Notes under the pieces: model-generated
The model's database searches: none
What the model was told of the DNA's origin: nothing
What the model saw: the letters and a program-made list of their open reading frames with translations, nothing else
Position numbers and translations under genes: made by a program
Assembly: GCF_003363265.1 (NCBI RefSeq)
Contig: NZ_QRBF01000003.1
Coordinates: 62,001-126,000 of the forward strand
DNA length: 64,000 bases
Direction: 5' to 3'
From: Dyella psychrodurans
GTDB lineage: Bacteria > Pseudomonadota > Gammaproteobacteria > Xanthomonadales > Rhodanobacteraceae
Shown here: piece after piece, positions 1-64,000 of the stretch
How the letters are laid out: every line of letters begins with the position of its first letter
Position numbering within the stretch: position 1 is the stretch's first letter

Positions 1-2333
1 ACGTGCCACATCAACCAGTATGTAGTGATGTCGAAAATCGAACTGACCGGCCCGATCCATATCATGAAGCGGCCGATGTCGCTGGCATCCCACTTGCGAG
101 GCTTGCGCAGATATTCCTCGTCCATGCGATCGAACGGAATCGACAGCTGCGAACCGTGATAGAGCATGTCCAGCACCAGCAGCTGCAGCGGAAGCATCGG
201 CAGGAACGGCAGAAACGCGCTCGCCACCAGCACCGAGAACATGTTGCCGAAGTTCGAGCTGGCGGTCATCTTGATGTACTTGATGATGTTGCCGAAGGTG
301 ATGCGACCTTCGATCACGCCTTCTTCCAGCACCATCAGGTTCTTTTCGAGCAAGATGATGTCCGCCGACTCCTTCGCGATGTCGGTGGCCGTATCGACCG
401 AAATACCCACGTCCGCTTCGCGCAGCGCCGGTGCGTCGTTGATGCCGTCGCCCAGGAATCCAACGGTGTGCCCCTGGCGCTGCAGCGACTTCACCACGCG
501 CGCTTTCTGCAGCGGCGACATCTTGGCGAACACCGTGGTGCGCTTGACCAGCTCGTCCAGCTCGGCGTCTTCCAGCGGTTCGATGTGTTTGCCCTGCGCG
601 GAGTTCACCACGTCGAGGCCCACTTCGCGGCAGATCTTGCGCGTCACCGCCTCGTTGTCGCCCGTGATCACCTTCACTTCCACGCCATGATGATGGAGCG
701 CGGCGATAGCCGTGCCCGCCGTATCTTTCGGCGGATCGAGGAAGGCCAGACAGCCGACCGCGACCATGTCCTTTTCGTCGGTAACGCTGTAGGTACGGTT
801 CGTCGGTGGCTGCTGCTTGATGGCAACGATCAACGCGCGCAGACCATCTTCATTGAGTTCGCGCGTCATCGCCTTGATTTCGGCGCGCAGCTCGTCGGTC
901 ATCGGACGAATACCGTCGCTGGCCTTGGCGTAGGCGCAGATGGACAGCATTTCTTCCACGGCGCCTTTGCACACCAGCAGATCCTGTCCTTCGCCGTTGC
1001 TGACGATCACGGACATGCGACGGCGCTGGAAGTCGAACGGAATCTCGTCGACGATGTGGTATTTGGCTGCTATCGGCTCCAGATCGCGGTGCGTCAGCAC
1101 CGCCTTGTCCATCAGGTTCTTCAAACCCGTCTGGAAACGGCTGTTGAGATAGCCGTATTCGAGCGCTTCCTCGGATTCTTCGCCGAACAGATCCAGATGC
1201 CGTTCCAGCACGATCTTGTCGAGTGTCAGCGTGCCGGTCTTGTCCGTGCACAGCACATCCATCGCGCCGAAGTTCTGAATTGCGTTGAGGCGCTTCACCA
1301 CGACCTTGCGCTTGGACATCGCCATCGCGCCCTTGGCCAGGTTCGCGGTCACGATCAGCGGCAGCATTTCCGGCGTCAGGCCGACCGCCACCGAGATGGC
1401 GAACAGGAAGGCCTGCAGCCAGTCGTGCTTGTCCAGACCATTGATGAGGAAGACGATCGGCACCATCACCGCCATAAAGCGGATCAGCAGCCAGCTCACG
1501 CTCTTCACGCCGCGGTCGAAGCTGGTCTGCACGCGCGTGCCCACGACGGTGCGCGCCAGCGAACCCAGGTAGCTGCGCGGCCCCGTCGATACGATCACCG
1601 CCGTGGCCGAACCGCTCACCACGTTGGTGCCCATGTAGCAGATCGTCGAGAGATCGAGCGGCGTTTCGGCGGCTTCGCGGGCGGCCTGCTCGGCATCGAC
1701 GATCTGCTGCGGCGCCGCCTTTTCCACCGGCAGCGATTCGCCGGACAGAATGGCCTGGCTGATGAACAGGTCCTTGGCGGTCAACAGGCGCATATCCGCG
1801 GGCACCATGTCGCCCGCGGCCAGATGCACGATGTCGCCCGACACCAGCTCCGCCACCGGCACTTCGATGCGTTCGCTATGACCGTCGGAAGCGCGGCGGG
1901 TCACCGTCGCGGTGTTGCGCACCATCGCCTTGAGTTTCTCGGCGGCCTGCGACGAGCGGTACTCCTGGATGAAGCTCAGGGAGACGCTGATCGTCACCAT
2001 GATCGAGATGATGGTCGGACCGGTCAGCGTGGTCGGATCGGTCGCCAGCTGAACGCAGGCCAGGACCAGCAACACGACGATGAACGGGTTCTTGAAGGCA
2101 TGCAGCAGCTGAAGGAACCAGTGCGGCGGCTTCTCATGCGAAACCTCGTTCACACCATCGCGATCGAGCCGCTCGGCAATTTGGTCCTCATTGAGTCCCG
2201 CCAGGCTGGTATCGAGGGTCGCCAGCAGTTCGTCGTTCGGGCGGAACGCTTCCTGCGCGACGACCGCACGCGTCGGTGCGGCGCCCTTACCGGCCACCTT
2301 GCCTGCGATGGTCTGGGTGGAGTGCTGATTCAT
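1..2333 (-). CDS. mgtA: Magnesium-translocating P-type ATPase, 3' end outside window
   Basis: Type IIIB P-type ATPase that imports Mg2+ across the inner membrane using ATP. Translation from the ATG at 2333 runs 777 codons to the left edge without a stop. Family members are about 900 residues, so roughly the last 120 residues (final membrane helices) are outside. Visible features are an N-terminal cytoplasmic segment, the cation-ATPase N-terminal region, a first helix pair after 'HAFKNPFIVVLLVLACVQ', the actuator-domain SGES motif and the phosphorylation motif CTDKTGTLT with the acceptor Asp at residue 364. A GGAAG Shine-Dalgarno lies about 7 bases before the start. The 165-base leader contains two strong GC hairpins (listed separately). 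A small ORF lies upstream on the same strand. The family call is secure; Mg2+ as substrate rests on overall similarity to MgtA/MgtB. Confidence 0.93.
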   Translation of the reverse strand, partial: MNQHSTQTIAGKVAGKGAAPTRAVVAQEAFRPNDELLATLDTSLAGLNEDQIAERLDRDGVNEVSHEKPPHWFLQLLHAFKNPFIVVLLVLACVQLATDPTTLTGPTIISIMVTISVSLSFIQEYRSSQAAEKLKAMVRNTATVTRRASDGHSERIEVPVAELVSGDIVHLAAGDMVPADMRLLTAKDLFISQAILSGESLPVEKAAPQQIVDAEQAAREAAETPLDLSTICYMGTNVVSGSATAVIVSTGPRSYLGSLARTVVGTRVQTSFDRGVKSVSWLLIRFMAVMVPIVFLINGLDKHDWLQAFLFAISVAVGLTPEMLPLIVTANLAKGAMAMSKRKVVVKRLNAIQNFGAMDVLCTDKTGTLTLDKIVLERHLDLFGEESEEALEYGYLNSRFQTGLKNLMDKAVLTHRDLEPIAAKYHIVDEIPFDFQRRRMSVIVSNGEGQDLLVCKGAVEEMLSICAYAKASDGIRPMTDELRAEIKAMTRELNEDGLRALIVAIKQQPPTNRTYSVTDEKDMVAVGCLAFLDPPKDTAGTAIAALHHHGVEVKVITGDNEAVTRKICREVGLDVVNSAQGKHIEPLEDAELDELVKRTTVFAKMSPLQKARVVKSLQRQGHTVGFLGDGINDAPALREADVGISVDTATDIAKESADIILLEKNLMVLEEGVIEGRITFGNIIKYIKMTASSNFGNMFSVLVASAFLPFLPMLPLQLLVLDMLYHGSQLSIPFDRMDEEYLRKPRKWDASDIGRFMIWIGPVSSIFDITTYWLMWH

Positions 2334-2416
2334 GACTCGCTTCCGTGGGTTTGTTGATGCCTGATTGGACCAGCGAGTCGGCGGGTAGACCCCCCGCGGT
2401 GACGCCGATACCGCTA

Positions 2417-2451
2417 GGGCCGCCCATGCGGCCCGCGCCAGGGGTCTGGCG
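2417..2451 (-). promoter_or_regulatory. Tandem GC hairpins in the mgtA leader
   Basis: Two perfect inverted repeats stand almost back to back in the transcript leader of mgtA. One is GGGCCGC-CCAT-GCGGCCC (2417-2434) and the other CGCCAG-GGGT-CTGGCG (2436-2451), + strand notation. A third GC-rich run, ACCCCCCGCGGT, follows nearer the gene. No U-tract follows them, so they are not simple intrinsic terminators. Their position between a small ORF and a Mg2+ transporter suggests a leader control element. That role is an inference. Confidence 0.4.
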
Positions 2452-2498
2452 GAGGCCAATCTTTGCGAAGAGCGGCGCCTGTTATCACTGATGACCTA

Positions 2499-2744
2499 TC
2501 AGTGACTGGATATCAGCTCTAGATGACCGTTAGATTTCCGCGCGTCATGTTCGTGCCAATGAGCCACCGGGCGGCCACGGGCCGCATCGGCATCCCAGTG
2601 CATGTCGATGACCGCGGACGGGGTCGGAGTCACCAGCGGCTGAGGCACGGTGATCGTCCAGGTACGGTTCGAGGTGTCACGGCGACCGCCCAGGCTGGAA
2701 CGGTCCGCGGTGCGAAAACGAAAGAAGTCGCGAAGGAGCTTCAT
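2499..2744 (-). CDS. Small hypothetical protein (81 aa) upstream of mgtA
   Basis: An 81-residue ORF starting at ATG 2744 with a very good Shine-Dalgarno (AAAGGAG, about 8 bases upstream). The product begins MKLLRDFFRFRTADRS and has a proline-containing middle (TVPQPLVTPTPSAVIDM) and a His/Asp-rich C-terminal part. No signal peptide, membrane helix or known domain is visible. It ends 165 bases before mgtA on the same strand, so the two could be cotranscribed. A 23-base palindrome lies just before its ribosome-binding site. It could be an independent small protein or an upstream ORF that senses translation, as the proline-rich mgtL/mgtP leaders of enterobacteria do. The sequence alone does not decide between these. 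I do not recognise the family. Confidence 0.6.
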   Translation of the reverse strand: MKLLRDFFRFRTADRSSLGGRRDTSNRTWTITVPQPLVTPTPSAVIDMHWDADAARGRPVAHWHEHDARKSNGHLELISSH

Positions 2745-2761
2745 GGGCCCATCTCCTTTAA

Positions 2762-2784
2762 TAACGGTGCTCACGGCACCGTTA
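2762..2784 (-). promoter_or_regulatory. Perfect 9-bp inverted repeat before the small ORF
   Basis: TAACGGTGC-N5-GCACCGTTA, arms 2762-2770 and 2776-2784. On the minus strand it ends about 7 bases before the AAAGGAG of the 81-residue ORF. As DNA it looks like a repressor operator. As RNA it would be a stable hairpin next to the ribosome-binding site. Neither role is proven. Confidence 0.4.
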
Positions 2785-3027
2785 GGAGCGGGCCGGACTT
2801 CCCTAGTCGAGGAAAGCGCCGGCCAACCGCTGGCGGTTGCCGCGAACGATCAGCTTGTTATGCAATGCCGGCACCCGATGCTCGCGGATGTCGACGTTGC
2901 GACTAGGGTAAACGTCCATATGCCTTGGTTGAGTTCGGACAGAGGCCCGGCCGGCCATGTCGCGCCGGTGGGCGCGTGCATTGTCATGCTGCAGTGCGGG
3001 ACTGTCAACCCTCTGAAATAAATCTCT

Positions 3028-3930
3028 TCAGAACGTGTGCTGCAGCGCAATACCTGGCTGGAACATGGGTGCCACCAGCCAGTGATCGGCCAACAGGAAG
3101 GCGAACAGGGCCATCAGGTAGACGATGGAATACTTGAAGACCCGCATTGCGAAAAATTCGTCCGGCGGGTTCATCAGGCGGATGGCGTAGTAGAGGAAGC
3201 CCGCGCCCAGCACGACCGCGCCGCCGAAATAGATCAGCCCGCTGTAACCGGTAATCGAAGGCAGCAGACTCACCAGCACCAGGAGCACGGTGTAAAGCAG
3301 GATCTGCCAGCGGGTGTAGCGCACGCCATGTGTGACCGGCAGCATGGGTATCTCGGCACGCGCGTAGTCGTCGCGGCGAAAGATAGCCAAAGCCCAGAAA
3401 TGCGGCGGCGTCCATACGAAAATGATCATGCACAGCTGCAAGGCGAACGGATGCAGCGCGCCGGTGACGGCCGTCCAGCCGAGCACAGGCGGAATAGCAC
3501 CGGCGAGGCCGCCGATCACGATGTTCTGGGGCGTGGCGCGCTTCAGGTACGCCGTATAGACCAGCGCATAACCGATCAAGCCGCCGAACGTCAGCACGGC
3601 AGTGAGCACATTGACCAGGAACCCAAGCACCAGCATCGATACGATGCCCAGCACGATGGCGAACATCAGCACCTGGTGCGCCGTGAGCGTGCCGGTGGCC
3701 AGTGGGCGACGCGCGGTACGCGCCATCAGCTTGTCGATGCGCTCGTCGATCAGGTGATTGAACGCAGCGGCCGAGCCCGATGCCATCCAGATGCCGAGCG
3801 TGCCGAACACCAGCGCACGCCACGGCGGAATGCCCGGCACGGCGAGAAACATGCCGATGACCGCGCAGAACACCAGCAACGCCACGACGCGCGGCTTGGT
3901 CAGCTGCAGATATTCGCGGGCAAGACTCAT
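3028..3930 (-). CDS. ctaB: Protoheme IX farnesyltransferase (heme O synthase)
   Basis: UbiA-superfamily membrane prenyltransferase of 300 residues. It adds a farnesyl group to heme B to give heme O, the first step towards the heme A of the aa3 oxidase encoded next door. The first Asp-rich motif is present ([20 protein letters not shown]), as are the second conserved loop ([13 protein letters not shown]) and about eight hydrophobic segments. I chose the ATG at 3930 rather than upstream starts because it forms an ATGA overlap with the stop of ctaA and leaves the typical [15 protein letters not shown] start. It is the last gene of the ctaA-ctaB assembly unit and is probably translationally coupled to ctaA. 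Confidence 0.95.
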
Positions 3931-5081
3931 GGCATCGACTCCGGCTGAGCCTGCCACGGCTGCAGGCGCGCGAAGTTCGCCAGCAAGGTGAACAACAACA
4001 ACGCGGCGCCACCGTTATGCAAGGTCGCAACGGGCAGCGGCAGACCGAAGTGCACGTTGCTGATACCCAGCAATACCTGGATCACCAGCACCACGGCAAC
4101 GGCTATGCCACCCAGGCGAAATCCGCTTCGCGCGAGTCGATACGACAGCCAACCGAGATAACAGAACACCACCAACGCACCGATGCGATGCGTAATCTGG
4201 ATCGCGCTGCGTGCGGCCATGTCCAGAATGCCGCCCTCGTAGTTCACGCCGATCTCGCGCCACAGCACGAAGGCCTGATGAAAATCGGTGGGCGGCGCCC
4301 ATTGTCCGAGGCACTCCGGAAAATCGGTGCCGCAGGCAAGCGCTGCATAGTTGGCGGACGTCCATCCACCCAAGGCAATCTGAAAAGCGAGCAACACGAT
4401 GCCCAACACCACCGCGTTGCGCAGTAATGCAAACTGGTTGTCCGGCGTACCCACACCGTTCAAGCGCAACGCGGTGTAAGCGAGCAGACCGAACGTCGCC
4501 ATGCCGCCAAGCAGATGCCCCATCACCACGATGGGCTTGAGCAGCAGCGTCACCGTCCACATGCCGAGCATCGCCTGGAACACGATCACCGCGAGGGTCA
4601 GCACGCTCACCTTGAATGCGGCGCGCTCGCTCAACCAGAACGCGCCTGCCATGGGTAGCAAGATCGCGAGCAACGCCAGGCCCGAGGACCAATCGCGCTC
4701 GCCATGCAGATACAGCGTTACACCCAATGCCGCGAAGATCGCACCCAGCACGATGGTCAGCATCGTCAAGCGATCTCTGCGTGCCGCAAGCAGCGCAAGC
4801 ACCAGCACCAGCACACCGAGCGTTCCGGCCAGCATGCGATGCACCTGTTCGCGCCATGCCTTGTCCGCTTCATACGGCCGATCCGGAAACGCCGCATCAG
4901 CCTGCGCCACGGCCTGCTCGTGATGCGGCCAGGTGGCCTTGCCATAGCAGGTAGGCCAATCCGGGCAGGACAGTCCGGCGTTGGAGAGGCGTACAAACCC
5001 ACCGAACATCACCAGGCCGAAGGCGAACACGGCCGCCAGCAAGGCGATATAGGGCACGATTTTCCGGACGCGCAACGACAT
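3927..5081 (-). CDS. ctaA: Heme A synthase, COX15/CtaA type
   Basis: Inner-membrane protein of 384 residues that oxidises heme O to heme A. It starts [20 protein letters not shown] with an N-terminal helix, followed by the conserved [21 protein letters not shown] block with two cysteines. Four conserved histidine regions follow ([33 protein letters not shown]). About eight membrane helices are evident. The start at 5081 overlaps the upstream stop as TGATG and the end overlaps ctaB as ATGA, so this is a tightly coupled assembly operon. The family call is firm. Regulation is presumably shared with the oxidase genes, but no promoter was identified between them. Confidence 0.95.
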
Positions 5082-5650
5082 CAGTGAATCACCTTCTGCA
5101 GATCCTTGCGCAACCCGCTCGGATCGAAACCGGCAGGATACAGCGTCAGCGCGGTGCCGTCGGATTCCACAAGTAATGCCGTGACGCTGTCGGGGATGCT
5201 TGGCACGTAGACCGCAAGCCGGCCGTCCACGTCCGTGCCGAGCTGCCAGTAGTTTTCCATGCCGTCGGTCGCGGCCTCCGCAGGCGGCTGACCGACATAC
5301 AGCAAGCGCAGACGGTCCATGTTGTTGTTGAGCGTGATGCGTGCGGCGGCCATCTTGGTCAGCGTATCCACGCAATGCGCCGCGCAACCCGGACCAGCCA
5401 GCGCAATCAGCGTGAGGCGCGGAGACGTATCGCGCCAGGGCCACATCTGGCCTTTGGCCAGCCGTACTTGAACATGCTCTTGCCCGAAGTTGCGCTGCGG
5501 CGCGATCGGCTGGCCATAACCCTTGCCCGTGGGTTGCCACCCGGCAAGATTGAGCAGGCCCGCCGCGACGATCGGCGCGGTGAACACAAGCACCACGAGC
5601 AGGAATTTCAGGCGGCTGGTGCGCAAGGCGCGGTCGGTCGTTTGAGTCAT
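5081..5650 (-). CDS. Membrane-anchored SCO-like protein with a CxxxC motif
   Basis: A 189-residue protein with one N-terminal membrane helix (residues 14-33) and an extracytoplasmic domain. That domain carries GPGCAAHC (Cys89 and Cys93, spacing CxxxC) after a beta strand, LTLIALAG, in the manner of thioredoxin-fold SCO1/SenC copper chaperones. The distal histidine that SCO proteins use as third copper ligand is not obvious; the only late His is the last residue. Genes of this kind lie between surf1 and ctaA in related oxidase clusters, so a role in copper or thiol handling during oxidase assembly is likely but inferred. The start at 5650 is set by the ATGA overlap with SURF1, and the stop overlaps ctaA as TGATG. 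Confidence 0.75.
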   Translation of the reverse strand: MTQTTDRALRTSRLKFLLVVLVFTAPIVAAGLLNLAGWQPTGKGYGQPIAPQRNFGQEHVQVRLAKGQMWPWRDTSPRLTLIALAGPGCAAHCVDTLTKMAAARITLNNNMDRLRLLYVGQPPAEAATDGMENYWQLGTDVDGRLAVYVPSIPDSVTALLVESDGTALTLYPAGFDPSGLRKDLQKVIH

Positions 5651-6387
5651 GATGCGTTCTTGTTCGGACGACGCTTCGCCCGATGCAGGACCAGAAAAAT
5701 CACCACCGCCGCGAAGGCGAAGGTGAACCATTGAAAAGCATAGGCGCGATGCCGCGCCGGCGGCATCGACGAAAGATCGAGCGTATGCACGCGCACATAT
5801 ATGGAAGCCGGATCGGCATCCAAAGTCAGTACGCGCGGATAGAGCGTGGTGTGCAGATCCCCGGCGACCTGCTTCATATCCAGGTAGATCGACGTCTTGG
5901 GCCACCGCGCCTGCTGTGCCAGCGCGTTGCCACCCATCTCGAAACCCGTGCCCGGCGGGGGCTGATAAAGGCCCTGCAAGACCTGCCTGCCATCCGGCAG
6001 CGGCGGCAGTTGCGGAGGCGTGTCAGTGCTATTGCCCGGAAGAAAACCCAGATCGACCAGCAGCAACTGGCCCTGTCCGTTCGGCTGGAACGGCACGTAC
6101 GCTTCGACGCCACCCATGTTGTCGTGCTTGGGATTGTCCAGCAAATACAGGCGATCGACGAGGTAATGGCCCTCCACACGCACGCGCGGATAAGCATCCT
6201 GCGGCGGATGGAGAGCCACTGCATCGAAGGCCTGTACAGGCGCGCTGGCCGCTGCGGCATACCGTCGCAGAAGTTCGTCCTTGAAGTCCGCGCGATGCAG
6301 CTGCCAGATGCCAAGACGCACAAAAACAAGGGCGCCCGCCACGGTCAGCGCCACGGACCACCACGATGGCCTGCGCATCCAGCTCAC
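5647..6387 (-). CDS. SURF1 family cytochrome oxidase assembly protein
   Basis: A 246-residue protein with the SURF1 architecture. It has one N-terminal helix (WWSVALTVAGALVFVRLGIWQL), a large periplasmic domain and a C-terminal helix (AYAFQWFTFAFAAVVIFLVL). The N-terminal GIWQLHRAD signature and the C-terminal RHRAYAFQWF segment are characteristic. SURF1 assists insertion of heme A into subunit I. I prefer the GTG start at 6387 because GGAG lies 7 bases upstream; ATG 6378 is the alternative. It is followed by three overlapping assembly genes, and is divergent from the twin-transmembrane gene across 59 bases. Confidence 0.9.
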   Translation of the reverse strand: MSWMRRPSWWSVALTVAGALVFVRLGIWQLHRADFKDELLRRYAAAASAPVQAFDAVALHPPQDAYPRVRVEGHYLVDRLYLLDNPKHDNMGGVEAYVPFQPNGQGQLLLVDLGFLPGNSTDTPPQLPPLPDGRQVLQGLYQPPPGTGFEMGGNALAQQARWPKTSIYLDMKQVAGDLHTTLYPRVLTLDADPASIYVRVHTLDLSSMPPARHRAYAFQWFTFAFAAVVIFLVLHRAKRRPNKNAS

Positions 6388-6446
6388 GCGGTGACTCCGC
6401 GGCAGATGGCTATACTGGCAATGTCGACACTGATCGGGTCTGTCAC

Positions 6447-6662
6447 GTGGAAACCGCCTATAAAATCGCGCTGGTGATCATGTTCCTGGTGGTGGTGTTC
6501 AATCTCGGCCAGGCTCTGTATTTCATGATGACCGACAAGGACGGCAGCAAGCGCACGGCATGGGCGTTGACGCGGCGCATCAGCTTTTCCCTGCTGTTGA
6601 TCGCCATGGTGATCGTCGGCATCAAGTTGGGCTGGATTCACCCGCATGGCGTGGGTCAATAA
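6447..6662 (+). CDS. Twin transmembrane protein (DUF2909-like)
   Basis: A 71-residue protein with two hydrophobic segments (IALVIMFLVVVFNLGQALYFM and ISFSLLLIAMVIVGIKLGW) separated by a charged loop, TDKDGSKRTAWALTRR. This is the pattern of the small DUF2909 twin-helix proteins that sit in cytochrome oxidase clusters of beta- and gammaproteobacteria. The start is a GTG at 6447 because no in-frame ATG fits the family length. It is the only rightward gene in the oxidase region. Its stop codon lies in a three-copy 15-bp repeat. Its precise function is unknown; an oxidase-associated role is inferred from context. Confidence 0.8.
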   Translation: METAYKIALVIMFLVVVFNLGQALYFMMTDKDGSKRTAWALTRRISFSLLLIAMVIVGIKLGWIHPHGVGQ

Positions 6663-6692
6663 AGCGTGGGTCAATAAGGCGTGAGCCAATAA
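6648..6692 (+). repeat. Three 15-bp tandem repeats spanning a stop codon
   Basis: Units GGCGTGGGTCAATAA, AGCGTGGGTCAATAA and GGCGTGAGCCAATAA run at 6648-6662, 6663-6677 and 6678-6692. Each is five codons long and each ends in the same in-frame TAA. The natural stop of the twin-transmembrane gene is in the first copy, so readthrough would meet two more stops. It is most simply explained by local slippage duplication. Confidence 0.9.
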
Positions 6693-6822
6693 GCTGCCTT
6701 GCTCGGTCACTCCAGCACCAGAATGACGAGCAAACGAGCCATTGTAGCGACCCGCCTGCCCTAGCGCCCCACCCGCGACATTTAGCGCCCCGTTCCATAC
6801 GTTTCCGGGACACGGAGAAAAC

Positions 6823-6851
6823 AAAAAGCCCGCCGAATGGCGGGCTTTTTT
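6823..6851. terminator. Bidirectional rho-independent terminator
   Basis: AGCCCGCC-GAAT-GGCGGGCT flanked by AAAAA on one side and TTTTTT on the other. It can stop transcription from the twin-transmembrane gene (+) and from coxC (-). If it works on the minus strand, ctaBA and surf1 need their own promoter. Confidence 0.9.
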
Positions 6852-6869
6852 GTTCCAGGCGCCAGGCGC

Positions 6870-7757
6870 TCAGAGAATGTAGACAAACATGAAAAGGCCC
6901 AGCCACACCACGTCCACAAAGTGCCAGTACCAGGCCACGGCCTCGAAGCCGAAATGGTGATCCTTGCTGAAATGACCCGCCAGCACACGCAGCCAGATGA
7001 TCGCCAGCATGATCGTGCCCAGCGTCACGTGCAGGCCATGGAATCCGGTGAGCATGAAGAACGTGCAGCCGTACACGCCTGTGCCGAGCGTGAGGTTCAG
7101 CTCCTTGTAGGCCTCCATGTACTCGTGCGCCTGGCAGAACAGGAACGAAGCGCCCAGCAGCACGGTAAAACCCAGGAAGGCCAAAACTTTCTTGCGATGA
7201 CCTGCGATCAGCGCATGGTGAGCGATGGTGACGGTGACGCTGGAGCTAAGCAGGATCAGCGTGTTGAGCAGCGGCAGGCCCCATGGCCCCACTGTCTCGA
7301 AGGCACCGCCGACATGCGCTGGTCCATTGCCGCCACCCGAACCCCATGATGCGGCGTAATCGCTCCACAGAAATTGATGCGTCAGCACACCGTGGCCATA
7401 ACCACCCAGCCAAGGCACCGAAAACATGCGGATGTAGAACAGCGCACCGAAGAACGCGCCGAAGAACATCACCTCGGAGAAGATGAACCACATCATGCCC
7501 ATGCGGAACGAGCGATCCACCTGGCTGTTGTAGCTGCCGGCCATCGACTCGTGAATCACCGAGCGGAACCAGCCGAAAAACATGAGCAGGATGCCGATGA
7601 AGCCGACCAGCAACAGCGTCTTGCCGAAGCTCGCTTCACCGGGCTCCGCATTGAGCCAATGCGCCGCACCGAACACGGTGAGGAACATGACCACCGCAGC
7701 CACGATCGGCCACTGGCTCTTGCTAGGTACGTAGTAGATATCGTGCTGCTGACCCAT
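6870..7757 (-). CDS. coxC: Cytochrome c oxidase subunit III
   Basis: A 295-residue, seven-helix membrane subunit of the aa3 oxidase. The start MGQQHDIYYVPSKSQWPI, the FIFSEVMFFGAFFGALFY segment with the conserved Glu, the CQAHEYMEAY region and the GFHGLHVTLGTIML histidine motif are all typical of subunit III. The end VAWYWHFVDVVWLGLFMFVYIL is complete. It lies downstream of coxA and the 60-residue protein on the same strand and is closed by the terminator at 6823-6851. No ctaG/cox11 gene lies between coxA and coxC, where many proteobacteria carry it. Confidence 0.96.
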   Translation of the reverse strand: MGQQHDIYYVPSKSQWPIVAAVVMFLTVFGAAHWLNAEPGEASFGKTLLLVGFIGILLMFFGWFRSVIHESMAGSYNSQVDRSFRMGMMWFIFSEVMFFGAFFGALFYIRMFSVPWLGGYGHGVLTHQFLWSDYAASWGSGGGNGPAHVGGAFETVGPWGLPLLNTLILLSSSVTVTIAHHALIAGHRKKVLAFLGFTVLLGASFLFCQAHEYMEAYKELNLTLGTGVYGCTFFMLTGFHGLHVTLGTIMLAIIWLRVLAGHFSKDHHFGFEAVAWYWHFVDVVWLGLFMFVYIL

Positions 7758-7796
7758 GGTGTGTTTCCCGTAGACGTTCCTGGTGACCTACGTGCC

Positions 7797-7979
7797 TTAC
7801 TGCATGAGTGAATCGATTTGGTGCTGATGAATCTGCGGGTGATGCTGAAGCCAGAGCATCTGCCCGATGGAGAACACGAACACCACAAAGGCGACGATGC
7901 CGATGATCGCCGCGGTGCGTCGCGCGCGACGCAACCGCTGTTCCTGTCCTGTTTCCAGCGCGCGATGATCGAGCTTCAT
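7797..7979 (-). CDS. Small single-helix membrane protein between coxA and coxC
   Basis: A 60-residue protein with a basic N-terminal segment (RLRRARRTAAII), one membrane helix (IIGIVAFVVFVFSIGQMLWL) and a His/Gln-rich tail (HHPQIHQHQ). It starts five bases after the coxA stop and ends 40 bases before coxC, so it is almost certainly cotranslated with the oxidase. Small proteins at this position are found in related clusters, but I cannot name a function. The basic-plus-helix layout resembles the membrane anchor of Cox11/CtaG without the copper domain, which may be coincidence. Confidence 0.75.
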   Translation of the reverse strand: MKLDHRALETGQEQRLRRARRTAAIIGIVAFVVFVFSIGQMLWLQHHPQIHQHQIDSLMQ

Positions 7980-7983
7980 GCGA

Positions 7984-9609
7984 TCAATCCTCGACGTGAC
8001 CGTGCGCGAGTTCTTCGTCGTGAATCACCGGCGCGACGGTGAAGCTGTGGTGCGGAGGCGGCGAGGACAGCGTCCACTCCAGACCCCTGGCGCCTTCCCA
8101 CACGCGATCGGTGGCTTTCTTCTTAGAGAACCACACGCAATGGATCACCACGCCGAGGAAGATCAGCTGCGAGGCGCCGAACAGGAAACCGCCGATGGAG
8201 CTGATCATGTTGAAGTTGGCGAACGCAACGTTGTAATCCGGAATACGGCGCGGCATGCCGGCAAGGCCGAGGAAGTGTTGCGGGAAGAACAACACGTTCA
8301 CCCAGATCACCGAGTTCCAGAAGTGCATCTTGCCCCAGAACTCGCTGTACATATTGCCGGTCCACTTCGGGATCCAGTAATACGTCGCGGCGATGATCGC
8401 GAAGATCGCGCCGGTCACCAGCACGTAGTGGAAGTGCGCCACCACGAAGTAGGTGTCGTGATACTGGAAGTCCGCCGGCACCAGCGCCAGCATCAGGCCC
8501 GAGAACCCGCCGATGGTGAAGAGGATGACGAACGCCACCGCAAACAGCATCGGCGTTTCGAACGTCATCGAACCGCCCCACATGGTGGCGACCCAGTTGA
8601 ACACCTTCACGCCCGTCGGCACCGCGATCAGCATCGTCGCGTACATGAAGAAAATTTCGGCGCCCAACGGCAAACCCACCGCGAACATGTGGTGCGCCCA
8701 CACGATGAACGACAGGAATGCGATCGACGCGATCGCGAACACCATCGCCTTGTAGCCGAAGATCGGCTTGCGCGAGAAGGTCGGAATGATTTCCGAGATG
8801 ATCCCGAACGCAGGCAGGATCATGATGTACACCTCGGGGTGACCGAAGAACCAGAACACGTGCTGGAACAGCACCGGGTCACCGCCACCGGCGGCATCGA
8901 AAAAGTGCGTGCTGAAGTACTTGTCGGTGAGCAACATCGTCACCGCGCCCGCCAGCACCGGCATCACCGCGATCAGCAGGAAGGCCGTGATCAGCCAGCT
9001 CCACACGAACACCGGCATCTTCAGGAGATCCATGCCCGGCGCGCGCATGTTGAGGATGGTCGCGATGATGTTGATCGCACCCATGATGGAGCTGATACCC
9101 ATCAAGTGCACCGCGAACACCACATAGGCGAGCGAAGCGCTCTGCAGCGACAGCGGCGGATACATCGTCCAGCCGCCGGCAGGACCGCCGCCCGGCAGAA
9201 ACAGCGTGGACAGCAGCAGCGTGAAGGCGAACGGCAGGATCCAGAACGACAGATTGTTCATGCGCGGCAGCGCCATGTCCGGCGCACCGACCATCATCGG
9301 GATCATCCAGTTGCCGAGACCCACGAAGGCCGGCATGACCGCGCCGAAGATCATGACCAGCGCATGCATCGTGGTCATTTCATTGAAGAAGTACGGTTGC
9401 ACCAGCTGCATGCCGGGCTTGAACAGCTCCGCGCGGATCACCATCGCGAAGCTGCCGCCGATGAAGAACATCAGCAGCGAGAACACCAGATACAGCGTAC
9501 CGATGTCCTTGTGGTTGGTGGACATCACCCAGCGCTGAAAGAAATTCAGATGCTCGTGATGCTCGTCGTGATGCTCATCATGGTGGTCGTGGGCGGCTGC
9601 TTGGGCCAT
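7984..9609 (-). CDS. coxA: Cytochrome c oxidase subunit I
   Basis: A 541-residue catalytic subunit carrying heme a and the heme a3/CuB centre. The twelve-helix core is present. Key motifs are WFFGHPEVYIMILPAFG (CuB His and its cross-linked Tyr), the HHMF pair of CuB histidines, and HDTYFVVAHFHYVL with the heme histidines. The N-terminus is unusually His-rich (HDHHDEHHDEHHEH), which may simply be a soluble tail but could bind metal. The product reduces O2 to water while pumping protons, fed by subunit II. It follows coxB after a 59-base gap on the same strand. Confidence 0.97.
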   Translation of the reverse strand: MAQAAAHDHHDEHHDEHHEHLNFFQRWVMSTNHKDIGTLYLVFSLLMFFIGGSFAMVIRAELFKPGMQLVQPYFFNEMTTMHALVMIFGAVMPAFVGLGNWMIPMMVGAPDMALPRMNNLSFWILPFAFTLLLSTLFLPGGGPAGGWTMYPPLSLQSASLAYVVFAVHLMGISSIMGAINIIATILNMRAPGMDLLKMPVFVWSWLITAFLLIAVMPVLAGAVTMLLTDKYFSTHFFDAAGGGDPVLFQHVFWFFGHPEVYIMILPAFGIISEIIPTFSRKPIFGYKAMVFAIASIAFLSFIVWAHHMFAVGLPLGAEIFFMYATMLIAVPTGVKVFNWVATMWGGSMTFETPMLFAVAFVILFTIGGFSGLMLALVPADFQYHDTYFVVAHFHYVLVTGAIFAIIAATYYWIPKWTGNMYSEFWGKMHFWNSVIWVNVLFFPQHFLGLAGMPRRIPDYNVAFANFNMISSIGGFLFGASQLIFLGVVIHCVWFSKKKATDRVWEGARGLEWTLSSPPPHHSFTVAPVIHDEELAHGHVED

Positions 9610-9668
9610 AACCTTGAACCTCTACCTAATGAATGCGTTGTCGTGAACTGCGTAAGCAGCCGGGTGAA

Positions 9669-10643
9669 TCAACCTTGTGTTCCGTGAGCGGGTGCGACCT
9701 GCGCCGTGGTGGCGGCCGCCTGCGCAGGTGCCGCGGCGGTGGACGCCGGCGCCGGCACAGCGGGCGCAACAGGCTTCTGCTGATCGGCCAGCCACTTCGC
9801 GAAGTCTTCCTTCGACACGGCCTTGACCACGATCGGCATGAAGCCATGATCCTGGCCGCACAACTCGGCGCACTGGCCGCGATAGATGCCCGGCTCGGTG
9901 ATGTTGGTCCAGGTGGCATTCACCACGCCAGGAATCGCGTCCATCTTCCAGCCCAATGCGGGCACGAACCAGGAGTGGATCACGTCGTCGGCGGTGATCA
10001 CGAAACGGATCTTGGTGTTGATCGGCACCACCAGCGGGTGGTCGACGTTCAAGAGATAGGTGTTGTAGCCGTCGACCTTCACCGCATACGGATCGAGGCC
10101 GGAATTGAGCTGGCGGGTGGCGTTGCTCTGGTCGTCGAGCTTCGACATGAAGCCCACGTTGCTGATCGCCTTGCCCTCGTAATCGACGTAGTCGTAACGC
10201 CATTTCCACTGATAACCGGTGACCTTCACCGTCATCTGCGCGCCGGTGGTATCGGAGAACTGGCGCAGGCCGTCGGTCGCCAGCCAGGCCAGCGTGATCA
10301 GAATGATGATGGGGATGACGGTCCAGATGATCTCGACCGTGGTGTTGTGCGACCACTTCTCCGCCACCGCACCGCGCGATTTGCGGAAGCGGAACATGGC
10401 GATGAACATCGCGCCGAACACCAGGATGCCGATGACAACGCAGACGCCGAGCGCCACATTGTTGAGCACGTACGGCACATGGGAATAGGTCGTCACGCCT
10501 GGCGTGAGATTCAACTGCCCAGGTTCCGGATTGGCCTGGACGGTACCGCCGAACAATCCAAGGGCTAGAACTCCCAACGCCCCGACTACGTGCCTGAAAC
10601 CTTTTGGTCTACTGCCGTAACGCCCGATGCCGCCAGATGTCAT
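9669..10643 (-). CDS. coxB: Cytochrome c oxidase subunit II
   Basis: A 324-residue subunit that receives electrons from cytochrome c through the CuA centre. It has an N-terminal signal-type segment, two membrane helices around residues 55-115 and a periplasmic cupredoxin domain. The CuA ligands are visible in DVIHSWF and GQCAELCGQDHGFM. The C-terminal tail is Ala/Pro-rich and low complexity; it contains no CxxCH, so this is not a heme-c-fused subunit II. I chose ATG 10643 because AAAGGTG lies 6 bases upstream and family members begin near here. It is the first structural oxidase gene, with coxA next downstream. Confidence 0.96.
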   Translation of the reverse strand: MTSGGIGRYGSRPKGFRHVVGALGVLALGLFGGTVQANPEPGQLNLTPGVTTYSHVPYVLNNVALGVCVVIGILVFGAMFIAMFRFRKSRGAVAEKWSHNTTVEIIWTVIPIIILITLAWLATDGLRQFSDTTGAQMTVKVTGYQWKWRYDYVDYEGKAISNVGFMSKLDDQSNATRQLNSGLDPYAVKVDGYNTYLLNVDHPLVVPINTKIRFVITADDVIHSWFVPALGWKMDAIPGVVNATWTNITEPGIYRGQCAELCGQDHGFMPIVVKAVSKEDFAKWLADQQKPVAPAVPAPASTAAAPAQAAATTAQVAPAHGTQG

Positions 10644-10662
10644 GTTTGCACCTTTGTTGAAC

Positions 10663-11145
10663 CTACCTGTACGGCTGGGATTGGACATCGGCCAGCAGCA
10701 CCTTGAGTTTCCGGAATAACTCGGTGCGTTCCTCCTCGGCGAGGAAAGCCCCAACTTCCAGCCTGCGTCCGTGCGACGACAACAACAATCGGTAACGCCC
10801 CTCCCCTGACTCCAGCAGCACGCGCACCCAATAGGGTTGGAAGCGCATGCAACGGCGACCTGGCAGGGTTTGCACCTCCAGCGACTCAGAGTCGAGGGTG
10901 ATGCGTTCGCTGCGGTCGCCGGCCCGCCAGGCCACGCTAAGCGCGATGGCCACGGCGGAAGCCTCGATCAGGGCGAACAGCGGAGCGAATACATCGCCCT
11001 GCCACGCTCCCAGACCTGCCGTTATCAACGCCAGAGCAGCCAGCACCAGGATCAGGCGACGCAGGCCGCGTCGGCTTAGCACGCGATTGGGCCGAAGCCA
11101 CAACACGCACGGCAGGCCGCCGAGGGCTGGTCGAAGCACGATCAT
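10663..11145 (-). CDS. DUF2244 family membrane protein
   Basis: A 160-residue protein with a short N-terminal cytoplasmic part (RPNRVLSRRGLRRL), two adjacent hydrophobic segments (LILVLAALALITAGLGAW and APLFALIEASAVAIALSVAW) and a beta-rich C-terminal half containing RFQPYWVRVLL. This pattern matches the DUF2244 integral membrane family often found beside cytochrome oxidase subunit II. The ATG at 11145 gives the family-like MIVLRPALGG start; earlier in-frame starts lack support. It ends 19 bases before coxB and may be the first gene of the oxidase operon. Its function is unknown. Confidence 0.75.
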   Translation of the reverse strand: MIVLRPALGGLPCVLWLRPNRVLSRRGLRRLILVLAALALITAGLGAWQGDVFAPLFALIEASAVAIALSVAWRAGDRSERITLDSESLEVQTLPGRRCMRFQPYWVRVLLESGEGRYRLLLSSHGRRLEVGAFLAEEERTELFRKLKVLLADVQSQPYR

Positions 11146-11624
11146 GAGAGTCCGGCGTGCCTGGAACGTCCCGATCATAGGCTGCGACGCCACATCGGGC
11201 AAGGATGGGCGCAACGTGCACGAAACGTGATCAATCGTTGCTCATGCGCTGCGAAAAGCCTAGAAATGCGCCAATTCTGCGAACACAAGCGCACACACGA
11301 ACGTTGTCACGGATTTGAGATGTGCGACGCGCGTCCGTTCGCCGGTTGCTACAAATTGTCGCGGCCGACTGTTTGCTGGTACCAAATCGCCCATCCGCTC
11401 TCGCTCGTCATTCCGGCGCAGGCCGGAATCCAGTGGCAAGAGCGTGTGAACGGAGACGCAAGACAGGGGTGTGAGGACACTGGATTCCGGCCTGCGCCGG
11501 AATGACGGTGCGAAGGAAGCCCCGCCCGACCATCACAGCCCTTCCCGACAGTACGGATGCGCCCCACCACGCCCCACCGTACAATTCTCAATTCCTCACC
11601 ATCCCTGCCCCGCGCCACGCCATC
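11146..11624. other. Intergenic region with REP-like pair and divergent promoters
   Basis: About 480 bases between the leftward DUF2244 gene and rightward putA. It holds the REP-like inverted pair at 11406-11507. AT-richer sequence around 11230-11310 is the likely promoter zone for the leftward oxidase genes. I see no tRNA and no convincing coding frame. Confidence 0.6.
11406..11507. repeat. REP-like inverted pair
   Basis: A 29-base sequence beginning CGTCATTCCGGCGCAGGCC (11406-11434) is repeated exactly in inverted orientation at 11479-11507, with 44 bases between. Each copy contains its own small palindrome (TTCCGGC-GCAG-GCCGGAA). This matches the dispersed 'CATTCCGGCGCAGGCCGGAATC' type of repetitive extragenic element common in Xanthomonadales and other GC-rich genomes. 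The pair would form one long hairpin if transcribed. Confidence 0.85.
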
Positions 11625-14600
11625 GTGACCCAACCCATTCTTACCCCCGAATTGCCGACCGGCACCGAACCGGCACGCGCACGCATCACCGCGGCCTGGC
11701 TCCGCGACGAGACCGAAGCCGTCAACGATCTGCTTGCCCAGGCCACGCTGCCGCCGGCCGAGCGCGAGAAGGTGATCGATCTGGCCGCCGAGCTCGTCAG
11801 CCGCGTGCGCGTGCGCGCCAAGGATCAGAGCGCCGTCGAATCCTTCATGCGCCAGTACGACCTCTCCAGCGAGGAAGGCGTGCTGCTGATGTGCGTGGCC
11901 GAAGCGCTGCTGCGCATTCCGGACAAGGCCACGGCCGACAAGCTGATCCGCGACAAGCTCGGCGATGCGAACTGGAAGAAGCATCTCGGCCAGAGCGAGT
12001 CGCTGTTCGTCAATGCCTCCACCTGGGGCCTGATGCTCACCGGCAAGCTGGTGAACCTGGCGGAAGAAACGCGCCACGATTTCACCGGCGCGCTGCGCCG
12101 CCTGGTCGGCCGCGCGGGCGAACCCGCCATTCGCCTAGCCGTGCGTCAGGCGATGCGCATCATGGGCCACCAGTTCGTGATGGGCCAGACCATAGGCGAT
12201 GCGCTCGACCGCTGCGCCAAACCCGAGTACGCGGTGTACCGCTATTCCTACGACATGCTCGGCGAATCGGCGCTCACCGGCGAAACCGCCGAGCGTTATC
12301 AGCAGGATTACCGCAACGCGATCGCCGCCATCGGCGGACGCGGCCCGTTCGCCAACCATACGGATGCGCCGTCGATTTCGGTCAAGCTCTCCGCGCTGCA
12401 TCCGCGCTACGAGTTGGCCAACCGCGAGCGCGCCCGTCGCGATCTCACCGCCAAGCTGCTTGAACTGTCGCAGCTGGCGATGAAGCAAGGCATCGCTTTG
12501 TCTGTGGACGCCGAAGAAGCCGATCGCCTCGAACTCTCGCTCGACATCATCGGCGACGTGTTCGCCCATCCGTCGCTGCAAGGCTGGAATGGCCTCGGCA
12601 TCGTCGTGCAGGCGTATTCCAAGCGCACGCCGTTCGTGATCGACTGGCTGATCGAAACCGCGCGCGCCGCCGGCCGTCGCTGGTACGTGCGCCTTGTGAA
12701 AGGCGCCTATTGGGACGCCGAGATCAAGCGCGCGCAGGAACTGGGCCTTTCCGGTTATCCGCTCTACACGCGCAAGCCGAACACCGACGTGTCGTACATG
12801 GCTTGCGCGCACAAGTTGTTCGATGCAGGCAGCGATCTGATCTATCCGCAGTTCGCCACGCACAACGCGCACACGATTGCCGCCGTGCATCACATCGCGC
12901 GTGGACGGCCGTTCGAATTCCAGCGCCTGCACGGCATGGGCACGGATCTCTACGCCGAAGTGATCGGCAAGCAGAACCTCAACGTGCCATGCCGCGTGTA
13001 CGCACCGGTGGGCACGCATGAAGATCTGCTGCCATACCTGGTGCGCCGCCTGCTCGAGAACGGTGCGAACACCAGCTTCGTCAATCGCGTGGTCGACGAA
13101 ACGCTGCCGGTGCGCGATCTCGTCGCCGATCCCTGCGAAACGGTGCGTCGCTTCGCTTCGGCCAATCACTCCAGCTTTGCGCATCCGCGCATTCCGCTGC
13201 CGGTCAATCTGTTTGGTGAGAATTCTGCGCCTGCGCAGAATTCCAATTCGGTATCCAGGAAGAATTCCATGGGCGTCAACTTCTCCAACGACAATGAACT
13301 GAAGGCCCTCGCCGAGGCGGTCAACGCGAAGTCCGGTCCGTGGACCGCAGGTCCGCTGGTCGCCGGCGCGCAGGGTGACGGTCCCACCGTGCAGGTGACC
13401 AACCCATCCGATCGCCGGCAGGTGGTAGGCAGCTACGTCAGCGCCGACGCGGCACTCGTCGACAAGGCACTCGCCAACGCGGTCGCCGCACAGCAGGATT
13501 GGGATCGCCTGCCCGCCGCCAGCCGTGCCGCCATCCTTGAGCACGCCGCCGAACTGCTCGAAGCGCGTCGCGGCGAATTCATCGCACTGTGCGTGCGCGA
13601 AGCCGGCAAGAGCCTGCCCGATTCGATTGCCGAAATCCGCGAGGCTGCCGACTTCCTGCGTTACTACGCCGCGATGGCGCGCCGCCTGTTTGGCCATCCG
13701 GAACAGCTGCCAGGCCCGACCGGCGAAAGCAATCAGTTGTTTTTGAACGGCCGCGGCGCGTTCGTGTGCATCAGCCCGTGGAACTTCCCGCTGGCGATTT
13801 TCCTCGGCCAGATTTCCGCGGCACTTGCCGCCGGCAACAGCGTGATCGCCAAGCCGGCCGAGCAGACCAGCCTGATCGGCCACGCAGCCGTGAAGCTGCT
13901 GCATGAAGCCGGCGTGCCGGCCAACGTGCTGCAGTATCTGCCGGGCGATGGTGCCGTCGTCGGCGCGGCACTCACCAAAGATCCGCGCGTCGCCGGCGTC
14001 GCGTTCACGGGCTCGACCGAAACCGCGTGGGCCATCAACCGCGCGCTCGCCGCACGCAACGCACCGATCGCCGCGCTGATCGCCGAAACCGGCGGCCAGA
14101 ACGCGATGATCGCCGACTCGTCGGCGCTGCCCGAGCAGATCGTGAAAGACGTGATCGCTTCAGCTTTCCAGTCCGCCGGCCAGCGCTGCTCCGCCGCGCG
14201 CGTACTGTTCGTGCAGGAAGATATCGCCGACAAGGTGATCGGCATGCTCGCCGGCGCGATGGCGGAACTGAAAGTCGGCGACCCGGGCCAGCTTTCGACC
14301 GACGTCGGCCCGGTGATCGACGACGACGCGCTGAAGATCCTCGACGACCATGCCGCGCGCATGGACAAGGAAGCGAAAAAGATCGCCGAAGCCAAGCTCG
14401 ATTCGGCCGCTACGTCGAACGGCACGTTCTTCGCACCGCGCGCGTATGAAATTCCCTCGCTCGACATTCTCAAGCGCGAGGTGTTCGGCCCCGTGCTGCA
14501 CGTCATCCGCTGGAAGGGCAGCGACCTGCCCAAGGTCATCGATGCCATCAACGCCACCGGCTATGGCCTCACACTCGGCGTACACAGCCGCATCGACGAC

Positions 14601-14828
14601 ACGGTGGAATACATCCGCAGTCACGCTCGCGTGGGCAATTGCTATGTGAACCGCAATCAGATCGGCGCGGTGGTCGGCGTACAGCCGTTCGGCGGCGAAA
14701 GCCTCTCGGGCACCGGTCCGAAGGCCGGCGGCCCGCACTACCTGCTACGTTTTGCGGGCGAGCGCACGCTTACCATCAACACCACGGCAGCGGGCGGCAA
14801 CGCTTCGCTGTTGACGATCGGCGAGTAA
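11625..14828 (+). CDS. putA: Bifunctional proline dehydrogenase / P5C dehydrogenase
   Basis: Oxidises proline to P5C (FAD) and then to glutamate (NAD+). The protein is about 1067 residues from the GTG at 11625; the frame is open further upstream, but through the REP-like element, so the later start is preferred. The PRODH barrel spans roughly residues 120-480, with VRLVKGAYWDAEIKRAQ and FATHNAHTIA. After a short Asn/Ser-rich linker comes the aldehyde dehydrogenase domain (about 560-1060) with FTGSTETAW, AETGGQNAMI and the catalytic Cys855 in SAGQRCSAARV. There is no ribbon-helix-helix domain at the N-terminus, so this PutA cannot be its own repressor as in enterobacteria. A GC hairpin follows the stop. 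Confidence 0.96.
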   Translation: MTQPILTPELPTGTEPARARITAAWLRDETEAVNDLLAQATLPPAEREKVIDLAAELVSRVRVRAKDQSAVESFMRQYDLSSEEGVLLMCVAEALLRIPDKATADKLIRDKLGDANWKKHLGQSESLFVNASTWGLMLTGKLVNLAEETRHDFTGALRRLVGRAGEPAIRLAVRQAMRIMGHQFVMGQTIGDALDRCAKPEYAVYRYSYDMLGESALTGETAERYQQDYRNAIAAIGGRGPFANHTDAPSISVKLSALHPRYELANRERARRDLTAKLLELSQLAMKQGIALSVDAEEADRLELSLDIIGDVFAHPSLQGWNGLGIVVQAYSKRTPFVIDWLIETARAAGRRWYVRLVKGAYWDAEIKRAQELGLSGYPLYTRKPNTDVSYMACAHKLFDAGSDLIYPQFATHNAHTIAAVHHIARGRPFEFQRLHGMGTDLYAEVIGKQNLNVPCRVYAPVGTHEDLLPYLVRRLLENGANTSFVNRVVDETLPVRDLVADPCETVRRFASANHSSFAHPRIPLPVNLFGENSAPAQNSNSVSRKNSMGVNFSNDNELKALAEAVNAKSGPWTAGPLVAGAQGDGPTVQVTNPSDRRQVVGSYVSADAALVDKALANAVAAQQDWDRLPAASRAAILEHAAELLEARRGEFIALCVREAGKSLPDSIAEIREAADFLRYYAAMARRLFGHPEQLPGPTGESNQLFLNGRGAFVCISPWNFPLAIFLGQISAALAAGNSVIAKPAEQTSLIGHAAVKLLHEAGVPANVLQYLPGDGAVVGAALTKDPRVAGVAFTGSTETAWAINRALAARNAPIAALIAETGGQNAMIADSSALPEQIVKDVIASAFQSAGQRCSAARVLFVQEDIADKVIGMLAGAMAELKVGDPGQLSTDVGPVIDDDALKILDDHAARMDKEAKKIAEAKLDSAATSNGTFFAPRAYEIPSLDILKREVFGPVLHVIRWKGSDLPKVIDAINATGYGLTLGVHSRIDDTVEYIRSHARVGNCYVNRNQIGAVVGVQPFGGESLSGTGPKAGGPHYLLRFAGERTLTINTTAAGGNASLLTIGE

Positions 14829-14844
14829 TCGCGCGCCGCATCCA

Positions 14845-14870
14845 TCCCTCCCCTGCACGCAGGGGAGGGA
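14845..14870. repeat. Perfect 12-bp-arm GC hairpin after putA
   Basis: TCCCTCCCCTGC-AC-GCAGGGGAGGGA. It has no T-tract, so it is a weak terminator at best. Nearly the same hairpin stands after the ankyrin gene at 40521-40542, which suggests a dispersed element rather than a gene-specific terminator. Confidence 0.7.
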
Positions 14871-14911
14871 GTATTACCGCAAGCATCTAGCGATTCGGGC
14901 TTCCAATCGAT

Positions 14912-15652
14912 ATGCGACATATCCTGCTGCTTGCATCCCTATTGGTGTTACTGCACGTCGCACCAGCCTGCGCAAATGGTTTGAGCAATGCGGAACAACA
15001 CTTCATCGCCTCGCTTCAACTGGGCGCCACACCGCAAGTCCGCTACCTCGACGCGAACGGCAAGCCCCTGGACTACGCCGCCTTCGCGCAACAACTGCAC
15101 GATCGCCGCTCTTACAGCATGACCCGCGACAACCGCTCCGGTGCGGCGATGCTGCGGCTGCGACCGGCAGGCGCGCACGCGGGCGAACCCGGGCGCTTCG
15201 CGTTCGGACGCGGCGATGCATTTCCGCCGTTCGAACTGCCGTCGCTGCAAGGCGGCGTTCAGCGGCTCGACGATTTTCATGGCCGCTACACGCTGGTGAG
15301 TTTCTTCTTCGCCGAATGCGCGCCGTGCATCGCCGAGGTGCCGACGCTCAATGCGTACGCGAGCGAACACCACGACATGAACTTCTTGGCCGTGACGTTC
15401 GAAGATAGCGAAACCGCGCAAGACTTCGTGAACGAACACGGGTTGACCTGGAACGTGCTGCACGACGGCCAGGGATTGACCGATACGCTTGGCGTGGGCA
15501 TCTACCCCACCCTGATGCTGATCGACCCTTCCGGCCGGGTGGCGGGAGCCGCGGTCGGCATGACCATGAACGACGATCCAGCCCAACGACTGGCCTATCT
15601 CACCCATTGGATCGAACAATGGAAACGGGCCACATCTTCACCCGGCTCCTGA
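14912..15652 (+). CDS. TlpA/ResA-like thiol-disulfide protein, exported
   Basis: A 246-residue protein with a clear Sec signal peptide (MRHILLLASLLVLLHVAPACA). An extra N-terminal region of about 75 residues precedes a thioredoxin-fold domain beginning FPPFELPSLQGGVQRLDDF. The active site is ECAPCIAEVP (Cys136 and Cys139, CAPC), followed by the cis-Pro segment GIYPTLMLIDPSG. Such proteins reduce or oxidise thiols in the periplasm, for example during cytochrome c maturation. The partner here is unknown; a diheme cytochrome c lies 1.6 kb downstream. Gene position directly after putA looks incidental. Confidence 0.85.
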   Translation: MRHILLLASLLVLLHVAPACANGLSNAEQHFIASLQLGATPQVRYLDANGKPLDYAAFAQQLHDRRSYSMTRDNRSGAAMLRLRPAGAHAGEPGRFAFGRGDAFPPFELPSLQGGVQRLDDFHGRYTLVSFFFAECAPCIAEVPTLNAYASEHHDMNFLAVTFEDSETAQDFVNEHGLTWNVLHDGQGLTDTLGVGIYPTLMLIDPSGRVAGAAVGMTMNDDPAQRLAYLTHWIEQWKRATSSPGS

Positions 15653-15810
15653 GTCGACGACGGGCAGCATCACCCGCGCTGCACATGACCTGCGCCCTTC
15701 ATTAACAGACGTATCGCTTCTGCTTGTGCAGCGCGCTAACCACCCCGTATGCATACGTGCTAGAACACCGTATCTGCGCCGAAGAGGGTCGGCACGGGGG
15801 ATGGTGGGGC

Positions 15811-16890
15811 ATGTCGGAATTCGCATCAGGTATGCAGCATGTGCGGCGCGTGTTGTCGTCGGTCGAACCGGATCCGCGTGCGCTGACTGCCAACATCCCA
15901 CCCAATGTGCTGGTGCACCTCACTGAGCTCGCCGCGCGGCGCGGCATTGCGTCCGAATCGTGGTTCGTAGGACTGGGCATCACGCGGCAGCAGATCAACG
16001 ATCCCAGTGTGCGCATCTCCTATCGTCAGGCGCGCACGGTGGTCGCACGCGGACTGAAAGCCATGGGCGACCCCACGCTCGGATTGCAAATAGGCCGCAA
16101 TCAGACGGTCGGTAGCTTCGGCTTGCTCGGCCTTGCCATGATGACCTCGCGCAATTTCGGCGAGGCCATGACGGTCGGCATCGCCAACCACAAAGTCAGT
16201 GGCAGTCTGCTCGACGTGGATTTCGTCGTGATCGACGAACAAACCGTGGCGCTGCAGGCATGGCCTCGGTTTGGCGAAGTAGATCTGCTGCCGTTCCTGT
16301 GCGAAGAGATGTTCGCCAGCAGTTTCGCCCTCGCGCGCGAATTGATCGGCCCCAACCTGTCCCTGGTGCGGCTGGAACTCACTTATCCGGCGCCGGCTTA
16401 TGCTCGCGAATACAGCGCGGCGTTCCAATGCGACGTTCGCTTCGGCGCTCAATACAACCGCATTCTCGTCGACACCAGTTGGCTCGCACATCCGCTGCCT
16501 GGCTACAACCCGCTGACCTCCAAGCAGGCGCTGGCGCTATGTCATCAACAATTGCGCGGCGCCACGGGTTCCGACGAAATCGTCGGTTCCGTCGAACGCC
16601 TGCTGCGCAGTCGCCTGCGCGAACATCCACGTCTCACGGAAGTGGCGCGCACGCTTCATCTCAGCGAACGCTCGCTACGTCGCAGACTTGCCGACAGCGG
16701 TCGCATCTTCCGCGAAATCCACGACAGGGTGCGCGCCGAACGCGCGCTGGAGTTGCTGCACGCCGGCAAGATGAGCGTGGCGGAAATCGGCATCGAGCTG
16801 GGCTTCAGCGATCCTCGCGAATTCCGTCGCGCCTTCAAGCGCTGGACAGGCATGCCGCCGCAGCTCGCGCGCCGCGGCATGCCTTCCTGA
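15811..16890 (+). CDS. AraC family transcriptional regulator
   Basis: A 359-residue regulator. The N-terminal two thirds match the arabinose-binding-type domain of OruR/VirF-like AraC proteins (QTVGSFGLLGLAMMTSRNFGEAM). The C-terminal part has two helix-turn-helix motifs (LTEVARTLHLSERSLRRRLAD and MSVAEIGIELGFSDPREFRRAFKRWTG). The ATG at 15811 follows a G-rich ribosome-binding site (GGGGGATGGTGGGGC); the frame is open to 15724. Homologues often control amino acid or lipid use. With the putA gene close by and no autoregulatory PutA domain, control of proline catabolism is possible but unproven. Confidence 0.88.
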   Translation: MSEFASGMQHVRRVLSSVEPDPRALTANIPPNVLVHLTELAARRGIASESWFVGLGITRQQINDPSVRISYRQARTVVARGLKAMGDPTLGLQIGRNQTVGSFGLLGLAMMTSRNFGEAMTVGIANHKVSGSLLDVDFVVIDEQTVALQAWPRFGEVDLLPFLCEEMFASSFALARELIGPNLSLVRLELTYPAPAYAREYSAAFQCDVRFGAQYNRILVDTSWLAHPLPGYNPLTSKQALALCHQQLRGATGSDEIVGSVERLLRSRLREHPRLTEVARTLHLSERSLRRRLADSGRIFREIHDRVRAERALELLHAGKMSVAEIGIELGFSDPREFRRAFKRWTGMPPQLARRGMPS

Positions 16891-17209
16891 TACATACCGG
16901 CATCGATCCCATGGAATATCGAAGGCAGTATCTGTCTGCGCCCGACTGAGCGCCCTTTCAGGCAACGCGCGCCGAACTTTCAGCGCTCACAAGGGCTGCG
17001 ATGGCCTGACCCATAGTCGCTGTCAATGGCGCTGATATGGAAAATCAAATTCCAAGCTGATACCTGCACACGCATACTTGTCCGCAGCATTCCGTATCCG
17101 CAGAGCTGCCCTGATGAGCGCAACATTGCACCGCATTTGTGCCAAGGTGTCCTCGGCGGGCTTCGCTCTGGAATCGTCGCCCGCGAACCTTGCCTGGTGG
17201 CGCTGCGCG
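16891..17209. other. Intergenic region, nothing recognised
   Basis: About 320 bases between the AraC gene and the diheme cytochrome. In-frame upstream starts of the cytochrome (TTG 17078, ATG 17114) fall here but would bury the signal peptide. I see no RNA gene, terminator or repeat. Confidence 0.5.
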
Positions 17210-17833
17210 ATGCCGTTCTGGCTGATATGTCTGGTTGCACTGTCATTCCCGCTGTCCGCATCGGCCAACCCTCCCGCCACATCCGCGCCTCGCACAGCGC
17301 CTGCCTCCGTGGCGGTTTGCACGGGTTGCCACGGCCCGCAAGGAGCAGGCTCGGCGGCCGGCATGCCACGCATCGCAGGCATGGACCCGCGTTATCTTGC
17401 GCACGCACTTGCCATGTTCAAGGCAGGAACGCGTAGCAGCGACATCATGCAGCCCATCGCACGAACACTTTCTGATGCGGATATAGACGCGCTCTCAACG
17501 TACTTTTCGTCGCAACATCCGGCGCTCGCCGCCTCGCAGCAAGCGCCCTCGCCACAGTTGATTACGGCCGGTCGCACGTTGGCGATGCATGGTGATTCAA
17601 ACGGCGTGGCCGCCTGCTTCGCGTGCCATGGCCCTGGGGGCACCGGAAACGGTCAGCGCTTCCCCAGTATCGCCGGCGAGCCTGCCGCTTTCGTGGTCAA
17701 TCGTTTGCACGAATTCCAAGCGCGCGCCCGCGCCGGCAACGTCAAGCCGGGGTCGATGACCGAAGTGGCTTCGCGACTCACCGATGCCGAAATTAGAGAG
17801 GCTTCTGCGTATCTATCGGTGACGTCGCCCTGA
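17210..17833 (+). CDS. Periplasmic diheme cytochrome c (c4-like)
   Basis: A 207-residue protein with two class I cytochrome c domains. The first heme motif is CTGCH (Cys37) and the second CFACH (Cys136). Each domain has a following Met-containing axial-ligand segment (DIMQPIARTLSD and GSMTEVASRLTD). I chose ATG 17210 because it gives a clean signal peptide (MPFWLICLVALSFPLSASA); earlier in-frame starts exist at 17114 and 17078. Cytochromes c4 carry electrons to terminal oxidases, and the aa3 oxidase genes lie 7 kb to the left. The link is only contextual. Confidence 0.88.
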   Translation: MPFWLICLVALSFPLSASANPPATSAPRTAPASVAVCTGCHGPQGAGSAAGMPRIAGMDPRYLAHALAMFKAGTRSSDIMQPIARTLSDADIDALSTYFSSQHPALAASQQAPSPQLITAGRTLAMHGDSNGVAACFACHGPGGTGNGQRFPSIAGEPAAFVVNRLHEFQARARAGNVKPGSMTEVASRLTDAEIREASAYLSVTSP

Positions 17834-17851
17834 CGACGTTGCGAATTGGCG

Positions 17852-18232
17852 TCAGCCCGCGGCGGCCTTTTGCCTTCGTTTGGCTACGCGCATCCGGTCG
17901 GCAGCTTGCACCTGATGGGCTGTCATGATGGCTGGCAGCAGACCCGGGAAACGCTGCTCGATCTCTGCGCAACGCGTGGTGTTGCGCATCTCCACGCCTT
18001 GCCGCTCGCTACGAATCAGCCCCGCTTCGCGCAGCGCGCGAAAATGCTGCGAGAGCGTAGACTTGGGAATGTCGCGGTCGCTGATCTTCAGAAAGTTCGA
18101 ACACGTGGCGCCGCTGGAGATCGCCAGTTCCGCATAAATGGCCGCGCGAACCGGATCGGACAGAGCATGGAGAATGCCCTCTACGGTGATGTCCTCGATC
18201 GATGGATGAATCAACGGTCTCATGACCGGCAT
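17852..18232 (-). CDS. ArsR-type winged-helix repressor
   Basis: A 126-residue winged-helix regulator. The core runs GILHALSDPVRAAIYAELA, then the recognition region KSTLSQHFRALREAGLIRSERQG, which is the ArsR pattern. There are no ELCVCD-type metal-binding cysteines; the single Cys near TCSNFL is isolated, so a metal sensor is unlikely. The start at ATG 18232 is supported by AAGG about 10 bases upstream; ATG 18223 is an alternative. It is divergent from an SDR gene across 92 bases that contain a perfect inverted repeat overlapping the SDR promoter. It therefore probably represses the SDR gene and perhaps itself. Confidence 0.9.
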   Translation of the reverse strand: MPVMRPLIHPSIEDITVEGILHALSDPVRAAIYAELAISSGATCSNFLKISDRDIPKSTLSQHFRALREAGLIRSERQGVEMRNTTRCAEIEQRFPGLLPAIMTAHQVQAADRMRVAKRRQKAAAG

Positions 18233-18244
18233 TTTACAGGCGCC

Positions 18245-18284
18245 TTGACAACTAGTTCCATAGTTCATATGTTGCGAACTATGG
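18245..18284 (+). promoter_or_regulatory. SDR promoter overlapped by an ArsR operator
   Basis: A -35 box TTGACA (18245-18250) and a -10-like TATGTT (18268-18273) are 17 bases apart. A perfect inverted repeat CCATAGTTC-N9-GAACTATGG (18258-18284) covers the spacer and -10. It is the obvious operator for the divergent ArsR-type regulator. Binding would block the SDR promoter. Confidence 0.7.
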
Positions 18285-18324
18285 TATTAAAGAACTTTCC
18301 CACCCACACAGGTCAAGAATCGTC

Positions 18325-19071
18325 ATGAGCAAGCTCAAGGGTAAGGTCGCCTTGGTCACCGGGGCATCCAAAGGCATCGGCGCCGCCATCGCCAAAGCGT
18401 TGGCCGCAGAAGGCGCGTCGGTAGTCGTGAACTACGCATCCAGCAAGGCCGGTGCCGAAGCGGTGGTCGCGGAGATCGCGAAGGCCGGCGGCAAGGCCGT
18501 CGCCGTGGGCGGCGATGTGTCCAAGGCTGCGGATGCGCAGTCGCTGGTCGACGCCGCGGTCAAGCAGTTCGGTCGCCTCGACATCCTGGTGAACAACTCC
18601 GGCGTCTACGAGTTCGCGCCGCTGGAAGAGATCACCGAGGAACACTTCAACAAGCACTTCAACGTCAACGTGCTCGGCCTGCTGCTGACCACCAAGGCCG
18701 CGGCAAAGCATCTAGGCGAAGGTTCCAGCGTCATCAACATCGGCTCGCTGGTCACGCGCCTCACTCCGCCCGGCAGCGCCGTCTACACCGCCACCAAGGG
18801 CGCGGTCGACGCCATCACCGGCGTGCTGTCGCTCGAACTCGGCCCGCGCAAGATTCGCGTGAATGCGCTCAATCCGGGCATGGTCGAAACCGAAGGCACC
18901 CACTCGGCCGGCTTCATCGGTTCGGACTTCCACACCCATGCCACCGCGCAGACGCCGCTCGGCCGTATCGGCCAGCCTCGCGACATCGCGTCGATCGCCG
19001 TGTTCCTGGCTTCCGACGATTCGTATTGGTTGACGGGCGAACATTTGTTCGCCGCTGGCGGCATGCGCTGA
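18325..19071 (+). CDS. SDR family NAD(P)-dependent oxidoreductase
   Basis: A 248-residue classical short-chain dehydrogenase. It has the cofactor motif TGASKGIG near residue 13, NNSG at the end of beta 4, the catalytic Ser in NIGSLVTRL and the catalytic YTATK, and it ends with the usual GGMR-type tail. It resembles FabG/glucose-dehydrogenase-like SDRs of general 'ketoreductase' annotation. The substrate cannot be told from sequence. It is controlled, by inference, by the divergent ArsR repressor. A strong terminator follows 17 bases after the stop, so it is monocistronic. Confidence 0.92.
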   Translation: MSKLKGKVALVTGASKGIGAAIAKALAAEGASVVVNYASSKAGAEAVVAEIAKAGGKAVAVGGDVSKAADAQSLVDAAVKQFGRLDILVNNSGVYEFAPLEEITEEHFNKHFNVNVLGLLLTTKAAAKHLGEGSSVINIGSLVTRLTPPGSAVYTATKGAVDAITGVLSLELGPRKIRVNALNPGMVETEGTHSAGFIGSDFHTHATAQTPLGRIGQPRDIASIAVFLASDDSYWLTGEHLFAAGGMR

Positions 19072-19088
19072 TTGGTTGCTCCTGATAG

Positions 19089-19120
19089 ACAAGGCCCCGC
19101 TCGAAAGGCGGGGCCTTGTT
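19089..19120 (+). terminator. Rho-independent terminator after the SDR gene
   Basis: A stem ACAAGGCCCCGC / GCGGGGCCTTGT with a short TCGAAAG-type loop. The T-tract is weak, but the stem is long and perfect. It also faces the leftward gene ending at 19144. Confidence 0.8.
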
Positions 19121-19143
19121 CAATTTGAGCGCAAGCCATCACG

Positions 19144-19590
19144 CTATTGCACGGGAGTACCCATGTTCTCGGCGACAAAGCGAAAACAGTACTTTCCGGC
19201 TGGATGCTTCCAGTCCGAGGCATTGGGGATGTAGTAAGACCGCATATTGCGACCGCTCCACTGGCTGGATGCTTCATCAAAGGTTGCGCAGAGACTGTAC
19301 GTATCTGCGTCACCGCGATTGTAGATGTAGGGTGTACCGGTAACCGGATCCCTGCTATCCGTCGTACTTACGCCCACATCGCCAAGATCCAATGGAAGCG
19401 ACTTGTGTTGCGTCCAGTACATATGAATACCGAGCGACACGCGCCCAAGCTCGGAAACCCTACGCTGGTCCAGTTGCAATGCGCGCTGATGTCCAGGTGT
19501 CCCAAGCACGCGCAAACCAGCCGCCACCGCGCCGATCATAATGATCGAGGCGACCCCCAGAAGTATGCGCACACCCATATGCGGATTCAT
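19144..19590 (-). CDS. Hypothetical single-pass membrane protein
   Basis: A 148-residue protein with one N-terminal helix (ILLGVASIIMIGAVAAGLRVL). A soluble part follows with a helical start (ALQLDQRRVSELGRVSLGIHMYW) and a small domain, PVTGTPYIYNRGDADTYSLCATF, which recalls the 'DPxTGxPYxY' segment of pseudopilin-like or DUF-type periplasmic proteins. Two cysteines (TYSLC, GKYCF) could form a disulfide. It overlaps the DUF5671-like gene upstream by ATGA, so the two are cotranslated. I do not recognise a defined family. Confidence 0.75.
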   Translation of the reverse strand: MNPHMGVRILLGVASIIMIGAVAAGLRVLGTPGHQRALQLDQRRVSELGRVSLGIHMYWTQHKSLPLDLGDVGVSTTDSRDPVTGTPYIYNRGDADTYSLCATFDEASSQWSGRNMRSYYIPNASDWKHPAGKYCFRFVAENMGTPVQ

Positions 19591-20225
19591 GCCGCCCCCT
19601 CATCGCGGCGCAGATCCCAAAGGTAATATCCGAATATCGCGCCTGCTATGAGGCCGGCAGCAAGCACTTTGAGCGCGAAGCGGGTGGTGATTTCGCCACC
19701 CAGAAAGCCATCAACCAATGTAATCAAATCACAAATAAGGACGACGGCCGCGACAAAAAGCGTGAGATACGTAAGCCACCGGCGAACGGCCGATTGCCGT
19801 TTTATCGCATGTTGCTTGAGTTCTCGTCCGATTTTTGCGGATAGCAGTAGAAAAACCGGGAATGCGATGACGATGGTGGCAACCGCCCAGCGGATATTTT
19901 CTTCAACGCCGTTGGCATACGGCAAAGCTGCATCCGGGAAACTGCGGTTGATCAGCTCAAATAGAAGAGTGCCAAGGTGATAAGCGCTCAGATAAAGCGT
20001 GGTAAACAGCACCAGATAGAGAAAGGCCTCCCGCGCCGATAAATAAGCACGCGGACGCGGCACGGGCACGGAAAAATCCACATCCGCATACGCCGCCATC
20101 GCACTTCGCGCCTGCTCCGGCGCCCAGCCTGCTTCAAACAACGCCTTTTCGATGCTTTGACGCGAACATCCGCGCATCAGCGCATCGCGCACGAACTGAT
20201 CCAGGTCCTGCGTCGCACCGGCCAT
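19587..20225 (-). CDS. DUF5671-like membrane protein
   Basis: A 212-residue protein. The N-terminal 45 residues form a small helical domain (LDQFVRDALMRGCSRQSIEKALFEAGW) of the kind that recurs at the front of such membrane proteins. Four hydrophobic segments follow (EAFLYLVLFTTLYLSAYHLG; WAVATIVIAFPVFLLLSA; WLTYLTLFVAAVVLICDLI; LKVLAAGLIAGAIFGYYLW). A LYLV...TLYLS helix followed by IRWAVA is typical of DUF5671. AGGGGG precedes the ATG at 20225. It overlaps the downstream 148-residue gene. Function unknown. The lower GC of this pair compared with neighbours is noticeable. Confidence 0.78.
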   Translation of the reverse strand: MAGATQDLDQFVRDALMRGCSRQSIEKALFEAGWAPEQARSAMAAYADVDFSVPVPRPRAYLSAREAFLYLVLFTTLYLSAYHLGTLLFELINRSFPDAALPYANGVEENIRWAVATIVIAFPVFLLLSAKIGRELKQHAIKRQSAVRRWLTYLTLFVAAVVLICDLITLVDGFLGGEITTRFALKVLAAGLIAGAIFGYYLWDLRRDEGAA

Positions 20226-20954
20226 GTGTCCCCCTGTCCCTTTTGTGTGGAAACGTGCATCGACTCACGTCGACTGCGCACGTTCCACACTATGGCATGG
20301 CGAAATGGCCGAGCAAGGGCGAAAGCCTGCGCTCTTTGCAACGATGCTTCTCGGGAAAACCGCGACGAATGACCGGCGACGTCGCTCGACAAACGACAAG
20401 TGACGACGCGCGTCGATACAGTTGAGTGGATCGATTTGCACGGTGCAGCGCGGAGCGCTGGGAAACCGACTCTTATTGCCTATGCACGCTGCCGTCGCCG
20501 ATACCCAGGCAAAGACGTGCGAACCGCTTGGGAGCTACGGCACGAACCGGGTCGATCCGCCGGGTGGTGCCTCGCTCAGGCTGCGACACTCCGACACTGC
20601 TGGACAAAGCGCTCACCTTGCCAGCCTCACTGCCAAACACCTGCTGGAAAAACTGCGGAACCGAGGACGAATGCATGACGACCTCCGTGGATGCTTGATG
20701 GAGAATCAAGTTAATGCACTGACAAACCGCTTAAAAGCGATATCTGTGCAACTCAGTCTTGAATTTTTATCAAGCTAGCCACTGCGATCTGCGAGGTATC
20801 CCAGGCCATGGATGGTCAGCGGCCTTTGGCCACATCACCCACACGCTGGCCGAATTGCCCCCCGCCTGAGTCCCGTTTGCCCTCCCCGTCGCCGCGCTCT
20901 TGCGTGACAGTGCTGTGCATACCGCGCCGTAGGGTGCGAGGGGAGGATTTCGCC
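20226..20954. other. 729-base region without a supported gene
   Basis: The stretch lies between divergent genes. It contains a long hairpin at 20245-20290, near the leftward gene, and an AT-richer tract at about 20700-20780 that may carry the promoter of the beta-helix operon. Several short overlapping open frames exist at 20400-20780, but none has a ribosome-binding site, domain or credible composition. I see no RNA gene. Confidence 0.55.
20245..20290. promoter_or_regulatory. Near-perfect 13-bp-arm inverted repeat
   Basis: Arms GTGTGGAAACGTGC (20245-20258) and GCACGTTCCACAC (20278-20290) pair with one bulged base around a 19-base loop. It is 20 bases upstream of the DUF5671-like start, so it lies in its promoter or leader. 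Operator or leader-hairpin function is a guess. Confidence 0.45.
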
Positions 20955-22190
20955 ATGCGCAAGACCCACATGCTGATCGGCATCGCGCTGCTGCTGGCTG
21001 CCTGCAGTCACCAGGAGTCCGCTCAGCAAAGTCAGACGGATCAATCGTTCGAGAGTAAGCTCGAGCAGCAGTTGCTCGATGCCAAGCCCGGCAGCGTCAT
21101 CGACATTCCCGCCGGACACTACGCGTTGAAGCGCGGCCTGAGCCTGCGCACGGATGGCGTGACCATTCGCGGCGCCGGCATGGACAAAACGGTGCTGTCC
21201 TTCAAGGGCCAGGTCGTCGGCCCGGAAGGCCTGCTGGTGAACGCCAATGACTTCACCATCGCGAACCTCGCCATCGAAGACACGATGGGCGATGCGCTGA
21301 AGATCAATCAGGGCAGGAACATCACGATCCACGGCGTCCGCATCGAGTGGACGGACGGCCCCAGCAGCACCAACGGCGCATACGGCCTGTATCCGGTGAA
21401 AACGCAGAACGTGCTGATTGAAGATTCCGTGGTGATCGGCGCCTCGGATGCGGGCATCTATGTCGGACAGTCGAACGACATCGTCGTACGACGCAATCGG
21501 GCTGAACAGAACGTGGCCGGCATCGAGATCGAGAACTCGGTGAATGCAGACGTCTACGACAACACCGCCACCAAGAACACCGGCGGCGTGCTGGTCTTCA
21601 ACATGCCCAACCTGTCGCAGGCCGGTCACGCCACGCGCGTGTTCCACAACAAGGTGTTCGCCAACAACACCGGCAATTTTGCGAAAAAGGGCGCGGCCGT
21701 CGCCAGCGTGCCGGCCGGTTCGGGCATCGTCGTCAACTCCAACGACAAGGTGGAGATTTTCGACAACGACATCGCCGACAACCAGACGGCCAGCATCATC
21801 ATCTCCAGCTACTTCTCCACCAACTACTACAACACGCGCGGCGTCGCGGCCGATTACAACCCGTATCCGAAGGGCATCTACGTCTACGGCAACCGCATCA
21901 CCGGCGGCGGCGATTCGCCGGACGGTTTGAAGTTGAAGACACTGAAGACCGCCGTCTACGGTCTCACCGGCAAATTCCCAGACGTGGTCTGGGACGGCTA
22001 TGCCGATCCGAAGGATGTCGTGGATGGCCTGCCGCCGCCGAACGATCGCATCTGCATCCAGGATGTGAATGGCGTGCTGAACATCGACGGCCCGCATGGC
22101 TACAAGAGCCCGAGCACGGACACCAAAGCGTATCAGTGCACCTTGCCCAAACTGCCGCCGGTCGTGTTGAACCCGCAGCCGAAAGTCTGA
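20955..22190 (+). CDS. Parallel beta-helix repeat lipoprotein
   Basis: A 411-residue lipoprotein with a signal peptide and lipobox LLAAC (Cys17). The body is a right-handed parallel beta-helix with repeats such as GVTIRGAGMDKTVLSFKG, NITIHGVRIEW, NVLIEDSVVIG and DIVVRRNRAEQN, the fold of pectate-lyase-like proteins. The family is the one that typically lies next to SO2930-type diheme cytochromes, as here (12 bases to the next gene). The ATG at 20955 has AGGGGAGG upstream; the frame is open to 20808. Catalytic activity is unproven; an outer-membrane or periplasmic role linked to electron transfer is inferred from the conserved pairing. Confidence 0.88.
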   Translation: MRKTHMLIGIALLLAACSHQESAQQSQTDQSFESKLEQQLLDAKPGSVIDIPAGHYALKRGLSLRTDGVTIRGAGMDKTVLSFKGQVVGPEGLLVNANDFTIANLAIEDTMGDALKINQGRNITIHGVRIEWTDGPSSTNGAYGLYPVKTQNVLIEDSVVIGASDAGIYVGQSNDIVVRRNRAEQNVAGIEIENSVNADVYDNTATKNTGGVLVFNMPNLSQAGHATRVFHNKVFANNTGNFAKKGAAVASVPAGSGIVVNSNDKVEIFDNDIADNQTASIIISSYFSTNYYNTRGVAADYNPYPKGIYVYGNRITGGGDSPDGLKLKTLKTAVYGLTGKFPDVVWDGYADPKDVVDGLPPPNDRICIQDVNGVLNIDGPHGYKSPSTDTKAYQCTLPKLPPVVLNPQPKV

Positions 22191-22201
22191 GAGCGTTGTC
22201 C

Positions 22202-23362
22202 ATGCAGATGAAGATGTGGTTGTGCGGGGGAATGTTGCTTGCGCTGTTGTGCCTGTCGGGCTGTCATCGCGAGATGGATCCCGTCGCGTTTCACGACAGC
22301 GGCTATCCGCAAAAATTGAGCGACTGGCACGTGGTCGAAGCGCGCGACGGCGTCCTTCAGTTGAACGACGGCGTCGTGCCCTACGAACTCAACACGCCGC
22401 TGTTCACCGACTACGCGCACAAGCTGCGCACGATCTGGATGCCCAAGGGCGTATCGGCCAAGTACAACCCGACCGACACCTTCGATTTTCCGGTCGGCAC
22501 GATCATCAGCAAGACGTTTTTCTATCCGCTCCCCACAGGCGAGGCGCGCAACGCCACCGACTTGGCTCGCACGTACGACACCAGCCGCGACTTCGCAGGC
22601 CCGGGGCAAGGTTTGAAACTCGCCCATGTGCATCTGGTCGAGACGCGCCTTCTGGTGCGTCGCCAGGACGGCTGGGTGGCGATTCCTTACGTATGGAACG
22701 CAGACCAGACCGACGCCGTGCTCGCCCGCACCGGCGATGTGCAGGCATTGACGCTGGTCAGCGACAGCGGCGCGCGCGAAAACTTCAACTACGTCGTGCC
22801 GGACCAGAGCCAGTGCGTGAGCTGCCACGCACACGACTGGACGACGCGCGCGCTGCAGCCGATCGGTCCCAAAGCGCGCCATCTCAACCGCGACTACCGC
22901 TATGCGGACGGCGACGAGAACGAACTCGCGCATTTGATGCGCGTGGGCTATCTCACCGGCGCGCCTGCTCCGGCCGATGCGCCGCGCAATGCCAACTGGA
23001 TGGACAAGCATGCACCGCTCGATGCACGTGCACGCGCCTATCTCGACATCAACTGCGGTCATTGCCACAACCCGCAGGGCGCCGCGAATACCACCGGCCT
23101 GACGCTGGACATCGCCACGCCCGAAGATCACCACATCGGCATCTGCAAACCGCCGACTGCTGCGGGCCAGGGTACGGGCGATCACTACTTCGACATCGTG
23201 CCGGGTCATCCGGACGACTCGATCCTGCCTTACCGGCTCAGCTCCGCCACACCCGGCACGATGATGCCGGAGCTCGGTCGCAGCACCGTGCATCAGGAAG
23301 GCGTTGCGCTGATCAAGGCGTGGATCGCATCGCTACCCGGCGAGTGCGTGGTGCTTCATTGA
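22202..23362 (+). CDS. SO2930-family diheme c-type cytochrome lipoprotein
   Basis: A 386-residue lipoprotein (lipobox LSGC, Cys21) with two heme-binding motifs, CVSCH (Cys205) and CGHCH (Cys285). The N-terminal half has the conserved block VVPYELNTPLFTDYAHKLRTIW and FPVGTIISKTFFYP of this family, and the C-terminal end contains MMPELGRSTVHQEG, with a possible Met axial ligand. It follows the beta-helix lipoprotein by 12 bases. It probably passes electrons from an unidentified periplasmic oxidation. The partner enzyme is not known. Confidence 0.88.
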   Translation: MQMKMWLCGGMLLALLCLSGCHREMDPVAFHDSGYPQKLSDWHVVEARDGVLQLNDGVVPYELNTPLFTDYAHKLRTIWMPKGVSAKYNPTDTFDFPVGTIISKTFFYPLPTGEARNATDLARTYDTSRDFAGPGQGLKLAHVHLVETRLLVRRQDGWVAIPYVWNADQTDAVLARTGDVQALTLVSDSGARENFNYVVPDQSQCVSCHAHDWTTRALQPIGPKARHLNRDYRYADGDENELAHLMRVGYLTGAPAPADAPRNANWMDKHAPLDARARAYLDINCGHCHNPQGAANTTGLTLDIATPEDHHIGICKPPTAAGQGTGDHYFDIVPGHPDDSILPYRLSSATPGTMMPELGRSTVHQEGVALIKAWIASLPGECVVLH

Positions 23363-23417
23363 ACCGAGCGACTGAAGTGCAAAACGACCGCCATCATCGT
23401 CCCTTCCCTGGAGCATC

Positions 23418-24470
23418 ATGAAAGAAACGGCATTGGTCACCGGCGGCAGCGGCTTCGTGGCCAGCCATGTGATTCAGCAGCTGCTCCAGGCCGGCGACGC
23501 CGTTCACGCCACGGTGCGCAGTCTTGCCAACGAAGCCAAGATTCGCCCTCTGCGTCAGCTGCGACAGCAATTTCCCGATCAATTGCAGCTGTTCGAGGCG
23601 GATCTTCTCGCGCCAGGTTCTTTCGATACCGCCCTGAAGGGTTGCACCGTCGTTCACCACATTGCATCGCCCTTTTTGCTGCCGGAAAAAATCAAGGACG
23701 GCAAGCGGCAAATGCTGGAACCCGCACTGTTCGGCACCCAAAACGTGCTCGACAGCGTGAACCGGTCAAAGGACGTGCGACGCGTGGTGATGACCTCGAC
23801 GGTCGGCGCCATCTTTGGCGATTACATCGATGTGCTGGGCATGAAGGACCAGACGCTTGCGGAAAGCTACTTCAACACCAGCAGCACGATCGAAAACAAT
23901 CCTTACCACTACGCCAAGGTCGAGGCCGAGAAAGAAGCCTGGCGCATGTGCCGCGCGCAGGATCGCTGGAGCCTGGTCACCATCAACCCCGGCATGATTC
24001 TCGGGCCGTCGCTGACGCCCGCTTCGGAGTCGGGCAGCCTGTTTCTGCTCGACGAGATGTTCAAGGGCTACTTCTTTTACGGCATGCCGAATTTGAGCCT
24101 GACGACGGTCGACGTTCGCGAAGTCGCCACGGCGCACATCCACGCGGCGCGCCTGCCGCAGGCGCAAGGACGCTACATCCTTGCGGAGAAAGACATGATT
24201 TCCTTCGCGGAGATCTCCAAGATCGTCCGCAAGATTCACCGGCGCCCCTGGTTGCTGCCCAAGCATCAAGTGCCGGACACGGTGGTCAGGCTGATCGGGC
24301 CGTTCTTCGGATTGACGCAGGATTACATCCGCAAGCACCTGGGGATTCGCTTCAAGGTGGACAACCGCAGAAGCATCGACGAACTCGGCGTCGTCTATCG
24401 GCCGATCGAACAAACGCTGCATGAGCACTACCGCAGCTGGGCCGCACAACGCGCGGGTGCCACGGCGTGA
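23418..24470 (+). CDS. NAD-dependent epimerase/dihydroflavonol-reductase-like SDR
   Basis: A 350-residue extended SDR. It has the cofactor motif TGGSGFVASH near the N-terminus, then DLLAPGSFDTALKGCTVVHHIASP, the catalytic Ser/Thr region VVMTSTVGAIFG and the YHYAKVEAEK active-site Tyr/Lys. This pattern is shared by dihydroflavonol 4-reductase and aldehyde reductase homologues. TGGAG lies 7 bases before the ATG. It is the third gene of the unit with the beta-helix and cytochrome lipoproteins (55-base gap). Its substrate is unknown; reduction of a ketone or aldehyde intermediate is plausible. Confidence 0.88.
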   Translation: MKETALVTGGSGFVASHVIQQLLQAGDAVHATVRSLANEAKIRPLRQLRQQFPDQLQLFEADLLAPGSFDTALKGCTVVHHIASPFLLPEKIKDGKRQMLEPALFGTQNVLDSVNRSKDVRRVVMTSTVGAIFGDYIDVLGMKDQTLAESYFNTSSTIENNPYHYAKVEAEKEAWRMCRAQDRWSLVTINPGMILGPSLTPASESGSLFLLDEMFKGYFFYGMPNLSLTTVDVREVATAHIHAARLPQAQGRYILAEKDMISFAEISKIVRKIHRRPWLLPKHQVPDTVVRLIGPFFGLTQDYIRKHLGIRFKVDNRRSIDELGVVYRPIEQTLHEHYRSWAAQRAGATA

Positions 24471-24532
24471 ATCGGTGCGCGATGTCCCGCATGGCTCAAC
24501 AACGTGCGCGCGGAAACACGCGCCGATATGAC

Positions 24533-25213
24533 TCAGCGCGCCGCGTTGCCCTGCAGGCGCTGGATGTTGCTGGCCAGGCTCGCGGCGACGAGGCGCATTA
24601 CGGATGGCGCATCGAGCGCGGGATCGTCGAACAGCATTTCCAGCGCCGCGAAGGCCATGCTGTCCGCCACGCGGCTGATGAGTTGCAGTTCGCCCACCGG
24701 GATATCCGGAAAAGCTTCAATCAAACGCGCTGTGGCCTGAGTCGCGACCTCGGTCGCCGATTCGAGCCGGACATCCTGCAACATGGGAATCGCGCGCAGC
24801 GCGCGCATGATCCAGATGCCGCCCGTGGTTTTGCGCGTGATCTCGTAGGTTTCCAGCAGCAACCCCGTCAGCGCATCTTCCAGATGCCGGGCCGAGACAA
24901 ACGCCGCGGGCGTCAGCCACTGCGCAAGCAACGCATTCTGCTGGTGCATCAGGCGCAAGCCCAGCTCATGCAGCATGGCGTACTTGTTCGGGAAGTAGCG
25001 ATACAGGGCGGGCGGCGACAGGCCGGCACGCTGGCAGACCAGATTGGTGCTGAGCTGCTCGAAGCCCACCTCGGCCAGGGCCTGGGCCGTGACATCCAGC
25101 AAATGTTCGTAGGTTTCGGCGGCGCGGGGCTGTGCCGGCGTCACCTTGAGCGCCAGATCGAGCTTGGGGCGCTTGGCGCCGGGGCGGGGCCGCTTCTTGG
25201 TCGGGGCTGGCAC
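24533..25213 (-). CDS. TetR family transcriptional regulator
   Basis: A 226-residue regulator. After a basic, Pro/Lys-rich tail of about 25 residues comes the TetR helix-turn-helix (LLDVTAQALAEVGFEQLS ... RAGLSPPALYRYFPNKYAML). The C-terminal ligand domain is of the type found in many 'hypothetical' TetR proteins. It is convergent with the SDR and divergent from the seven-gene catabolic run starting at 25302. The intervening 88 bases carry palindromic AT-rich sites. It most likely represses the downstream operon and may sense its substrate or an intermediate. Confidence 0.9.
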   Translation of the reverse strand: MPAPTKKRPRPGAKRPKLDLALKVTPAQPRAAETYEHLLDVTAQALAEVGFEQLSTNLVCQRAGLSPPALYRYFPNKYAMLHELGLRLMHQQNALLAQWLTPAAFVSARHLEDALTGLLLETYEITRKTTGGIWIMRALRAIPMLQDVRLESATEVATQATARLIEAFPDIPVGELQLISRVADSMAFAALEMLFDDPALDAPSVMRLVAASLASNIQRLQGNAAR

Positions 25214-25247
25214 GAACGTGGGTCCTGGCTTTGGGGCTTGCGTGAAT

Positions 25248-25274
25248 TATAGCTAGAACTATATTGTAGCTAAT
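25248..25274. promoter_or_regulatory. Candidate TetR operator between divergent genes
   Basis: The AT-rich block holds an inverted repeat TATAG-CTAGAA-CTATA (25248-25263) and two TAGCTA hexamers with centres 17 bases apart (25250-25255 and 25267-25272). It lies between the TetR start (25213) and the kinase ATG (25302), the expected place for an autoregulatory operator. No binding data are implied. Confidence 0.5.
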
Positions 25275-25301
25275 ACTATCTTTTTGGGGAGCAAGTCATT
25301 C

Positions 25302-26930
25302 ATGCCCAGCACGGCGCAGGCCACCACGGCTTCCGGCAACGACCGCCTCGTTCTCGCGGTCGACCTGGGCACGTCCGGCTGCAAGTGCGCGCTCATCGGC
25401 ATGGACGGCCGCGTGCTGGCCTGGACCTTCCGCGCCGTCACGCTGCACCTGGTGGATGAGCTGGGCGTCGAACAGGACCCGCAAGACTGGTGGCACGCCT
25501 TTCTCGATGGTGCGCAGGAATTGCTCGCCGCGGATGCTCGCCGTCGTCAGCAGGTCATCGCCGTCTGTTGCTCGACCTTCGGCGAATGCACGATTCCGGT
25601 AGACGACGAAGGCAACGCGCTGTCGCGCGCGATGCTGTGGGTCGACATGCGCGGAGCGGATGCGATCCGTCGGCGCGCACGCAGCGGGCGCTTGAACATC
25701 CAGGGTTACGGTCCGCTCAAGCTCGCGCGCTGGCTGCGACTCACCGGCGGTGCGCCGTCGCTGTCGGGCAAGGATCCCGCCGGCCACATCGCCTGGCTCT
25801 ACGATCACCAACCGTCGCTGGTCGAGCGCACCGGCAAGTTTCTCAATGCGCTCGACTTCATGAACCTGCGTCTCACGGGCCGGTTTTGCGCAACCTACGA
25901 TTCCGCACTCACCACCTGGGCCACGGACAACCGCGATCTCTCGCAGGTGCGTTACGACGCGCGCCTGCTGCGCATGCTGGGGGTGGAGCGCGACAAGCTG
26001 CCCGAGCTTGTGCATTCAACGGAAGTGATCGGTCATCTGCTGCCCACCGTCGCCGAAACCCTGGGACTTGCGCCAGACACCAAGGTCGTCGCGGGCGCCA
26101 TCGACAATTCCGCGGCGGCGATTGGCGCGGGAACAGTGCGCGATCGCGAACTGCATCTGTATCTGGGCACCTCGTCCTGGCTCGGCGCGCACATGCCGAA
26201 AAAGCGCACGGACATCAACGCGTTCATCGCATCGCTTCCCTGCGCACAACCGGATCGCTATCTGGCCATGGCGATGCAGACCACGGCGTGCGGCAATCTC
26301 TCGTTCCTGCGCGATCGCATCCTGTTTCACGCAGATGAACTGCTGGGCGACGACCAGCGCATGGACGTCTATCCGCTGCTCGATCGCATCGCCGACCGCG
26401 TACCGCCGGGATCGCGCGGACTGATCTACATGCCCTGGCTGCTCGGCGAACGCACGCCGGTGGACGATCGCCATCTGCGCGCCGGCCTGTTCAATCTTTC
26501 GCTGGAACACACGCGCGAAGACATGATTCGCGCTTTCCTGGAAGGCGTGGCTCTGAATACGCGCTGGATGCTGGAGCCGATGCTCGACTTCATCGGCGGC
26601 GAACGCGGCGGCGCCATGACGATCGTCGGCGGCGGCGGCCAGTCGGATGTGTGGTGCCAGATGATCGCCGACGTCACCGGCATGGTCGTGCAGCAGCCAC
26701 ATGCGCCGATCCAGGCCAATGCGCTGGGCGCGGCCTTCATTGCGGGCATCGGCCTGGGCGAACTGACGTATCACGACGTGCCGACACTATGCCGGCACCG
26801 GCAACGCTTCGAACCGCGCCAAACCCTGCGCGGCCTCTACGACGATTGCTTCGGGACATTCAAGCAATTGCATCGGCAACTCGCGCCGATCTATCGCCGC
26901 CTCAATCAGCACCGGAGTCCGCCGCGATGA
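25302..26930 (+). CDS. FGGY-family carbohydrate kinase
   Basis: A 542-residue sugar or polyol kinase of the xylulokinase/glycerol kinase superfamily. The phosphate-1 motif LAVDLGTSGCKCALIG is near residue 20, the VVAGAIDNSAAAIGAG region falls mid-protein, and the C-terminal signature MTIVGGGGQSDVWCQMIADVTG is followed by ANALGAAFIAGIG. The ATG at 25302 has GGGGAG about 10 bases upstream. It opens a seven-gene run and overlaps the aldolase downstream as ATGA. It would phosphorylate an open-chain ketose or polyol. The substrate cannot be read from sequence. Confidence 0.92.
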   Translation: MPSTAQATTASGNDRLVLAVDLGTSGCKCALIGMDGRVLAWTFRAVTLHLVDELGVEQDPQDWWHAFLDGAQELLAADARRRQQVIAVCCSTFGECTIPVDDEGNALSRAMLWVDMRGADAIRRRARSGRLNIQGYGPLKLARWLRLTGGAPSLSGKDPAGHIAWLYDHQPSLVERTGKFLNALDFMNLRLTGRFCATYDSALTTWATDNRDLSQVRYDARLLRMLGVERDKLPELVHSTEVIGHLLPTVAETLGLAPDTKVVAGAIDNSAAAIGAGTVRDRELHLYLGTSSWLGAHMPKKRTDINAFIASLPCAQPDRYLAMAMQTTACGNLSFLRDRILFHADELLGDDQRMDVYPLLDRIADRVPPGSRGLIYMPWLLGERTPVDDRHLRAGLFNLSLEHTREDMIRAFLEGVALNTRWMLEPMLDFIGGERGGAMTIVGGGGQSDVWCQMIADVTGMVVQQPHAPIQANALGAAFIAGIGLGELTYHDVPTLCRHRQRFEPRQTLRGLYDDCFGTFKQLHRQLAPIYRRLNQHRSPPR

Positions 26931-27592
26931 AATTCGAGTCCATTCGTCGTCGCGTCGTCGAGATGAGCGTACTGCTGGCCGACCACGGCTACTTTGCCGC
27001 CACCGGCGGCAACCTGGCCTTGCGCGCGGACGATGAACACATCGTGGTAACGCCATCGGCCGTCGATTATTACCAGATGGGCCCGGAGGACATCTGCGTA
27101 CTGCGTTTGCGCAACCTGTCCAAGGTCGACGGCGAGCGCAAGCCTTCGGTGGAATCCGGCATGCACGCGCAGTTGCTACGCAAGCGCACGGATTGCTGCG
27201 CAAGCATCCACACGCACCAACCCGCGGCAAGTGCCTTGACCCTGCTTGGACAGCCGCTGCCTGTTCAACGCGCGAACCACCAGGCACTGCTTGGACCGCA
27301 GGTGCTGATCGCAGGCTACGCGCCATCCGGCACGCGTTGGCTATCCAGCAAACTTACTCGTGTGCTGCGCCCGGACGTCAACGCTTATCTGCTTCGCACG
27401 CATGGCGCGATCTGCTGCGGCGCCAGCCCCGAACGCGCGCTGCAAGCCATCGCCGCACTCGAAGCACTGGCCACGGCCTATCTGCGCGAACGCATCGCGG
27501 CCCGCGCCGCGCTCGCCACGCCCGAGCAAGGCGCGCTCAGGAAACTGATCGCCACGCTTGACGCGCATCCTGTTCAGGAGTTGATCGCATGA
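26927..27592 (+). CDS. Class II aldolase/adducin family protein (intact metal site)
   Basis: A 221-residue FucA/RhaD/AraD-type protein. The metal ligands are all visible, with HTH in CCASIHTHQPAAS, a third His in RTHGAICCG and the catalytic-acid Glu in VESGMHAQLL. The N-terminal GGNLALRADDEHIVVTPSAVDY matches the substrate-phosphate loop of the family. It overlaps the kinase before it and the aminotransferase after it by ATGA. With an FGGY kinase upstream it probably cleaves, or in some members epimerises, a phosphorylated ketose. Which sugar is unknown. Confidence 0.9.
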   Translation: MKFESIRRRVVEMSVLLADHGYFAATGGNLALRADDEHIVVTPSAVDYYQMGPEDICVLRLRNLSKVDGERKPSVESGMHAQLLRKRTDCCASIHTHQPAASALTLLGQPLPVQRANHQALLGPQVLIAGYAPSGTRWLSSKLTRVLRPDVNAYLLRTHGAICCGASPERALQAIAALEALATAYLRERIAARAALATPEQGALRKLIATLDAHPVQELIA

Positions 27593-29064
27593 ACGTCAAA
27601 CAGACTTCCGACACCCTTCCGGCGAGCAGCGCCATTTCCCAATGGCCTGACACCGACGCGCTCTACCGTCGTTTCGATGCGCTGGTGAAGCAACCGATCC
27701 GTCCGCTGCGGCGCGATGCGATGGAACAGGTGCTCAACTATTTCGAGCAACGCTGCCAGACCTCCAAGCGCATGGCCGAGCAGGCCAAGCACGTCATTCC
27801 CGGCGGCGTGCAACACAACCTCGCCTTCAACTATCCGTTCCCGCTTGCGGTCACGCAGGTCAGCGGTGCGCATATGACGGATGCGGACGGCAATCGCTAC
27901 ATCGACTTTCTGCAAGCCGGCGGACCTACCCTGCTCGGCTCCAACTATCCCGACGTGCGCGCGAAGGTACACGCGCTGCTGGAGGAATGCGGCCCGGTCA
28001 CCGGCCTGCTGCACGAGTACGAGATCAAACTCGCGGAACTGGTGTGCGACGCAATGCCCGGCGTCGACATGCTGCGCATGATGGGCTCGGGCACCGAAGC
28101 GGTGATGGGCGCGATTCGTCTCGCGCGTGCGTATACCGGCAAGAAACGCGTGATCAAGATCGGTGGCGGCTATCACGGCTGGAGCGATCAGATGGTCTAC
28201 GGCATGCGCCTGCCCAATACCGGGCGCATGGAAGCCATCGGCATTCCGCGCGGCGCAACCGCCACCACGCAGGAAAGCCTGCCGAACGATCTGGCGGCGA
28301 TCCGGCGCAAATTGCAGTGGAACCGTTTGCGCGGCGGCACGGCGGCGATCATCGTCGAGCCGTTCGGCCCCGAAAGCGGCACGCGGCCCGTTACCAAGGA
28401 TTTCAACGCGCAGCTTCGCCGGTTGTGCGACGAGTTCGACGCGCTGCTGATTTTCGACGAAGTGGTCACCGGCTTCCGCGCCGGCATGGGCGGAGCGCAA
28501 GCGTATTTCGGCGTCACGCCCGACCTCACCATTCTCGGCAAATGCCTTACCGGCGGTTATCCCATGGCCGGCGCGATCGGTGGCAAGCGCGAGATCATGA
28601 TGATGCTGGTCGGCGGCATCGGCACGACCGCCAAGCGCGCGTTCGTCGGCGGCACGCTCACGGCCAATCCGCTGTCTTGCGCAGCGGGTTATTTCGCGTT
28701 GCAGGAAATCCAGCGCACGGATGCCGCAGCGAAAGCCGGTCGCGCGGGCGATCGCCTGCGCCAGGGTCTTGAGCAGATCATCGAGCGCCTCGGCCTGCCT
28801 TATGTCGCCTACAACATGGGCTCGATCGTGCACCTGCAAACATCCGGCGTGATGCTGCTGGACACCAGCAACCTGCTCAAGCTCGTGCGCCTTAAGAACG
28901 AAGCCAGGCAACGCAAGCACATGATGGAGGAGATGGGTGCCGCCTACGCGGCGCATGGCCTGATCACGCTCGCAGGCAGCCGCATCTATACGAGCCTCGC
29001 CGATACCGATGCGGTGATCGACGACGCGCTCAATCGTTTCGAAGACGTGCTGAAACTGGTGTGA
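27589..29064 (+). CDS. Class III aminotransferase (GSA-aminomutase-like)
   Basis: A 491-residue PLP enzyme of fold type I. The cofactor lysine is Lys318 in LGKCLTGGYPMAGAIGG. The conserved Asp-Glu pocket is LLIFDEVVTGFR, and the phosphate-binding region is MMGSGTEAVMGAIRLARAYTG. It is closest in style to glutamate-1-semialdehyde aminomutase/omega-aminotransferase proteins but has an extra N-terminal 70 residues. It overlaps both neighbours. A transaminase inside a kinase-aldolase operon is unusual and suggests an amino-substituted sugar or polyol as substrate. This is an inference. Confidence 0.92.
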   Translation: MNVKQTSDTLPASSAISQWPDTDALYRRFDALVKQPIRPLRRDAMEQVLNYFEQRCQTSKRMAEQAKHVIPGGVQHNLAFNYPFPLAVTQVSGAHMTDADGNRYIDFLQAGGPTLLGSNYPDVRAKVHALLEECGPVTGLLHEYEIKLAELVCDAMPGVDMLRMMGSGTEAVMGAIRLARAYTGKKRVIKIGGGYHGWSDQMVYGMRLPNTGRMEAIGIPRGATATTQESLPNDLAAIRRKLQWNRLRGGTAAIIVEPFGPESGTRPVTKDFNAQLRRLCDEFDALLIFDEVVTGFRAGMGGAQAYFGVTPDLTILGKCLTGGYPMAGAIGGKREIMMMLVGGIGTTAKRAFVGGTLTANPLSCAAGYFALQEIQRTDAAAKAGRAGDRLRQGLEQIIERLGLPYVAYNMGSIVHLQTSGVMLLDTSNLLKLVRLKNEARQRKHMMEEMGAAYAAHGLITLAGSRIYTSLADTDAVIDDALNRFEDVLKLV

Positions 29065-29705
29065 CGCCGATGCCGCTCTCGAACCTGCTCGAAGACGCGA
29101 TACATCGCCTGGACGGCAAGCATCTGCTCGGCGCCGATGCCAGCGTATCCGTGCGGCTGCCCGGCACGCAGGACATGTTGCTGGGCGCGCCAGGAAAGAC
29201 GCCGTCGCGCGTACCGCTTACTAGCGGCAACGAGAACACCGAACACGCATGGCATGCCGCCGCCTATCGCGCTCGCGCGGACATCGGCGCGATTGCCTTG
29301 GGCGGCGGCTTCTATGGCCGCAGCCTTGGCGACTTCGGCGGCGACCTGCCGCAAGTGTTCGACGAACAGGCGCGGCATCTGGGGCGCGCATCGTTGCCGC
29401 TGGCGCAGATGGCCGGCGATCCCGAAGCCAGTGCGCAGCGCTGCCTGGCGACGCGCGGCAACGCATGGGTTTGCGGGCACACCGTGCTTGTGTTCGGCAG
29501 CACCGCACAACGTCTGGTGCTCAACGCCGAACTGCTGGAGAAATGCGCAAAGGCTTATGTGCTGGCCACGGCAACCGGCGCGCCGATCCACACCTTGCCC
29601 TGGTGGGTATGCCGCATCGCCAACGGACGCCTGAAGAAGGACCAGCGGCGTGCCGGCGAACGTTTCGCACAAGGATTGCTACCTGAAGAAGTGAAAGGCT
29701 ACTGA
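29061..29705 (+). CDS. Class II aldolase-fold protein lacking metal ligands
   Basis: A 214-residue paralogue of the aldolase two genes upstream. It keeps the fold markers (DASVSVRLPGTQDMLL, then SGNENTEHAWHAAAYRARADIGAIAL). Where the active family has HTH it has GGG in IALGGGFYGRSL, and the third His is Arg in ATRGNAWVCG. A catalytic metal site is therefore not expected. A role as accessory subunit, binding protein or non-metal enzyme is possible. The GTG at 29061 overlaps the previous stop (GTGA); ATG 29070 is an alternative. It ends 48 bases before the MFS gene. Confidence 0.85.
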   Translation: MTPMPLSNLLEDAIHRLDGKHLLGADASVSVRLPGTQDMLLGAPGKTPSRVPLTSGNENTEHAWHAAAYRARADIGAIALGGGFYGRSLGDFGGDLPQVFDEQARHLGRASLPLAQMAGDPEASAQRCLATRGNAWVCGHTVLVFGSTAQRLVLNAELLEKCAKAYVLATATGAPIHTLPWWVCRIANGRLKKDQRRAGERFAQGLLPEEVKGY

Positions 29706-29753
29706 GGTGAGCGATATGCAACGGCCCCGAGCGCACAACAGCGAGATACGCCC

Positions 29754-30941
29754 ATGACGACATCGGTCTCGATCAGCTTTCGTCGCTCCGAAGTCGTAGC
29801 GGCCCTCGCCATGGGCTGCGTGGCGCTGATGATGCTCGGGCTGCAACCTGCTTTGCTTGGTACGTTGATCGAGCAGCGACGCATTTCGATGGAAGGCGTC
29901 GGCATCGTCGCCATGGGCGAAATTTTCTCGCTCGGCATCGGCGTCGTACTGGCCGAGAAGCTGTTGCCTTTGCATCGCATTCGCCCGGTCGCGATCGTCG
30001 GCTGCGTGTTGCTGGCGGCAGTCAATCTGCTGACCCTGAGGGTGCATGGCGATGCCGCCTGCACCGCCGTGCGCGTGATGGCGGGCCTGCTTGAAGCGAG
30101 CCTGTTCTGGATTACCACCATCGTGATCGTGCGCTCGCGCGAACCGGATCGACTGGCCGGCATCTTCCTCACGGTGCAGACGCTTACGCAGGCGTTCGTG
30201 ATGTTCGCGATCGCCCGGCTTCCGCTCCATTTCCTGGGTTGGCAGGCGGGATTCGTCGTGCTGGCGCTGGTCTGTCTGCTGCCGTTGCTGGTCAGCTACC
30301 GTCTACCCGGACAAGTTGGATCGCATACCGATGCCATCATGCCTTCGGTGGTTTCCCTGCGCGGCTTTTTTGCCTTGCTGGTGCCGTTCGCGCATATGAG
30401 CGCGATCGGTACGCTTTGGGCTTACCTGGAACCGCTGAGCAGGAACGCAGGCGTCATCGGCCGCAATGCGGATACGCTGGTCGCGCTGGTGTTGCTGATG
30501 CAGGTTGTCGGCGGCAGCGTCGCCGCGATGGCGGTGCGCCGATGGCGCATCATGCCGGCCCTGGCGTTCAGCGCTGCGATCGTGGCGGTCATCGGCATGG
30601 CCATCCATCGCCTTCCTTCGCCCAGTCCATGGGGTTTCACGGCGTTGTGCGCCGTGTTGGGTTTTGTATGGTTGTTCCAGCTGCCGTTTCACATCCGGCT
30701 CGCGTTCGATATCGATCCGCGCGGGCGCATCGCCCTGCTGGCGCCCCCGGCCCAGTTGTTGGGCTCCGGATTCGGGCCGCTGGCGGCTTCTTTTAGCGTG
30801 CACGGCGACGATGTTCAGCGCATACCGCTGATCGCGGCGGGATTCGCGGTGTGCGTGGTAGTGGCACTTTTGTTGGTGAAGTATCGCGCTCCTTCCGGCA
30901 ATGGGAGAGGGGTTTTGGCCGGGGGCGAGCACATCAAATAA
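29754..30941 (+). CDS. MFS transporter
   Basis: A 395-residue membrane protein with about twelve hydrophobic segments in two halves, the usual Major Facilitator layout, and charged loops such as VRSREPDRLAG after helix 4. It resembles uncharacterised sugar/aromatic-acid-type permeases. The gene follows the aldolase-like gene by 48 bases on the same strand and precedes the TonB receptor by 57. It likely moves the operon's substrate across the inner membrane, working with the outer-membrane receptor. Substrate unknown. Confidence 0.85.
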   Translation: MTTSVSISFRRSEVVAALAMGCVALMMLGLQPALLGTLIEQRRISMEGVGIVAMGEIFSLGIGVVLAEKLLPLHRIRPVAIVGCVLLAAVNLLTLRVHGDAACTAVRVMAGLLEASLFWITTIVIVRSREPDRLAGIFLTVQTLTQAFVMFAIARLPLHFLGWQAGFVVLALVCLLPLLVSYRLPGQVGSHTDAIMPSVVSLRGFFALLVPFAHMSAIGTLWAYLEPLSRNAGVIGRNADTLVALVLLMQVVGGSVAAMAVRRWRIMPALAFSAAIVAVIGMAIHRLPSPSPWGFTALCAVLGFVWLFQLPFHIRLAFDIDPRGRIALLAPPAQLLGSGFGPLAASFSVHGDDVQRIPLIAAGFAVCVVVALLLVKYRAPSGNGRGVLAGGEHIK

Positions 30942-30998
30942 ACCCGATGCATCGACTTTGAGGGGCGATGCCATTCGAAGAATTTAGGGGAGAACAAC

Positions 30999-33482
30999 AT
31001 GACGATGCGGCAACGTACGCTTTCCACTTGCATGCACCAAGCACTGTTCGGTGGTGCAGCGCTGTTCCTTTGCGCATTCTGGTCGTCCGGCGCGCACGGA
31101 GCGCCGCAGGACACGGGCAACAATCCGCCTGCCACCAAGCCCGCTGCGAACAAGTCTGCGCCTGACGCAAGCCAGGCCAAGCAACTGGGCAATATCACGG
31201 TCACGGCGCAAAGCCGCACGCAGCAGATGGAACAGGTGCCGATTCCGCTGCAGATCCTCACGGCCAAGCAGATCGACACGCAGGCGGCCACGGACTTGAG
31301 CAAGATTTCCTTGTTCGTGCCCGGGCTCGTCGTGGACGGCAGCCAGCCGACACAGCCGAATTATTCGCTGCGCGGCATCAGCACGAGCGATTTCGGCATC
31401 GGCACGGAATCGGCCGTCGGCGTCTATATCGATGGCGTTTATGCCGCGCGCTCCGGCGGCGCGCTGCTGGCGTTCAACGACATCGACCGCATCGAAGTGC
31501 TGAAAGGTCCGCAGGGTACGCTGTTCGGGCGCAACGCGGCGGGCGGCGCGATCTCCATCGTCACCAACGAACCCACCGATACGTTCGAAGGCAAGGCGGT
31601 GCTGCGCTACGGCAACGATGGCGAACGCTACGAAAGCGCGCTGGTCAACATTCCGATCAACAAGGACATGGCGCTGCGCGTCAGCGTGCTGGACAACCAG
31701 AGCGACGGCTGGATCAAGGACCAGGCGACCGGCCAGCACTACGGCAAGAACGACGACTGGGGCAGCCGCATGGTGTACCGCTGGAACATCACGCCGGATA
31801 CCCGCCTGTTGTGGTCATGGGATCACGAACGGCTCGATCAGCCCCCTCGACCGGCCATCGGGCTGGTGGCGCTGTCCAACGACACCAACCAGCGCCCGCC
31901 GTTTCCGCCCAATCCGCAAACCTACCTCAACCCGCTGACCGCACCGCTCTACAACGATGCGATCGGTGCGGCCGAGTGGCGTCACTTCGACGGCTCCACG
32001 CTGATCATCGATCACTCCTTCCCATGGGGGAGCTTTACCTCCACCACCGCGTGGCGTCACTTCAACACCTACAACGCCGAAGACAACGACGGTACCGATC
32101 ACGTCGTCAGCTACCTGGCCACCACCAACATCGAGCACAACAACAGCTACTACCAGGAATTCAAGCTGGCCGGCGACAACGATCTGATGGACTGGGTGTC
32201 GGGCGTGAGCTTCTATTCGGAGCAGGCGCGCCAGAGCAGCGTGGTCAATACCAACACCAACAGCCTCGATACCTTGGCGCAGAACGTAGACAACCAGGGC
32301 CTGCCGCTGACCGAGATTACCCAGGGACTGCAGTCGTTCGGCCTGCCGTACAACCTGCTGGGCGATCCGTGGCAGGAGGAAATCAACAACGTCGGCAGGT
32401 TCAAGGCGTATGCCGCTTTCGGCGACGTGATCTGGCACCTCAGCGACAAGCTGGACCTCACCACCGGCCTGCGCTACACGGAAGATCAGAAGGACTTCAC
32501 GTGGCTCACGCCACTACGCACGGCCACCGCCTTCGACCAGACCGTCGCCGAGCTCAAATCCACTGGCATCTTCGGCCTGCTGCCACCCGATGCGCAGCAA
32601 GCGCTGAATGCATTCGGCACGAACATCGTGTTTCCCAACGACGTGGGGCAATGGGTGCAGGCCAATCACAGCTGGCATGACTTCAGCCCACGCGCGGTAT
32701 TGAGCTACAAGTTCACGCCGAACGTGATGGCGTACATGTCCGTCACCAAGGGTTACAAGGCGGGCGGCTACAACAGCCTGCAAGTAGGCTCGCTGTACGC
32801 GCCGGAAAAAGTGTGGAACTACGAAGGCGGCATCAAGACCGTGGTGCCCGAGTATGGCCTGATCTTCAACGCATCGGCGTACTTCTACCGCTACACGAAC
32901 CTGCAATCGTCCGTCCTCGATCCCAACTACACCGGTTCGGGCGTGCCGTTCTATACCGTGATGACCAGCGACCAGCACGCGCACGGCCTGGATGTGGAAG
33001 CGCAGTGGCAGCCGGCCGACTCGCTGCGCCTGAACTTCACCAGTGCGTACATCGACAGCACCTATATCAAGGGCATTTCCACCTCGGGAGCGAATCTCGC
33101 GGGGCAGCCCACCGGAGAACCGTTCTTCTCGTCGACCGCGGGTTTTGACTACACCTGGTTCGGGGTCCACAACGGCAACCTCGAGTTCAGCATGCAATAC
33201 GCCTACCGCGGCCCCACCCGCTGCAACGCGGATTCGGGTTTCCAGGGCACCTGCCTTACGACGCCGCTGTTCAGCGTGGGGACCTCCACTCAACGCACCG
33301 ATGCCCGTCTCGACTGGCATACTCCTGACCAGCGCTGGGGCGTGGGGCTGTACGTCAACAACATGTTCAACAAGCGCTACGTGGTCAGCATCGGCAACGA
33401 CGCCACCAACGACTTTGGTACGCCTTACGCAGTCATTACGCCACCACGTGTATACGGTGTGGAACTGAGGGCCAAATTCTGA
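30999..33482 (+). CDS. TonB-dependent receptor
   Basis: An 827-residue outer-membrane receptor. An N-terminal signal segment (ALFGGAALFLCAFW) is followed by a likely TonB box in LGNITVTAQ and a plug domain with YSLRGISTSDFGIG, VGVYIDGVYAAR and RIEVLKGPQGTLFGRNAAGGAI. A long beta-barrel follows, ending in the aromatic residue (GVELRAKF). AGGGGAG lies 6 bases before the ATG at 30999. It is of the FecA-like or carotenoid/aromatic-associated type rather than a classical siderophore receptor. It is probably the outer-membrane entry step of this operon. The coniferyl-aldehyde-type dehydrogenase starts only 6 bases after its stop. Confidence 0.93.
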   Translation: MTMRQRTLSTCMHQALFGGAALFLCAFWSSGAHGAPQDTGNNPPATKPAANKSAPDASQAKQLGNITVTAQSRTQQMEQVPIPLQILTAKQIDTQAATDLSKISLFVPGLVVDGSQPTQPNYSLRGISTSDFGIGTESAVGVYIDGVYAARSGGALLAFNDIDRIEVLKGPQGTLFGRNAAGGAISIVTNEPTDTFEGKAVLRYGNDGERYESALVNIPINKDMALRVSVLDNQSDGWIKDQATGQHYGKNDDWGSRMVYRWNITPDTRLLWSWDHERLDQPPRPAIGLVALSNDTNQRPPFPPNPQTYLNPLTAPLYNDAIGAAEWRHFDGSTLIIDHSFPWGSFTSTTAWRHFNTYNAEDNDGTDHVVSYLATTNIEHNNSYYQEFKLAGDNDLMDWVSGVSFYSEQARQSSVVNTNTNSLDTLAQNVDNQGLPLTEITQGLQSFGLPYNLLGDPWQEEINNVGRFKAYAAFGDVIWHLSDKLDLTTGLRYTEDQKDFTWLTPLRTATAFDQTVAELKSTGIFGLLPPDAQQALNAFGTNIVFPNDVGQWVQANHSWHDFSPRAVLSYKFTPNVMAYMSVTKGYKAGGYNSLQVGSLYAPEKVWNYEGGIKTVVPEYGLIFNASAYFYRYTNLQSSVLDPNYTGSGVPFYTVMTSDQHAHGLDVEAQWQPADSLRLNFTSAYIDSTYIKGISTSGANLAGQPTGEPFFSSTAGFDYTWFGVHNGNLEFSMQYAYRGPTRCNADSGFQGTCLTTPLFSVGTSTQRTDARLDWHTPDQRWGVGLYVNNMFNKRYVVSIGNDATNDFGTPYAVITPPRVYGVELRAKF

Positions 33483-33488
33483 GCCGCC

Positions 33489-34904
33489 ATGAACAAGCCA
33501 GACACGCTCGACCTGCCCAGTGAACTCAAGCGCCTGCGCGAGGTGCAATCGCGCGATCCGCTGCCGGGATGGCAGACCCGCGAGCGGCGGCTGCGCGCGC
33601 TCGAAGCCGTGGTTCTCCAGCACCGCGACGAGATCGCCGAGGCGATCAACGCGGATTTCGGCTGCCGCCCGCGCGAGGAAACCGAGATGCTGGAGATCTT
33701 TCCCAGCGTCTCGGGCATTCGCCATGCCTTGCGTCACGGCCGGCGCTGGATGAAGCCGCAGCGCTCGATGGCGAGCCTGGCGTTTCTGCCCGCACGAACG
33801 GAGATGCGGCCACAGCCGCTGGGCGTGGTCGGCATCATCGTACCGTGGAACTATCCCTTGCTCCTCGCCGTGGGTCCGATGGTTGACGCACTCGCCGCCG
33901 GCAACCGCGTGATGGTCAAGATGAGCGAATACACGCCGCGCTTTTCAGAGCTGTTCGCCGACCTCGTCGCACGCCATTTTCAGCCCGACGAAGTGATCGT
34001 GGTCAACGGCGATGCGTCAGTAGGTCAAACCTTCGCCGGACTGCCGTTCGATCATCTGCTGTTCACGGGCTCTACGGCGGTGGGGTATCACGTGATGCGC
34101 TCCGCCTCGGCGAACCTCACGCCCGTCACGCTGGAACTGGGCGGCAAGTCGCCGGCCATCATCGGCCCCGGTGCGCGTTTCGAACATGCGGTGGAACGCA
34201 TCGTCTTCGGCAAGATGGTCAATGCGGGGCAAACCTGCATCGCGCCGGATTACGTGCTGCTGCCGCGCGCGGATGTGGACCGCTTTACCGCCGCCGCGCG
34301 CGACACCGTAAAGCGCCTGTATCCGGACATCGCCAGCAGCAAGCAATACGCAAGTATCGCCACGGACCGCCACTATCAACGCCTGTCCGGCCTGCGCGAC
34401 AGCGCGGTGGCCGCGGGCGCGCGCGGCGAACGCTTGAGCGATGCCATCGATCAGTCCACGCAGCGCCTTCTTACGCCGATGCTGCTGACCGACGTGAACG
34501 ACGACATGGCGGTGATGCAGGAAGAAATCTTCGGGCCGCTGTTGCCGCTGGTGCCTTACGACAACTTCGGCGATGCGATCGACTACGTTGTCGCGCGCCC
34601 GCGCCCGCTGGCGCTATATCTGTTCGAGGAAAACCAGGCTCGAATCGATCAGGTGCTGTCGCGCACGCACGCGGGCGGTGTCAGTCTCAACGACACGCTG
34701 TATCACATCGCGCAACATGGCCTGCCGTTCGGCGGCGTGGGACCTTCGGGCATGGGCGGATATCACGGAGAAGCAGGCTTCCGGACGTTCTCGCACTTCA
34801 AGCCGGTGTTTCGTCAGGCACGTCTCAATGGCACTGGGTTGCTCAATCCGCCTTATGGCAAGCGTTTCCGGCAGATGCTGGAGATCCTGCTGCGTCGAGG
34901 CTGA
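33489..34904 (+). CDS. Coniferyl-aldehyde-type aldehyde dehydrogenase
   Basis: A 471-residue NAD(P)+-dependent aldehyde dehydrogenase of the class-3-like branch. Landmarks are VVGIIVPWNYPLLLAVGPMV, FTGSTAVGYHVM, ELGGKSPAIIG and the catalytic Cys250 in NAGQTCIAPDYV, plus the C-terminal GGVGPSGMGGYHG. The family oxidises coniferyl or other aldehydes to acids. In this operon it could oxidise the aldehyde left by aldolase cleavage. It is the last gene; a strong terminator lies about 45 bases further on. Confidence 0.9.
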   Translation: MNKPDTLDLPSELKRLREVQSRDPLPGWQTRERRLRALEAVVLQHRDEIAEAINADFGCRPREETEMLEIFPSVSGIRHALRHGRRWMKPQRSMASLAFLPARTEMRPQPLGVVGIIVPWNYPLLLAVGPMVDALAAGNRVMVKMSEYTPRFSELFADLVARHFQPDEVIVVNGDASVGQTFAGLPFDHLLFTGSTAVGYHVMRSASANLTPVTLELGGKSPAIIGPGARFEHAVERIVFGKMVNAGQTCIAPDYVLLPRADVDRFTAAARDTVKRLYPDIASSKQYASIATDRHYQRLSGLRDSAVAAGARGERLSDAIDQSTQRLLTPMLLTDVNDDMAVMQEEIFGPLLPLVPYDNFGDAIDYVVARPRPLALYLFEENQARIDQVLSRTHAGGVSLNDTLYHIAQHGLPFGGVGPSGMGGYHGEAGFRTFSHFKPVFRQARLNGTGLLNPPYGKRFRQMLEILLRRG

Positions 34905-34950
34905 TTCATAGACGCTCATTCATACGCGTAACATCGACACGACTGCAAAT

Positions 34951-34986
34951 AAAAAACCTCCCCGCGCAAACGGGGAGGTTTTTTTG
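34951..34986. terminator. Bidirectional rho-independent terminator
   Basis: AAAAAACCTCCCCG-CGCAAA-CGGGGAGGTTTTTTT. It separates the rightward catabolic operon from the leftward FadL-like gene and can serve both. Confidence 0.92.
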
Positions 34987-35003
34987 TTCTACGCGACAAC
35001 CGA

Positions 35004-36419
35004 TCAGAACTTGTAGACAGCCGACAACGCGAACAGGTTGCCGTAGTCGTCGGAGGTACCGGTGATGACGTCTTCGGTCGCACTGATGTCGTTGCTGATC
35101 GCCGCACGGTTGACAAAGATGTGCGCGTACGAAGCATTGAGCGAGAGATGTTCGCTCGCCTTGTAGCCCAAGCCCACGGAGAGCAGCTTGCGCGACTCGT
35201 CCGGCACGCGCACGTCACGTGTCGCGCCCGATGTCGGCGTACTGTCGAAACCGATACCGGCGCGTGCGGTCAGCTTGTCGGTGAGGTAGTACTCGCCACC
35301 GAACGATGCGTACCAGGAGTTGTGCCAATCGAACGCCTGCGTGGTGGACGGCTGGACCGGATTGCCGTAGTTCACGGTGAGGTTCTTGAACACGTCCCAC
35401 TGGGTATAGGCCACGTCCGCGCCGAAGCCGAACTTGTCTTCCTGGTGCCAGTAGCTGACCGTCGTCACCGCCGGCGTGGTGAAATCGGCCGTGCCGCTGG
35501 TGTTCTGGAACGGCAGGTTGGCGGTATTCAGACCCAGTGCCGGCGCGAGCTGGTTGATCAGCGTGGACACGCTCTGCGGCACGTTGAAATCAGCCGTGCC
35601 CTGCAGGCGATGGCTGATCTTGGAGCGGTAGTTCACCGCAAGGCGATCCTTCGGATCGATCTTGTAGTAGGCACCCAGCTGCCAGCCCCAGGCCCAGTCG
35701 CTGCCGGTAATGCGCGCGGAACCGTCGGTGCCCGGCGGAATCAGGCCGTACACGAAGCTCGGCGGCAGGTTGAGCTTGCTGCCCGGGCCGGCGAGCGCGA
35801 GGCCGACACTGGCGAAGTTGATCGCATTGGTCAGCGTGGCGGTCGTGCGCTGGGCGATGGCGCTGCCGCCGATGCTGAGGTTGTCGGTGACGTCGAACGA
35901 CGCCGACAGCGTGCCGTCCAGCGACTCGAATTTGGAGTAAATGGCGTTGTAGCGACCGACCCAGTCGTTGTTGTAATCCGTCTTGAAGCCGAACGGCACG
36001 GTAAAGGCCGCGCCCACGTGCCAGCGATCGCTGACCTGGGTTTCAAAGAAGAAAGCCGGGACCGGCATGGTGGTGCCAGCGTCGCCACCATTGTTGCCGC
36101 TGATCGGATTGCCGAGCACGTCGTGGGCGCTGCCCGAGAACTGGGAGCTGAAATTGATGGCGGTGACGTCCGCCTCGAAATAGGTGCCCTTGAGGTCGGT
36201 CATCGCCGCCGGGCCGTTGGCCACCACGGATACATCGCCACCCGCAGTCAGCGAGCCGGCGTAGGCGCGGCCCATGGCCTGCGCACTGTCTTCCTTCAAC
36301 TGAAAGGCGCTGGCGTGGGCTTGCTGCGGAGCGACAAGCGCACCGGCGATGGCGAGGCCCAGCGCGCCCAGGGCAAGCGGACGGGCACCACGGAGGGTGT
36401 TGCGGGAAAGCATGTGCAT
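35004..36419 (-). CDS. OmpP1/FadL/TodX family outer membrane transporter
   Basis: A 471-residue beta-barrel of the FadL family, which lets long-chain fatty acids or hydrophobic aromatics cross the outer membrane. The signal peptide ends LVAPQQAHASA. The mature N-terminus is the typical AFQLKEDSAQAMGRAYAGS hatch. The mid-protein has FGFKTDYNNDWVGRY and NYRSKISHRLQG, and it ends in Phe (ALSAVYKF). ATG 36419 has AGGAG 6-7 bases upstream; the frame opens earlier at 36572 but without support. It stands alone, closed by the shared terminator. Confidence 0.93.
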   Translation of the reverse strand: MHMLSRNTLRGARPLALGALGLAIAGALVAPQQAHASAFQLKEDSAQAMGRAYAGSLTAGGDVSVVANGPAAMTDLKGTYFEADVTAINFSSQFSGSAHDVLGNPISGNNGGDAGTTMPVPAFFFETQVSDRWHVGAAFTVPFGFKTDYNNDWVGRYNAIYSKFESLDGTLSASFDVTDNLSIGGSAIAQRTTATLTNAINFASVGLALAGPGSKLNLPPSFVYGLIPPGTDGSARITGSDWAWGWQLGAYYKIDPKDRLAVNYRSKISHRLQGTADFNVPQSVSTLINQLAPALGLNTANLPFQNTSGTADFTTPAVTTVSYWHQEDKFGFGADVAYTQWDVFKNLTVNYGNPVQPSTTQAFDWHNSWYASFGGEYYLTDKLTARAGIGFDSTPTSGATRDVRVPDESRKLLSVGLGYKASEHLSLNASYAHIFVNRAAISNDISATEDVITGTSDDYGNLFALSAVYKF

Positions 36420-36669
36420 CAAGGGCTCCTGCTTATTATGTTGACGGCATCGGGTGTGGCAGGGGCCAGCGGAACAGAAATTCATACGCGCGTTTGATAC
36501 CCCAGGCGGGCACTGTGCCGACTCGGGTCGGGGCATGCAAGTGCAGTCGCAGCAATCGGCGCAGCCATCCAAACCTGACTACGCGCAACACAGCCGCGCG
36601 TTGCGCGGGCGACGCTGGCGACCTGGGCTGTTAACCTTCGGGCCCATACGTCTTTCCGCGGGCACCGCC

Positions 36670-36960
36670 ATGCATTGTTTCGTTTATGCCAGCCAGCGCA
36701 AGGCCGACACTTATCTGTGGTTGAACCGCAAGGACAACTTCCAGGCGCTGCCCGCTCCGTTGGCGCTGATGCTGGGCGATCTCCGTTTTGTCCTGGAAGT
36801 GGAGTTGCATGCGGAACGACGCTTGCCGTACGAAGACGCACACGTGGTGATGGACCATCTCCATGCCCAAGGCTGGCACCTGCAACTGCCACCGCAAGAA
36901 GCACTGGCATCGGCAAACCCGGCAGACCAGGAAGCAACACCCAAGCGCCAGGAAGAGTAG
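36670..36960 (+). CDS. YcgL domain protein
   Basis: A 96-residue small cytoplasmic protein of the YcgL family (gammaproteobacterial, DUF709). The start MHCFVYASQRKADTYLWL and the middle FVLEVELHAERRLPYEDAHVV match the family core. The C-terminal tail (PADQEATPKRQEE) is charged. Members are often near the RNase D gene, which is not seen here. Its molecular role is unknown. The ATG at 36670 is preferred over the open frame extending to 36454 because family members begin at this MHCFVY-like motif. Confidence 0.88.
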   Translation: MHCFVYASQRKADTYLWLNRKDNFQALPAPLALMLGDLRFVLEVELHAERRLPYEDAHVVMDHLHAQGWHLQLPPQEALASANPADQEATPKRQEE

Positions 36961-37006
36961 ATGTGGACGCATAGTCGTTAACAAGTGATTACCGTCTCAC
37001 GCGCCT

Positions 37007-40000
37007 ATGGTTCCTATACTCGCCGACATGCCACCTATCAAATCGCGCCGCCCATCTTCCGCACTCACTTCCCTCGTCTGGTTCGTACCAGGATTGATCG
37101 TGGCAGGTATCGCCGCCGCCATCGGCGCGCATCCGCTCACGCTGATCCCGCTGCTGCTGGCCAATACCTTGACGATGGCCGCGGTCTGCCACGCCATCGG
37201 CTTCGATCCTGAACCGAATTTCTCGGCCACCGTATCGCGCCGCGGCGGCGCGCACGTGGCCATGTTCACGTGCTACGTGGCGCTGGTGTTCATGTTGATC
37301 GCGTGGCCGATGCTGCACCTCACCCAGCACCCGACGCTGGGAGCCACCCTGTTGTTGGCCGCGGCGCTGGTGGTGGCGCTGATGGTGCTGTGGCGATTGT
37401 GGCCCGCCTTTGCGCTGGTGTTCGTGTGGGATGACGCTTATCCCGCGCATGGAAGCCATGACGGCTCGTCGCTATTCACCGCGATGGCGCGCAGCATTGC
37501 CTTCGGTCGCCACCTCTCGCGCGAAGAGCATTTTTTCAGCCACTTTTTACCTGCTGCGCTGTCGTTGCTGATTCTGTCGTTCTCCGCGATCTCGTTGAGC
37601 GGCCTGTATGGCGTGCTGCCTTCGGAGATGCGCACCGCGGCGCTGGTGCTGTACGCCGTGGTGGTGCTGCCCTTGTGCTGCCTGCTGATCGCCAATCGCA
37701 CGTTGCGCGTGATGCTGTGCGAAAGCCGTCGTCCGCGACACCGCAAGGACGCATCGACCCAACCTGCAACAGCGGGAGCGAAAGCATCCGTCTCCACGCT
37801 TCAGTTGAGCGAGCAGGAACGTACCGCCGGCGCGCCCGAACAGGCACAGGCGCTGCTGGCCGCGACGCGCCAGGGCGACATCGCGCGGGCGCTCGCGCTC
37901 GTCGAGGCAGGCGCCGATCCGGACACCGCACCGCAAGAGGGCGACCGCGATCAGCGTCCGGTGCTGATGCTGGCCGCGCTGCTGCCCGATCCGCACTTGT
38001 TGCGCGCGCTGATCATCAAGGGCGCCGACGTCAACCGCGCCAGCGGCGGCCTGACACCGTTGCTCGCCGCCACCCGCGACAGCTGGCATGGCCGCGCCGA
38101 TGCCGTGATGACCTTGCTCGCCAACGGCGCCAATCCGCTCGTCGCCGATGCCGACGGCAATACGCCGCTGCACGGAGCCGTGCTCAGTGGTGAACCCACG
38201 GTGGCGGCGATGTTGCTGGATGCGGGCGCATCGGCCGACGCGCTCAACAAGGCCGGCGCCAGCCCGCTGTCGATCGCCTGCCGCGCCGCGAACTGGCCGG
38301 TGGTGCAATTCCTGCTCGAGCGCGGCGCCAAGGCGTCGCTGGCCAAGGGCGAACCGGCGCTGGTCGCCGCAGCCGGGATCGCCGACGACGACGTCAAGGG
38401 CGTGAAGTTGCTGCTGAAGCATCGTGCTCCCGTGAATACCGTCGACGCCAAGGGACGCAGTGCCCTGATGGCCGCCGCCGCCGAGGGGCACGAGCAGATC
38501 GCGCGCACCTTGATCGGCGCGGGTGCGGACGTGAATCTGGTCGACCATCACCGCAGCACGGCCTTGATGGAAGCCTCGCGCGCCGGCGCCAACGGCGTCG
38601 TGCAGCAACTCGCTCAAGCACAGGCCGATGCAAGCGCCCGCGATCATCACGGCCGCGATGCACTCACGCTGGCCTGCCAGTCGCCGCACGCAAGAGCCGA
38701 AACGATCCGCGCGCTGCTCGCACTCGGTGCCGAACCGAAAACGCCCGGCAGCGACGGACGCAGCGCGCTCGATCATGCCGCCGCCAGCGGACGCTGGGAT
38801 CTGGTCGCCTTGCTCGATCCGGATACGCCGCTGCCCACCACCCTCGATCTCGGCAGCATTTCCGAAGGTGCCGATACGCCGGCTCATCTTCTCGACGCGC
38901 TGCGCTTCGGCCACTGGGCCATCGTCTCCAGCTTCAGCTCGCGCGTGCGCGAGTGGTCGCAGGCGCAACTGGCGCAGCTCTATCTGGATCTCACCGAACC
39001 CGGCCTCAGCACCGCGCGACGCTGGCTGCTCGATCACGGCCTGCAAGCCGAAGCGCGCCTGCAGCCGCAACTGATCGACGACCTCGACAGCGAGCATCCC
39101 ACGCTGCCGTCGCTGGGTCGCCGCCTGTTCGACGCCCTGCTGTCGCTGCTGCCCGAAAGCACCGAAGCCGTCGAGGATCTGCTCGACGCAGGCGCCAGTC
39201 CTGCCGGCGCGGGGTTGCTGGCACAAGCGCTGGCGCGTACGCATAACGCCGCACAGAGTGCCGCCCTGCCGCTTGCCTTGCATGAGCGTGGCGCCGATCC
39301 CTTCGGCACCGACGAACGCGAGCGCGCGCCGCTGCATCTGGCCGCGACCAACGGCCAGCTCGATCTGCTGCAAGCCTTGCTGGCTCGCGGTTGCGATCCG
39401 AATTGCCGCGACAGCAACGGACGCACGCCGCTGTTCGCCGCACTGGAACACGGCGCGGATGCGCTTCCGCTGGTACGCGCGCTCGTCGCGCACGGTGCGG
39501 ATGCCGAAGCGGTCGACGTGAATGGTGAAACGCCGCTCGGCCTCGCGCTCGAACACCCCGTGCTGGAACGCTGGCTCGACTGGAGCGGCTGGCAGCGCCC
39601 GCGCCGCCCGCTACGCGGTGACGACCTGATTCAAGCCGCCAAGCAGGGCCACGACATCGCCGTGCGGCGCCTGCTGGAACTGGGCTTTCCTGTCGATGCG
39701 CGCGACGCACAAGGCGCCACCCCGCTGCTGCATGCCTGCGGTGCCGGTCATCGCGACGTGGCGGCCACACTGATCGATGCAGGCGCCGAGTTGTCCGCCA
39801 GCGCAAGCAACGGCATGACGCCCCTCGCCGCGGCTGTCGCGGCACGTCGCGAGGCACTGGTCGCACTCCTGCTGGAACGTGGCGTCGATGTGAACCAGCG
39901 CCTGCCCGGCGATGCGACGGCGCTGATGATCGCCGCGGTACAGGGTTATCCGGAAATTGCCGAGCAGTTGCTGGACGCCGGTGCCGACGCCAACGCCATC

Positions 40001-40495
40001 GATGCAAGCGGACACAGTGCTCTGCACGCCGGATCGCAGTTCGGCTTCGAACAGAACGACAGCCTGCGCGCACGCCGCCTGTTCGACGCGTTGCTCAAGC
40101 GCAAGGCCGATCCGAATCTGGTCGACAGCGAAGGCAAAACCCCGCTTCTACTGCTGCTCGGCGCCCATCTGCGCCCAGGCAGCGAATGCGACCCGACACA
40201 CATCGGTGCCTTGTTGCCAGTGCTGCTGGATGCAGGCGCGCGCGTCGACCACGCAGACAAGCGCGGCGTGACCGCGCTGCATGCATGCGCCATGCACGCC
40301 CTATTGCCGCCGGCTCGCGTATTGCTCGCCCGCGGTGCCGATCGCAACGCTGTGGACAGCTTCGGCCGCACCGCGGCGGATGTGGCGCGACACATCGGCT
40401 TTGTCGATATCGCGCACGAACTGGCGGCCCGTGGCAGCGCGATTCCCAGCGTGCGACAAACGCTGCGCCAACCGGCACAACCGTCGGATTCGTAA
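37007..40495 (+). CDS. Large membrane-anchored ankyrin repeat protein
   Basis: A 1162-residue protein. The first 250 residues hold five or six hydrophobic segments (for example WFVPGLIVAGIAAAIGAHPL, FTCYVALVFMLIAWPMLHL and LPAALSLLILSFSAISLSGL). A cytoplasmic solenoid of about eighteen ankyrin repeats follows, with the consensus G-x-TPLh-A-x2-G. A repeat-poor insert near residues 610-740 divides it into two blocks. Such proteins occur in Xanthomonadales as large hypothetical membrane proteins. A protein-binding scaffold role is inferred, and no enzymatic motif is visible. ATG 37007 or 37028 is the start; neither has a good ribosome-binding site. Confidence 0.88.
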   Translation: MVPILADMPPIKSRRPSSALTSLVWFVPGLIVAGIAAAIGAHPLTLIPLLLANTLTMAAVCHAIGFDPEPNFSATVSRRGGAHVAMFTCYVALVFMLIAWPMLHLTQHPTLGATLLLAAALVVALMVLWRLWPAFALVFVWDDAYPAHGSHDGSSLFTAMARSIAFGRHLSREEHFFSHFLPAALSLLILSFSAISLSGLYGVLPSEMRTAALVLYAVVVLPLCCLLIANRTLRVMLCESRRPRHRKDASTQPATAGAKASVSTLQLSEQERTAGAPEQAQALLAATRQGDIARALALVEAGADPDTAPQEGDRDQRPVLMLAALLPDPHLLRALIIKGADVNRASGGLTPLLAATRDSWHGRADAVMTLLANGANPLVADADGNTPLHGAVLSGEPTVAAMLLDAGASADALNKAGASPLSIACRAANWPVVQFLLERGAKASLAKGEPALVAAAGIADDDVKGVKLLLKHRAPVNTVDAKGRSALMAAAAEGHEQIARTLIGAGADVNLVDHHRSTALMEASRAGANGVVQQLAQAQADASARDHHGRDALTLACQSPHARAETIRALLALGAEPKTPGSDGRSALDHAAASGRWDLVALLDPDTPLPTTLDLGSISEGADTPAHLLDALRFGHWAIVSSFSSRVREWSQAQLAQLYLDLTEPGLSTARRWLLDHGLQAEARLQPQLIDDLDSEHPTLPSLGRRLFDALLSLLPESTEAVEDLLDAGASPAGAGLLAQALARTHNAAQSAALPLALHERGADPFGTDERERAPLHLAATNGQLDLLQALLARGCDPNCRDSNGRTPLFAALEHGADALPLVRALVAHGADAEAVDVNGETPLGLALEHPVLERWLDWSGWQRPRRPLRGDDLIQAAKQGHDIAVRRLLELGFPVDARDAQGATPLLHACGAGHRDVAATLIDAGAELSASASNGMTPLAAAVAARREALVALLLERGVDVNQRLPGDATALMIAAVQGYPEIAEQLLDAGADANAIDASGHSALHAGSQFGFEQNDSLRARRLFDALLKRKADPNLVDSEGKTPLLLLLGAHLRPGSECDPTHIGALLPVLLDAGARVDHADKRGVTALHACAMHALLPPARVLLARGADRNAVDSFGRTAADVARHIGFVDIAHELAARGSAIPSVRQTLRQPAQPSDS

Positions 40496-40520
40496 CGCTT
40501 CGCAGAACGCGCAAGCACTC

Positions 40521-40542
40521 CCTCCCCTGCTTGCAGGGGAGG
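40521..40542. repeat. GC hairpin between convergent genes
   Basis: CCTCCCCTGC-TT-GCAGGGGAGG, almost the same as the hairpin after putA (14845-14870). It has no T-tract. It lies between the ankyrin gene (+) and a glycosyltransferase gene (-). Confidence 0.7.
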
Positions 40543-40567
40543 AGCTTCGTCAACGCATCACCGCGTT

Positions 40568-41671
40568 CTAGACGCGCGTCTGAGCGGATGCCGACACAGC
40601 CTCTGCTTGCCGCACCAGCGACGTGCGCGCCGGCAATCCGTGCCACGCATCAATCACTTCATCGGGCGCAATCGCATCCACGCGATTGAACGGCGGACCG
40701 CCCAGCACATGCACGGCGTCGGGCGTACGGCCACGCGGCGTCCAGTGGGCGGGCGACACCGATCCGAACATCACCACCAGCGGGCAGCCCATCGCCGCGG
40801 CGATATGCGCAGGCCCGGTATCGACCGAAATCATGCTGTGCGCGATCGCCAGCAACGCTTTCAATCTCGGCAGCGGCAATTCGGTGGCGACCACTTCGAC
40901 ACCGGGCTGCGCCATTCCCTGGCGGATGCCTTCCAGATACGCCGCCTCGTTGGGTGCACCACACAACAAGATCCTGGCATTGGGCAGCTGAGCGTGAATC
41001 GCGCTGGCAACACGCGCCCAATGCGCGATCGGCCACTGCTTGTCGTCGTCGCTCGCCGCTCGCACACCGTTCCAGCGGATGGTGCGCTTGTTTGCCGGCT
41101 GAAACAGCACCAGCGGGTGCCCGAACAACTCGCGCCGCACCAGCCAGCGATCGCACTCCGCGCGCTCCTGTGCGCTGACCAGCAGCTCTGGCATCGCCGC
41201 GGTCGCGCGTGCGACATCGCCGAATGACGCGCGGAACGCCGCCGGCGTGGTGTCGGCCAACTGCAGCAGATGCTCGATCCAATGCTCGCCCGGCTGCAAC
41301 GGAATGTCGTTGAGAAACACACAGTGATTGTCGGGAATGCCGGCCAGCTTCAACAGCAGCCGGATTCGCGCGAGCGAGCGCGGCTGCGGCTCGCAGACAT
41401 AGACAGGCACCTGCCGCATTGCACGCAGCGCATGCACGGCACGCCATTGCTCGGGACTCAAAAGAAACGGTCGATGATGCGCCTTGAGCGCGATCACATC
41501 CGCCATATCGGGCTGCCCCCGATATAACTCGATGGAGTATTTGCCGATGGCGAACAACTGGCAGGGCTGCCCATAGCGGGCATGCAGCCTGCGCAGCAAG
41601 GGCTGCAACAGCAGCGTGTCGCCAAGGCGACCGAAGCGGATGACAAGCGGGCGTAAGGAGGACGTAGACAT
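40568..41671 (-). CDS. Glycosyltransferase family 9 protein
   Basis: A 367-residue ADP-heptose:LPS heptosyltransferase-like GT-B enzyme. Landmarks are the N-terminal PLVIRFGRLGDTLLLQPLLRRL and the C-terminal nucleotide-binding part ISVDTGPAHIAAAMGCPLVVMFG, followed by PAHWTPRG. GT9 enzymes add heptose or similar sugars to the LPS core. It stands alone here, and no other LPS gene is adjacent, so acceptor and donor cannot be assigned. The start at ATG 41671 lacks a strong ribosome-binding site. Confidence 0.88.
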   Translation of the reverse strand: MSTSSLRPLVIRFGRLGDTLLLQPLLRRLHARYGQPCQLFAIGKYSIELYRGQPDMADVIALKAHHRPFLLSPEQWRAVHALRAMRQVPVYVCEPQPRSLARIRLLLKLAGIPDNHCVFLNDIPLQPGEHWIEHLLQLADTTPAAFRASFGDVARATAAMPELLVSAQERAECDRWLVRRELFGHPLVLFQPANKRTIRWNGVRAASDDDKQWPIAHWARVASAIHAQLPNARILLCGAPNEAAYLEGIRQGMAQPGVEVVATELPLPRLKALLAIAHSMISVDTGPAHIAAAMGCPLVVMFGSVSPAHWTPRGRTPDAVHVLGGPPFNRVDAIAPDEVIDAWHGLPARTSLVRQAEAVSASAQTRV

Positions 41672-41813
41672 GCGCAGGTGAAACGCGGTGTGCTCGATGT
41701 TGGTTTACGCCATTGACGTGCCGATTCCATGCGCGCAGCTTTCTTGCGCGGAACTTACTTTACGATCCCTTATAGGGATGACACCGTGAAGACGTTGGCC
41801 ACGTCCTACAGCG

Positions 41814-43652
41814 CTAGCGCTCACCGACCAGCGGCGTATCCGCATCGGGGCGGTTGTCGGAGGGCGCCTTGATTTCGGCATCGGCCTCGAACAGCCTGTC
41901 CAGATCGGCCAAGGCTTCGCGCGTAGTCTGCACCAGCTTGGCTTCGTCGTCGTAGACCAGATATTGAATCTTCATCAGCTCGGCATCCTTGCGGCGGAAA
42001 TTCTCGACCTCGGCAATCGCCTCTTCCGAACTCAAGCCCAATGCCTCGAGCGCCTTGCGCGTCATCTTGAGGCTCGAAAAAAGCGTTTCGCGAATCGGCT
42101 CGTCGATGCCTAAATCCATCAGCCGCCACACGTGTTGGCGATTGCGCGCACGCGCAATGATTTTCAGATCGGGGTAGTGGCGACGCACCACGCGCGCGAT
42201 ACGCAAACTCTCTTCGGGATCGTCGGTAGCCAGCACGAATACGTGCGCCTTGTCGGCCTGCGCCGCACGCAGCAATTCAGGGCGCGCCGGATCGCCGTAG
42301 AAAATGTCGTTGGTCCGGCTGAAGCGCTGCACCAGATCCACCTGTTCGACGGAGTGATCCAGCGCGACGAACGGAATGTGCCTCGCGCGCAGCACACGGG
42401 ATACGATCTGCCCCATGCGGCCGTAGCCCGCGATGATCACGCGCGGCTGATCGGCCACGATGGTGTCGTAAGGACGGGGCGGCTCGGATTTGTGCTGCTT
42501 GCCCAGCAGCTTGCCGGTGACGACCACCAGCAAGGGCGTCAACGCCATCGACAGCGTGATCGCCAGCACCAGCAATCCGCTTTGCCGCTCGGCAATCAGT
42601 CCGCGTTCCGCCGCCTGTCGCAGCACGACAAACGCGAATTCGCCGCCGCTGGCCAGCAGCACAGCCAAACGCAACGCATCGCCGCGATTCAATCCGCTCG
42701 CCGTGAGTCCCAACGGCCACAGCAACAGGCCTTTGACCAGCATCAGCGCAAGCGTGAGCCCGATCACCAGCAACGGCGCCTGCAGCAACAGCTGCACCTG
42801 CATCGACATGCCCACGCTGATGAAGAACAACCCCAGCAGCAGCCCCTTGAACGGCTCGATGTTCGATTCCAGTTCGTGGCGATATTCCGAATCGGCGAGC
42901 AGCACACCCGCGAGGAAGGCGCCCAGCGTGACCGACACGCCGGTCTCTTCCATCAGCAAGGCCGTGCCCATCACCACCAGCAAGGCGGTGGCGGTCGATA
43001 CTTCCACCGACTCGGTTCGCGCGACGATGCGAAAGATCGGACGCAACAGGTAACGCCCGCCCACCACCACGGCAACGATCACGGCCACCGTGCGAAGCAC
43101 GGCCAGCACCTCGATACCGTGGCTGCTCGGCGTGGCCACCAGCAACGGTACGGCGGCAATCAGGGGGATCGCGGCCAGGTCCTGGAACAGCAGGATGGCG
43201 AACGATTGGCGCCCATAGGCCGTTCCGGCCTCCTTGCGCTCGGCGAGGATCTGCAAGCCGAATGCGGTCGACGACAAAGCGAGACTGCCGCCGATGATCG
43301 CCGCCGCGCCCGACGGCAGGCCAAACCACGCATAAGCAATCACGCCGATCACCGCGCTGCACGCGAACACCTGCAACAGGCCGGTACCGAACACCGCGCG
43401 GCGCATCACCCACAAACGTTGCGGCGAGAGTTCCAGGCCGATGACGAAAAGCATCAGCACCACGCCGAATTCGGAGATGGCCGCCACGCCGCCGGGGTTG
43501 GCGATCAATCCCAGTTCCGCCGGCCCGATGACGATGCCCGCCACCAGGTAACCCAGCACTGCACCAAGGCGGAACCGCTTGGCGAGCGGTACGGCGATCA
43601 CCGTCGCCAGCAGGAAAACCACGGCTGTTTGCAGGAAATGATGGCTATCCAC
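41814..43652 (-). CDS. CPA2 monovalent cation:proton antiporter (KefB/KefC-like)
   Basis: A 612-residue K+/H+ antiporter. Residues 1-390 hold about twelve to thirteen helices with the GFLVAG/IGPAELGL and FQDLAAIPL motifs. The C-terminal RCK/TrkA-N domain begins RVIIAGYGRMGQIVSRVLRAR and includes the NAD-binding GxGxxG. A regulatory tail of about 100 residues follows. In Kef systems K+ efflux is gated by glutathione adducts; an ancillary KefF/KefG gene is absent nearby. The start is GTG 43652 with AGGT upstream. Confidence 0.92.
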   Translation of the reverse strand: MDSHHFLQTAVVFLLATVIAVPLAKRFRLGAVLGYLVAGIVIGPAELGLIANPGGVAAISEFGVVLMLFVIGLELSPQRLWVMRRAVFGTGLLQVFACSAVIGVIAYAWFGLPSGAAAIIGGSLALSSTAFGLQILAERKEAGTAYGRQSFAILLFQDLAAIPLIAAVPLLVATPSSHGIEVLAVLRTVAVIVAVVVGGRYLLRPIFRIVARTESVEVSTATALLVVMGTALLMEETGVSVTLGAFLAGVLLADSEYRHELESNIEPFKGLLLGLFFISVGMSMQVQLLLQAPLLVIGLTLALMLVKGLLLWPLGLTASGLNRGDALRLAVLLASGGEFAFVVLRQAAERGLIAERQSGLLVLAITLSMALTPLLVVVTGKLLGKQHKSEPPRPYDTIVADQPRVIIAGYGRMGQIVSRVLRARHIPFVALDHSVEQVDLVQRFSRTNDIFYGDPARPELLRAAQADKAHVFVLATDDPEESLRIARVVRRHYPDLKIIARARNRQHVWRLMDLGIDEPIRETLFSSLKMTRKALEALGLSSEEAIAEVENFRRKDAELMKIQYLVYDDEAKLVQTTREALADLDRLFEADAEIKAPSDNRPDADTPLVGER

Positions 43653-43766
43653 GCTAGCTACCTATCGGACTGGTCCTACGAGGACGATTATTTCACGCGC
43701 CGACCGACCGGAACGTAAAAAAGTGCTGCTGACGAATCCGTATCGAACATGGGATCATCCGACCCT

Positions 43767-44555
43767 ATGAAACCCATCACGTTCTCCCTCGCCTTACTCC
43801 TGCTCTGTTGTGCAAGCATCGCAAGCGCACAGGACAGCGTCCCCGTTTACGGCTACAAGGTCGTGCACACCTATCCGCACGACACCGGCGCCTACACGGA
43901 AGGCTTCTTCTACCTCGACGGCAACTTTTACGAAGCCACCGGCGAGGTCGGCCACTCGAGCGTGCGCAAAGTCGACATCAACACCGGCAAGGTGCTGCAG
44001 AAAGTCGATTTGCCGCCGCCCGATTACGGCGAGGGTATCGTGGCATGGAAGAACCGGCTGATCGAACTGACCTGGCAGTCGCAGCACGGTTTCATCTACG
44101 ACCTGCACACGTTCAAGCAGATCGGCAAGTTCGACTATCCCGGCGAAGGCTGGGCGCTTACCGAGGACAGCAAGCACATCTACATGAGCGATGGCACGCC
44201 CACGATCCGCGTGCTCGATCCGAACACGCTCAAGCAGACCGGCAAGATCGACGTCACCGCCGACGGCAAGCCTCTGGTCAATCTCAACGAGCTGGAGTGG
44301 GTGAAGGGCAAGATTTACGCGAACGTGTGGCTCACTCACGCGATCGTGCAGATCGATCCCGCGACGGGCAAGGTGGTCGGCGTGATCAACCTTACGGGCC
44401 TGGGCCCCAATCCGGCCGATCTGACGGATCCCAGCAACGATGTGCTCAACGGCATTGCCTACGACGCCAAGCACGATCGGCTGTTCGTCACCGGCAAGCG
44501 CTGGCCGCTGATTTACGAGATTCAACTCACGCCGCCGCAAACAGGCAGCAAGTAA
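43767..44555 (+). CDS. Glutaminyl-peptide cyclotransferase (bacterial/plant type)
   Basis: A 262-residue exported enzyme that converts N-terminal Gln of peptides to pyroglutamate. It has a signal peptide (MKPITFSLALLLLCCASIASA) and a five-bladed beta-propeller characterised by HDTGAYTEGFFYLDGNFYEA, VAWKNRLIELTWQ, EGWALTEDSKHIYMSDGT and the late NDVLNGIAYD. This is the plant/Xanthomonas type, unrelated to the mammalian zinc enzyme. I start at ATG 43767 because it gives the signal peptide; GTG/ATG further up only adds six residues. It converges on the LysR gene. Confidence 0.9.
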   Translation: MKPITFSLALLLLCCASIASAQDSVPVYGYKVVHTYPHDTGAYTEGFFYLDGNFYEATGEVGHSSVRKVDINTGKVLQKVDLPPPDYGEGIVAWKNRLIELTWQSQHGFIYDLHTFKQIGKFDYPGEGWALTEDSKHIYMSDGTPTIRVLDPNTLKQTGKIDVTADGKPLVNLNELEWVKGKIYANVWLTHAIVQIDPATGKVVGVINLTGLGPNPADLTDPSNDVLNGIAYDAKHDRLFVTGKRWPLIYEIQLTPPQTGSK

Positions 44556-44556
44556 G

Positions 44557-45429
44557 TCAGGCCGTTTGCAGGCTCAGCAAAACCAACTCGCCTAACCTTT
44601 CCACCGCCGGTTCCGCTTCGGCCTCGCTGCGATAAAGCGCGAGGCCGAGTTGTGGCAACGCGGGCAGGTTCGCCGACCGCGGGTCGAGGGCTCGCACATC
44701 CGCAGGCAAACCGAACGGCGTACGCACACTGATACCCAACCCCGCCTTCACCGCAGCCCACGTACCCGCCAGGCTTGCACTGGTGAAGGCAATGCGCCAC
44801 GGGATGCCAGCGCGATCCAGCGCATCGATCGCCGCCGAACGCAACAGGCACGGTGCTTCAAGCACGACCAGCGGCAAGGGTTCGCCCGCTTCGCGCACAG
44901 GCTGTTCGTCATGGCTGGCGATCCAGCGCATGGGCAAAGTTTGCACGTGCTGTGAGTGCGCTGCGTGCAAACCGGCTTCCCACGCCAGTGCAAGATCGAG
45001 CCGCCCTGCATTCAGCGCATCGAGCAACGCCGTATTGCGTGCGATATGAACTTCGACGCGCAACTTCGGATGCGCGCGTTTGAAGCGTCCCAACACCTCG
45101 GGCAACACGCTTTCGCCGAAGTCTTCCTGCATGCCCAGCCGCACGCGCCCTTCGAGCTGCACGCCGCGCACGGCGCTGACGGCTTCGTCGTTGAGTTCCA
45201 GCAAGCGTCGCGCATAGCCGAGCATCGTCTCGCCAGCCTCGGTCAGCACCATGCCGCGCCCCGCCTTGCGCAGCAGCGGCGTGCCAGCCTGATCCTCCAG
45301 TTTCTTCAGCTGGGCACTGACGGCGGACGTGGAGCGCGCCAGCCGGTCGGCCGCCTTGGCGAAGCTGCCAAGCTCGACGCCGGTGACGAAACTGCGCATG
45401 ACGTCCAGATCGAAGGTAACTCGCTGCAT
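44557..45429 (-). CDS. LysR family transcriptional regulator
   Basis: A 290-residue LysR regulator. The helix-turn-helix is DLDVMRSFVTGVELGSFAKA then DRLARSTSAVSAQLKKLED, followed by the linker GRGMVLTEAGE and the periplasmic-binding-like effector domain. The start is the Met at 45429; Met 45441 or 45480 are also in frame. It is divergent from a DUF4865-tautomerase gene pair, and this three-gene set recurs in other bacteria. It therefore probably regulates those genes. The effector is unknown. Confidence 0.9.
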   Translation of the reverse strand: MQRVTFDLDVMRSFVTGVELGSFAKAADRLARSTSAVSAQLKKLEDQAGTPLLRKAGRGMVLTEAGETMLGYARRLLELNDEAVSAVRGVQLEGRVRLGMQEDFGESVLPEVLGRFKRAHPKLRVEVHIARNTALLDALNAGRLDLALAWEAGLHAAHSQHVQTLPMRWIASHDEQPVREAGEPLPLVVLEAPCLLRSAAIDALDRAGIPWRIAFTSASLAGTWAAVKAGLGISVRTPFGLPADVRALDPRSANLPALPQLGLALYRSEAEAEPAVERLGELVLLSLQTA

Positions 45430-45445
45430 ACAACCATCCATATTT

Positions 45446-45473
45446 TCGGGATTGTTGATACATAAATTCCCGA
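45446..45473. promoter_or_regulatory. Candidate LysR operator
   Basis: TCGGGA (45446-45451) and TCCCGA (45468-45473) form a spaced inverted repeat in the AT-rich gap between lysR and the DUF4865 gene. A TATTAT sequence at 45481-45486 could be the -10 of the rightward promoter. The evidence is weak but the location is right. Confidence 0.35.
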
Positions 45474-45534
45474 TTTTCAATATTATGCTGACTCGCTAAG
45501 GTGAGCCCGTCAAGTCACCGGGAGCCGACCGCCC

Positions 45535-46107
45535 ATGATCGCGATGCAATACCGCATTGTCCTGCCCGCCGACTACGACATGGGCATCATCCGTCGGCGC
45601 ATCGCCGAGCGTGGGCACCTGACGGATCGCTTTCCGCACCTCGCGTTCAAGGCCTATCTCTTCTCCGATCGCAGCGCTGCCACGGGCCAGGGGCGGGAAA
45701 ATCTCTATGCACCGTTCTATCTGTGGCACCACACGGAAGGCATGAACGCTTTTCTCGGCGGCGCTGGGTTTGCCGGCGTCGTCGAGTCATTCGGCCGACC
45801 CATCGTGCAAACCTGGTCGGTGTGGCGCGCGGAAACGGCAGCGGATTTGTCCAGTGCCACGCATGCAACGCGCGAACTCATGCCTGTCTCCGCACGCACG
45901 ACACTTGGCGATCTGCGCGACGCGGAACAAGTTCGCCTGCAGACCGACCTCGATCGCGGCGCACTCGCCGCCGTCAGCGCCTACGATCCCACGCAATGGA
46001 ACGTATTGCGCTTTCGACTGTGGCGCGGCGCTGTGGAACGACCCGACGGCGACAACGTGGATGTGTATCAGGTCGGCCATATCTCCCAACCGTCATCAAA
46101 CCACTGA
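45535..46107 (+). CDS. DUF4865 family protein
   Basis: A 190-residue soluble protein with the family pattern MQYRIVLPADYDMGIIRRRI near the start, RENLYAPFYLWHHTEGMNAFL in the middle and FGRPIVQTWSVWRAE. The function is unknown; the fold resembles a dimeric alpha-beta barrel type. It is always near a LysR gene and a tautomerase in this arrangement. GGGAG lies about 10 bases upstream of ATG 45535. The tautomerase gene follows after 17 bases. Confidence 0.85.
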   Translation: MIAMQYRIVLPADYDMGIIRRRIAERGHLTDRFPHLAFKAYLFSDRSAATGQGRENLYAPFYLWHHTEGMNAFLGGAGFAGVVESFGRPIVQTWSVWRAETAADLSSATHATRELMPVSARTTLGDLRDAEQVRLQTDLDRGALAAVSAYDPTQWNVLRFRLWRGAVERPDGDNVDVYQVGHISQPSSNH

Positions 46108-46124
46108 AAAGCAGGAGCAAGACC

Positions 46125-46505
46125 ATGCCTCTCGTCCGTATTGCTTTGCGCCGCGGCAAATCCCCGGCCTACATCGCCGCGCTGCGTAACGGCATCTACG
46201 ATGCCATGCGCGAATCCTTCAGCGTGCCGGAGAACGATCGCTTCATCCTGGTCAGCCAGCACGACGCCGACGAATTCGATTACGACCCCGGCTATCTCGG
46301 CATCGCGCGCACCGACGATCTGGTGATCGTACAGATCGCGTGCAACAACACGCGCACCGTCGAACAAAAGCAGGCGTTTTATCGCGCGGTCGCCGACAAA
46401 CTGGCGGCGAACCCAGGCGTACGCAAGGAAGACGTGCTGATCAATCTGCTGGAAACCGCCAAGGAAAACTGGTCGTTCGGCAACGGCATTGCGCAGTACG
46501 TCTAG
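46125..46505 (+). CDS. Tautomerase family protein
   Basis: A 126-residue protein of the 4-oxalocrotonate tautomerase superfamily, longer than classical 60-residue members, so probably a fused or two-domain type. The mature N-terminus begins with the catalytic Pro (MPLVRIALRRGKSPAYIAAL). The second half contains VIVQIACNNTRTVEQKQAFYR. AGGAGC lies about 7 bases upstream. It is the last gene of the LysR-DUF4865-tautomerase set and converges with the monooxygenase gene four bases away. The substrate is unknown. Confidence 0.88.
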   Translation: MPLVRIALRRGKSPAYIAALRNGIYDAMRESFSVPENDRFILVSQHDADEFDYDPGYLGIARTDDLVIVQIACNNTRTVEQKQAFYRAVADKLAANPGVRKEDVLINLLETAKENWSFGNGIAQYV

Positions 46506-46509
46506 TGCA

Positions 46510-47637
46510 CTACGGGTGGATGCGCAGCGGATGATCCATGCCGGAAATGGTGGCTGCCATCATCCGTTGTACCACCGGCAACTGCACCAGTTGCGGTGCC
46601 ACCACGTTGCGGATTCGCGCAAGCGCTGCAGGCTTGCCGCGCATCAGACGCGTCACCACGGCAATTTTCTTCACGATGTCGTGATGCACCGGTTCGCGCA
46701 GCAATGCGTACTCGCGCATACGCTGCAGGCTTCCCTCCATCGCATCGGCTGCACAGTGCGCGAACACCCACGCATCCTCGATCCCCAGATTCATGCCGCG
46801 CGCACCCAGCGGCGAGTGGATGTGCGCGGCATCGCCGCCGAGCGCCACGCGCCCGACGCACGCGCGGCTGGCGAGGCGATGCCCGATGCGGAACGTCGAT
46901 TGCCACTCCACTCGGCCAGTCACGCAGCCTTCCGGCAACTGCGCGAGGGGATCCGCGGTGTTGGCGATCACACGCCAGATGTCGTCGCGCAGCGCCACCA
47001 TGAACATGAAACCATCGGGCAGCAAAACCACATGCGCGCGTTGCGGATCGAGCGTCGTACGCAGTTGTATGTCCCACAACTGCCAGGGTTCCGGAAGCGT
47101 GGTGCCTTCGAAAGCCAGACCCAATTGCTGTCGCACCGCGCTGCGCGCACCGTCCGCGCCGAAGGCGAGAGCAGCCGTGGCGGTCTCCTCCTGTCCATCG
47201 GCATGCCGCAAGGTCATCAACACACGATCGGTATCCTGCTGCAGCGTCTGCAGCGATGTCCCGCGTTCGACGGTTACGCCGCGTTCTTCCAGTGCCTTGT
47301 TGAGCAACGTTTCGGTGCGCGCCTGGGACAGGCCGATCAGCGGCTGGCCCGGCAGCAGTTTCAGCACGTCGAGCGTGGCGACGACCTTTGCGCCACGATG
47401 CATGCACGCCCCAACGAGGCGCACGCCTTCGGTCATGATGCGTGCGGCTACACCGCTATCGTGCAGAATTTCCAGCGTGCGCGGATTCACCAGCAACGCC
47501 TTGGATGTCGTGCTCGGTTCCGGCGCGGCATCGATGATGCGCACTGCCACGCCGCGATGCGCCAGAAAAAGCGCTGCGGCAAGTCCCGTAGGACCTGCGC
47601 CAACGATCAGGACCGGTGCACGGGCAGTAGCTGTCAT
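46510..47637 (-). CDS. FAD-dependent monooxygenase
   Basis: A 375-residue flavoprotein monooxygenase of the PHBH/UbiH type. The Rossmann motif VLIVGAGPTGLAAALFLAHRG is at the N-terminus. The second FAD motif is GRVALGGDAAHIHSPLGARGMNLGI. A middle DG motif (FGADGARSAVR) is also present. The class hydroxylates aromatic compounds or rearranges them. It sits next to the tautomerase gene on the opposite strand; a shared pathway is possible but untested. Substrate unknown. Confidence 0.9.
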   Translation of the reverse strand: MTATARAPVLIVGAGPTGLAAALFLAHRGVAVRIIDAAPEPSTTSKALLVNPRTLEILHDSGVAARIMTEGVRLVGACMHRGAKVVATLDVLKLLPGQPLIGLSQARTETLLNKALEERGVTVERGTSLQTLQQDTDRVLMTLRHADGQEETATAALAFGADGARSAVRQQLGLAFEGTTLPEPWQLWDIQLRTTLDPQRAHVVLLPDGFMFMVALRDDIWRVIANTADPLAQLPEGCVTGRVEWQSTFRIGHRLASRACVGRVALGGDAAHIHSPLGARGMNLGIEDAWVFAHCAADAMEGSLQRMREYALLREPVHHDIVKKIAVVTRLMRGKPAALARIRNVVAPQLVQLPVVQRMMAATISGMDHPLRIHP

Positions 47638-47714
47638 GGCGAGCGCGTCCTGGCTGACTGGCTCGCACGATAATCCAGCGCACCTGCGCGCCGGATGTGT
47701 CGGACGTCAGGGTG

Positions 47715-48839
<1,125 letters not shown>

Positions 48840-48910
48840 CTACGCAAGACTCATACATGGAATGTGCGATCTTTGGGTGGTGCACGTTCCCCTTCCCCAG
48901 GAGTTGCGTC

Positions 48911-50437
48911 ATGAATCACAGCGCCACGCGTACCCCGCACTGGACCACGCCCGAAGGCATGAAATACCTCGGCCCGCACGAAGGCACGGAACCGATCGAA
49001 GTGACTGTCGTGTTACGACGCCGCCAAGGCGCCGTGCCGACGCCTGCAGCATGGCCACATCCCCCGCGCTGGGTGCGCGGCGAATACGGCAAGCATTTCG
49101 GTGCCGATCCGCTCGACCTGGACAGTCTTCGCGGTTTTGCGAGCAAGCATGGACTCACCGAAGCCAGCAACGATCTTCTTCGTCGCGTGTTGCGCCTTCG
49201 TGGCACGCCCTCCGCCCTTGAGCAGGCCTTCAGCGTCAAACTCGGCAAATACCAGCTCAATGGGTACGGACCGTTTGTCGGCTGCGGCCACGCACCGACG
49301 CTTCCGCCCGAAGCCATAGCGGTGCTGGGGCTGGATCGTCGACCGGTCGCACGCCCGCAATTTCGCAAGCCCCTGGCTCAGCCCAGCAGCAGCTTTACGC
49401 CGATCCAGATCGGCCAGCTTTACAACTTTCCGGCGGGCACGGACGGCACCGGCGAAACCATCGGCATCATCGAGCTGGGCGGCGGCTTCAGCACCACCGA
49501 TCTCAACACCTATTTCAGCGGTCTTGGCATCACGCCGCCGAAGGTGATCGCGGTTTCCGTCGATGGCGGACAGAACCAGCCGGGCGGCGGCGACGCGGAC
49601 ATCGAAGTGATGCTGGATATCGAAATGGCTGGCGCTCTGGCGCCTGGCGCAACGATCGCGGTGTATTTCACGCCCAATACCGATCAGGGTTTTTACGACG
49701 CGATTTCGCAGGCCGCTCACGACACCACCAACAAACCTTCGGTGATTTCCATCAGCTGGGGCGGCCCCGAGGACAGCTGGAACAGCGCTTCGCGCACCGC
49801 GATGGAGACAGCGCTGCAGGATGCCGCGGCATTGGGTGTCACCGTGACGGTCGCAGCCGGCGACAACGGCTCCAGCGACGGTGAAAGCGATGGCCAGCCG
49901 CACGTGGACTTCCCTGCATCCAGCCCCTACTCGCTCGCCTGCGGCGGCACCACGCTGGACACGAGCGGCACCACCATCCAAAGCGAAGTGGTGTGGAACG
50001 AAACCGCCAGCAACGAAGGCGCGACGGGCGGCGGCGTCAGCATCGAATACGACCTGCCGACCTGGCAGCAGAACGCAAACGTTCCAAAATCTCCCAGCGG
50101 CAGCGCGGGGCGTGGTGTGCCCGACGTCGCCGGCAACGCGGACCCGGCGACCGGCTACCAGGTGCTGGCGGACGGACAGTCGCAGGTGATCGGCGGCACC
50201 AGCGCCGTCGCGCCATTGTGGGCTGCGCTGATCGCACGCCTGAACCAGAAGCTCGGCACACCCGTGGGCGATGTGCACGCTGCCCTGTATCAAATCGGCG
50301 AGTCGGCGTTTCGCGATATTACGCAGGGCAACAACGGCTCGTATCAGGCGGGGCCCGGCTGGGATGCGTGCACGGGACTGGGCAGTCCCAATGGCCAGGC
50401 CCTGCTCAATGCGCTGACCGCATTGAAAGGGCCGTAG
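48911..50437 (+). CDS. S53 family serine-carboxyl peptidase (sedolisin/kumamolisin)
   Basis: A 508-residue peptidase with an N-terminal pro-kumamolisin domain (about residues 1-150, ending near RRPVARPQFRKPL) and a subtilisin-like S53 catalytic domain. The active-site residues are Glu232 and Asp236 (DIEVMLDIEMAG), Asp318 (AAGDNGSSDGES) and Ser431 (GGTSAVAPL). A C-terminal Ca2+ region follows. No signal peptide is seen at the N-terminus, as in Alicyclobacillus kumamolisin. AGGAG lies 7 bases before the ATG. The product is active at acidic pH in known members. A terminator follows the gene. Confidence 0.93.
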   Translation: MNHSATRTPHWTTPEGMKYLGPHEGTEPIEVTVVLRRRQGAVPTPAAWPHPPRWVRGEYGKHFGADPLDLDSLRGFASKHGLTEASNDLLRRVLRLRGTPSALEQAFSVKLGKYQLNGYGPFVGCGHAPTLPPEAIAVLGLDRRPVARPQFRKPLAQPSSSFTPIQIGQLYNFPAGTDGTGETIGIIELGGGFSTTDLNTYFSGLGITPPKVIAVSVDGGQNQPGGGDADIEVMLDIEMAGALAPGATIAVYFTPNTDQGFYDAISQAAHDTTNKPSVISISWGGPEDSWNSASRTAMETALQDAAALGVTVTVAAGDNGSSDGESDGQPHVDFPASSPYSLACGGTTLDTSGTTIQSEVVWNETASNEGATGGGVSIEYDLPTWQQNANVPKSPSGSAGRGVPDVAGNADPATGYQVLADGQSQVIGGTSAVAPLWAALIARLNQKLGTPVGDVHAALYQIGESAFRDITQGNNGSYQAGPGWDACTGLGSPNGQALLNALTALKGP

Positions 50438-50465
50438 CGATTTTCGGCCTTCGACCCATGAGGCA

Positions 50466-50502
50466 ACGGGCCGGCACGCACGACATCGCCGGCCCGTTTT
50501 TC
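50466..50502 (+). terminator. Rho-independent terminator after the S53 peptidase
   Basis: ACGGGCCGGC-N12-GCCGGCCCGT followed by TTTT. It ends the peptidase transcript ahead of glucokinase. Confidence 0.88.
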
Positions 50503-50578
50503 CGTATAGGCCTAAGCCCAAACTGGACGAACGGAGCGACACAGGGCAGTCTTGTCGGGCTAGTCGTCTGGATGCCCC

Positions 50579-51595
50579 ATGGATCGCTCCGCCACCACCC
50601 CCACCCTGCTTGCCGACCTTGGCGGCACGAACGTCCGTTTCGCGCTCGCCGACACCACTTCATCCACGCCGTTGCTGATGGATAGCGTCAGGCGCTATCG
50701 CGTGAAGGATTTCGGCACACTGGCCGACACGATTCGCCAGTACTTCACCGACACCGGCCACACGGCATCGCACGCCATCATCGCGGCGGCCGGGCGCATC
50801 GCCAACGGCGAAACGGTGCAGATCACCAACAATCCCTGGGCGGTTTCCGCGCACGGACTGCAGGCCGAACTCGGGTTCGACGGCGTGCGGCTGGTGAACG
50901 ATTTCGCCGCTCAGGGCATGTCGATTCCGTTGTTGCAAAAAGACCAGCTGCAAGCCGTTGGCGCAGCGTTGCCACCGGAACACGACCACAAGTCGGCGCA
51001 AACCTTCGTGGTGATGGGTCCCGGCACTGGGCTCGGCGTAGCCGGGCTGCTGCTGCGCTTCGGTCACTGGATCGTGCTGGAAACCGAAGGCGGTCATGCC
51101 GGCTTCGCCGCGCACACGGCCGAAGACGTGGAGATCCTGCATCGGCTCAACGCCCGTTTCGGTCGCGTTTCCAACGAACGCATGATCTGCGGCAATGGCC
51201 TGGTGAATCTCTACCTAGCGTTGGCCGACATCAACGGCCAGCGAGCTGAGGAATACACGCCCGAAGACATCACCGCGCGCGCCAGCGATAGCAGCGATGC
51301 GCTGTGCGTGCGAACGGTCGAAACGTTGGCCGGCATCTTCGGCAGCGTTGCCGGCGATCTCGTGCTGAGCCTGGGCGGCTGGGATGGCGTCTATCTCACC
51401 GGCGGCGTGCTGAAAATTTTGATGCCCTGGCTGCAGAGCGGCGGTTTCCGCGAGCGCTTCGAGGCAAAGGGTCGTTTCCGCGACACGATGGAACATGTAC
51501 CGACGATTGCCATCACGCATCCCGAACCCGGCCTGCTTGGCGCCGCCGCGCTGGCGGTACTGGACACCGGCAAGGCTCTGCCGCAGCAGGGCTGA
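50579..51595 (+). CDS. glk: Glucokinase
   Basis: A 338-residue ATP-dependent glucokinase of the bacterial Glk family. It has TLLADLGGTNVRFALA at the start, the sugar-binding LVNDFAAQGMSIP and MGPGTGLGVAG, the ETEGGHAGFA segment and the GLLGAAAL end. It makes glucose-6-phosphate. It is followed after 35 bases by a HAD phosphatase on the same strand. The ribosome-binding site is weak; ATG 50579 gives the right length. Confidence 0.93.
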   Translation: MDRSATTPTLLADLGGTNVRFALADTTSSTPLLMDSVRRYRVKDFGTLADTIRQYFTDTGHTASHAIIAAAGRIANGETVQITNNPWAVSAHGLQAELGFDGVRLVNDFAAQGMSIPLLQKDQLQAVGAALPPEHDHKSAQTFVVMGPGTGLGVAGLLLRFGHWIVLETEGGHAGFAAHTAEDVEILHRLNARFGRVSNERMICGNGLVNLYLALADINGQRAEEYTPEDITARASDSSDALCVRTVETLAGIFGSVAGDLVLSLGGWDGVYLTGGVLKILMPWLQSGGFRERFEAKGRFRDTMEHVPTIAITHPEPGLLGAAALAVLDTGKALPQQG

Positions 51596-51630
51596 GCGGA
51601 CACCTCGATCACATCGACGGACATTGCCTC

Positions 51631-52314
51631 ATGCCCCGCTCGAGCACCGCTTTCCTTTTCGACCTCGACGGCACGCTGATCGACAGCGTCTACCAACACG
51701 TGCTTGCGTGGAAGGAATCGCTGGACCGCGAAGGTGTTGTGCTGCCGGTGTGGAGCATCCATCGCAAGATCGGCATGAGCGGCGGACTGTTCACCAACAT
51801 CCTGTTGCGCGAAACCGGCCTGGACATCACGCCAGAGCGCATCCAGCGCCTGCAGCAATGGCACGCGGAAGCCTTTAACCGCCACCACACGCAAGGCTCG
51901 GTAAGGCCGCTGCCGGGTGCGCGCGAATTGCTGGATTTCCTCACCGCGGAAAACATTCCCTGGGCGATCGCCACCAGTGGACGCATGCAAACGGCCGCAC
52001 ACAATCTCGCCGCACTTGGGGTCGATCCGGACAAGGTCCCGGTGGTGACGCGCGACATGGTGCGTCACGCCAAGCCCGATCCCGACCTGTTCCTTGCTGC
52101 GGCGGAACGCCTGGGCGTGGACATCCATCAAGCCCTGGTCGTTGGCGACAGCATCTGGGACATGCTCGCCGCTCAGCGCGCACGAGCCTTGGGCATCGGC
52201 CTGCTTTCCGGTGGCTATGGCCAGGACGAACTGCAGCGCTCGGGCGCATTCCGTGTGTACGACGACCCGGCCGATCTGCTGCGGCACATCGACGAAGTCG
52301 CGGCCCGCGACTGA
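51631..52314 (+). CDS. HAD family hydrolase (phosphoglycolate-phosphatase-like)
   Basis: A 227-residue haloacid-dehalogenase-fold phosphatase. Motif I is FLFDLDGTLIDS (Asp11, Asp13), motif II is AIATSGR, the motif III Lys region is HAKPDPDLFL and motif IV is ALVVGDSIWDML. The helical cap lies between motifs I and II. It acts on a small phosphorylated metabolite that cannot be identified. The short distance to glucokinase (35 bases) suggests cotranscription, perhaps for sugar-phosphate handling. Confidence 0.9.
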   Translation: MPRSSTAFLFDLDGTLIDSVYQHVLAWKESLDREGVVLPVWSIHRKIGMSGGLFTNILLRETGLDITPERIQRLQQWHAEAFNRHHTQGSVRPLPGARELLDFLTAENIPWAIATSGRMQTAAHNLAALGVDPDKVPVVTRDMVRHAKPDPDLFLAAAERLGVDIHQALVVGDSIWDMLAAQRARALGIGLLSGGYGQDELQRSGAFRVYDDPADLLRHIDEVAARD

Positions 52315-52382
52315 TAGCCACAGGTCATCAAAAACGACCCTGGTGCGTTATGGTGCCTTGGGGAAAGTGGCCAGGTAGGGGT

Positions 52383-53168
52383 ATGTTCAAAACATCGCTG
52401 TTTGCTGTCAGCGCGCTGGCCGCAGGTTTGGCGTTCGCGACGGTCGCATCCGCGCAGTCCTCGTCACCCGCTATAACGGTGAATGGCGCCAAGCCCGACG
52501 CCTCGCCATACCAACCCGCTCCGGATAATCCGAACCCACCTGTCCCGGACAAGGACATCTACTGCCTGCCGGCCATCGAGCAGTTCCTGCCTGGCGACTA
52601 CTACGCCTGCGAAGCACGTGCCGCTTACGGCCGGAACAAGTTCCGAAAGATGATCGACATGCTGCAGGAGTCCGCATACTGGGCCAACAAGGGCGCCCAG
52701 TACGCGCTTGGTCTGGCTTACTTCAACGGCGACATGACCGATGTGCCACTGAATCGCCCGCTTGGTCTCGCGTGGCTGGCGTTGGCAGCGGAACGCAAGA
52801 ATCAGCAATATCAGCTCGCGTATGCCAGCGCGCGCTCCGAAGCCACACCGCAGGAATATCAACAGGCATCGACACTGTGGCGGCAAATGCTCCTCAAATA
52901 CGGGGACAAGGTCGCCGCGAAACGCGCCATCCTGCGCTTCAACCAAACCATCGCAGACATTGACGAAGCGGCGCGCGAAGGCGGCATAGTCTATCTGCCG
53001 GGCTACGCACCTTATCCGCAAAGCGCCTTCGTCGTGGCCAACAAGCTTCACGACCAAGCCACCGCCGATTTCGAAAACATCGGCGGAACCGTGGTGGTGG
53101 GCAAGCCCGAGTGGCTGCATGGGCAGCAACCCGCAAGCGCTTCGTCGACCTCGACGACAGCGCAATAA
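52383..53168 (+). CDS. Exported Sel1-like repeat protein
   Basis: A 261-residue protein with a signal peptide (SLFAVSALAAGLAFATVASAQ) and a central helical segment with a Sel1/TPR-like pattern (SAYWANKGAQYALGLAYFNG then PLNRPLGLAWLALAAERKN). Two cysteines near IYCLPAI and YYACEA may form a disulfide. The C-terminal tail is Ser/Thr/Ala-rich. It is likely periplasmic. It ends 88 bases before the convergent SNF2 gene. Function unknown. Confidence 0.8.
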   Translation: MFKTSLFAVSALAAGLAFATVASAQSSSPAITVNGAKPDASPYQPAPDNPNPPVPDKDIYCLPAIEQFLPGDYYACEARAAYGRNKFRKMIDMLQESAYWANKGAQYALGLAYFNGDMTDVPLNRPLGLAWLALAAERKNQQYQLAYASARSEATPQEYQQASTLWRQMLLKYGDKVAAKRAILRFNQTIADIDEAAREGGIVYLPGYAPYPQSAFVVANKLHDQATADFENIGGTVVVGKPEWLHGQQPASASSTSTTAQ

Positions 53169-53255
53169 GTCTCACCGGGTGGCTCGAGCGCGATGCCCGG
53201 ACGATCCGGGTTCGCTCCGCGCCACACCTTGCTGCGAATGATCGGTGGCGAAGAC

Positions 53256-56200
53256 CTATCCGCCCGGTGCGAGCAGGGCGTCGAGATCGGCCTGATCGAA
53301 GCTGAGCTTCTCGCGCGTACCGCCACCTTCCAGCACGGCCTGGGCCAATTCCGCCTTGCGCGCCTTCAGTTCTTCGATGCGCTCTTCGACGGTGCCCGCG
53401 GTAATCAGGCGGAACACGAACACGGGCTTGTCCTGACCGATGCGATGCGCACGATCGCTCGCCTGCGCCTCGGCAGCGGGATTCCACCACGGATCGTAGT
53501 GGATCACCGTGTCTGCAGCGGTGAGGTTGAGTCCGACGCCACCGGCTTTCAATGACAGCAGGAACAGCGGCACGTCGCCTTCCTGGAAGCGTTGCACAGG
53601 TTCGGCGCGATCGCGCGTCTCGCCGGTCAGCATCACGTAGCGAATGCGGTGACGCTCCAGCTCGTTGGCGATCAGCTTGAGCATTTCGGTGAATTGCGAG
53701 AACAGCAGCACCTTGCGGCCTTCGGCGAGCAGCGCGGGCAACATGTCCATCAGCAACTCGAACTTCGCCGAGTCGCGCACGCCACGCGCAGCTTCCAGCT
53801 TCACCAGACGCGGATCGCAGCAGACCTGGCGCAGCTTGAGCAACGCATCGAGCACTACGATGCCGCTGTGCGCGATGCCACGCTGCGCGATCACTTCGCG
53901 CAATTCATCCGCCAGCGAAAGGCGCAGGCTTTCGTAGAGTTCTCGCTGGCGTCCGTCGAGCACCACGCGACGGGTGATCTCCGTCTTGGACGGCAGCTCC
54001 GACGCCACCTGCGATTTGGTCCGGCGCAGGATGAACGGCGCGAGGCGGCGATTGAGGCGCGCCTGGCAGTCTTCGTCGTGCTGCTTTTCGATCGGCACGC
54101 GGTAGTGACGACGGAACGCACCCTCGTCGCCGAGCAAACCGGGCACGGCAAGATCGACCTGCGACCACAGTTCGCCCAGATGATTTTCCAGCGGCGTACC
54201 GGTGAGGCAGACGCAGCGTGGCGCGCGCAAGGTAAGCGCGGCGCGGCGCGCCTGCGTGCGCGGATTTTTCACTTGCTGCGCTTCGTCGAACACGATCAAC
54301 GAGAAAGGCTGCTTGCGCAGCGTGACGACGTCGCGCGGCAACAGCGCGTAGCTGGTGAGCACGATGTCCTGCGAAGCGATCTGCGAGAAATCGCCGCTGC
54401 GCTGCGGACCGTGCAACGCCAGCGCACGCAGCGAAGGCGCGAAGCGTGCGATCTCGGCCAGCCAGTTCGGAATGAGGCTGGTCGGCACCACAATCAGTGC
54501 GGGCTCTTGCAGCGCGCCGCGTTCTTTCAGCGCCAGCAGATGCGTGATCAGCTGGAGCGTCTTGCCCAGACCCATGTCGTCCGCGAGCACGCCACCCACG
54601 CCGGCTTCGGCCAGCGCATTCAACCACCGCAGGCCTTCGCGCTGATACGGACGCAATTCGACGGTGAGGCCTTCCGGTATCGCGTCGCTGGCACGCTCGG
54701 CGGCATCGCGCAGGCGCGCCGTGAATCCGCGCAGTTGCTCGGGCGCCTGCAGCTCGCCGCCACTGGGCAGGGCTTCGACGATCTCTTCCAGGCGGCCGGC
54801 CTGCACACGCGGCAGGTGCAGTTTTTTCTTGGGCTTTTCGAGATATTCGGCCAGCGGCGCGAGCAGGCCACGCAGTTCTTTCAGGCGCACGGGCACGCGG
54901 CGGCGTTCGTCGACCGGCGCGTACCACACGGCGTCTTCCGGCTCGTTCGGTGCAGGACTCAGATTGAGCTGATGTTCGGCAAGCGCCTGCGCCACAGCGG
55001 GCAGCAGGTTGCGGCGCTTGCCCTCGACCTCGATGCCGATTTCCAGATCGAAGGCGTGATCGTCCGCGTCTTCGACGACGTTGCCGTACCAGCGCACCGG
55101 ACCTTCGAGCACTTCGAATGGAAAACTCGGCGCGTACTCGAGCAGGAAACCTTCGGCTTCGAGTTTCGGCCGCAGCGCAAGCCAGCGCGCGGGCGTGTTC
55201 ACTTCAAGTGCGCCCGCATGACCTTTGCCGGGGAACAGCCAGGCGTCTTCGGGCAAGGTGTCGGCGAGGTCCCACGGCAGGCCTTCGGTATCGACACCGA
55301 GCGTGAGGCCGGCGCGCTCCAGCTGCTCCATCGTGGACAACTCTTCGGCACGCCGGCGCGTGATCTCCACCAACTGGCCATTGCGCACGCGACGCACCAG
55401 CGGCTCGCCACCGCGCCCGGGCAGGCGCTCGCCGGCGTAATCGAAGGCGAGCCGCGCATAGGCCAGCGGCGGCGTGCCCGCGGCCAATCGTGCATGGCGG
55501 GTGAGCGCGTGCAGCGTCAGCACCGGCTTGGGCGCGAGTTCCGCGCGGCGCAGTTCTTCGAACACCTGCGGCAGCGGAATGCGCTGCGCCAGGCGGCTGG
55601 ACGGCAGGATGCGCCGCAGGCTGCGGCCGTACTCGTGCTTGAGCGGCGGCAGGTCGAGCCAATGCGTTTCTTCGGGATCGGCTTCGAGATGACCCAGTTC
55701 GGCACGCTCGGCGTCGAGGAACCACAGTCCATCCACGCGCAGCAGGCGCTGGCTGTGCGGAAGCGCCGGAAGCAGGCGCTGGCTGCCATCGTGCTCCAGA
55801 TGCCAATGCCAGTTCAGCTGGTGCGATTTGCCGCGTGACAGGCGCAATCCGGCGAGACCGCCCAGGAAACACGGTGCGCAGTCGAGCATTTCCGCCAGCA
55901 GTGCATTGCCGACATGCCCCGCCAGTCTCGCGTAGCTGCGCGACTTGCGCGGCGTCTGCGGCAACCCGAGCACGGCCGTGGCGAGCCGCTGCTCGTGTGG
56001 TTGCAGCGCGCTGTGCGTCACCGCTTTGCTTTCCAACGGCGCCGGGCGCGCGAACCGCCCGTGTTCGACGGGCGTCAGCAGAACGGGAGCGGCATCCAGG
56101 CGCGCGTAGGGCGCACCCTCCTCGGGCACTACCTCGAAAAAGAAACCGAGCACGACGTGTTCGTGCGCAGCCGCTGTCGCCGGTCTGGCCAGCAGCTTGC

Positions 56201-56291
56201 GCCATACGCCGGGCAGGCTCTCCTCGCCGCGCTCATCCTTTGCCGCGGATGGATCGCCTTGGTGTTTCTCGTCCGGTACGTGCATGCGCAT
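53256..56291 (-). CDS. SNF2-family DEAD/DEAH-box helicase-like ATPase
   Basis: A 1011-residue Swi2/Snf2 ATPase. The C-terminal half carries the motor: Walker A GGVLADDMGLGKTLQL, the DEAQ box VFDEAQQVKN, LTGTPLENHLGELWSQ, VLLFSQFTEML and the final DRAHRIGQ. The N-terminal half is the family's accessory region. I see no SWIM-type zinc finger (CxCx-n-CxH), which many bacterial relatives carry at the N-terminus. The protein probably remodels DNA-bound proteins, such as RNA polymerase. It is the last gene of secB-gpsA-SNF2; an AGGGAT site precedes the start. Confidence 0.92.
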   Translation of the reverse strand: MRMHVPDEKHQGDPSAAKDERGEESLPGVWRKLLARPATAAAHEHVVLGFFFEVVPEEGAPYARLDAAPVLLTPVEHGRFARPAPLESKAVTHSALQPHEQRLATAVLGLPQTPRKSRSYARLAGHVGNALLAEMLDCAPCFLGGLAGLRLSRGKSHQLNWHWHLEHDGSQRLLPALPHSQRLLRVDGLWFLDAERAELGHLEADPEETHWLDLPPLKHEYGRSLRRILPSSRLAQRIPLPQVFEELRRAELAPKPVLTLHALTRHARLAAGTPPLAYARLAFDYAGERLPGRGGEPLVRRVRNGQLVEITRRRAEELSTMEQLERAGLTLGVDTEGLPWDLADTLPEDAWLFPGKGHAGALEVNTPARWLALRPKLEAEGFLLEYAPSFPFEVLEGPVRWYGNVVEDADDHAFDLEIGIEVEGKRRNLLPAVAQALAEHQLNLSPAPNEPEDAVWYAPVDERRRVPVRLKELRGLLAPLAEYLEKPKKKLHLPRVQAGRLEEIVEALPSGGELQAPEQLRGFTARLRDAAERASDAIPEGLTVELRPYQREGLRWLNALAEAGVGGVLADDMGLGKTLQLITHLLALKERGALQEPALIVVPTSLIPNWLAEIARFAPSLRALALHGPQRSGDFSQIASQDIVLTSYALLPRDVVTLRKQPFSLIVFDEAQQVKNPRTQARRAALTLRAPRCVCLTGTPLENHLGELWSQVDLAVPGLLGDEGAFRRHYRVPIEKQHDEDCQARLNRRLAPFILRRTKSQVASELPSKTEITRRVVLDGRQRELYESLRLSLADELREVIAQRGIAHSGIVVLDALLKLRQVCCDPRLVKLEAARGVRDSAKFELLMDMLPALLAEGRKVLLFSQFTEMLKLIANELERHRIRYVMLTGETRDRAEPVQRFQEGDVPLFLLSLKAGGVGLNLTAADTVIHYDPWWNPAAEAQASDRAHRIGQDKPVFVFRLITAGTVEERIEELKARKAELAQAVLEGGGTREKLSFDQADLDALLAPGG

Positions 56292-56379
56292 GCGATCCCT
56301 GGAGCGATCAAAACCTTGAGCTTAGCAGCGATCCGGGTCGATACCGCAAGCGGATATGGACATCCGTGATTTCAATCGC

Positions 56380-57405
56380 TCAGTAGGGTCCAAACAGACC
56401 CTTCGGATACTCAGGTTTTTGCTCGCGCGCCATCAGGGCCTTGAGGCCCTCGACCGGCGTCACCTCGCCATGCAGCACGGCACGCACGCCCTTGCTGATG
56501 GGCAGATCCAGGTCGTGCTTGTCGGCCAGGCGCACCACCTCGTCGGCGGTGACGACGCTTTCGACCACCTGGCCGATCTGCGCCACCGCTTCATGAATGC
56601 CGATGCCCTGCCCCAGTGCGATGCCCAACCGTCGATTGCGGGAAAGATCGCCGGTGCAGGTCAGCACGAGGTCGCCCAGACCGGACAAACCCATCAGCGT
56701 TTCCGGTCGCGCACCCAACGCAACACCGAGGCGCAGCATCTCGTTCATGCCGCGGGTGATCAGACCGGCGCGCGCGTTCAGGCCCAGCTGCATGCCGTCG
56801 GCAACGCCCGTGGCGACCGCCAGCACGTTCTTCATCGCACCGCCAAGTTCGGCGCCCAGCACATCCTTGCCGGTGTAGGCGCGGAAGTTGGGCGCATGCA
56901 GCAGTGTGGCGATCTGCTGGGCAAACGCCTCGTCTTCCGAATGCACGGTCACGGCACTGGGCATGCCGCCCGCCACCTCGCGCGCAAACGACGGACCGGT
57001 GATCACTGCGGCCGCGCGGCCCGGCAGCTTTTCAGCCACCAGCTCATGCAGGAAGCGACCCGTACCCGGCTCGAAACCCTTGGTCGCCCACGCGATGTTG
57101 GCGGCGGGATCGAGCAGCGGCACGATTTCGTCCAGCATTTCGGCAAACGCATGGCTAGGCACCACGATCAGCACGATCGTGGCGCCATGGAGTGCGTTGG
57201 CCAGATCGGGCTCGAAGGCGAGCCCCGCAGGCAGTTCGAGATCCGGCAGGTAGCGCTGGTTGCGCCGCGTGGCCGCCATCGCCGCCAGCGCAGCCGCATT
57301 GCGGCCCCACAAGCGGGTGGGAACACCATTGCGCGCAGCCAGCGTCGCCAGGGCCGTGCCCCAGGAACCCGCACCCAGAACGGCCAGAATCGGCTGGTCG
57401 CTCAT
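56380..57405 (-). CDS. gpsA: NAD(P)-dependent glycerol-3-phosphate dehydrogenase
   Basis: A 341-residue enzyme that reduces dihydroxyacetone phosphate to sn-glycerol-3-phosphate for phospholipid synthesis. The cofactor motif [12 protein letters not shown] is at the start. The conserved [16 protein letters not shown], the catalytic-Lys [17 protein letters not shown] and [19 protein letters not shown] follow. It begins nine bases after the secB stop, the usual neighbour in proteobacteria. Confidence 0.96.
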
Positions 57406-57414
57406 GGTGTTCGC

Positions 57415-57903
57415 TCAGCTATTGAGCGTCGGAGCCTCACCGCCCGCCACCCGGCGCTGCTGCTCGGCATAGAGGGCTTCGAAATTGATCGGCTGGAGCA
57501 GGAACGGCGGGAAACCGCCTTCCTGAACGAGCGCGGAGATCACCTGGCGCGCATAGGGGAACAACAGGTTCGGGCAGTAGCTGCCGATGATGCCGGCGTG
57601 GTCGGCCTCGGTGAAGCCGGCGATGCCGAACAGACCGGCCTGGTGCACTTCGGCCAGATAAGCGGTGCGATCGTTCACGGTGCAGGTGAGGGTCAGGCTC
57701 AGCACCACTTCGTACATGTCACTGCCCAGGCCGGTAGCGCGCTGGGTCAGGTTCAGCTGGACCTGGGGAGCCTCGTTCAGCTCGCCCACTTCCTGGAAGA
57801 TCTGCGGCGCGTTGGGGGCCTCGAAGGACACGTCCTTCACGTAGATCTTCTGCAACATCAGCTGCGGCTGGTTGGCCTGGCCGTTGGCGATGACTTCTGC
57901 CAT
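57415..57903 (-). CDS. secB: Protein-export chaperone SecB
   Basis: A 162-residue tetrameric cytosolic chaperone that holds preproteins unfolded for SecA. The start MAEVIANGQANQPQLMLQKI leads into IYVKDVSFEAPNAPQIFQE and the later CPNLLFPYARQVISALVQEGGFPP, all diagnostic. GAGG lies about 7-8 bases upstream of the ATG. It heads the secB-gpsA transcription unit. Confidence 0.96.
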   Translation of the reverse strand: MAEVIANGQANQPQLMLQKIYVKDVSFEAPNAPQIFQEVGELNEAPQVQLNLTQRATGLGSDMYEVVLSLTLTCTVNDRTAYLAEVHQAGLFGIAGFTEADHAGIIGSYCPNLLFPYARQVISALVQEGGFPPFLLQPINFEALYAEQQRRVAGGEAPTLNS

Positions 57904-58273
57904 GGGAATTCCTCAGTTCGAATAGGCTGGCGCGTAATGCGCAAAGGAGAGGATTGTTCCATAGATTCCCGGGTTCCGTCATGCGGCGGCGCCCTCGCCC
58001 TACCCCGGGGCTTTCGGAACAGGCGGCCTTCTCGCTCCCTCGCAGGCAGCCCACAGGACGGGCCGTTGCTCAAATATTGCGCATACGCTTGTTTTTCTGA
58101 GACAATGCGCGGCTCGCCCCCAACCGACCCGATCTTTCGGGCATGTCCACGACGCGATGTGGACCTCACGGCGCACGGCGAACGCAACACCCTCCAGCAT
58201 CGCGTGGCGCAAGGCGCCGCTGGGCCGATGTCGCCCTGGCCAACGGGCGGTAAACGAAATTACGGAGGTCATC
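57904..58273. other. Divergent intergenic region, secB / rpmB
   Basis: 370 bases between leftward secB and rightward rpmB. A probable rpmB promoter lies at 58077-58106. The rest has no visible gene; open frames on both strands here are shadows. The 5' leader of rpmB is about 160 bases, long enough for a regulatory structure, but I recognise none. Confidence 0.55.
58077..58106 (+). promoter_or_regulatory. Candidate sigma-70 promoter for rpmB-rpmG
   Basis: A -35-like TTGCGC (58077-58082) and a -10-like GACAAT (58101-58106), 18 bases apart, in AT-rich sequence inside a GC-rich gap. It fits the expected transcription of the ribosomal protein genes. Confidence 0.4.
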
Positions 58274-58510
58274 ATGGCCCGTGTATGCCAAGTCACCGGA
58301 AAGGGTGTGCAGACCGGCAACAACGTCTCGCACGCCAACAACAAGACCCGTCGCCGCTGGTTGCCCAACCTGCATGAGCGTCGGTTCTGGGTTCCCAGCG
58401 AAAACCGTTGGGTGAAACTGCGCGTCTCCAACCAGGCGCTGCGCACCATCGACAAGAAGGGCATCGAGGCCGTGATCGCCGACCTGCGTGCCCGCGGCGA
58501 AAAGATCTAA
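58274..58510 (+). CDS. rpmB: 50S ribosomal protein L28
   Basis: A 78-residue ribosomal protein. The start [20 protein letters not shown] and the segment [20 protein letters not shown] are typical of L28. It has a single cysteine, so it is the zinc-independent (C-) form. A strong ribosome-binding site (GGAGGT) precedes the ATG. rpmG follows after 12 bases. Confidence 0.97.
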
Positions 58511-58522
58511 GGGAGCTGAGCC

Positions 58523-58690
58523 ATGTCCAAGAGCAAGAGCGACAAGATCCGTTTGATCTCCTCGGCCGGCACCGGTCACTTCTACACCACGCAGAAGAAC
58601 AAGAAGAACACACCGGACAAGTTCGAATTCAAGAAATACGATCCGGTCGTGCGCAAGCACGTGATCTACAAGGAAGGCAAGATCAAGTGA
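58523..58690 (+). CDS. rpmG: 50S ribosomal protein L33
   Basis: A 55-residue ribosomal protein starting [20 protein letters not shown] and ending VIYKEGKIK. It has no cysteine, so it is the zinc-free (C-) type. GGGAG lies 6-7 bases upstream. It is in the conserved rpmB-rpmG pair, followed by a small palindrome at 58697-58716 and a terminator. Confidence 0.97.
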
Positions 58691-58730
58691 TCCGCCATCC
58701 CGGCGAAAGCCGGGATCAGGTCTTCCGACG

Positions 58731-58759
58731 AAAACCCGCCCTGGTGGCGGGTTTTCTTT
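58731..58759 (+). terminator. Terminator after rpmG
   Basis: AAAACCCGCC-CTGGT-GGCGGGTTTTCTTTT. It ends the rpmBG transcript. Confidence 0.9.
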
Positions 58760-58794
58760 TGCCTGCATTTTCTGCACGCCATCAAAAAGCAAAA

Positions 58795-58824
58795 GAAAAA
58801 GCCCGCCAGCGGCGGGCTTTTTCA
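58795..58824. terminator. Second, bidirectional terminator
   Basis: GAAAAAGCCCGCC-AGC-GGCGGGCTTTTTC. It faces the leftward desaturase gene and also backs up the rpmG terminator 36 bases upstream. Confidence 0.9.
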
Positions 58825-58846
58825 ACGATTCGTTTGGACGTCCGTA

Positions 58847-60040
58847 TCAGTGGGCGACCAACGCGTAGCTCTTAAGGCGTTGCGCGAATTCCTGTAGCGC
58901 ACGAATACCGCTCTGCTCGGCCTCGGCAATCCACTGCTGCAGACCTTTCAAGGCTTGCTCTGCGCCACGCTGCTCCATCAGTTCGGCGAGGCGGCTACGG
59001 AATTCGCATACCGTGCTGAGCATCGGACGCTTCGCCAAGACAGCCTGCATGCGCTCGCGGCCTTCGCCATCGAGCCAGCGACCGCCGTCGGCAAGTGCAC
59101 GACGCAAACGGCGCGGCGTAGCCTTGATGCCTTCGCCCGCATGCTGCGCTTCGTCGCGCAGGGTGGGCACGATGACGTGACGGTAGTAGTCGGTCATCGC
59201 CTGGAAGCGATGGGTGAGCACGGCCTTGAGCGTCTCGGCGTCGGGCAGGTGCACGTTCGGGCGCACGTCCAGCGTCGGCGCCACGCGCAGCACCTTGGCG
59301 AGGCCGACGGCGCGCAGCAGGCAGATCATCGCCCAGCCGATATCGAACTCCCACTTGCGCAGCGCGAACTTGGCCGAGCTCGGGAAGGCGTGGTGGTTGT
59401 TGTGCAGCTCTTCGCCACCGATCCAGAAACCCCACGGAATGAGGTTGGTCGCGGTGTCGGAGCTTTCGAAGTTGCGATAGCCCCACCAGTGGCCGATGCC
59501 GTTGACGAAACCGGCGGCCCAGAACGGAATCCACGCCATCTGGATACCCCAGATGGCCAGGCCGACCACGCCGAACAGCGCGACATTGATGATCATCATC
59601 AGCGCCGGCCCCCAATACGGATGACCGGTGTAGAGCTTGCGCTCGACCCAGTCGTCGGGGGTTCCGCGGCCGTACTTCTCGAGGTCTTCCTTCACCAGGC
59701 TGGCGTCGCGGTAAAGCGCCACGCCGTCCCAGAAGACCTTCTTGATGCCGTAGATCTGCGGGCTATGCGGATCTTCCTCGGTTTCCACCTTGGCGTGGTG
59801 CTTGCGATGCACCGCTACCCATTCCTTGGTGACCATGCCCGTGGTGAGCCAGCCCCAGAAACGGAAGAAATTCGCAATGGCCGGATGCAGGTCGATGCCG
59901 CGGTGCGTCTGGCAGCGATGCAGATAAAGGGTGACCGTGAAAATGGTGATCTGCGTGACCACCAGCAGATAAACCAGAATCGCCACCCAGCCGGCTTGGC
60001 TCAGGCCGCCGGCAAGAAAATGCAGCACAGCATCTAACAT
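58847..60040 (-). CDS. Acyl-CoA/acyl-lipid delta-9-type fatty acid desaturase
   Basis: A 397-residue membrane di-iron desaturase. The three histidine boxes are HRCQTH (residues 41-46), HRKHH (78-82) and HNNHH (213-217). Hydrophobic pairs around them form the four-helix membrane core. The C-terminal 150 residues are a soluble helical extension longer than in many relatives. The enzyme introduces a cis double bond into saturated acyl chains to control membrane fluidity. It is monocistronic and leftward, closed by the terminator at 58795-58824. Confidence 0.93.
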   Translation of the reverse strand: MLDAVLHFLAGGLSQAGWVAILVYLLVVTQITIFTVTLYLHRCQTHRGIDLHPAIANFFRFWGWLTTGMVTKEWVAVHRKHHAKVETEEDPHSPQIYGIKKVFWDGVALYRDASLVKEDLEKYGRGTPDDWVERKLYTGHPYWGPALMMIINVALFGVVGLAIWGIQMAWIPFWAAGFVNGIGHWWGYRNFESSDTATNLIPWGFWIGGEELHNNHHAFPSSAKFALRKWEFDIGWAMICLLRAVGLAKVLRVAPTLDVRPNVHLPDAETLKAVLTHRFQAMTDYYRHVIVPTLRDEAQHAGEGIKATPRRLRRALADGGRWLDGEGRERMQAVLAKRPMLSTVCEFRSRLAELMEQRGAEQALKGLQQWIAEAEQSGIRALQEFAQRLKSYALVAH

Positions 60041-60216
60041 CGTGTGATAACCCGGGAACGTTGAAAAGGCAGTCTAGTCGAGGGCGTCCGTACCTACCAG
60101 CATGGTAAGGCCCCGCCGCTTTCGCTTCCGTTAAAGCATTCAGCTCTGTGCCGAAATGTCACATTCGTGACGGCTAACGGTTGTGCAATCGATGGGGTCC
60201 CCCGGACAATCATGCA

Positions 60217-60969
60217 ATGAATGCGCCGAAGCCCGCTTCACCTCCCGTACTGAAACTTGAAGACGTCAGCCGGCACCGCGCCGGACGCCCTGCCGTGAGC
60301 CACCTCAACCTGAGCCTCGAAGCCGGGCAAGTGCTTGGCCTGCTTGGGATCAACGGGGCTGGCAAGTCCACCACGCTGGCCATGATCGCGGGGGCACTGG
60401 TGCCCGATAGCGGCGCCGTCCGGCTTCAGGGGAAGGATTTCCTGGAGTACCCGGAACTGGCACGACAGGCCCTCGGATGGCTGCCGGAAAGTGCCCCAAC
60501 ATGGCCAGAACTGACCTTGCGCGAGCACCTGGAAGCTCATGGCCGCCTGCGCGGCCTGAAGGGCGACAATCTCAAGCAAGCTCGCGACGCGGTGGTCGCC
60601 AGACTGGAACTGAAAGAGCTCGAACGCCGCCTGGCCGGCGTGCTGTCCCAAGGCCAGCGCCAGCGTCTTGGGCTGGCGTGCGCGCTCCTCCATCGCCCGG
60701 CCTTGCTCGTGCTGGACGAACCCGCCAACGCGCTCGATCCGGTACAGGTCGTCGCGCTGCGCAATCTGTTGCGAGAACTGGCGGCCGGGGGCACGGCCGT
60801 GATTCTCTCCACGCACCAGTTGGGTGAAGTCACTGCGGTGTGTGATCGCGTAGCCATCCTGCATGAAGGCACGTTGCGCTACGACGCACCCTTGCATGCG
60901 GACGGACACGCCGCACTGGAAAAAACTTTCTTTGACATCGCGATGGCCGGCAGGACACAAGCCGCATGA
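60217..60969 (+). CDS. ABC transporter ATP-binding protein (Gld/Nos type)
   Basis: A 250-residue ATPase. Walker A is GINGAGKST (residues 44-52), the signature LSQGQRQRLG, Walker B ALLVLDEP and the H-loop STHQLG. It starts a four-gene overlapping operon with a permease, a GldG-like protein and a DUF4340-type protein, the architecture of the gliding-motility-type ABC export systems. I use ATG 60217; the frame opens at 60181. Function in this phylum is unknown. Confidence 0.9.
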   Translation: MNAPKPASPPVLKLEDVSRHRAGRPAVSHLNLSLEAGQVLGLLGINGAGKSTTLAMIAGALVPDSGAVRLQGKDFLEYPELARQALGWLPESAPTWPELTLREHLEAHGRLRGLKGDNLKQARDAVVARLELKELERRLAGVLSQGQRQRLGLACALLHRPALLVLDEPANALDPVQVVALRNLLRELAAGGTAVILSTHQLGEVTAVCDRVAILHEGTLRYDAPLHADGHAALEKTFFDIAMAGRTQAA

Positions 60970-61751
60970 CATTACTCGCCGTGACGCGACTGGAATTGCG
61001 CCGCCTGTTTGTGCGCCCGCTCGGCTGGATCATCGGCGCTCTCGCCTTGGCGGAGTTGGGCTGGCGTTTCGCGCTGTTGCTGCAGATATTCCTGCTTAAT
61101 CAGGTCAGGCTCGCCGCCCTGCCCGATGGCCCGGGCTATACCGATCTGGTGGCCGTCCGCATGTTCAGCAGTTTCATCACCGGAAGCCCGCTGCCGTTTG
61201 GCCTGATCGAACTCGCGTTGCTGCTGGTTCCCTTGCTGACGATGTCTACGCTCGCCAGTGAACGCAGTGCTGGAACGCTGCCGCTGTTGTTCTCCAGCGG
61301 CCTGTCCGCATCGCGCATTCTGCTTGGCAAATACCTCGCCGTGCTTATCTGGTTGGTGTTGTGGCTCGCGCTCGCGCTTGCCATTCCGGTAAGCCTTGCG
61401 CATGGCGCCACGCTGGACTGGGGCAAGCTCGCCGCGGCCGCGATGGGTACGCTCCTTGCGCTCGCCGTATTAGGTGCCATCGGTGTGGCGTGCTCCGCGT
61501 TTGCGTCGCATCCGGCCGTTGCCGCCGTCGCAGCATTGATGGTGGGACTGGGGTTGTATTGCATCAATCTCGGTGCGCAGCTTGCAGGCGTCAGCAACGG
61601 CTTCCTCAACTGGTTGGCGATGAGCACGCATCAGGAAACCCTGCTGCGCGGACTGGTATCGAGCATGGATGTGATCTGGTTTGTACTCGCGACTGCCGTG
61701 GCGTTGTTGCTGGGCATACAACGCCTCGCATCCGACCGGGGGCGCGGCTGA
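60966..61751 (+). CDS. ABC transporter permease (GldF-like)
   Basis: A 261-residue membrane protein with six helices, including LGWIIGALALAELGWRFALL and LIWLVLWLALALAIPVSLA. The internal ASERSAGTLPLLFSSGLS is characteristic of ABC-2 type permeases of the GldF/NosY group. It overlaps the ATPase gene by ATGA and the next gene by TGATG, so all four products are probably made in fixed ratio. Confidence 0.88.
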   Translation: MTLLAVTRLELRRLFVRPLGWIIGALALAELGWRFALLLQIFLLNQVRLAALPDGPGYTDLVAVRMFSSFITGSPLPFGLIELALLLVPLLTMSTLASERSAGTLPLLFSSGLSASRILLGKYLAVLIWLVLWLALALAIPVSLAHGATLDWGKLAAAAMGTLLALAVLGAIGVACSAFASHPAVAAVAALMVGLGLYCINLGAQLAGVSNGFLNWLAMSTHQETLLRGLVSSMDVIWFVLATAVALLLGIQRLASDRGRG

Positions 61752-63073
61752 TGAACCGGACTCTTCGCCGCTTGAACGGATGGATCTTCGCCGCGCTCGT
61801 GCTGCTTGGCGCTGGAGCGATCGGCTATCTCTCCGCACATCACGACCACGTCGCCGACTGGACCTACGGCAGCCGCGTCAGCATGTCGCCGGAAACACGC
61901 GCCGTGCTCGCCAAGCTGGATGGTCCCGTCGACATCGTCAGCTACGCCAGTCCGCAGGGCGACCTGCGCCAGACGATTGCTGCGGTAATGCAGCGCTACC
62001 AGCAGGCCAAGCCGGACTTGCATCTGAGTTTCGTCGATCCGCAAAAAGATCCCGCCGCGATGCGCAACCTTGGCATCACGGTGGATGGCGAACTGATCCT
62101 GCAATACCGCCATCGCGAGCAGCGCCTGGATACGCTGACCGAACGCAGTCTCACCGATGCGATGGAGCGCCTCGTGCGCGGCAACGATCGCATCGTCGCC
62201 TTCGTGACAGGCGACGGCGAACGCCGCGCGGACGGTGACGCCAACGCCGATCTCGGCACCTTCGTCCAACAGCTCGAACACAGCGGCATGCGTGCCGTGC
62301 CGCTGAACTTCTCGCAAGTCACCGCCGTTCCCGATCACACGGATCTTGTCGTGCTTGCAAGTCCTCAGGCTGCGCTGTCCGCCGGTGCCGTGAAAGCGCT
62401 GATCGATTACCTGGGCAAGGGCGGCAACGTGCTTTGGCTCGCCGACCCGGGCAATCAGGATCCCAGCTTGCAACCGCTCGCCGATGCGCTGGGCGTCCGT
62501 GTGCTGCCTGGCGAACTGGTCGATGCATCGGCCGCCGCGACGGGCCTGAAAGACCCGCGCATGATCGTGCTTGGAGATTACCCACTCAGCGATATCACGC
62601 GCGGTTTCACGCTCACGACGCTATTCCCTGAAGTCGCGCCGCTTGCCGAAGTGAGCAAGCAGGACTGGCAGATCGTTCCGTTCCTGCGTTCCAGCCCACA
62701 GGCGAGCACGCAGACGCTCGACGGCTCGCAAGCCAATGCACTGAAAGGACCGTTGGATTTCGGCTTCGCACTGAGTCGACTTTCTCCGAGCCCGAACAAG
62801 AGCGAGCAGCGCATTGTGATGATCGGCAACGGCGATTTCCTGTCCAACAGTTATCTCGGCAACGGCGGCAATCGCGCCTTGGGCGAGCGCATTTTCGATT
62901 GGCTGCTCGGCGACGATGCCTTGATCAACATGCCGCCACGCGGCGCGCCGGATCGGGTGCTGATGGTTTCCCAGGGCGAATTGAACGTGCTGAGCATCGC
63001 CTACATCGTCGTCGTGCCGCTGTTACTGCTGATCATCGGCGGCGTGATTGCATGGCGCCGGCGTCGCGCATGA
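61751..63073 (+). CDS. GldG-like ABC-associated exported protein
   Basis: A 440-residue protein with one N-terminal helix, a long periplasmic part and one C-terminal helix (IAYIVVVPLLLLIIGGVIAW). The periplasmic part contains DIVSYASPQGDLRQTIAAVM, YRHREQRLDTLTERSLTDAM and IDYLGKGGNVLWLADPGNQ, matching the Gldg-family (DUF4350-like) periplasmic domain. ATG 61751 overlaps the permease stop. It pairs with GldF-like permeases in many bacteria. Substrate unknown. Confidence 0.88.
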   Translation: MNRTLRRLNGWIFAALVLLGAGAIGYLSAHHDHVADWTYGSRVSMSPETRAVLAKLDGPVDIVSYASPQGDLRQTIAAVMQRYQQAKPDLHLSFVDPQKDPAAMRNLGITVDGELILQYRHREQRLDTLTERSLTDAMERLVRGNDRIVAFVTGDGERRADGDANADLGTFVQQLEHSGMRAVPLNFSQVTAVPDHTDLVVLASPQAALSAGAVKALIDYLGKGGNVLWLADPGNQDPSLQPLADALGVRVLPGELVDASAAATGLKDPRMIVLGDYPLSDITRGFTLTTLFPEVAPLAEVSKQDWQIVPFLRSSPQASTQTLDGSQANALKGPLDFGFALSRLSPSPNKSEQRIVMIGNGDFLSNSYLGNGGNRALGERIFDWLLGDDALINMPPRGAPDRVLMVSQGELNVLSIAYIVVVPLLLLIIGGVIAWRRRRA

Positions 63074-63561
63074 AGCGTGCAGCGCGCCAACAGTTATGGT
63101 TTGCCGTCGCAGTGCTCGTGCTGCTCACTGCGGCCTGGTGGCAACTTCGCAGCGACCGGATGTCCGCGCCGGGCACGCTGCTTTCGATCGACCCCGATGC
63201 GATCACACGGGTCAACCTGCAAATCGGCAATGCCTCTGAGCATTACGTGAAACGCGATGGCCATTGGTGGCGTACCGACCAGGCAACTTCCACTCGCGCG
63301 GACGATCTGCGCCTGGGCGAATTGACGCGCATCGCCGCCGCGCCAGTACAAAGCTGGCAACGGGCCGATAGCTACGAGCCTGCAAAGATCGGTCTGTCAC
63401 CGCCCCAGGCGAAACTGAATCTCGATGGCCAGACGCTGCTGTTTGGCGGCATGACCGCCATCGGCCAGAGTTGTTATGTGCAAGCCGGCCAGCGAGTGGG
63501 TATCGTTTCGCTGCGCTACATGCCGCGTTCGGCGCAAAGCGCATCGATCAAGGCACCGTGA
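63070..63561 (+). CDS. DUF4340-like membrane-anchored protein, short
   Basis: A 163-residue protein with one N-terminal helix ([18 protein letters not shown]) and a small periplasmic domain with [15 protein letters not shown] and [21 protein letters not shown], the repeated beta pattern of DUF4340. Typical members are longer (two or more repeats), so this is a minimal form. It overlaps the GldG-like gene as ATGA and completes the four-gene operon. mutM follows after 1 base. Confidence 0.78.
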
Positions 63562-63562
63562 C

Positions 63563-64000
63563 ATGCCGGAACTGCCCGAAGTAGAAACCACCCGACGAGG
63601 TATCGCGCCGCATTTGATCGGCCGCCGCATCGTAAGCGTGACGTTGCGCCGCGCGGATTTGCGCTGGCCGATTCCGCGCGAGATTTCCGACGTGCTGCCG
63701 GGACAGCGCATCGACGAGGTGGAGCGTCGCGCCAAATACCTGCTGCTCCACACCTCCGCGGGCAGCGCGTTGCTGCACTTGGGTATGTCGGGTGTGTTGC
63801 GTGTGCTGCCGCCGGACATTCCGGCCGGCGCGCACGATCATGTCGATCTCCTGCTTGAGCCGACCAGGCAGGAACGCGAGCGCATCCTGCGTTTCACCGA
63901 TCCTCGTCGCTTCGGTTGCCTGCTCTGGCAGCCAGCCGGAACCACGCACGAACTGCTCGCCAATCTGGGCCCGGAGCCGCTGACTGATGCGTTCGACGGC
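63563..64000 (+). CDS. mutM: Formamidopyrimidine-DNA glycosylase, 3' end outside window
   Basis: 146 codons of MutM/Fpg, which removes 8-oxoguanine from DNA with a bifunctional glycosylase/AP-lyase reaction. The catalytic N-terminal Pro2-Glu3 lies in [14 protein letters not shown], and the conserved Lys of [11 protein letters not shown] is present. The C-terminal helix-two-turn-helix and zinc finger are beyond the right edge. Starting one base after the DUF4340-like gene, it is probably read from the ABC operon, a common but functionally unlinked arrangement. Confidence 0.95.

Follow-up and report, generated by a model that had tools for sequence, protein, structure and literature searches.

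Gene Content of the Locus

The window, by which we mean the whole 64,000-nucleotide stretch of Dyella psychrodurans DNA that was analyzed, contains a run of forward-strand genes for an FGGY-family kinase, two aldolase-fold proteins (ald1 and ald2), a class III aminotransferase (AT), a transporter, a receptor and an aldehyde dehydrogenase (ALDH), with a divergent TetR gene and a second set of genes upstream. The features are as follows, in window coordinates.

15724-16890, + strand: AraC regulator, SphR-like (34% to SphR)
20955-22190, + strand: beta-helix lipoprotein, accessory (TIGR03805, 421 bits, cut-off 141.5)
22202-23362, + strand: SO2930-family diheme c-type cytochrome, accessory (TIGR03806, 399 bits, cut-off 313)
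23418-24470, + strand: extended SDR, accessory (HpnA-like, below cut-off)
25213-24533, - strand: TetR-family regulator, divergent from the kinase gene (PF00440)
25249-25262, + strand: proposed TetR operator, copy 1, ATAGCTAGAACTAT (pattern shared with the gaps of relatives)
25266-25279, + strand: proposed TetR operator, copy 2, GTAGCTAATACTAT, starting 17 bases after copy 1
25302-26930, + strand: FGGY-family kinase, proposed sphingoid-base kinase (Pfam FGGY_N/FGGY_C)
26927-27592, + strand: ald1, class II aldolase with the metal and glutamate half of an active site (PF00596)
27589-29064, + strand: AT, class III (HemL-like) PLP aminotransferase, proposed sphingoid-base-1-phosphate transaminase (PF00202)
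29061-29705, + strand: ald2, aldolase-fold partner without a metal site (FucA match of its AlphaFold model; complementary motifs)
29754-30941, + strand: MFS transporter (PF07690, 31.6 bits, just under the cut-off of 33.4)
30999-33482, + strand: TonB-dependent receptor, accessory layer (PF00593, PF07715)
33489-34904, + strand: ALDH3-type aldehyde dehydrogenase, proposed fatty-aldehyde dehydrogenase (PDB matches)

Every gene listed in an earlier, sequence-only reading of this DNA was found in its place. The ATGA/GTGA overlaps that it described are borne out by the coordinates, which show 4-base overlaps at the kinase/ald1, ald1/AT and AT/ald2 junctions, and, as it also had it, no isomerase is encoded in the run. 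A FadL gene (36572-35004) adjoins the ALDH gene here and in the related locus L031, but not in L030 or L036, and was not retained as part of the locus.

The two candidate operator copies lie in the gap between the TetR and kinase genes, and the same gap in relatives contains ATAGTNATNACTAT or a sequence one or two changes from it. An operator-like site (one change) also occurs at 7538 in L032, ahead of the SDR gene. Since the pattern was written after both sites had been seen, its chance figure is not independent, and support for the candidate operator comes from the same gap of the other loci. A divergent TetR gene is present in the Chloroflexota AT loci as well.

A Conserved Core within a Variable Layer

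The sequence-only reading had called for a comparison of gene order among related genomes. The comparison reveals a core, consisting of the reverse-strand TetR gene followed by the kinase, ald1, AT, ald2 and MFS genes, whose order is conserved across Dyella and in more distant loci: it recurs in Amphritea, Rhodoferax, a Vitreoscilla MAG and a Burkholderia plasmid, with abbreviated versions in Chloroflexota and Bacillota. The order from TetR to MFS is the same in eight named Dyella loci (one of which, L033, begins at the kinase) and in L037. Amphritea L038 and Rhodoferax L039 keep it, but with DUF2147 and TorF genes between TetR and kinase, and in the Burkholderia plasmid L166 the MFS gene lies on the opposite side of TetR. 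The arrangement exceeds chance. MFS is retained with the core in 11 other loci, while AT orthologues (at least 86% identity) were found in 7 of the 117 Rhodanobacteraceae genomes searched, including that of the window.

The receptor and ALDH genes, on the one hand, and the beta-helix/cytochrome pair, on the other, form a variable layer around this core. Both sets are present in the window, L030, L031 and L036; L034, L035 and L042 show neither of them near the core, and neither is seen in the visible part of L033, whose upstream side is cut. Receptor orthologues occur in L030, L031 and L036, partially in L032, where the start is visible at the contig end, and at 42% in L040, and the receptor is not seen in four of the nine Dyella loci (window counted). 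ALDH is in the locus in four Dyella loci (window included), in Amphritea and on the Burkholderia plasmid. For the periplasmic beta-helix/cytochrome pair a link with the core is probable, because homologues (61% and 52%, respectively) also adjoin it in the distant L040. The SDR has a homologue of 74% identity in Amphritea L038, and the L038 and plasmid L166 proteins share 69%. Of the run described in the earlier reading, the receptor and ALDH prove to be accessory and outside the conserved core.

Alternative Neighbors of the Kinase Gene

Against each of the 12 NCBIfam kinase models that it matched, the kinase stays under the cut-off. Its relatives were surveyed in 298 genomes of the Chloroflexota class to which L044 belongs, with the L044 kinase as query (E <= 1e-100). 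The kinase is present in 47 of these genomes, and the same kinase family stands beside either a sphingosine-1-phosphate (S1P) lyase homologue (38 genomes) or AT (8 genomes), the remaining neighborhood being cut by a contig end; in none of the 47 do both adjoin it. The nearest solved relative of the Chloroflexota lyase is S1P lyase 3mad (E 2.8e-195). When the genomes of L041 and L043 are added to the eight, AT is present in 10 of 49 kinase-bearing genomes. On a kinase tree of 69 rows the AT label requires at least three changes, and the lyase-linked kinases of L044, L126 and L128 fall together with the main AT side into one clade of 27 rows (100/100).

No S1P lyase was matched in the genome of the window (E <= 0.001) or in any of six Dyella genomes (E <= 1e-20); in the latter search the query did find matches in 6 of the 18 genomes covered. 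The replacement of lyase by AT is not perfect at the genome level: S1P-lyase homologues occur in the genomes of Rhodoferax L039 and Syntrophomonadaceae L059 (41% each), of Lokiarchaeota L045 (28%) and of three of the eight Chloroflexota AT genomes (39-45%). Furthermore, a saccharopine-dehydrogenase-like gene adjoins the kinase relatives instead in L046-L048, L050-L053, L057 and L062, so that a tie to sphingoid bases does not hold for all relatives.

The earlier reading had suggested, as one possibility, transamination before phosphorylation. Because the kinase relatives pair with a homologue of S1P lyase, an enzyme of phosphorylated bases, in 38 of 47 genomes, this order is reversed here, and phosphorylation most likely precedes transamination.

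A Transaminase and a Predicted Two-Part Aldolase

Membership in the HemL, FucA and known sugar-kinase families was considered and discarded, as the scores fall below the cut-offs: AT reaches 280 bits against the HemL cut-off of 527, and ald1 reaches 61.7 of the 400 bits of the curated FucA model. AT is the best conserved core gene, at 73-93% within Pseudomonadota and 64-67% to Chloroflexota. In L215, from the class of the Syntrophomonadaceae, AT, a RuBisCO-like MtnW homologue and the kinase share one locus, as if AT made a keto-phosphate. Class III enzymes also include ethanolamine-phosphate phospholyase. That activity was set aside for AT, since it would leave nothing for the class II aldolase and ALDH to do.

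The two aldolase-fold proteins carry complementary halves of an active site. FucA residues E73, H92, H94, H155 and N29 are kept in all 21 aligned ald1 sequences, while ald2 has the neighbor half, with FDEQ and KDQ/KDE motifs and no metal site. The positions of FucA Tyr113 and Tyr209 are lost in the ald1 of the window and are Asp in ald2. Structure prediction was applied to ald2, whose AlphaFold model (pLDDT 90) matches FucA in the PDB. As the two halves are complementary, an ald1:ald2 heteromer is predicted.

Links to Sphingosine Genes

In Amphritea L038 and Rhodoferax L039, homologues of SphB (38 and 37%), SphC (45 and 48%) and SphD (49 and 53%) follow the core on the same strand and in that order, after MFS-ALDH in the former and after MFS in the latter. 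The reference was a P. aeruginosa record with sphR annotated, from which SphB, SphC and SphD were assigned by position and product. These homologues lie beside the core in two loci only, and the window has no match to any of the three at E <= 1e-8. It does encode an AraC regulator that is the closest SphR relative in the genome (E 3.4e-54; next best 2.3e-27) and is 40% identical to the AraC that adjoins the core in L040, which is in turn SphR-like (40%). A search for neutral ceramidase (PF04734) gave no match in 26 Rhodanobacteraceae genomes, that of the window among them, but none in 14 controls either, so that this result is uninformative.

By sequence alone, ALDH is of the ALDH3, or fatty-aldehyde dehydrogenase, type: its best PDB match is the steroid aldehyde dehydrogenase 9nxl, and the fatty aldehyde dehydrogenase 4qgk (E 1.1e-89) is also among its matches. 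The nearest NCBIfam model is the benzaldehyde dehydrogenase MdlD (306 bits, cut-off 550). The receptor scores 155 bits against a siderophore receptor model with a cut-off of 223.5, and MFS has no PDB match up to E 0.1. The MFS linked to the Chloroflexota loci resembles the FLVCR choline/ethanolamine carriers and would also suit a small polar amino alcohol, which counts against a sphingoid substrate.

Proposed Route and Alternatives

Judging from sequence and gene association, we consider it reasonably probable that the core operon serves the breakdown of sphingoid bases, with a kinase, a transaminase and an aldolase acting in place of S1P lyase. The FGGY kinase would phosphorylate the C1 hydroxyl of the base to give the base-1-phosphate, and AT would convert the C2 amine to a ketone, giving a 1-phospho-2-keto-3-hydroxy compound that resembles a ketose-1-phosphate with an alkyl tail. 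The class II aldolase heteromer would then cut the C3-C4 bond, releasing dihydroxyacetone phosphate (DHAP) and a long-chain aldehyde for oxidation to a fatty acid by the ALDH3-type enzyme. Retro-aldol cleavage at C3-C4 needs a C4 hydroxyl, and therefore phytosphingosine or another 4-hydroxy base is the most likely natural substrate; sphinganine and sphingosine were rejected for the aldolase step, as the ketones that transamination would make from them lack a beta-hydroxyl. The earlier logic of kinase, aldolase and aldehyde dehydrogenase, with a transaminase in place of an isomerase, fits all of these findings. It could name no substrate; gene association now points to sphingoid bases.

The same head group occurs in water-soluble 2-amino-polyols, for example an amino-alditol, in which case the kinase would phosphorylate C1, the lyase homologue, or AT plus the aldolase, would then cleave, and the hydrophobic context would be incidental. 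Sugars and polyols are the usual substrates of FGGY kinases and class II aldolases, and the FLVCR-like Chloroflexota carrier suits such a compound. We nonetheless regard it as unlikely, given the sphBCD homologues behind the core in two loci, the SphR-like AraC and FALDH-like ALDH, the close S1P lyase partner of the kinase, and the occurrence in the MAG L059 from Syntrophomonadaceae, a family of fatty-acid oxidizers. It is quite improbable that sphingoid bases are degraded but with AT and ald1 acting otherwise and on every base, whether or not it has a 4-hydroxyl. AT might, for instance, form a 2-keto-1-phosphate and ald1 serve as an MtnB-like dehydratase or isomerase that feeds further steps. 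The class II aldolase fold does include dehydratases, ald1 reaches 74 bits against MtnB (cut-off 137), and L215 has its MtnW-like RuBisCO homologue in the aldolase's place; however, ald1 keeps the FucA metal and glutamate set, and the ALDH genes of the four Dyella loci, Amphritea and the Burkholderia plasmid fit aldehyde release.

The presence of the genes in Chloroflexota and Lokiarchaeota argues against a xenobiotic such as chloramphenicol base, an aromatic amino-diol whose aldehyde ALDH would oxidize. Although its 2-amino-1,3-diol head group and the proximity of ALDH to MdlD would suit, such substrates have no 4-hydroxyl and leave the lyase and sphBCD links unexplained, which makes this explanation barely credible. 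Nor do we give much credence to a biosynthetic cluster, in which AT would add an amine and MFS and the receptor would export and retake a metabolite. This recalls siderophore logic, with the receptor below the siderophore cut-off, but the run has no assembly-line or ligase genes, the receptor is not seen in the four Dyella loci noted above, and the interchange of AT with a lyase argues for catabolism rather than biosynthesis.

Comparison with Known Pathways and Implications

In the proposed sphingoid-base route, as in the eukaryotic-type one (sphingosine kinase, S1P lyase, fatty aldehyde dehydrogenase ALDH3A2), the base would be phosphorylated, and the long-chain aldehyde set free would be oxidized by an ALDH3-type enzyme. 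The proposed route differs in that the kinase is of the FGGY family, a transaminase and class II aldolase take the place of the lyase, and the predicted small product is DHAP instead of phosphoethanolamine. With the L-fucose/L-rhamnose pathways (isomerase, kinase, class II aldolase, aldehyde dehydrogenase) it has in common an FGGY kinase, a FucA-type aldolase and aldehyde oxidation; here, however, a transaminase stands for the isomerase, the aldolase appears split into two subunits, and the kinase and ald1 fall below the NCBIfam cut-offs for sugar pathways. The Pseudomonas SphR regulon (sphA, sphBCD) is matched by the homologues behind the Amphritea and Rhodoferax cores and, less certainly, by the SphR-like AraC of the window, which itself has no SphB, SphC or SphD match. 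The core enzymes are predicted to be cytoplasmic, whereas sphBC, which PMC11893366 ties to sphingosine metabolism, is described there as periplasmic, with the product of bacterial sphingosine metabolism left unknown.

Titles and abstract starts of the open-licence PMC literature gave no account of this gene set, of a bacterial FGGY sphingoid kinase or of phytosphingosine breakdown by a transaminase and aldolase, which does not prove absence; the accessible part of PMC13293705 holds nothing on these enzymes. The enzyme set that this soil bacterium appears to have for breakdown of the sphingolipid backbone without the usual lyase seems to be so far undescribed. According to a 2016 article, no enzyme other than S1P lyase is known to withdraw sphingoid bases irreversibly from the sphingolipid pool (PMC5234717). 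We see evenly balanced chances for a wider reading, in which these bases have another irreversible way out in bacteria and perhaps in archaea. In this reading an FGGY sphingoid-base kinase, a base-1-phosphate transaminase and a class II aldolase heteromer, whose two subunits would share the active site between them, turn plant and fungal 4-hydroxy bases into DHAP and odd-chain fatty acids; the route would be spread over Pseudomonadota, Chloroflexota and Bacillota and also carried on a conjugative plasmid, and its kinase family would provide the so far missing sphingosine kinase of bacteria, which supplies their S1P lyases. If the aldolase is indeed split, it would clearly exemplify duplication followed by complementary losses in an active site at a subunit interface. 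Together, the lyase-free route and the candidate kinase for bacterial S1P lyases would bring two questions, whether S1P lyase is the sole irreversible exit and what bacteria make from sphingosine, within reach of tests on four small proteins. Sphingoid bases have antimicrobial activity (PMC11893366), and the route would therefore be relevant to the way in which bacteria of soil, rhizosphere and rumen cope with these compounds; if true, it would open another way out of a lipid pool believed to have a single one.

Conservation of the core locus

All of the genes named in the sequence-only reading are present in the window, and the ATGA/GTGA-type overlaps that it described are four bases each, joining the FGGY kinase to the class II aldolase ald1 (26927–26930), ald1 to the HemL-like class III aminotransferase AT (27589–27592), and AT to the degenerate aldolase ald2 (29061–29064). 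The TetR gene is divergent from the kinase. The genome is 4.54 Mb, the window falls within a single contig, and the nearest named relatives, judged by the kinase, are Dyella flava, D. acidiphila and D. mobilis. Elsewhere in the window, a DUF5671 protein is encoded at 19587–20225 on the minus strand, directly upstream of the beta-helix gene, and a large 1162-residue protein with many ankyrin repeats is encoded at 37007–40495, with a FadL-type porin gene nearby on the opposite strand.

The comparison of gene order across relatives that had been proposed was carried out with twelve window proteins against 109 loci, and the core order recurs in Dyella and beyond (L037–L039). TetR, kinase, ald1, AT, ald2 and the MFS permease are found in the Dyella loci L030–L036 and L042 and in L037, with L033 starting at the kinase. 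The core is also present in Amphritea (L038) and Rhodoferax (L039), where DUF2147 and TorF genes are inserted between TetR and the kinase, while L040 carries kinase-ald1-AT-ald2 with a TonB receptor (42%), a diheme cytochrome (52%) and a beta-helix protein (61%) nearby. The window, L030, L031 and L036 have both accessory pairs at the core: TonB receptor with aldehyde dehydrogenase (ALDH), and beta-helix protein with cytochrome. Neither pair was seen there in L034, L035 or L042.

The core genes also occur on a conjugative plasmid of a Burkholderia ambifaria rhizosphere isolate, in the order TorF, DUF2147, SDR, MFS, IS5, TetR and then kinase, ald1, AT, ald2, SDR, ALDH (identities to the window: kinase 62%, ald1 49%, AT 79%, ald2 50%, ALDH 40%). 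A Butyrivibrio fibrisolvens rumen plasmid encodes kinase, aldolase, GtrA and AT (57%), with an ALDH past an IS66 element. AT is rare in the family, with orthologues at 86% or above in 7 of 117 Rhodanobacteraceae genomes, D. psychrodurans included. At a strict threshold the kinase was found in one of 369 genomes sampled from the class, that of D. psychrodurans itself, and AT in one of 399 genomes from the order to which the Rhodoferax locus belongs, again that locus's own. A Lokiarchaeota contig (L045, 1738–5013) encodes AT (41%) and kinase (40%) divergently, extending the pair to archaea.

The partner of the kinase

The decisive clue to the substrate is the partner of the kinase, which in one Chloroflexota class is nearly always an S1P-lyase homologue or AT. 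In the Chloroflexota locus L044 the gene next to the kinase has the S1P lyase 3mad as its nearest match of known structure (E 2.8e-195). When L044's kinase was used as query (E ≤ 1e-100), kinases of this type were found in 47 of 298 genomes of its class. Within roughly 1.5 kb to either side of the kinase, the first 30 loci show 21 lyases, 8 ATs, one neither and none both, and the other 17 kinase-bearing genomes have a lyase in 17/17, so that the totals are 38/47 lyase, 8/47 AT and 1/47 cut. The partnerless kinase (G758; L137, L187) lies in a locus that stops at a contig edge. In the longer Chloroflexota AT loci (L153, L155–L160), ald1 and a divergent TetR accompany AT and kinase in 7/7, a count that leaves out the cut AT locus L154.

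Genome-wide, AT (E ≤ 1e-120) occurs in 10 of 49 kinase-bearing genomes, namely the 8 with AT next to the kinase plus those of L041 and L043; it was not found at this threshold in the remaining 39. The lyase (E ≤ 1e-20) is absent from 5 of the 8 Chloroflexota AT genomes and is 39–45% identical in the other three; three lyase genomes in the same search gave 65–67%. Among 97 genomes of the class that includes the Syntrophomonadaceae MAG L059 (Bacillota), 14 have AT (E ≤ 1e-140), L059's own being one of them. The 14 AT stretches from the 13 other genomes contain a kinase in 11 cases, an aldolase in 9 and a lyase in none, the three without a kinase being cut by contig ends. Counting against a clean replacement, the genomes of L039, L059 and L045 hold S1P-lyase homologues (28–41%) alongside AT.

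Textbook breakdown of sphingoid bases runs through a kinase, a lyase and an aldehyde dehydrogenase. The same layout is seen in five lyase loci (L136, L179, L184, L185, L186), in which a 26–30% match to the window's ALDH lies near the kinase-lyase pair. It is possible that the substrate is instead a small polar amino alcohol, with which the FLVCR-like character of the Chloroflexota MFS is consistent. A saccharopine-dehydrogenase-like gene adjoins the kinase relatives in L046, L047, L048, L050, L051, L052, L053, L057 and L062 (49–74% identical to L047's copy, L050 only in part), a different pairing that does not tie these relatives to sphingoid bases. A search of 26 genomes for the ceramidase family PF04734, which had no working control, gave no match. 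Sphingoid-base catabolism, with phytosphingosine as the likeliest substrate, remains our preferred reading.

In a midpoint-rooted tree of 69 kinases, with partner labels assigned by hand from neighbourhood comparisons, a 27-row clade (100/100) unites the lyase-linked L044, L126 and L128 with the main AT side. Nested within it, the 23 AT-linked rows and L043 form a clade of their own (100/99). AT-linked kinases occur elsewhere in the tree in Lokiarchaeota (L045) and in the Bacillota pair L059/L167. The minimum number of label changes is at least 3 for AT and 4 for the lyase, 3 of the latter forced by starred branches. The lyase-linked L161 and L162 sit on long branches, and their placement is unsure. 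A consecutive run in L162 (5914–11027) encodes a GntR/UTRA regulator, an FLVCR-like MFS, an S1P-lyase homologue and an FGGY kinase that is distantly related (32%), and its genome (G495) has three kinase-lyase pairs.

Proposed chemistry and the split aldolase

S1P lyase requires a base-1-phosphate, and the kinase would therefore most likely yield a sphingoid base-1-phosphate. AT belongs to the HemL-type class III aminotransferases, with a score under the HemL cut-off. On chemical grounds, loss of the C2 amine from a 1-phosphorylated 4-hydroxy base through AT would give CH2OP-CO-CHOH-CHOH-R, the arrangement cleaved by FucA-type aldolases, and cleavage would release DHAP and an aldehyde. The window's ALDH is of the ALDH3 type, near fatty aldehyde dehydrogenase. 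In one locus from L059's class (L215, 6805–11181), a RuBisCO-like MtnW homologue (380 bits to PRK09549, cut-off 409) lies between AT and the FGGY kinase in one run. MtnW is the enolase of a diketo-1-phosphate, and this single case suggests a keto-1-phosphate as the AT product, on which the RuBisCO-like enzyme may act.

We aligned a subset of the available aldolases with E. coli FucA: ald1 from 21 loci (11 in Pseudomonadota, 8 in Chloroflexota and 2 in Bacillota) and ald2 from 11. FucA residues E73, H92, H94, H155 and N29 are kept in 21/21 ald1; in ald2, H92, H94, H155 and N29 are kept in 0/11, and Glu occupies position 73 in 3/11. FucA Y113 and Y209, each mutated in deposited FucA structures according to their titles, presumably reach the active site from the neighboring subunit. 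Asp occupies both of these positions in 8/8 Chloroflexota ald1 and 11/11 ald2 but in 0/11 Pseudomonadota ald1; the two Bacillota ald1 have it at position 209 only. From the distribution of Asp and metal site, a single Chloroflexota protein thus holds both halves of the active site, which Pseudomonadota ald1 and ald2 divide between them. The L059 aldolase has 419 residues and, from the alignment, looks to contain a second, degenerate domain. The predicted structure of ald2 (pLDDT 90) has a class II aldolase fold, with FucA among the best PDB matches, and we predict that ald1 and ald2 form a heteromer.

Candidate operators and links to sphBCD

The gap between TetR and kinase contains a near-palindrome in two copies, from its sequence a putative pair of operators:

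25249–25262, TetR-kinase gap, near-palindrome, first copy, putative operator
25266–25279, TetR-kinase gap, near-palindrome, second copy, putative operator

The pattern, composed after these two sites had been seen, has 2 matches in the window against 0.23 expected, and 1/100 shuffles reached 2. The same gap holds two exact ATAGTNATNACTAT sites apiece in Amphritea L038 and the Burkholderia plasmid (L166), one exact ATAGTNATNACTAT site and one with 1 change in Rhodoferax L039, and at least one site with 1–2 changes in seven Dyella loci (L030–L032, L034–L036, L042) and L037. The same pattern search found no site in L040. L030 has one 2-change match outside the gap, and L032 an additional operator-like site at 7538 (1 change), immediately ahead of the SDR gene. 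The exact sites of L038, at 8272–8302, precede a run that extends on one strand from DUF2147 (8337) through SphD (19797).

Pseudomonas aeruginosa sphBCD encode, in the available text of PMC11893366, a cytochrome c, a TAT-secreted oxidoreductase and a predicted PLP-dependent aldolase; sphBC are described there as required for sphingosine metabolism, with an unknown product. The P. aeruginosa record used for comparison (L168, NZ_CP070468.1) has an annotated sphR and, past a transporter gene, genes for a DSD1-type PLP enzyme (taken as SphD), a D-arabinono-1,4-lactone oxidase (SphC) and a cytochrome c5 (SphB); we assigned these three reference proteins by position and product. The record is 93 kb long and bears a plasmid label, yet it combines the sph genes with housekeeping genes such as pyrE, rph and argB, and looks like a chromosome fragment or unusual replicon.

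L038 and L039 encode homologues of SphB (38% and 37% over 75–81 residues), SphC (45% and 48%) and SphD (49% and 53%), in that order, behind MFS-ALDH in L038 and behind MFS in L039. Among the 8 plasmid records with a match to the SphC-like protein of L038, this P. aeruginosa gene is the nearest (45%; next 39%). Just two loci have sphBCD homologues next to the core, which weighs against the link. The best SphR homologue in the D. psychrodurans genome is the window's AraC gene at 15724–16890 (34%, E 3.4e-54; the second-best match has 2.3e-27). Its product shares 40% identity with the AraC protein encoded next to the core in L040, and L030 and L036 have relatives of it upstream.

According to PMC5234717, no enzyme other than S1P lyase is known to remove sphingoid bases irreversibly. 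Among the titles and abstract openings of matching open-licence papers, no description of a kinase-transaminase-aldolase route was found. We rate the proposed route as sphingoid-base catabolism whose middle steps would be new and whose kinase would come from a family not expected in this role.
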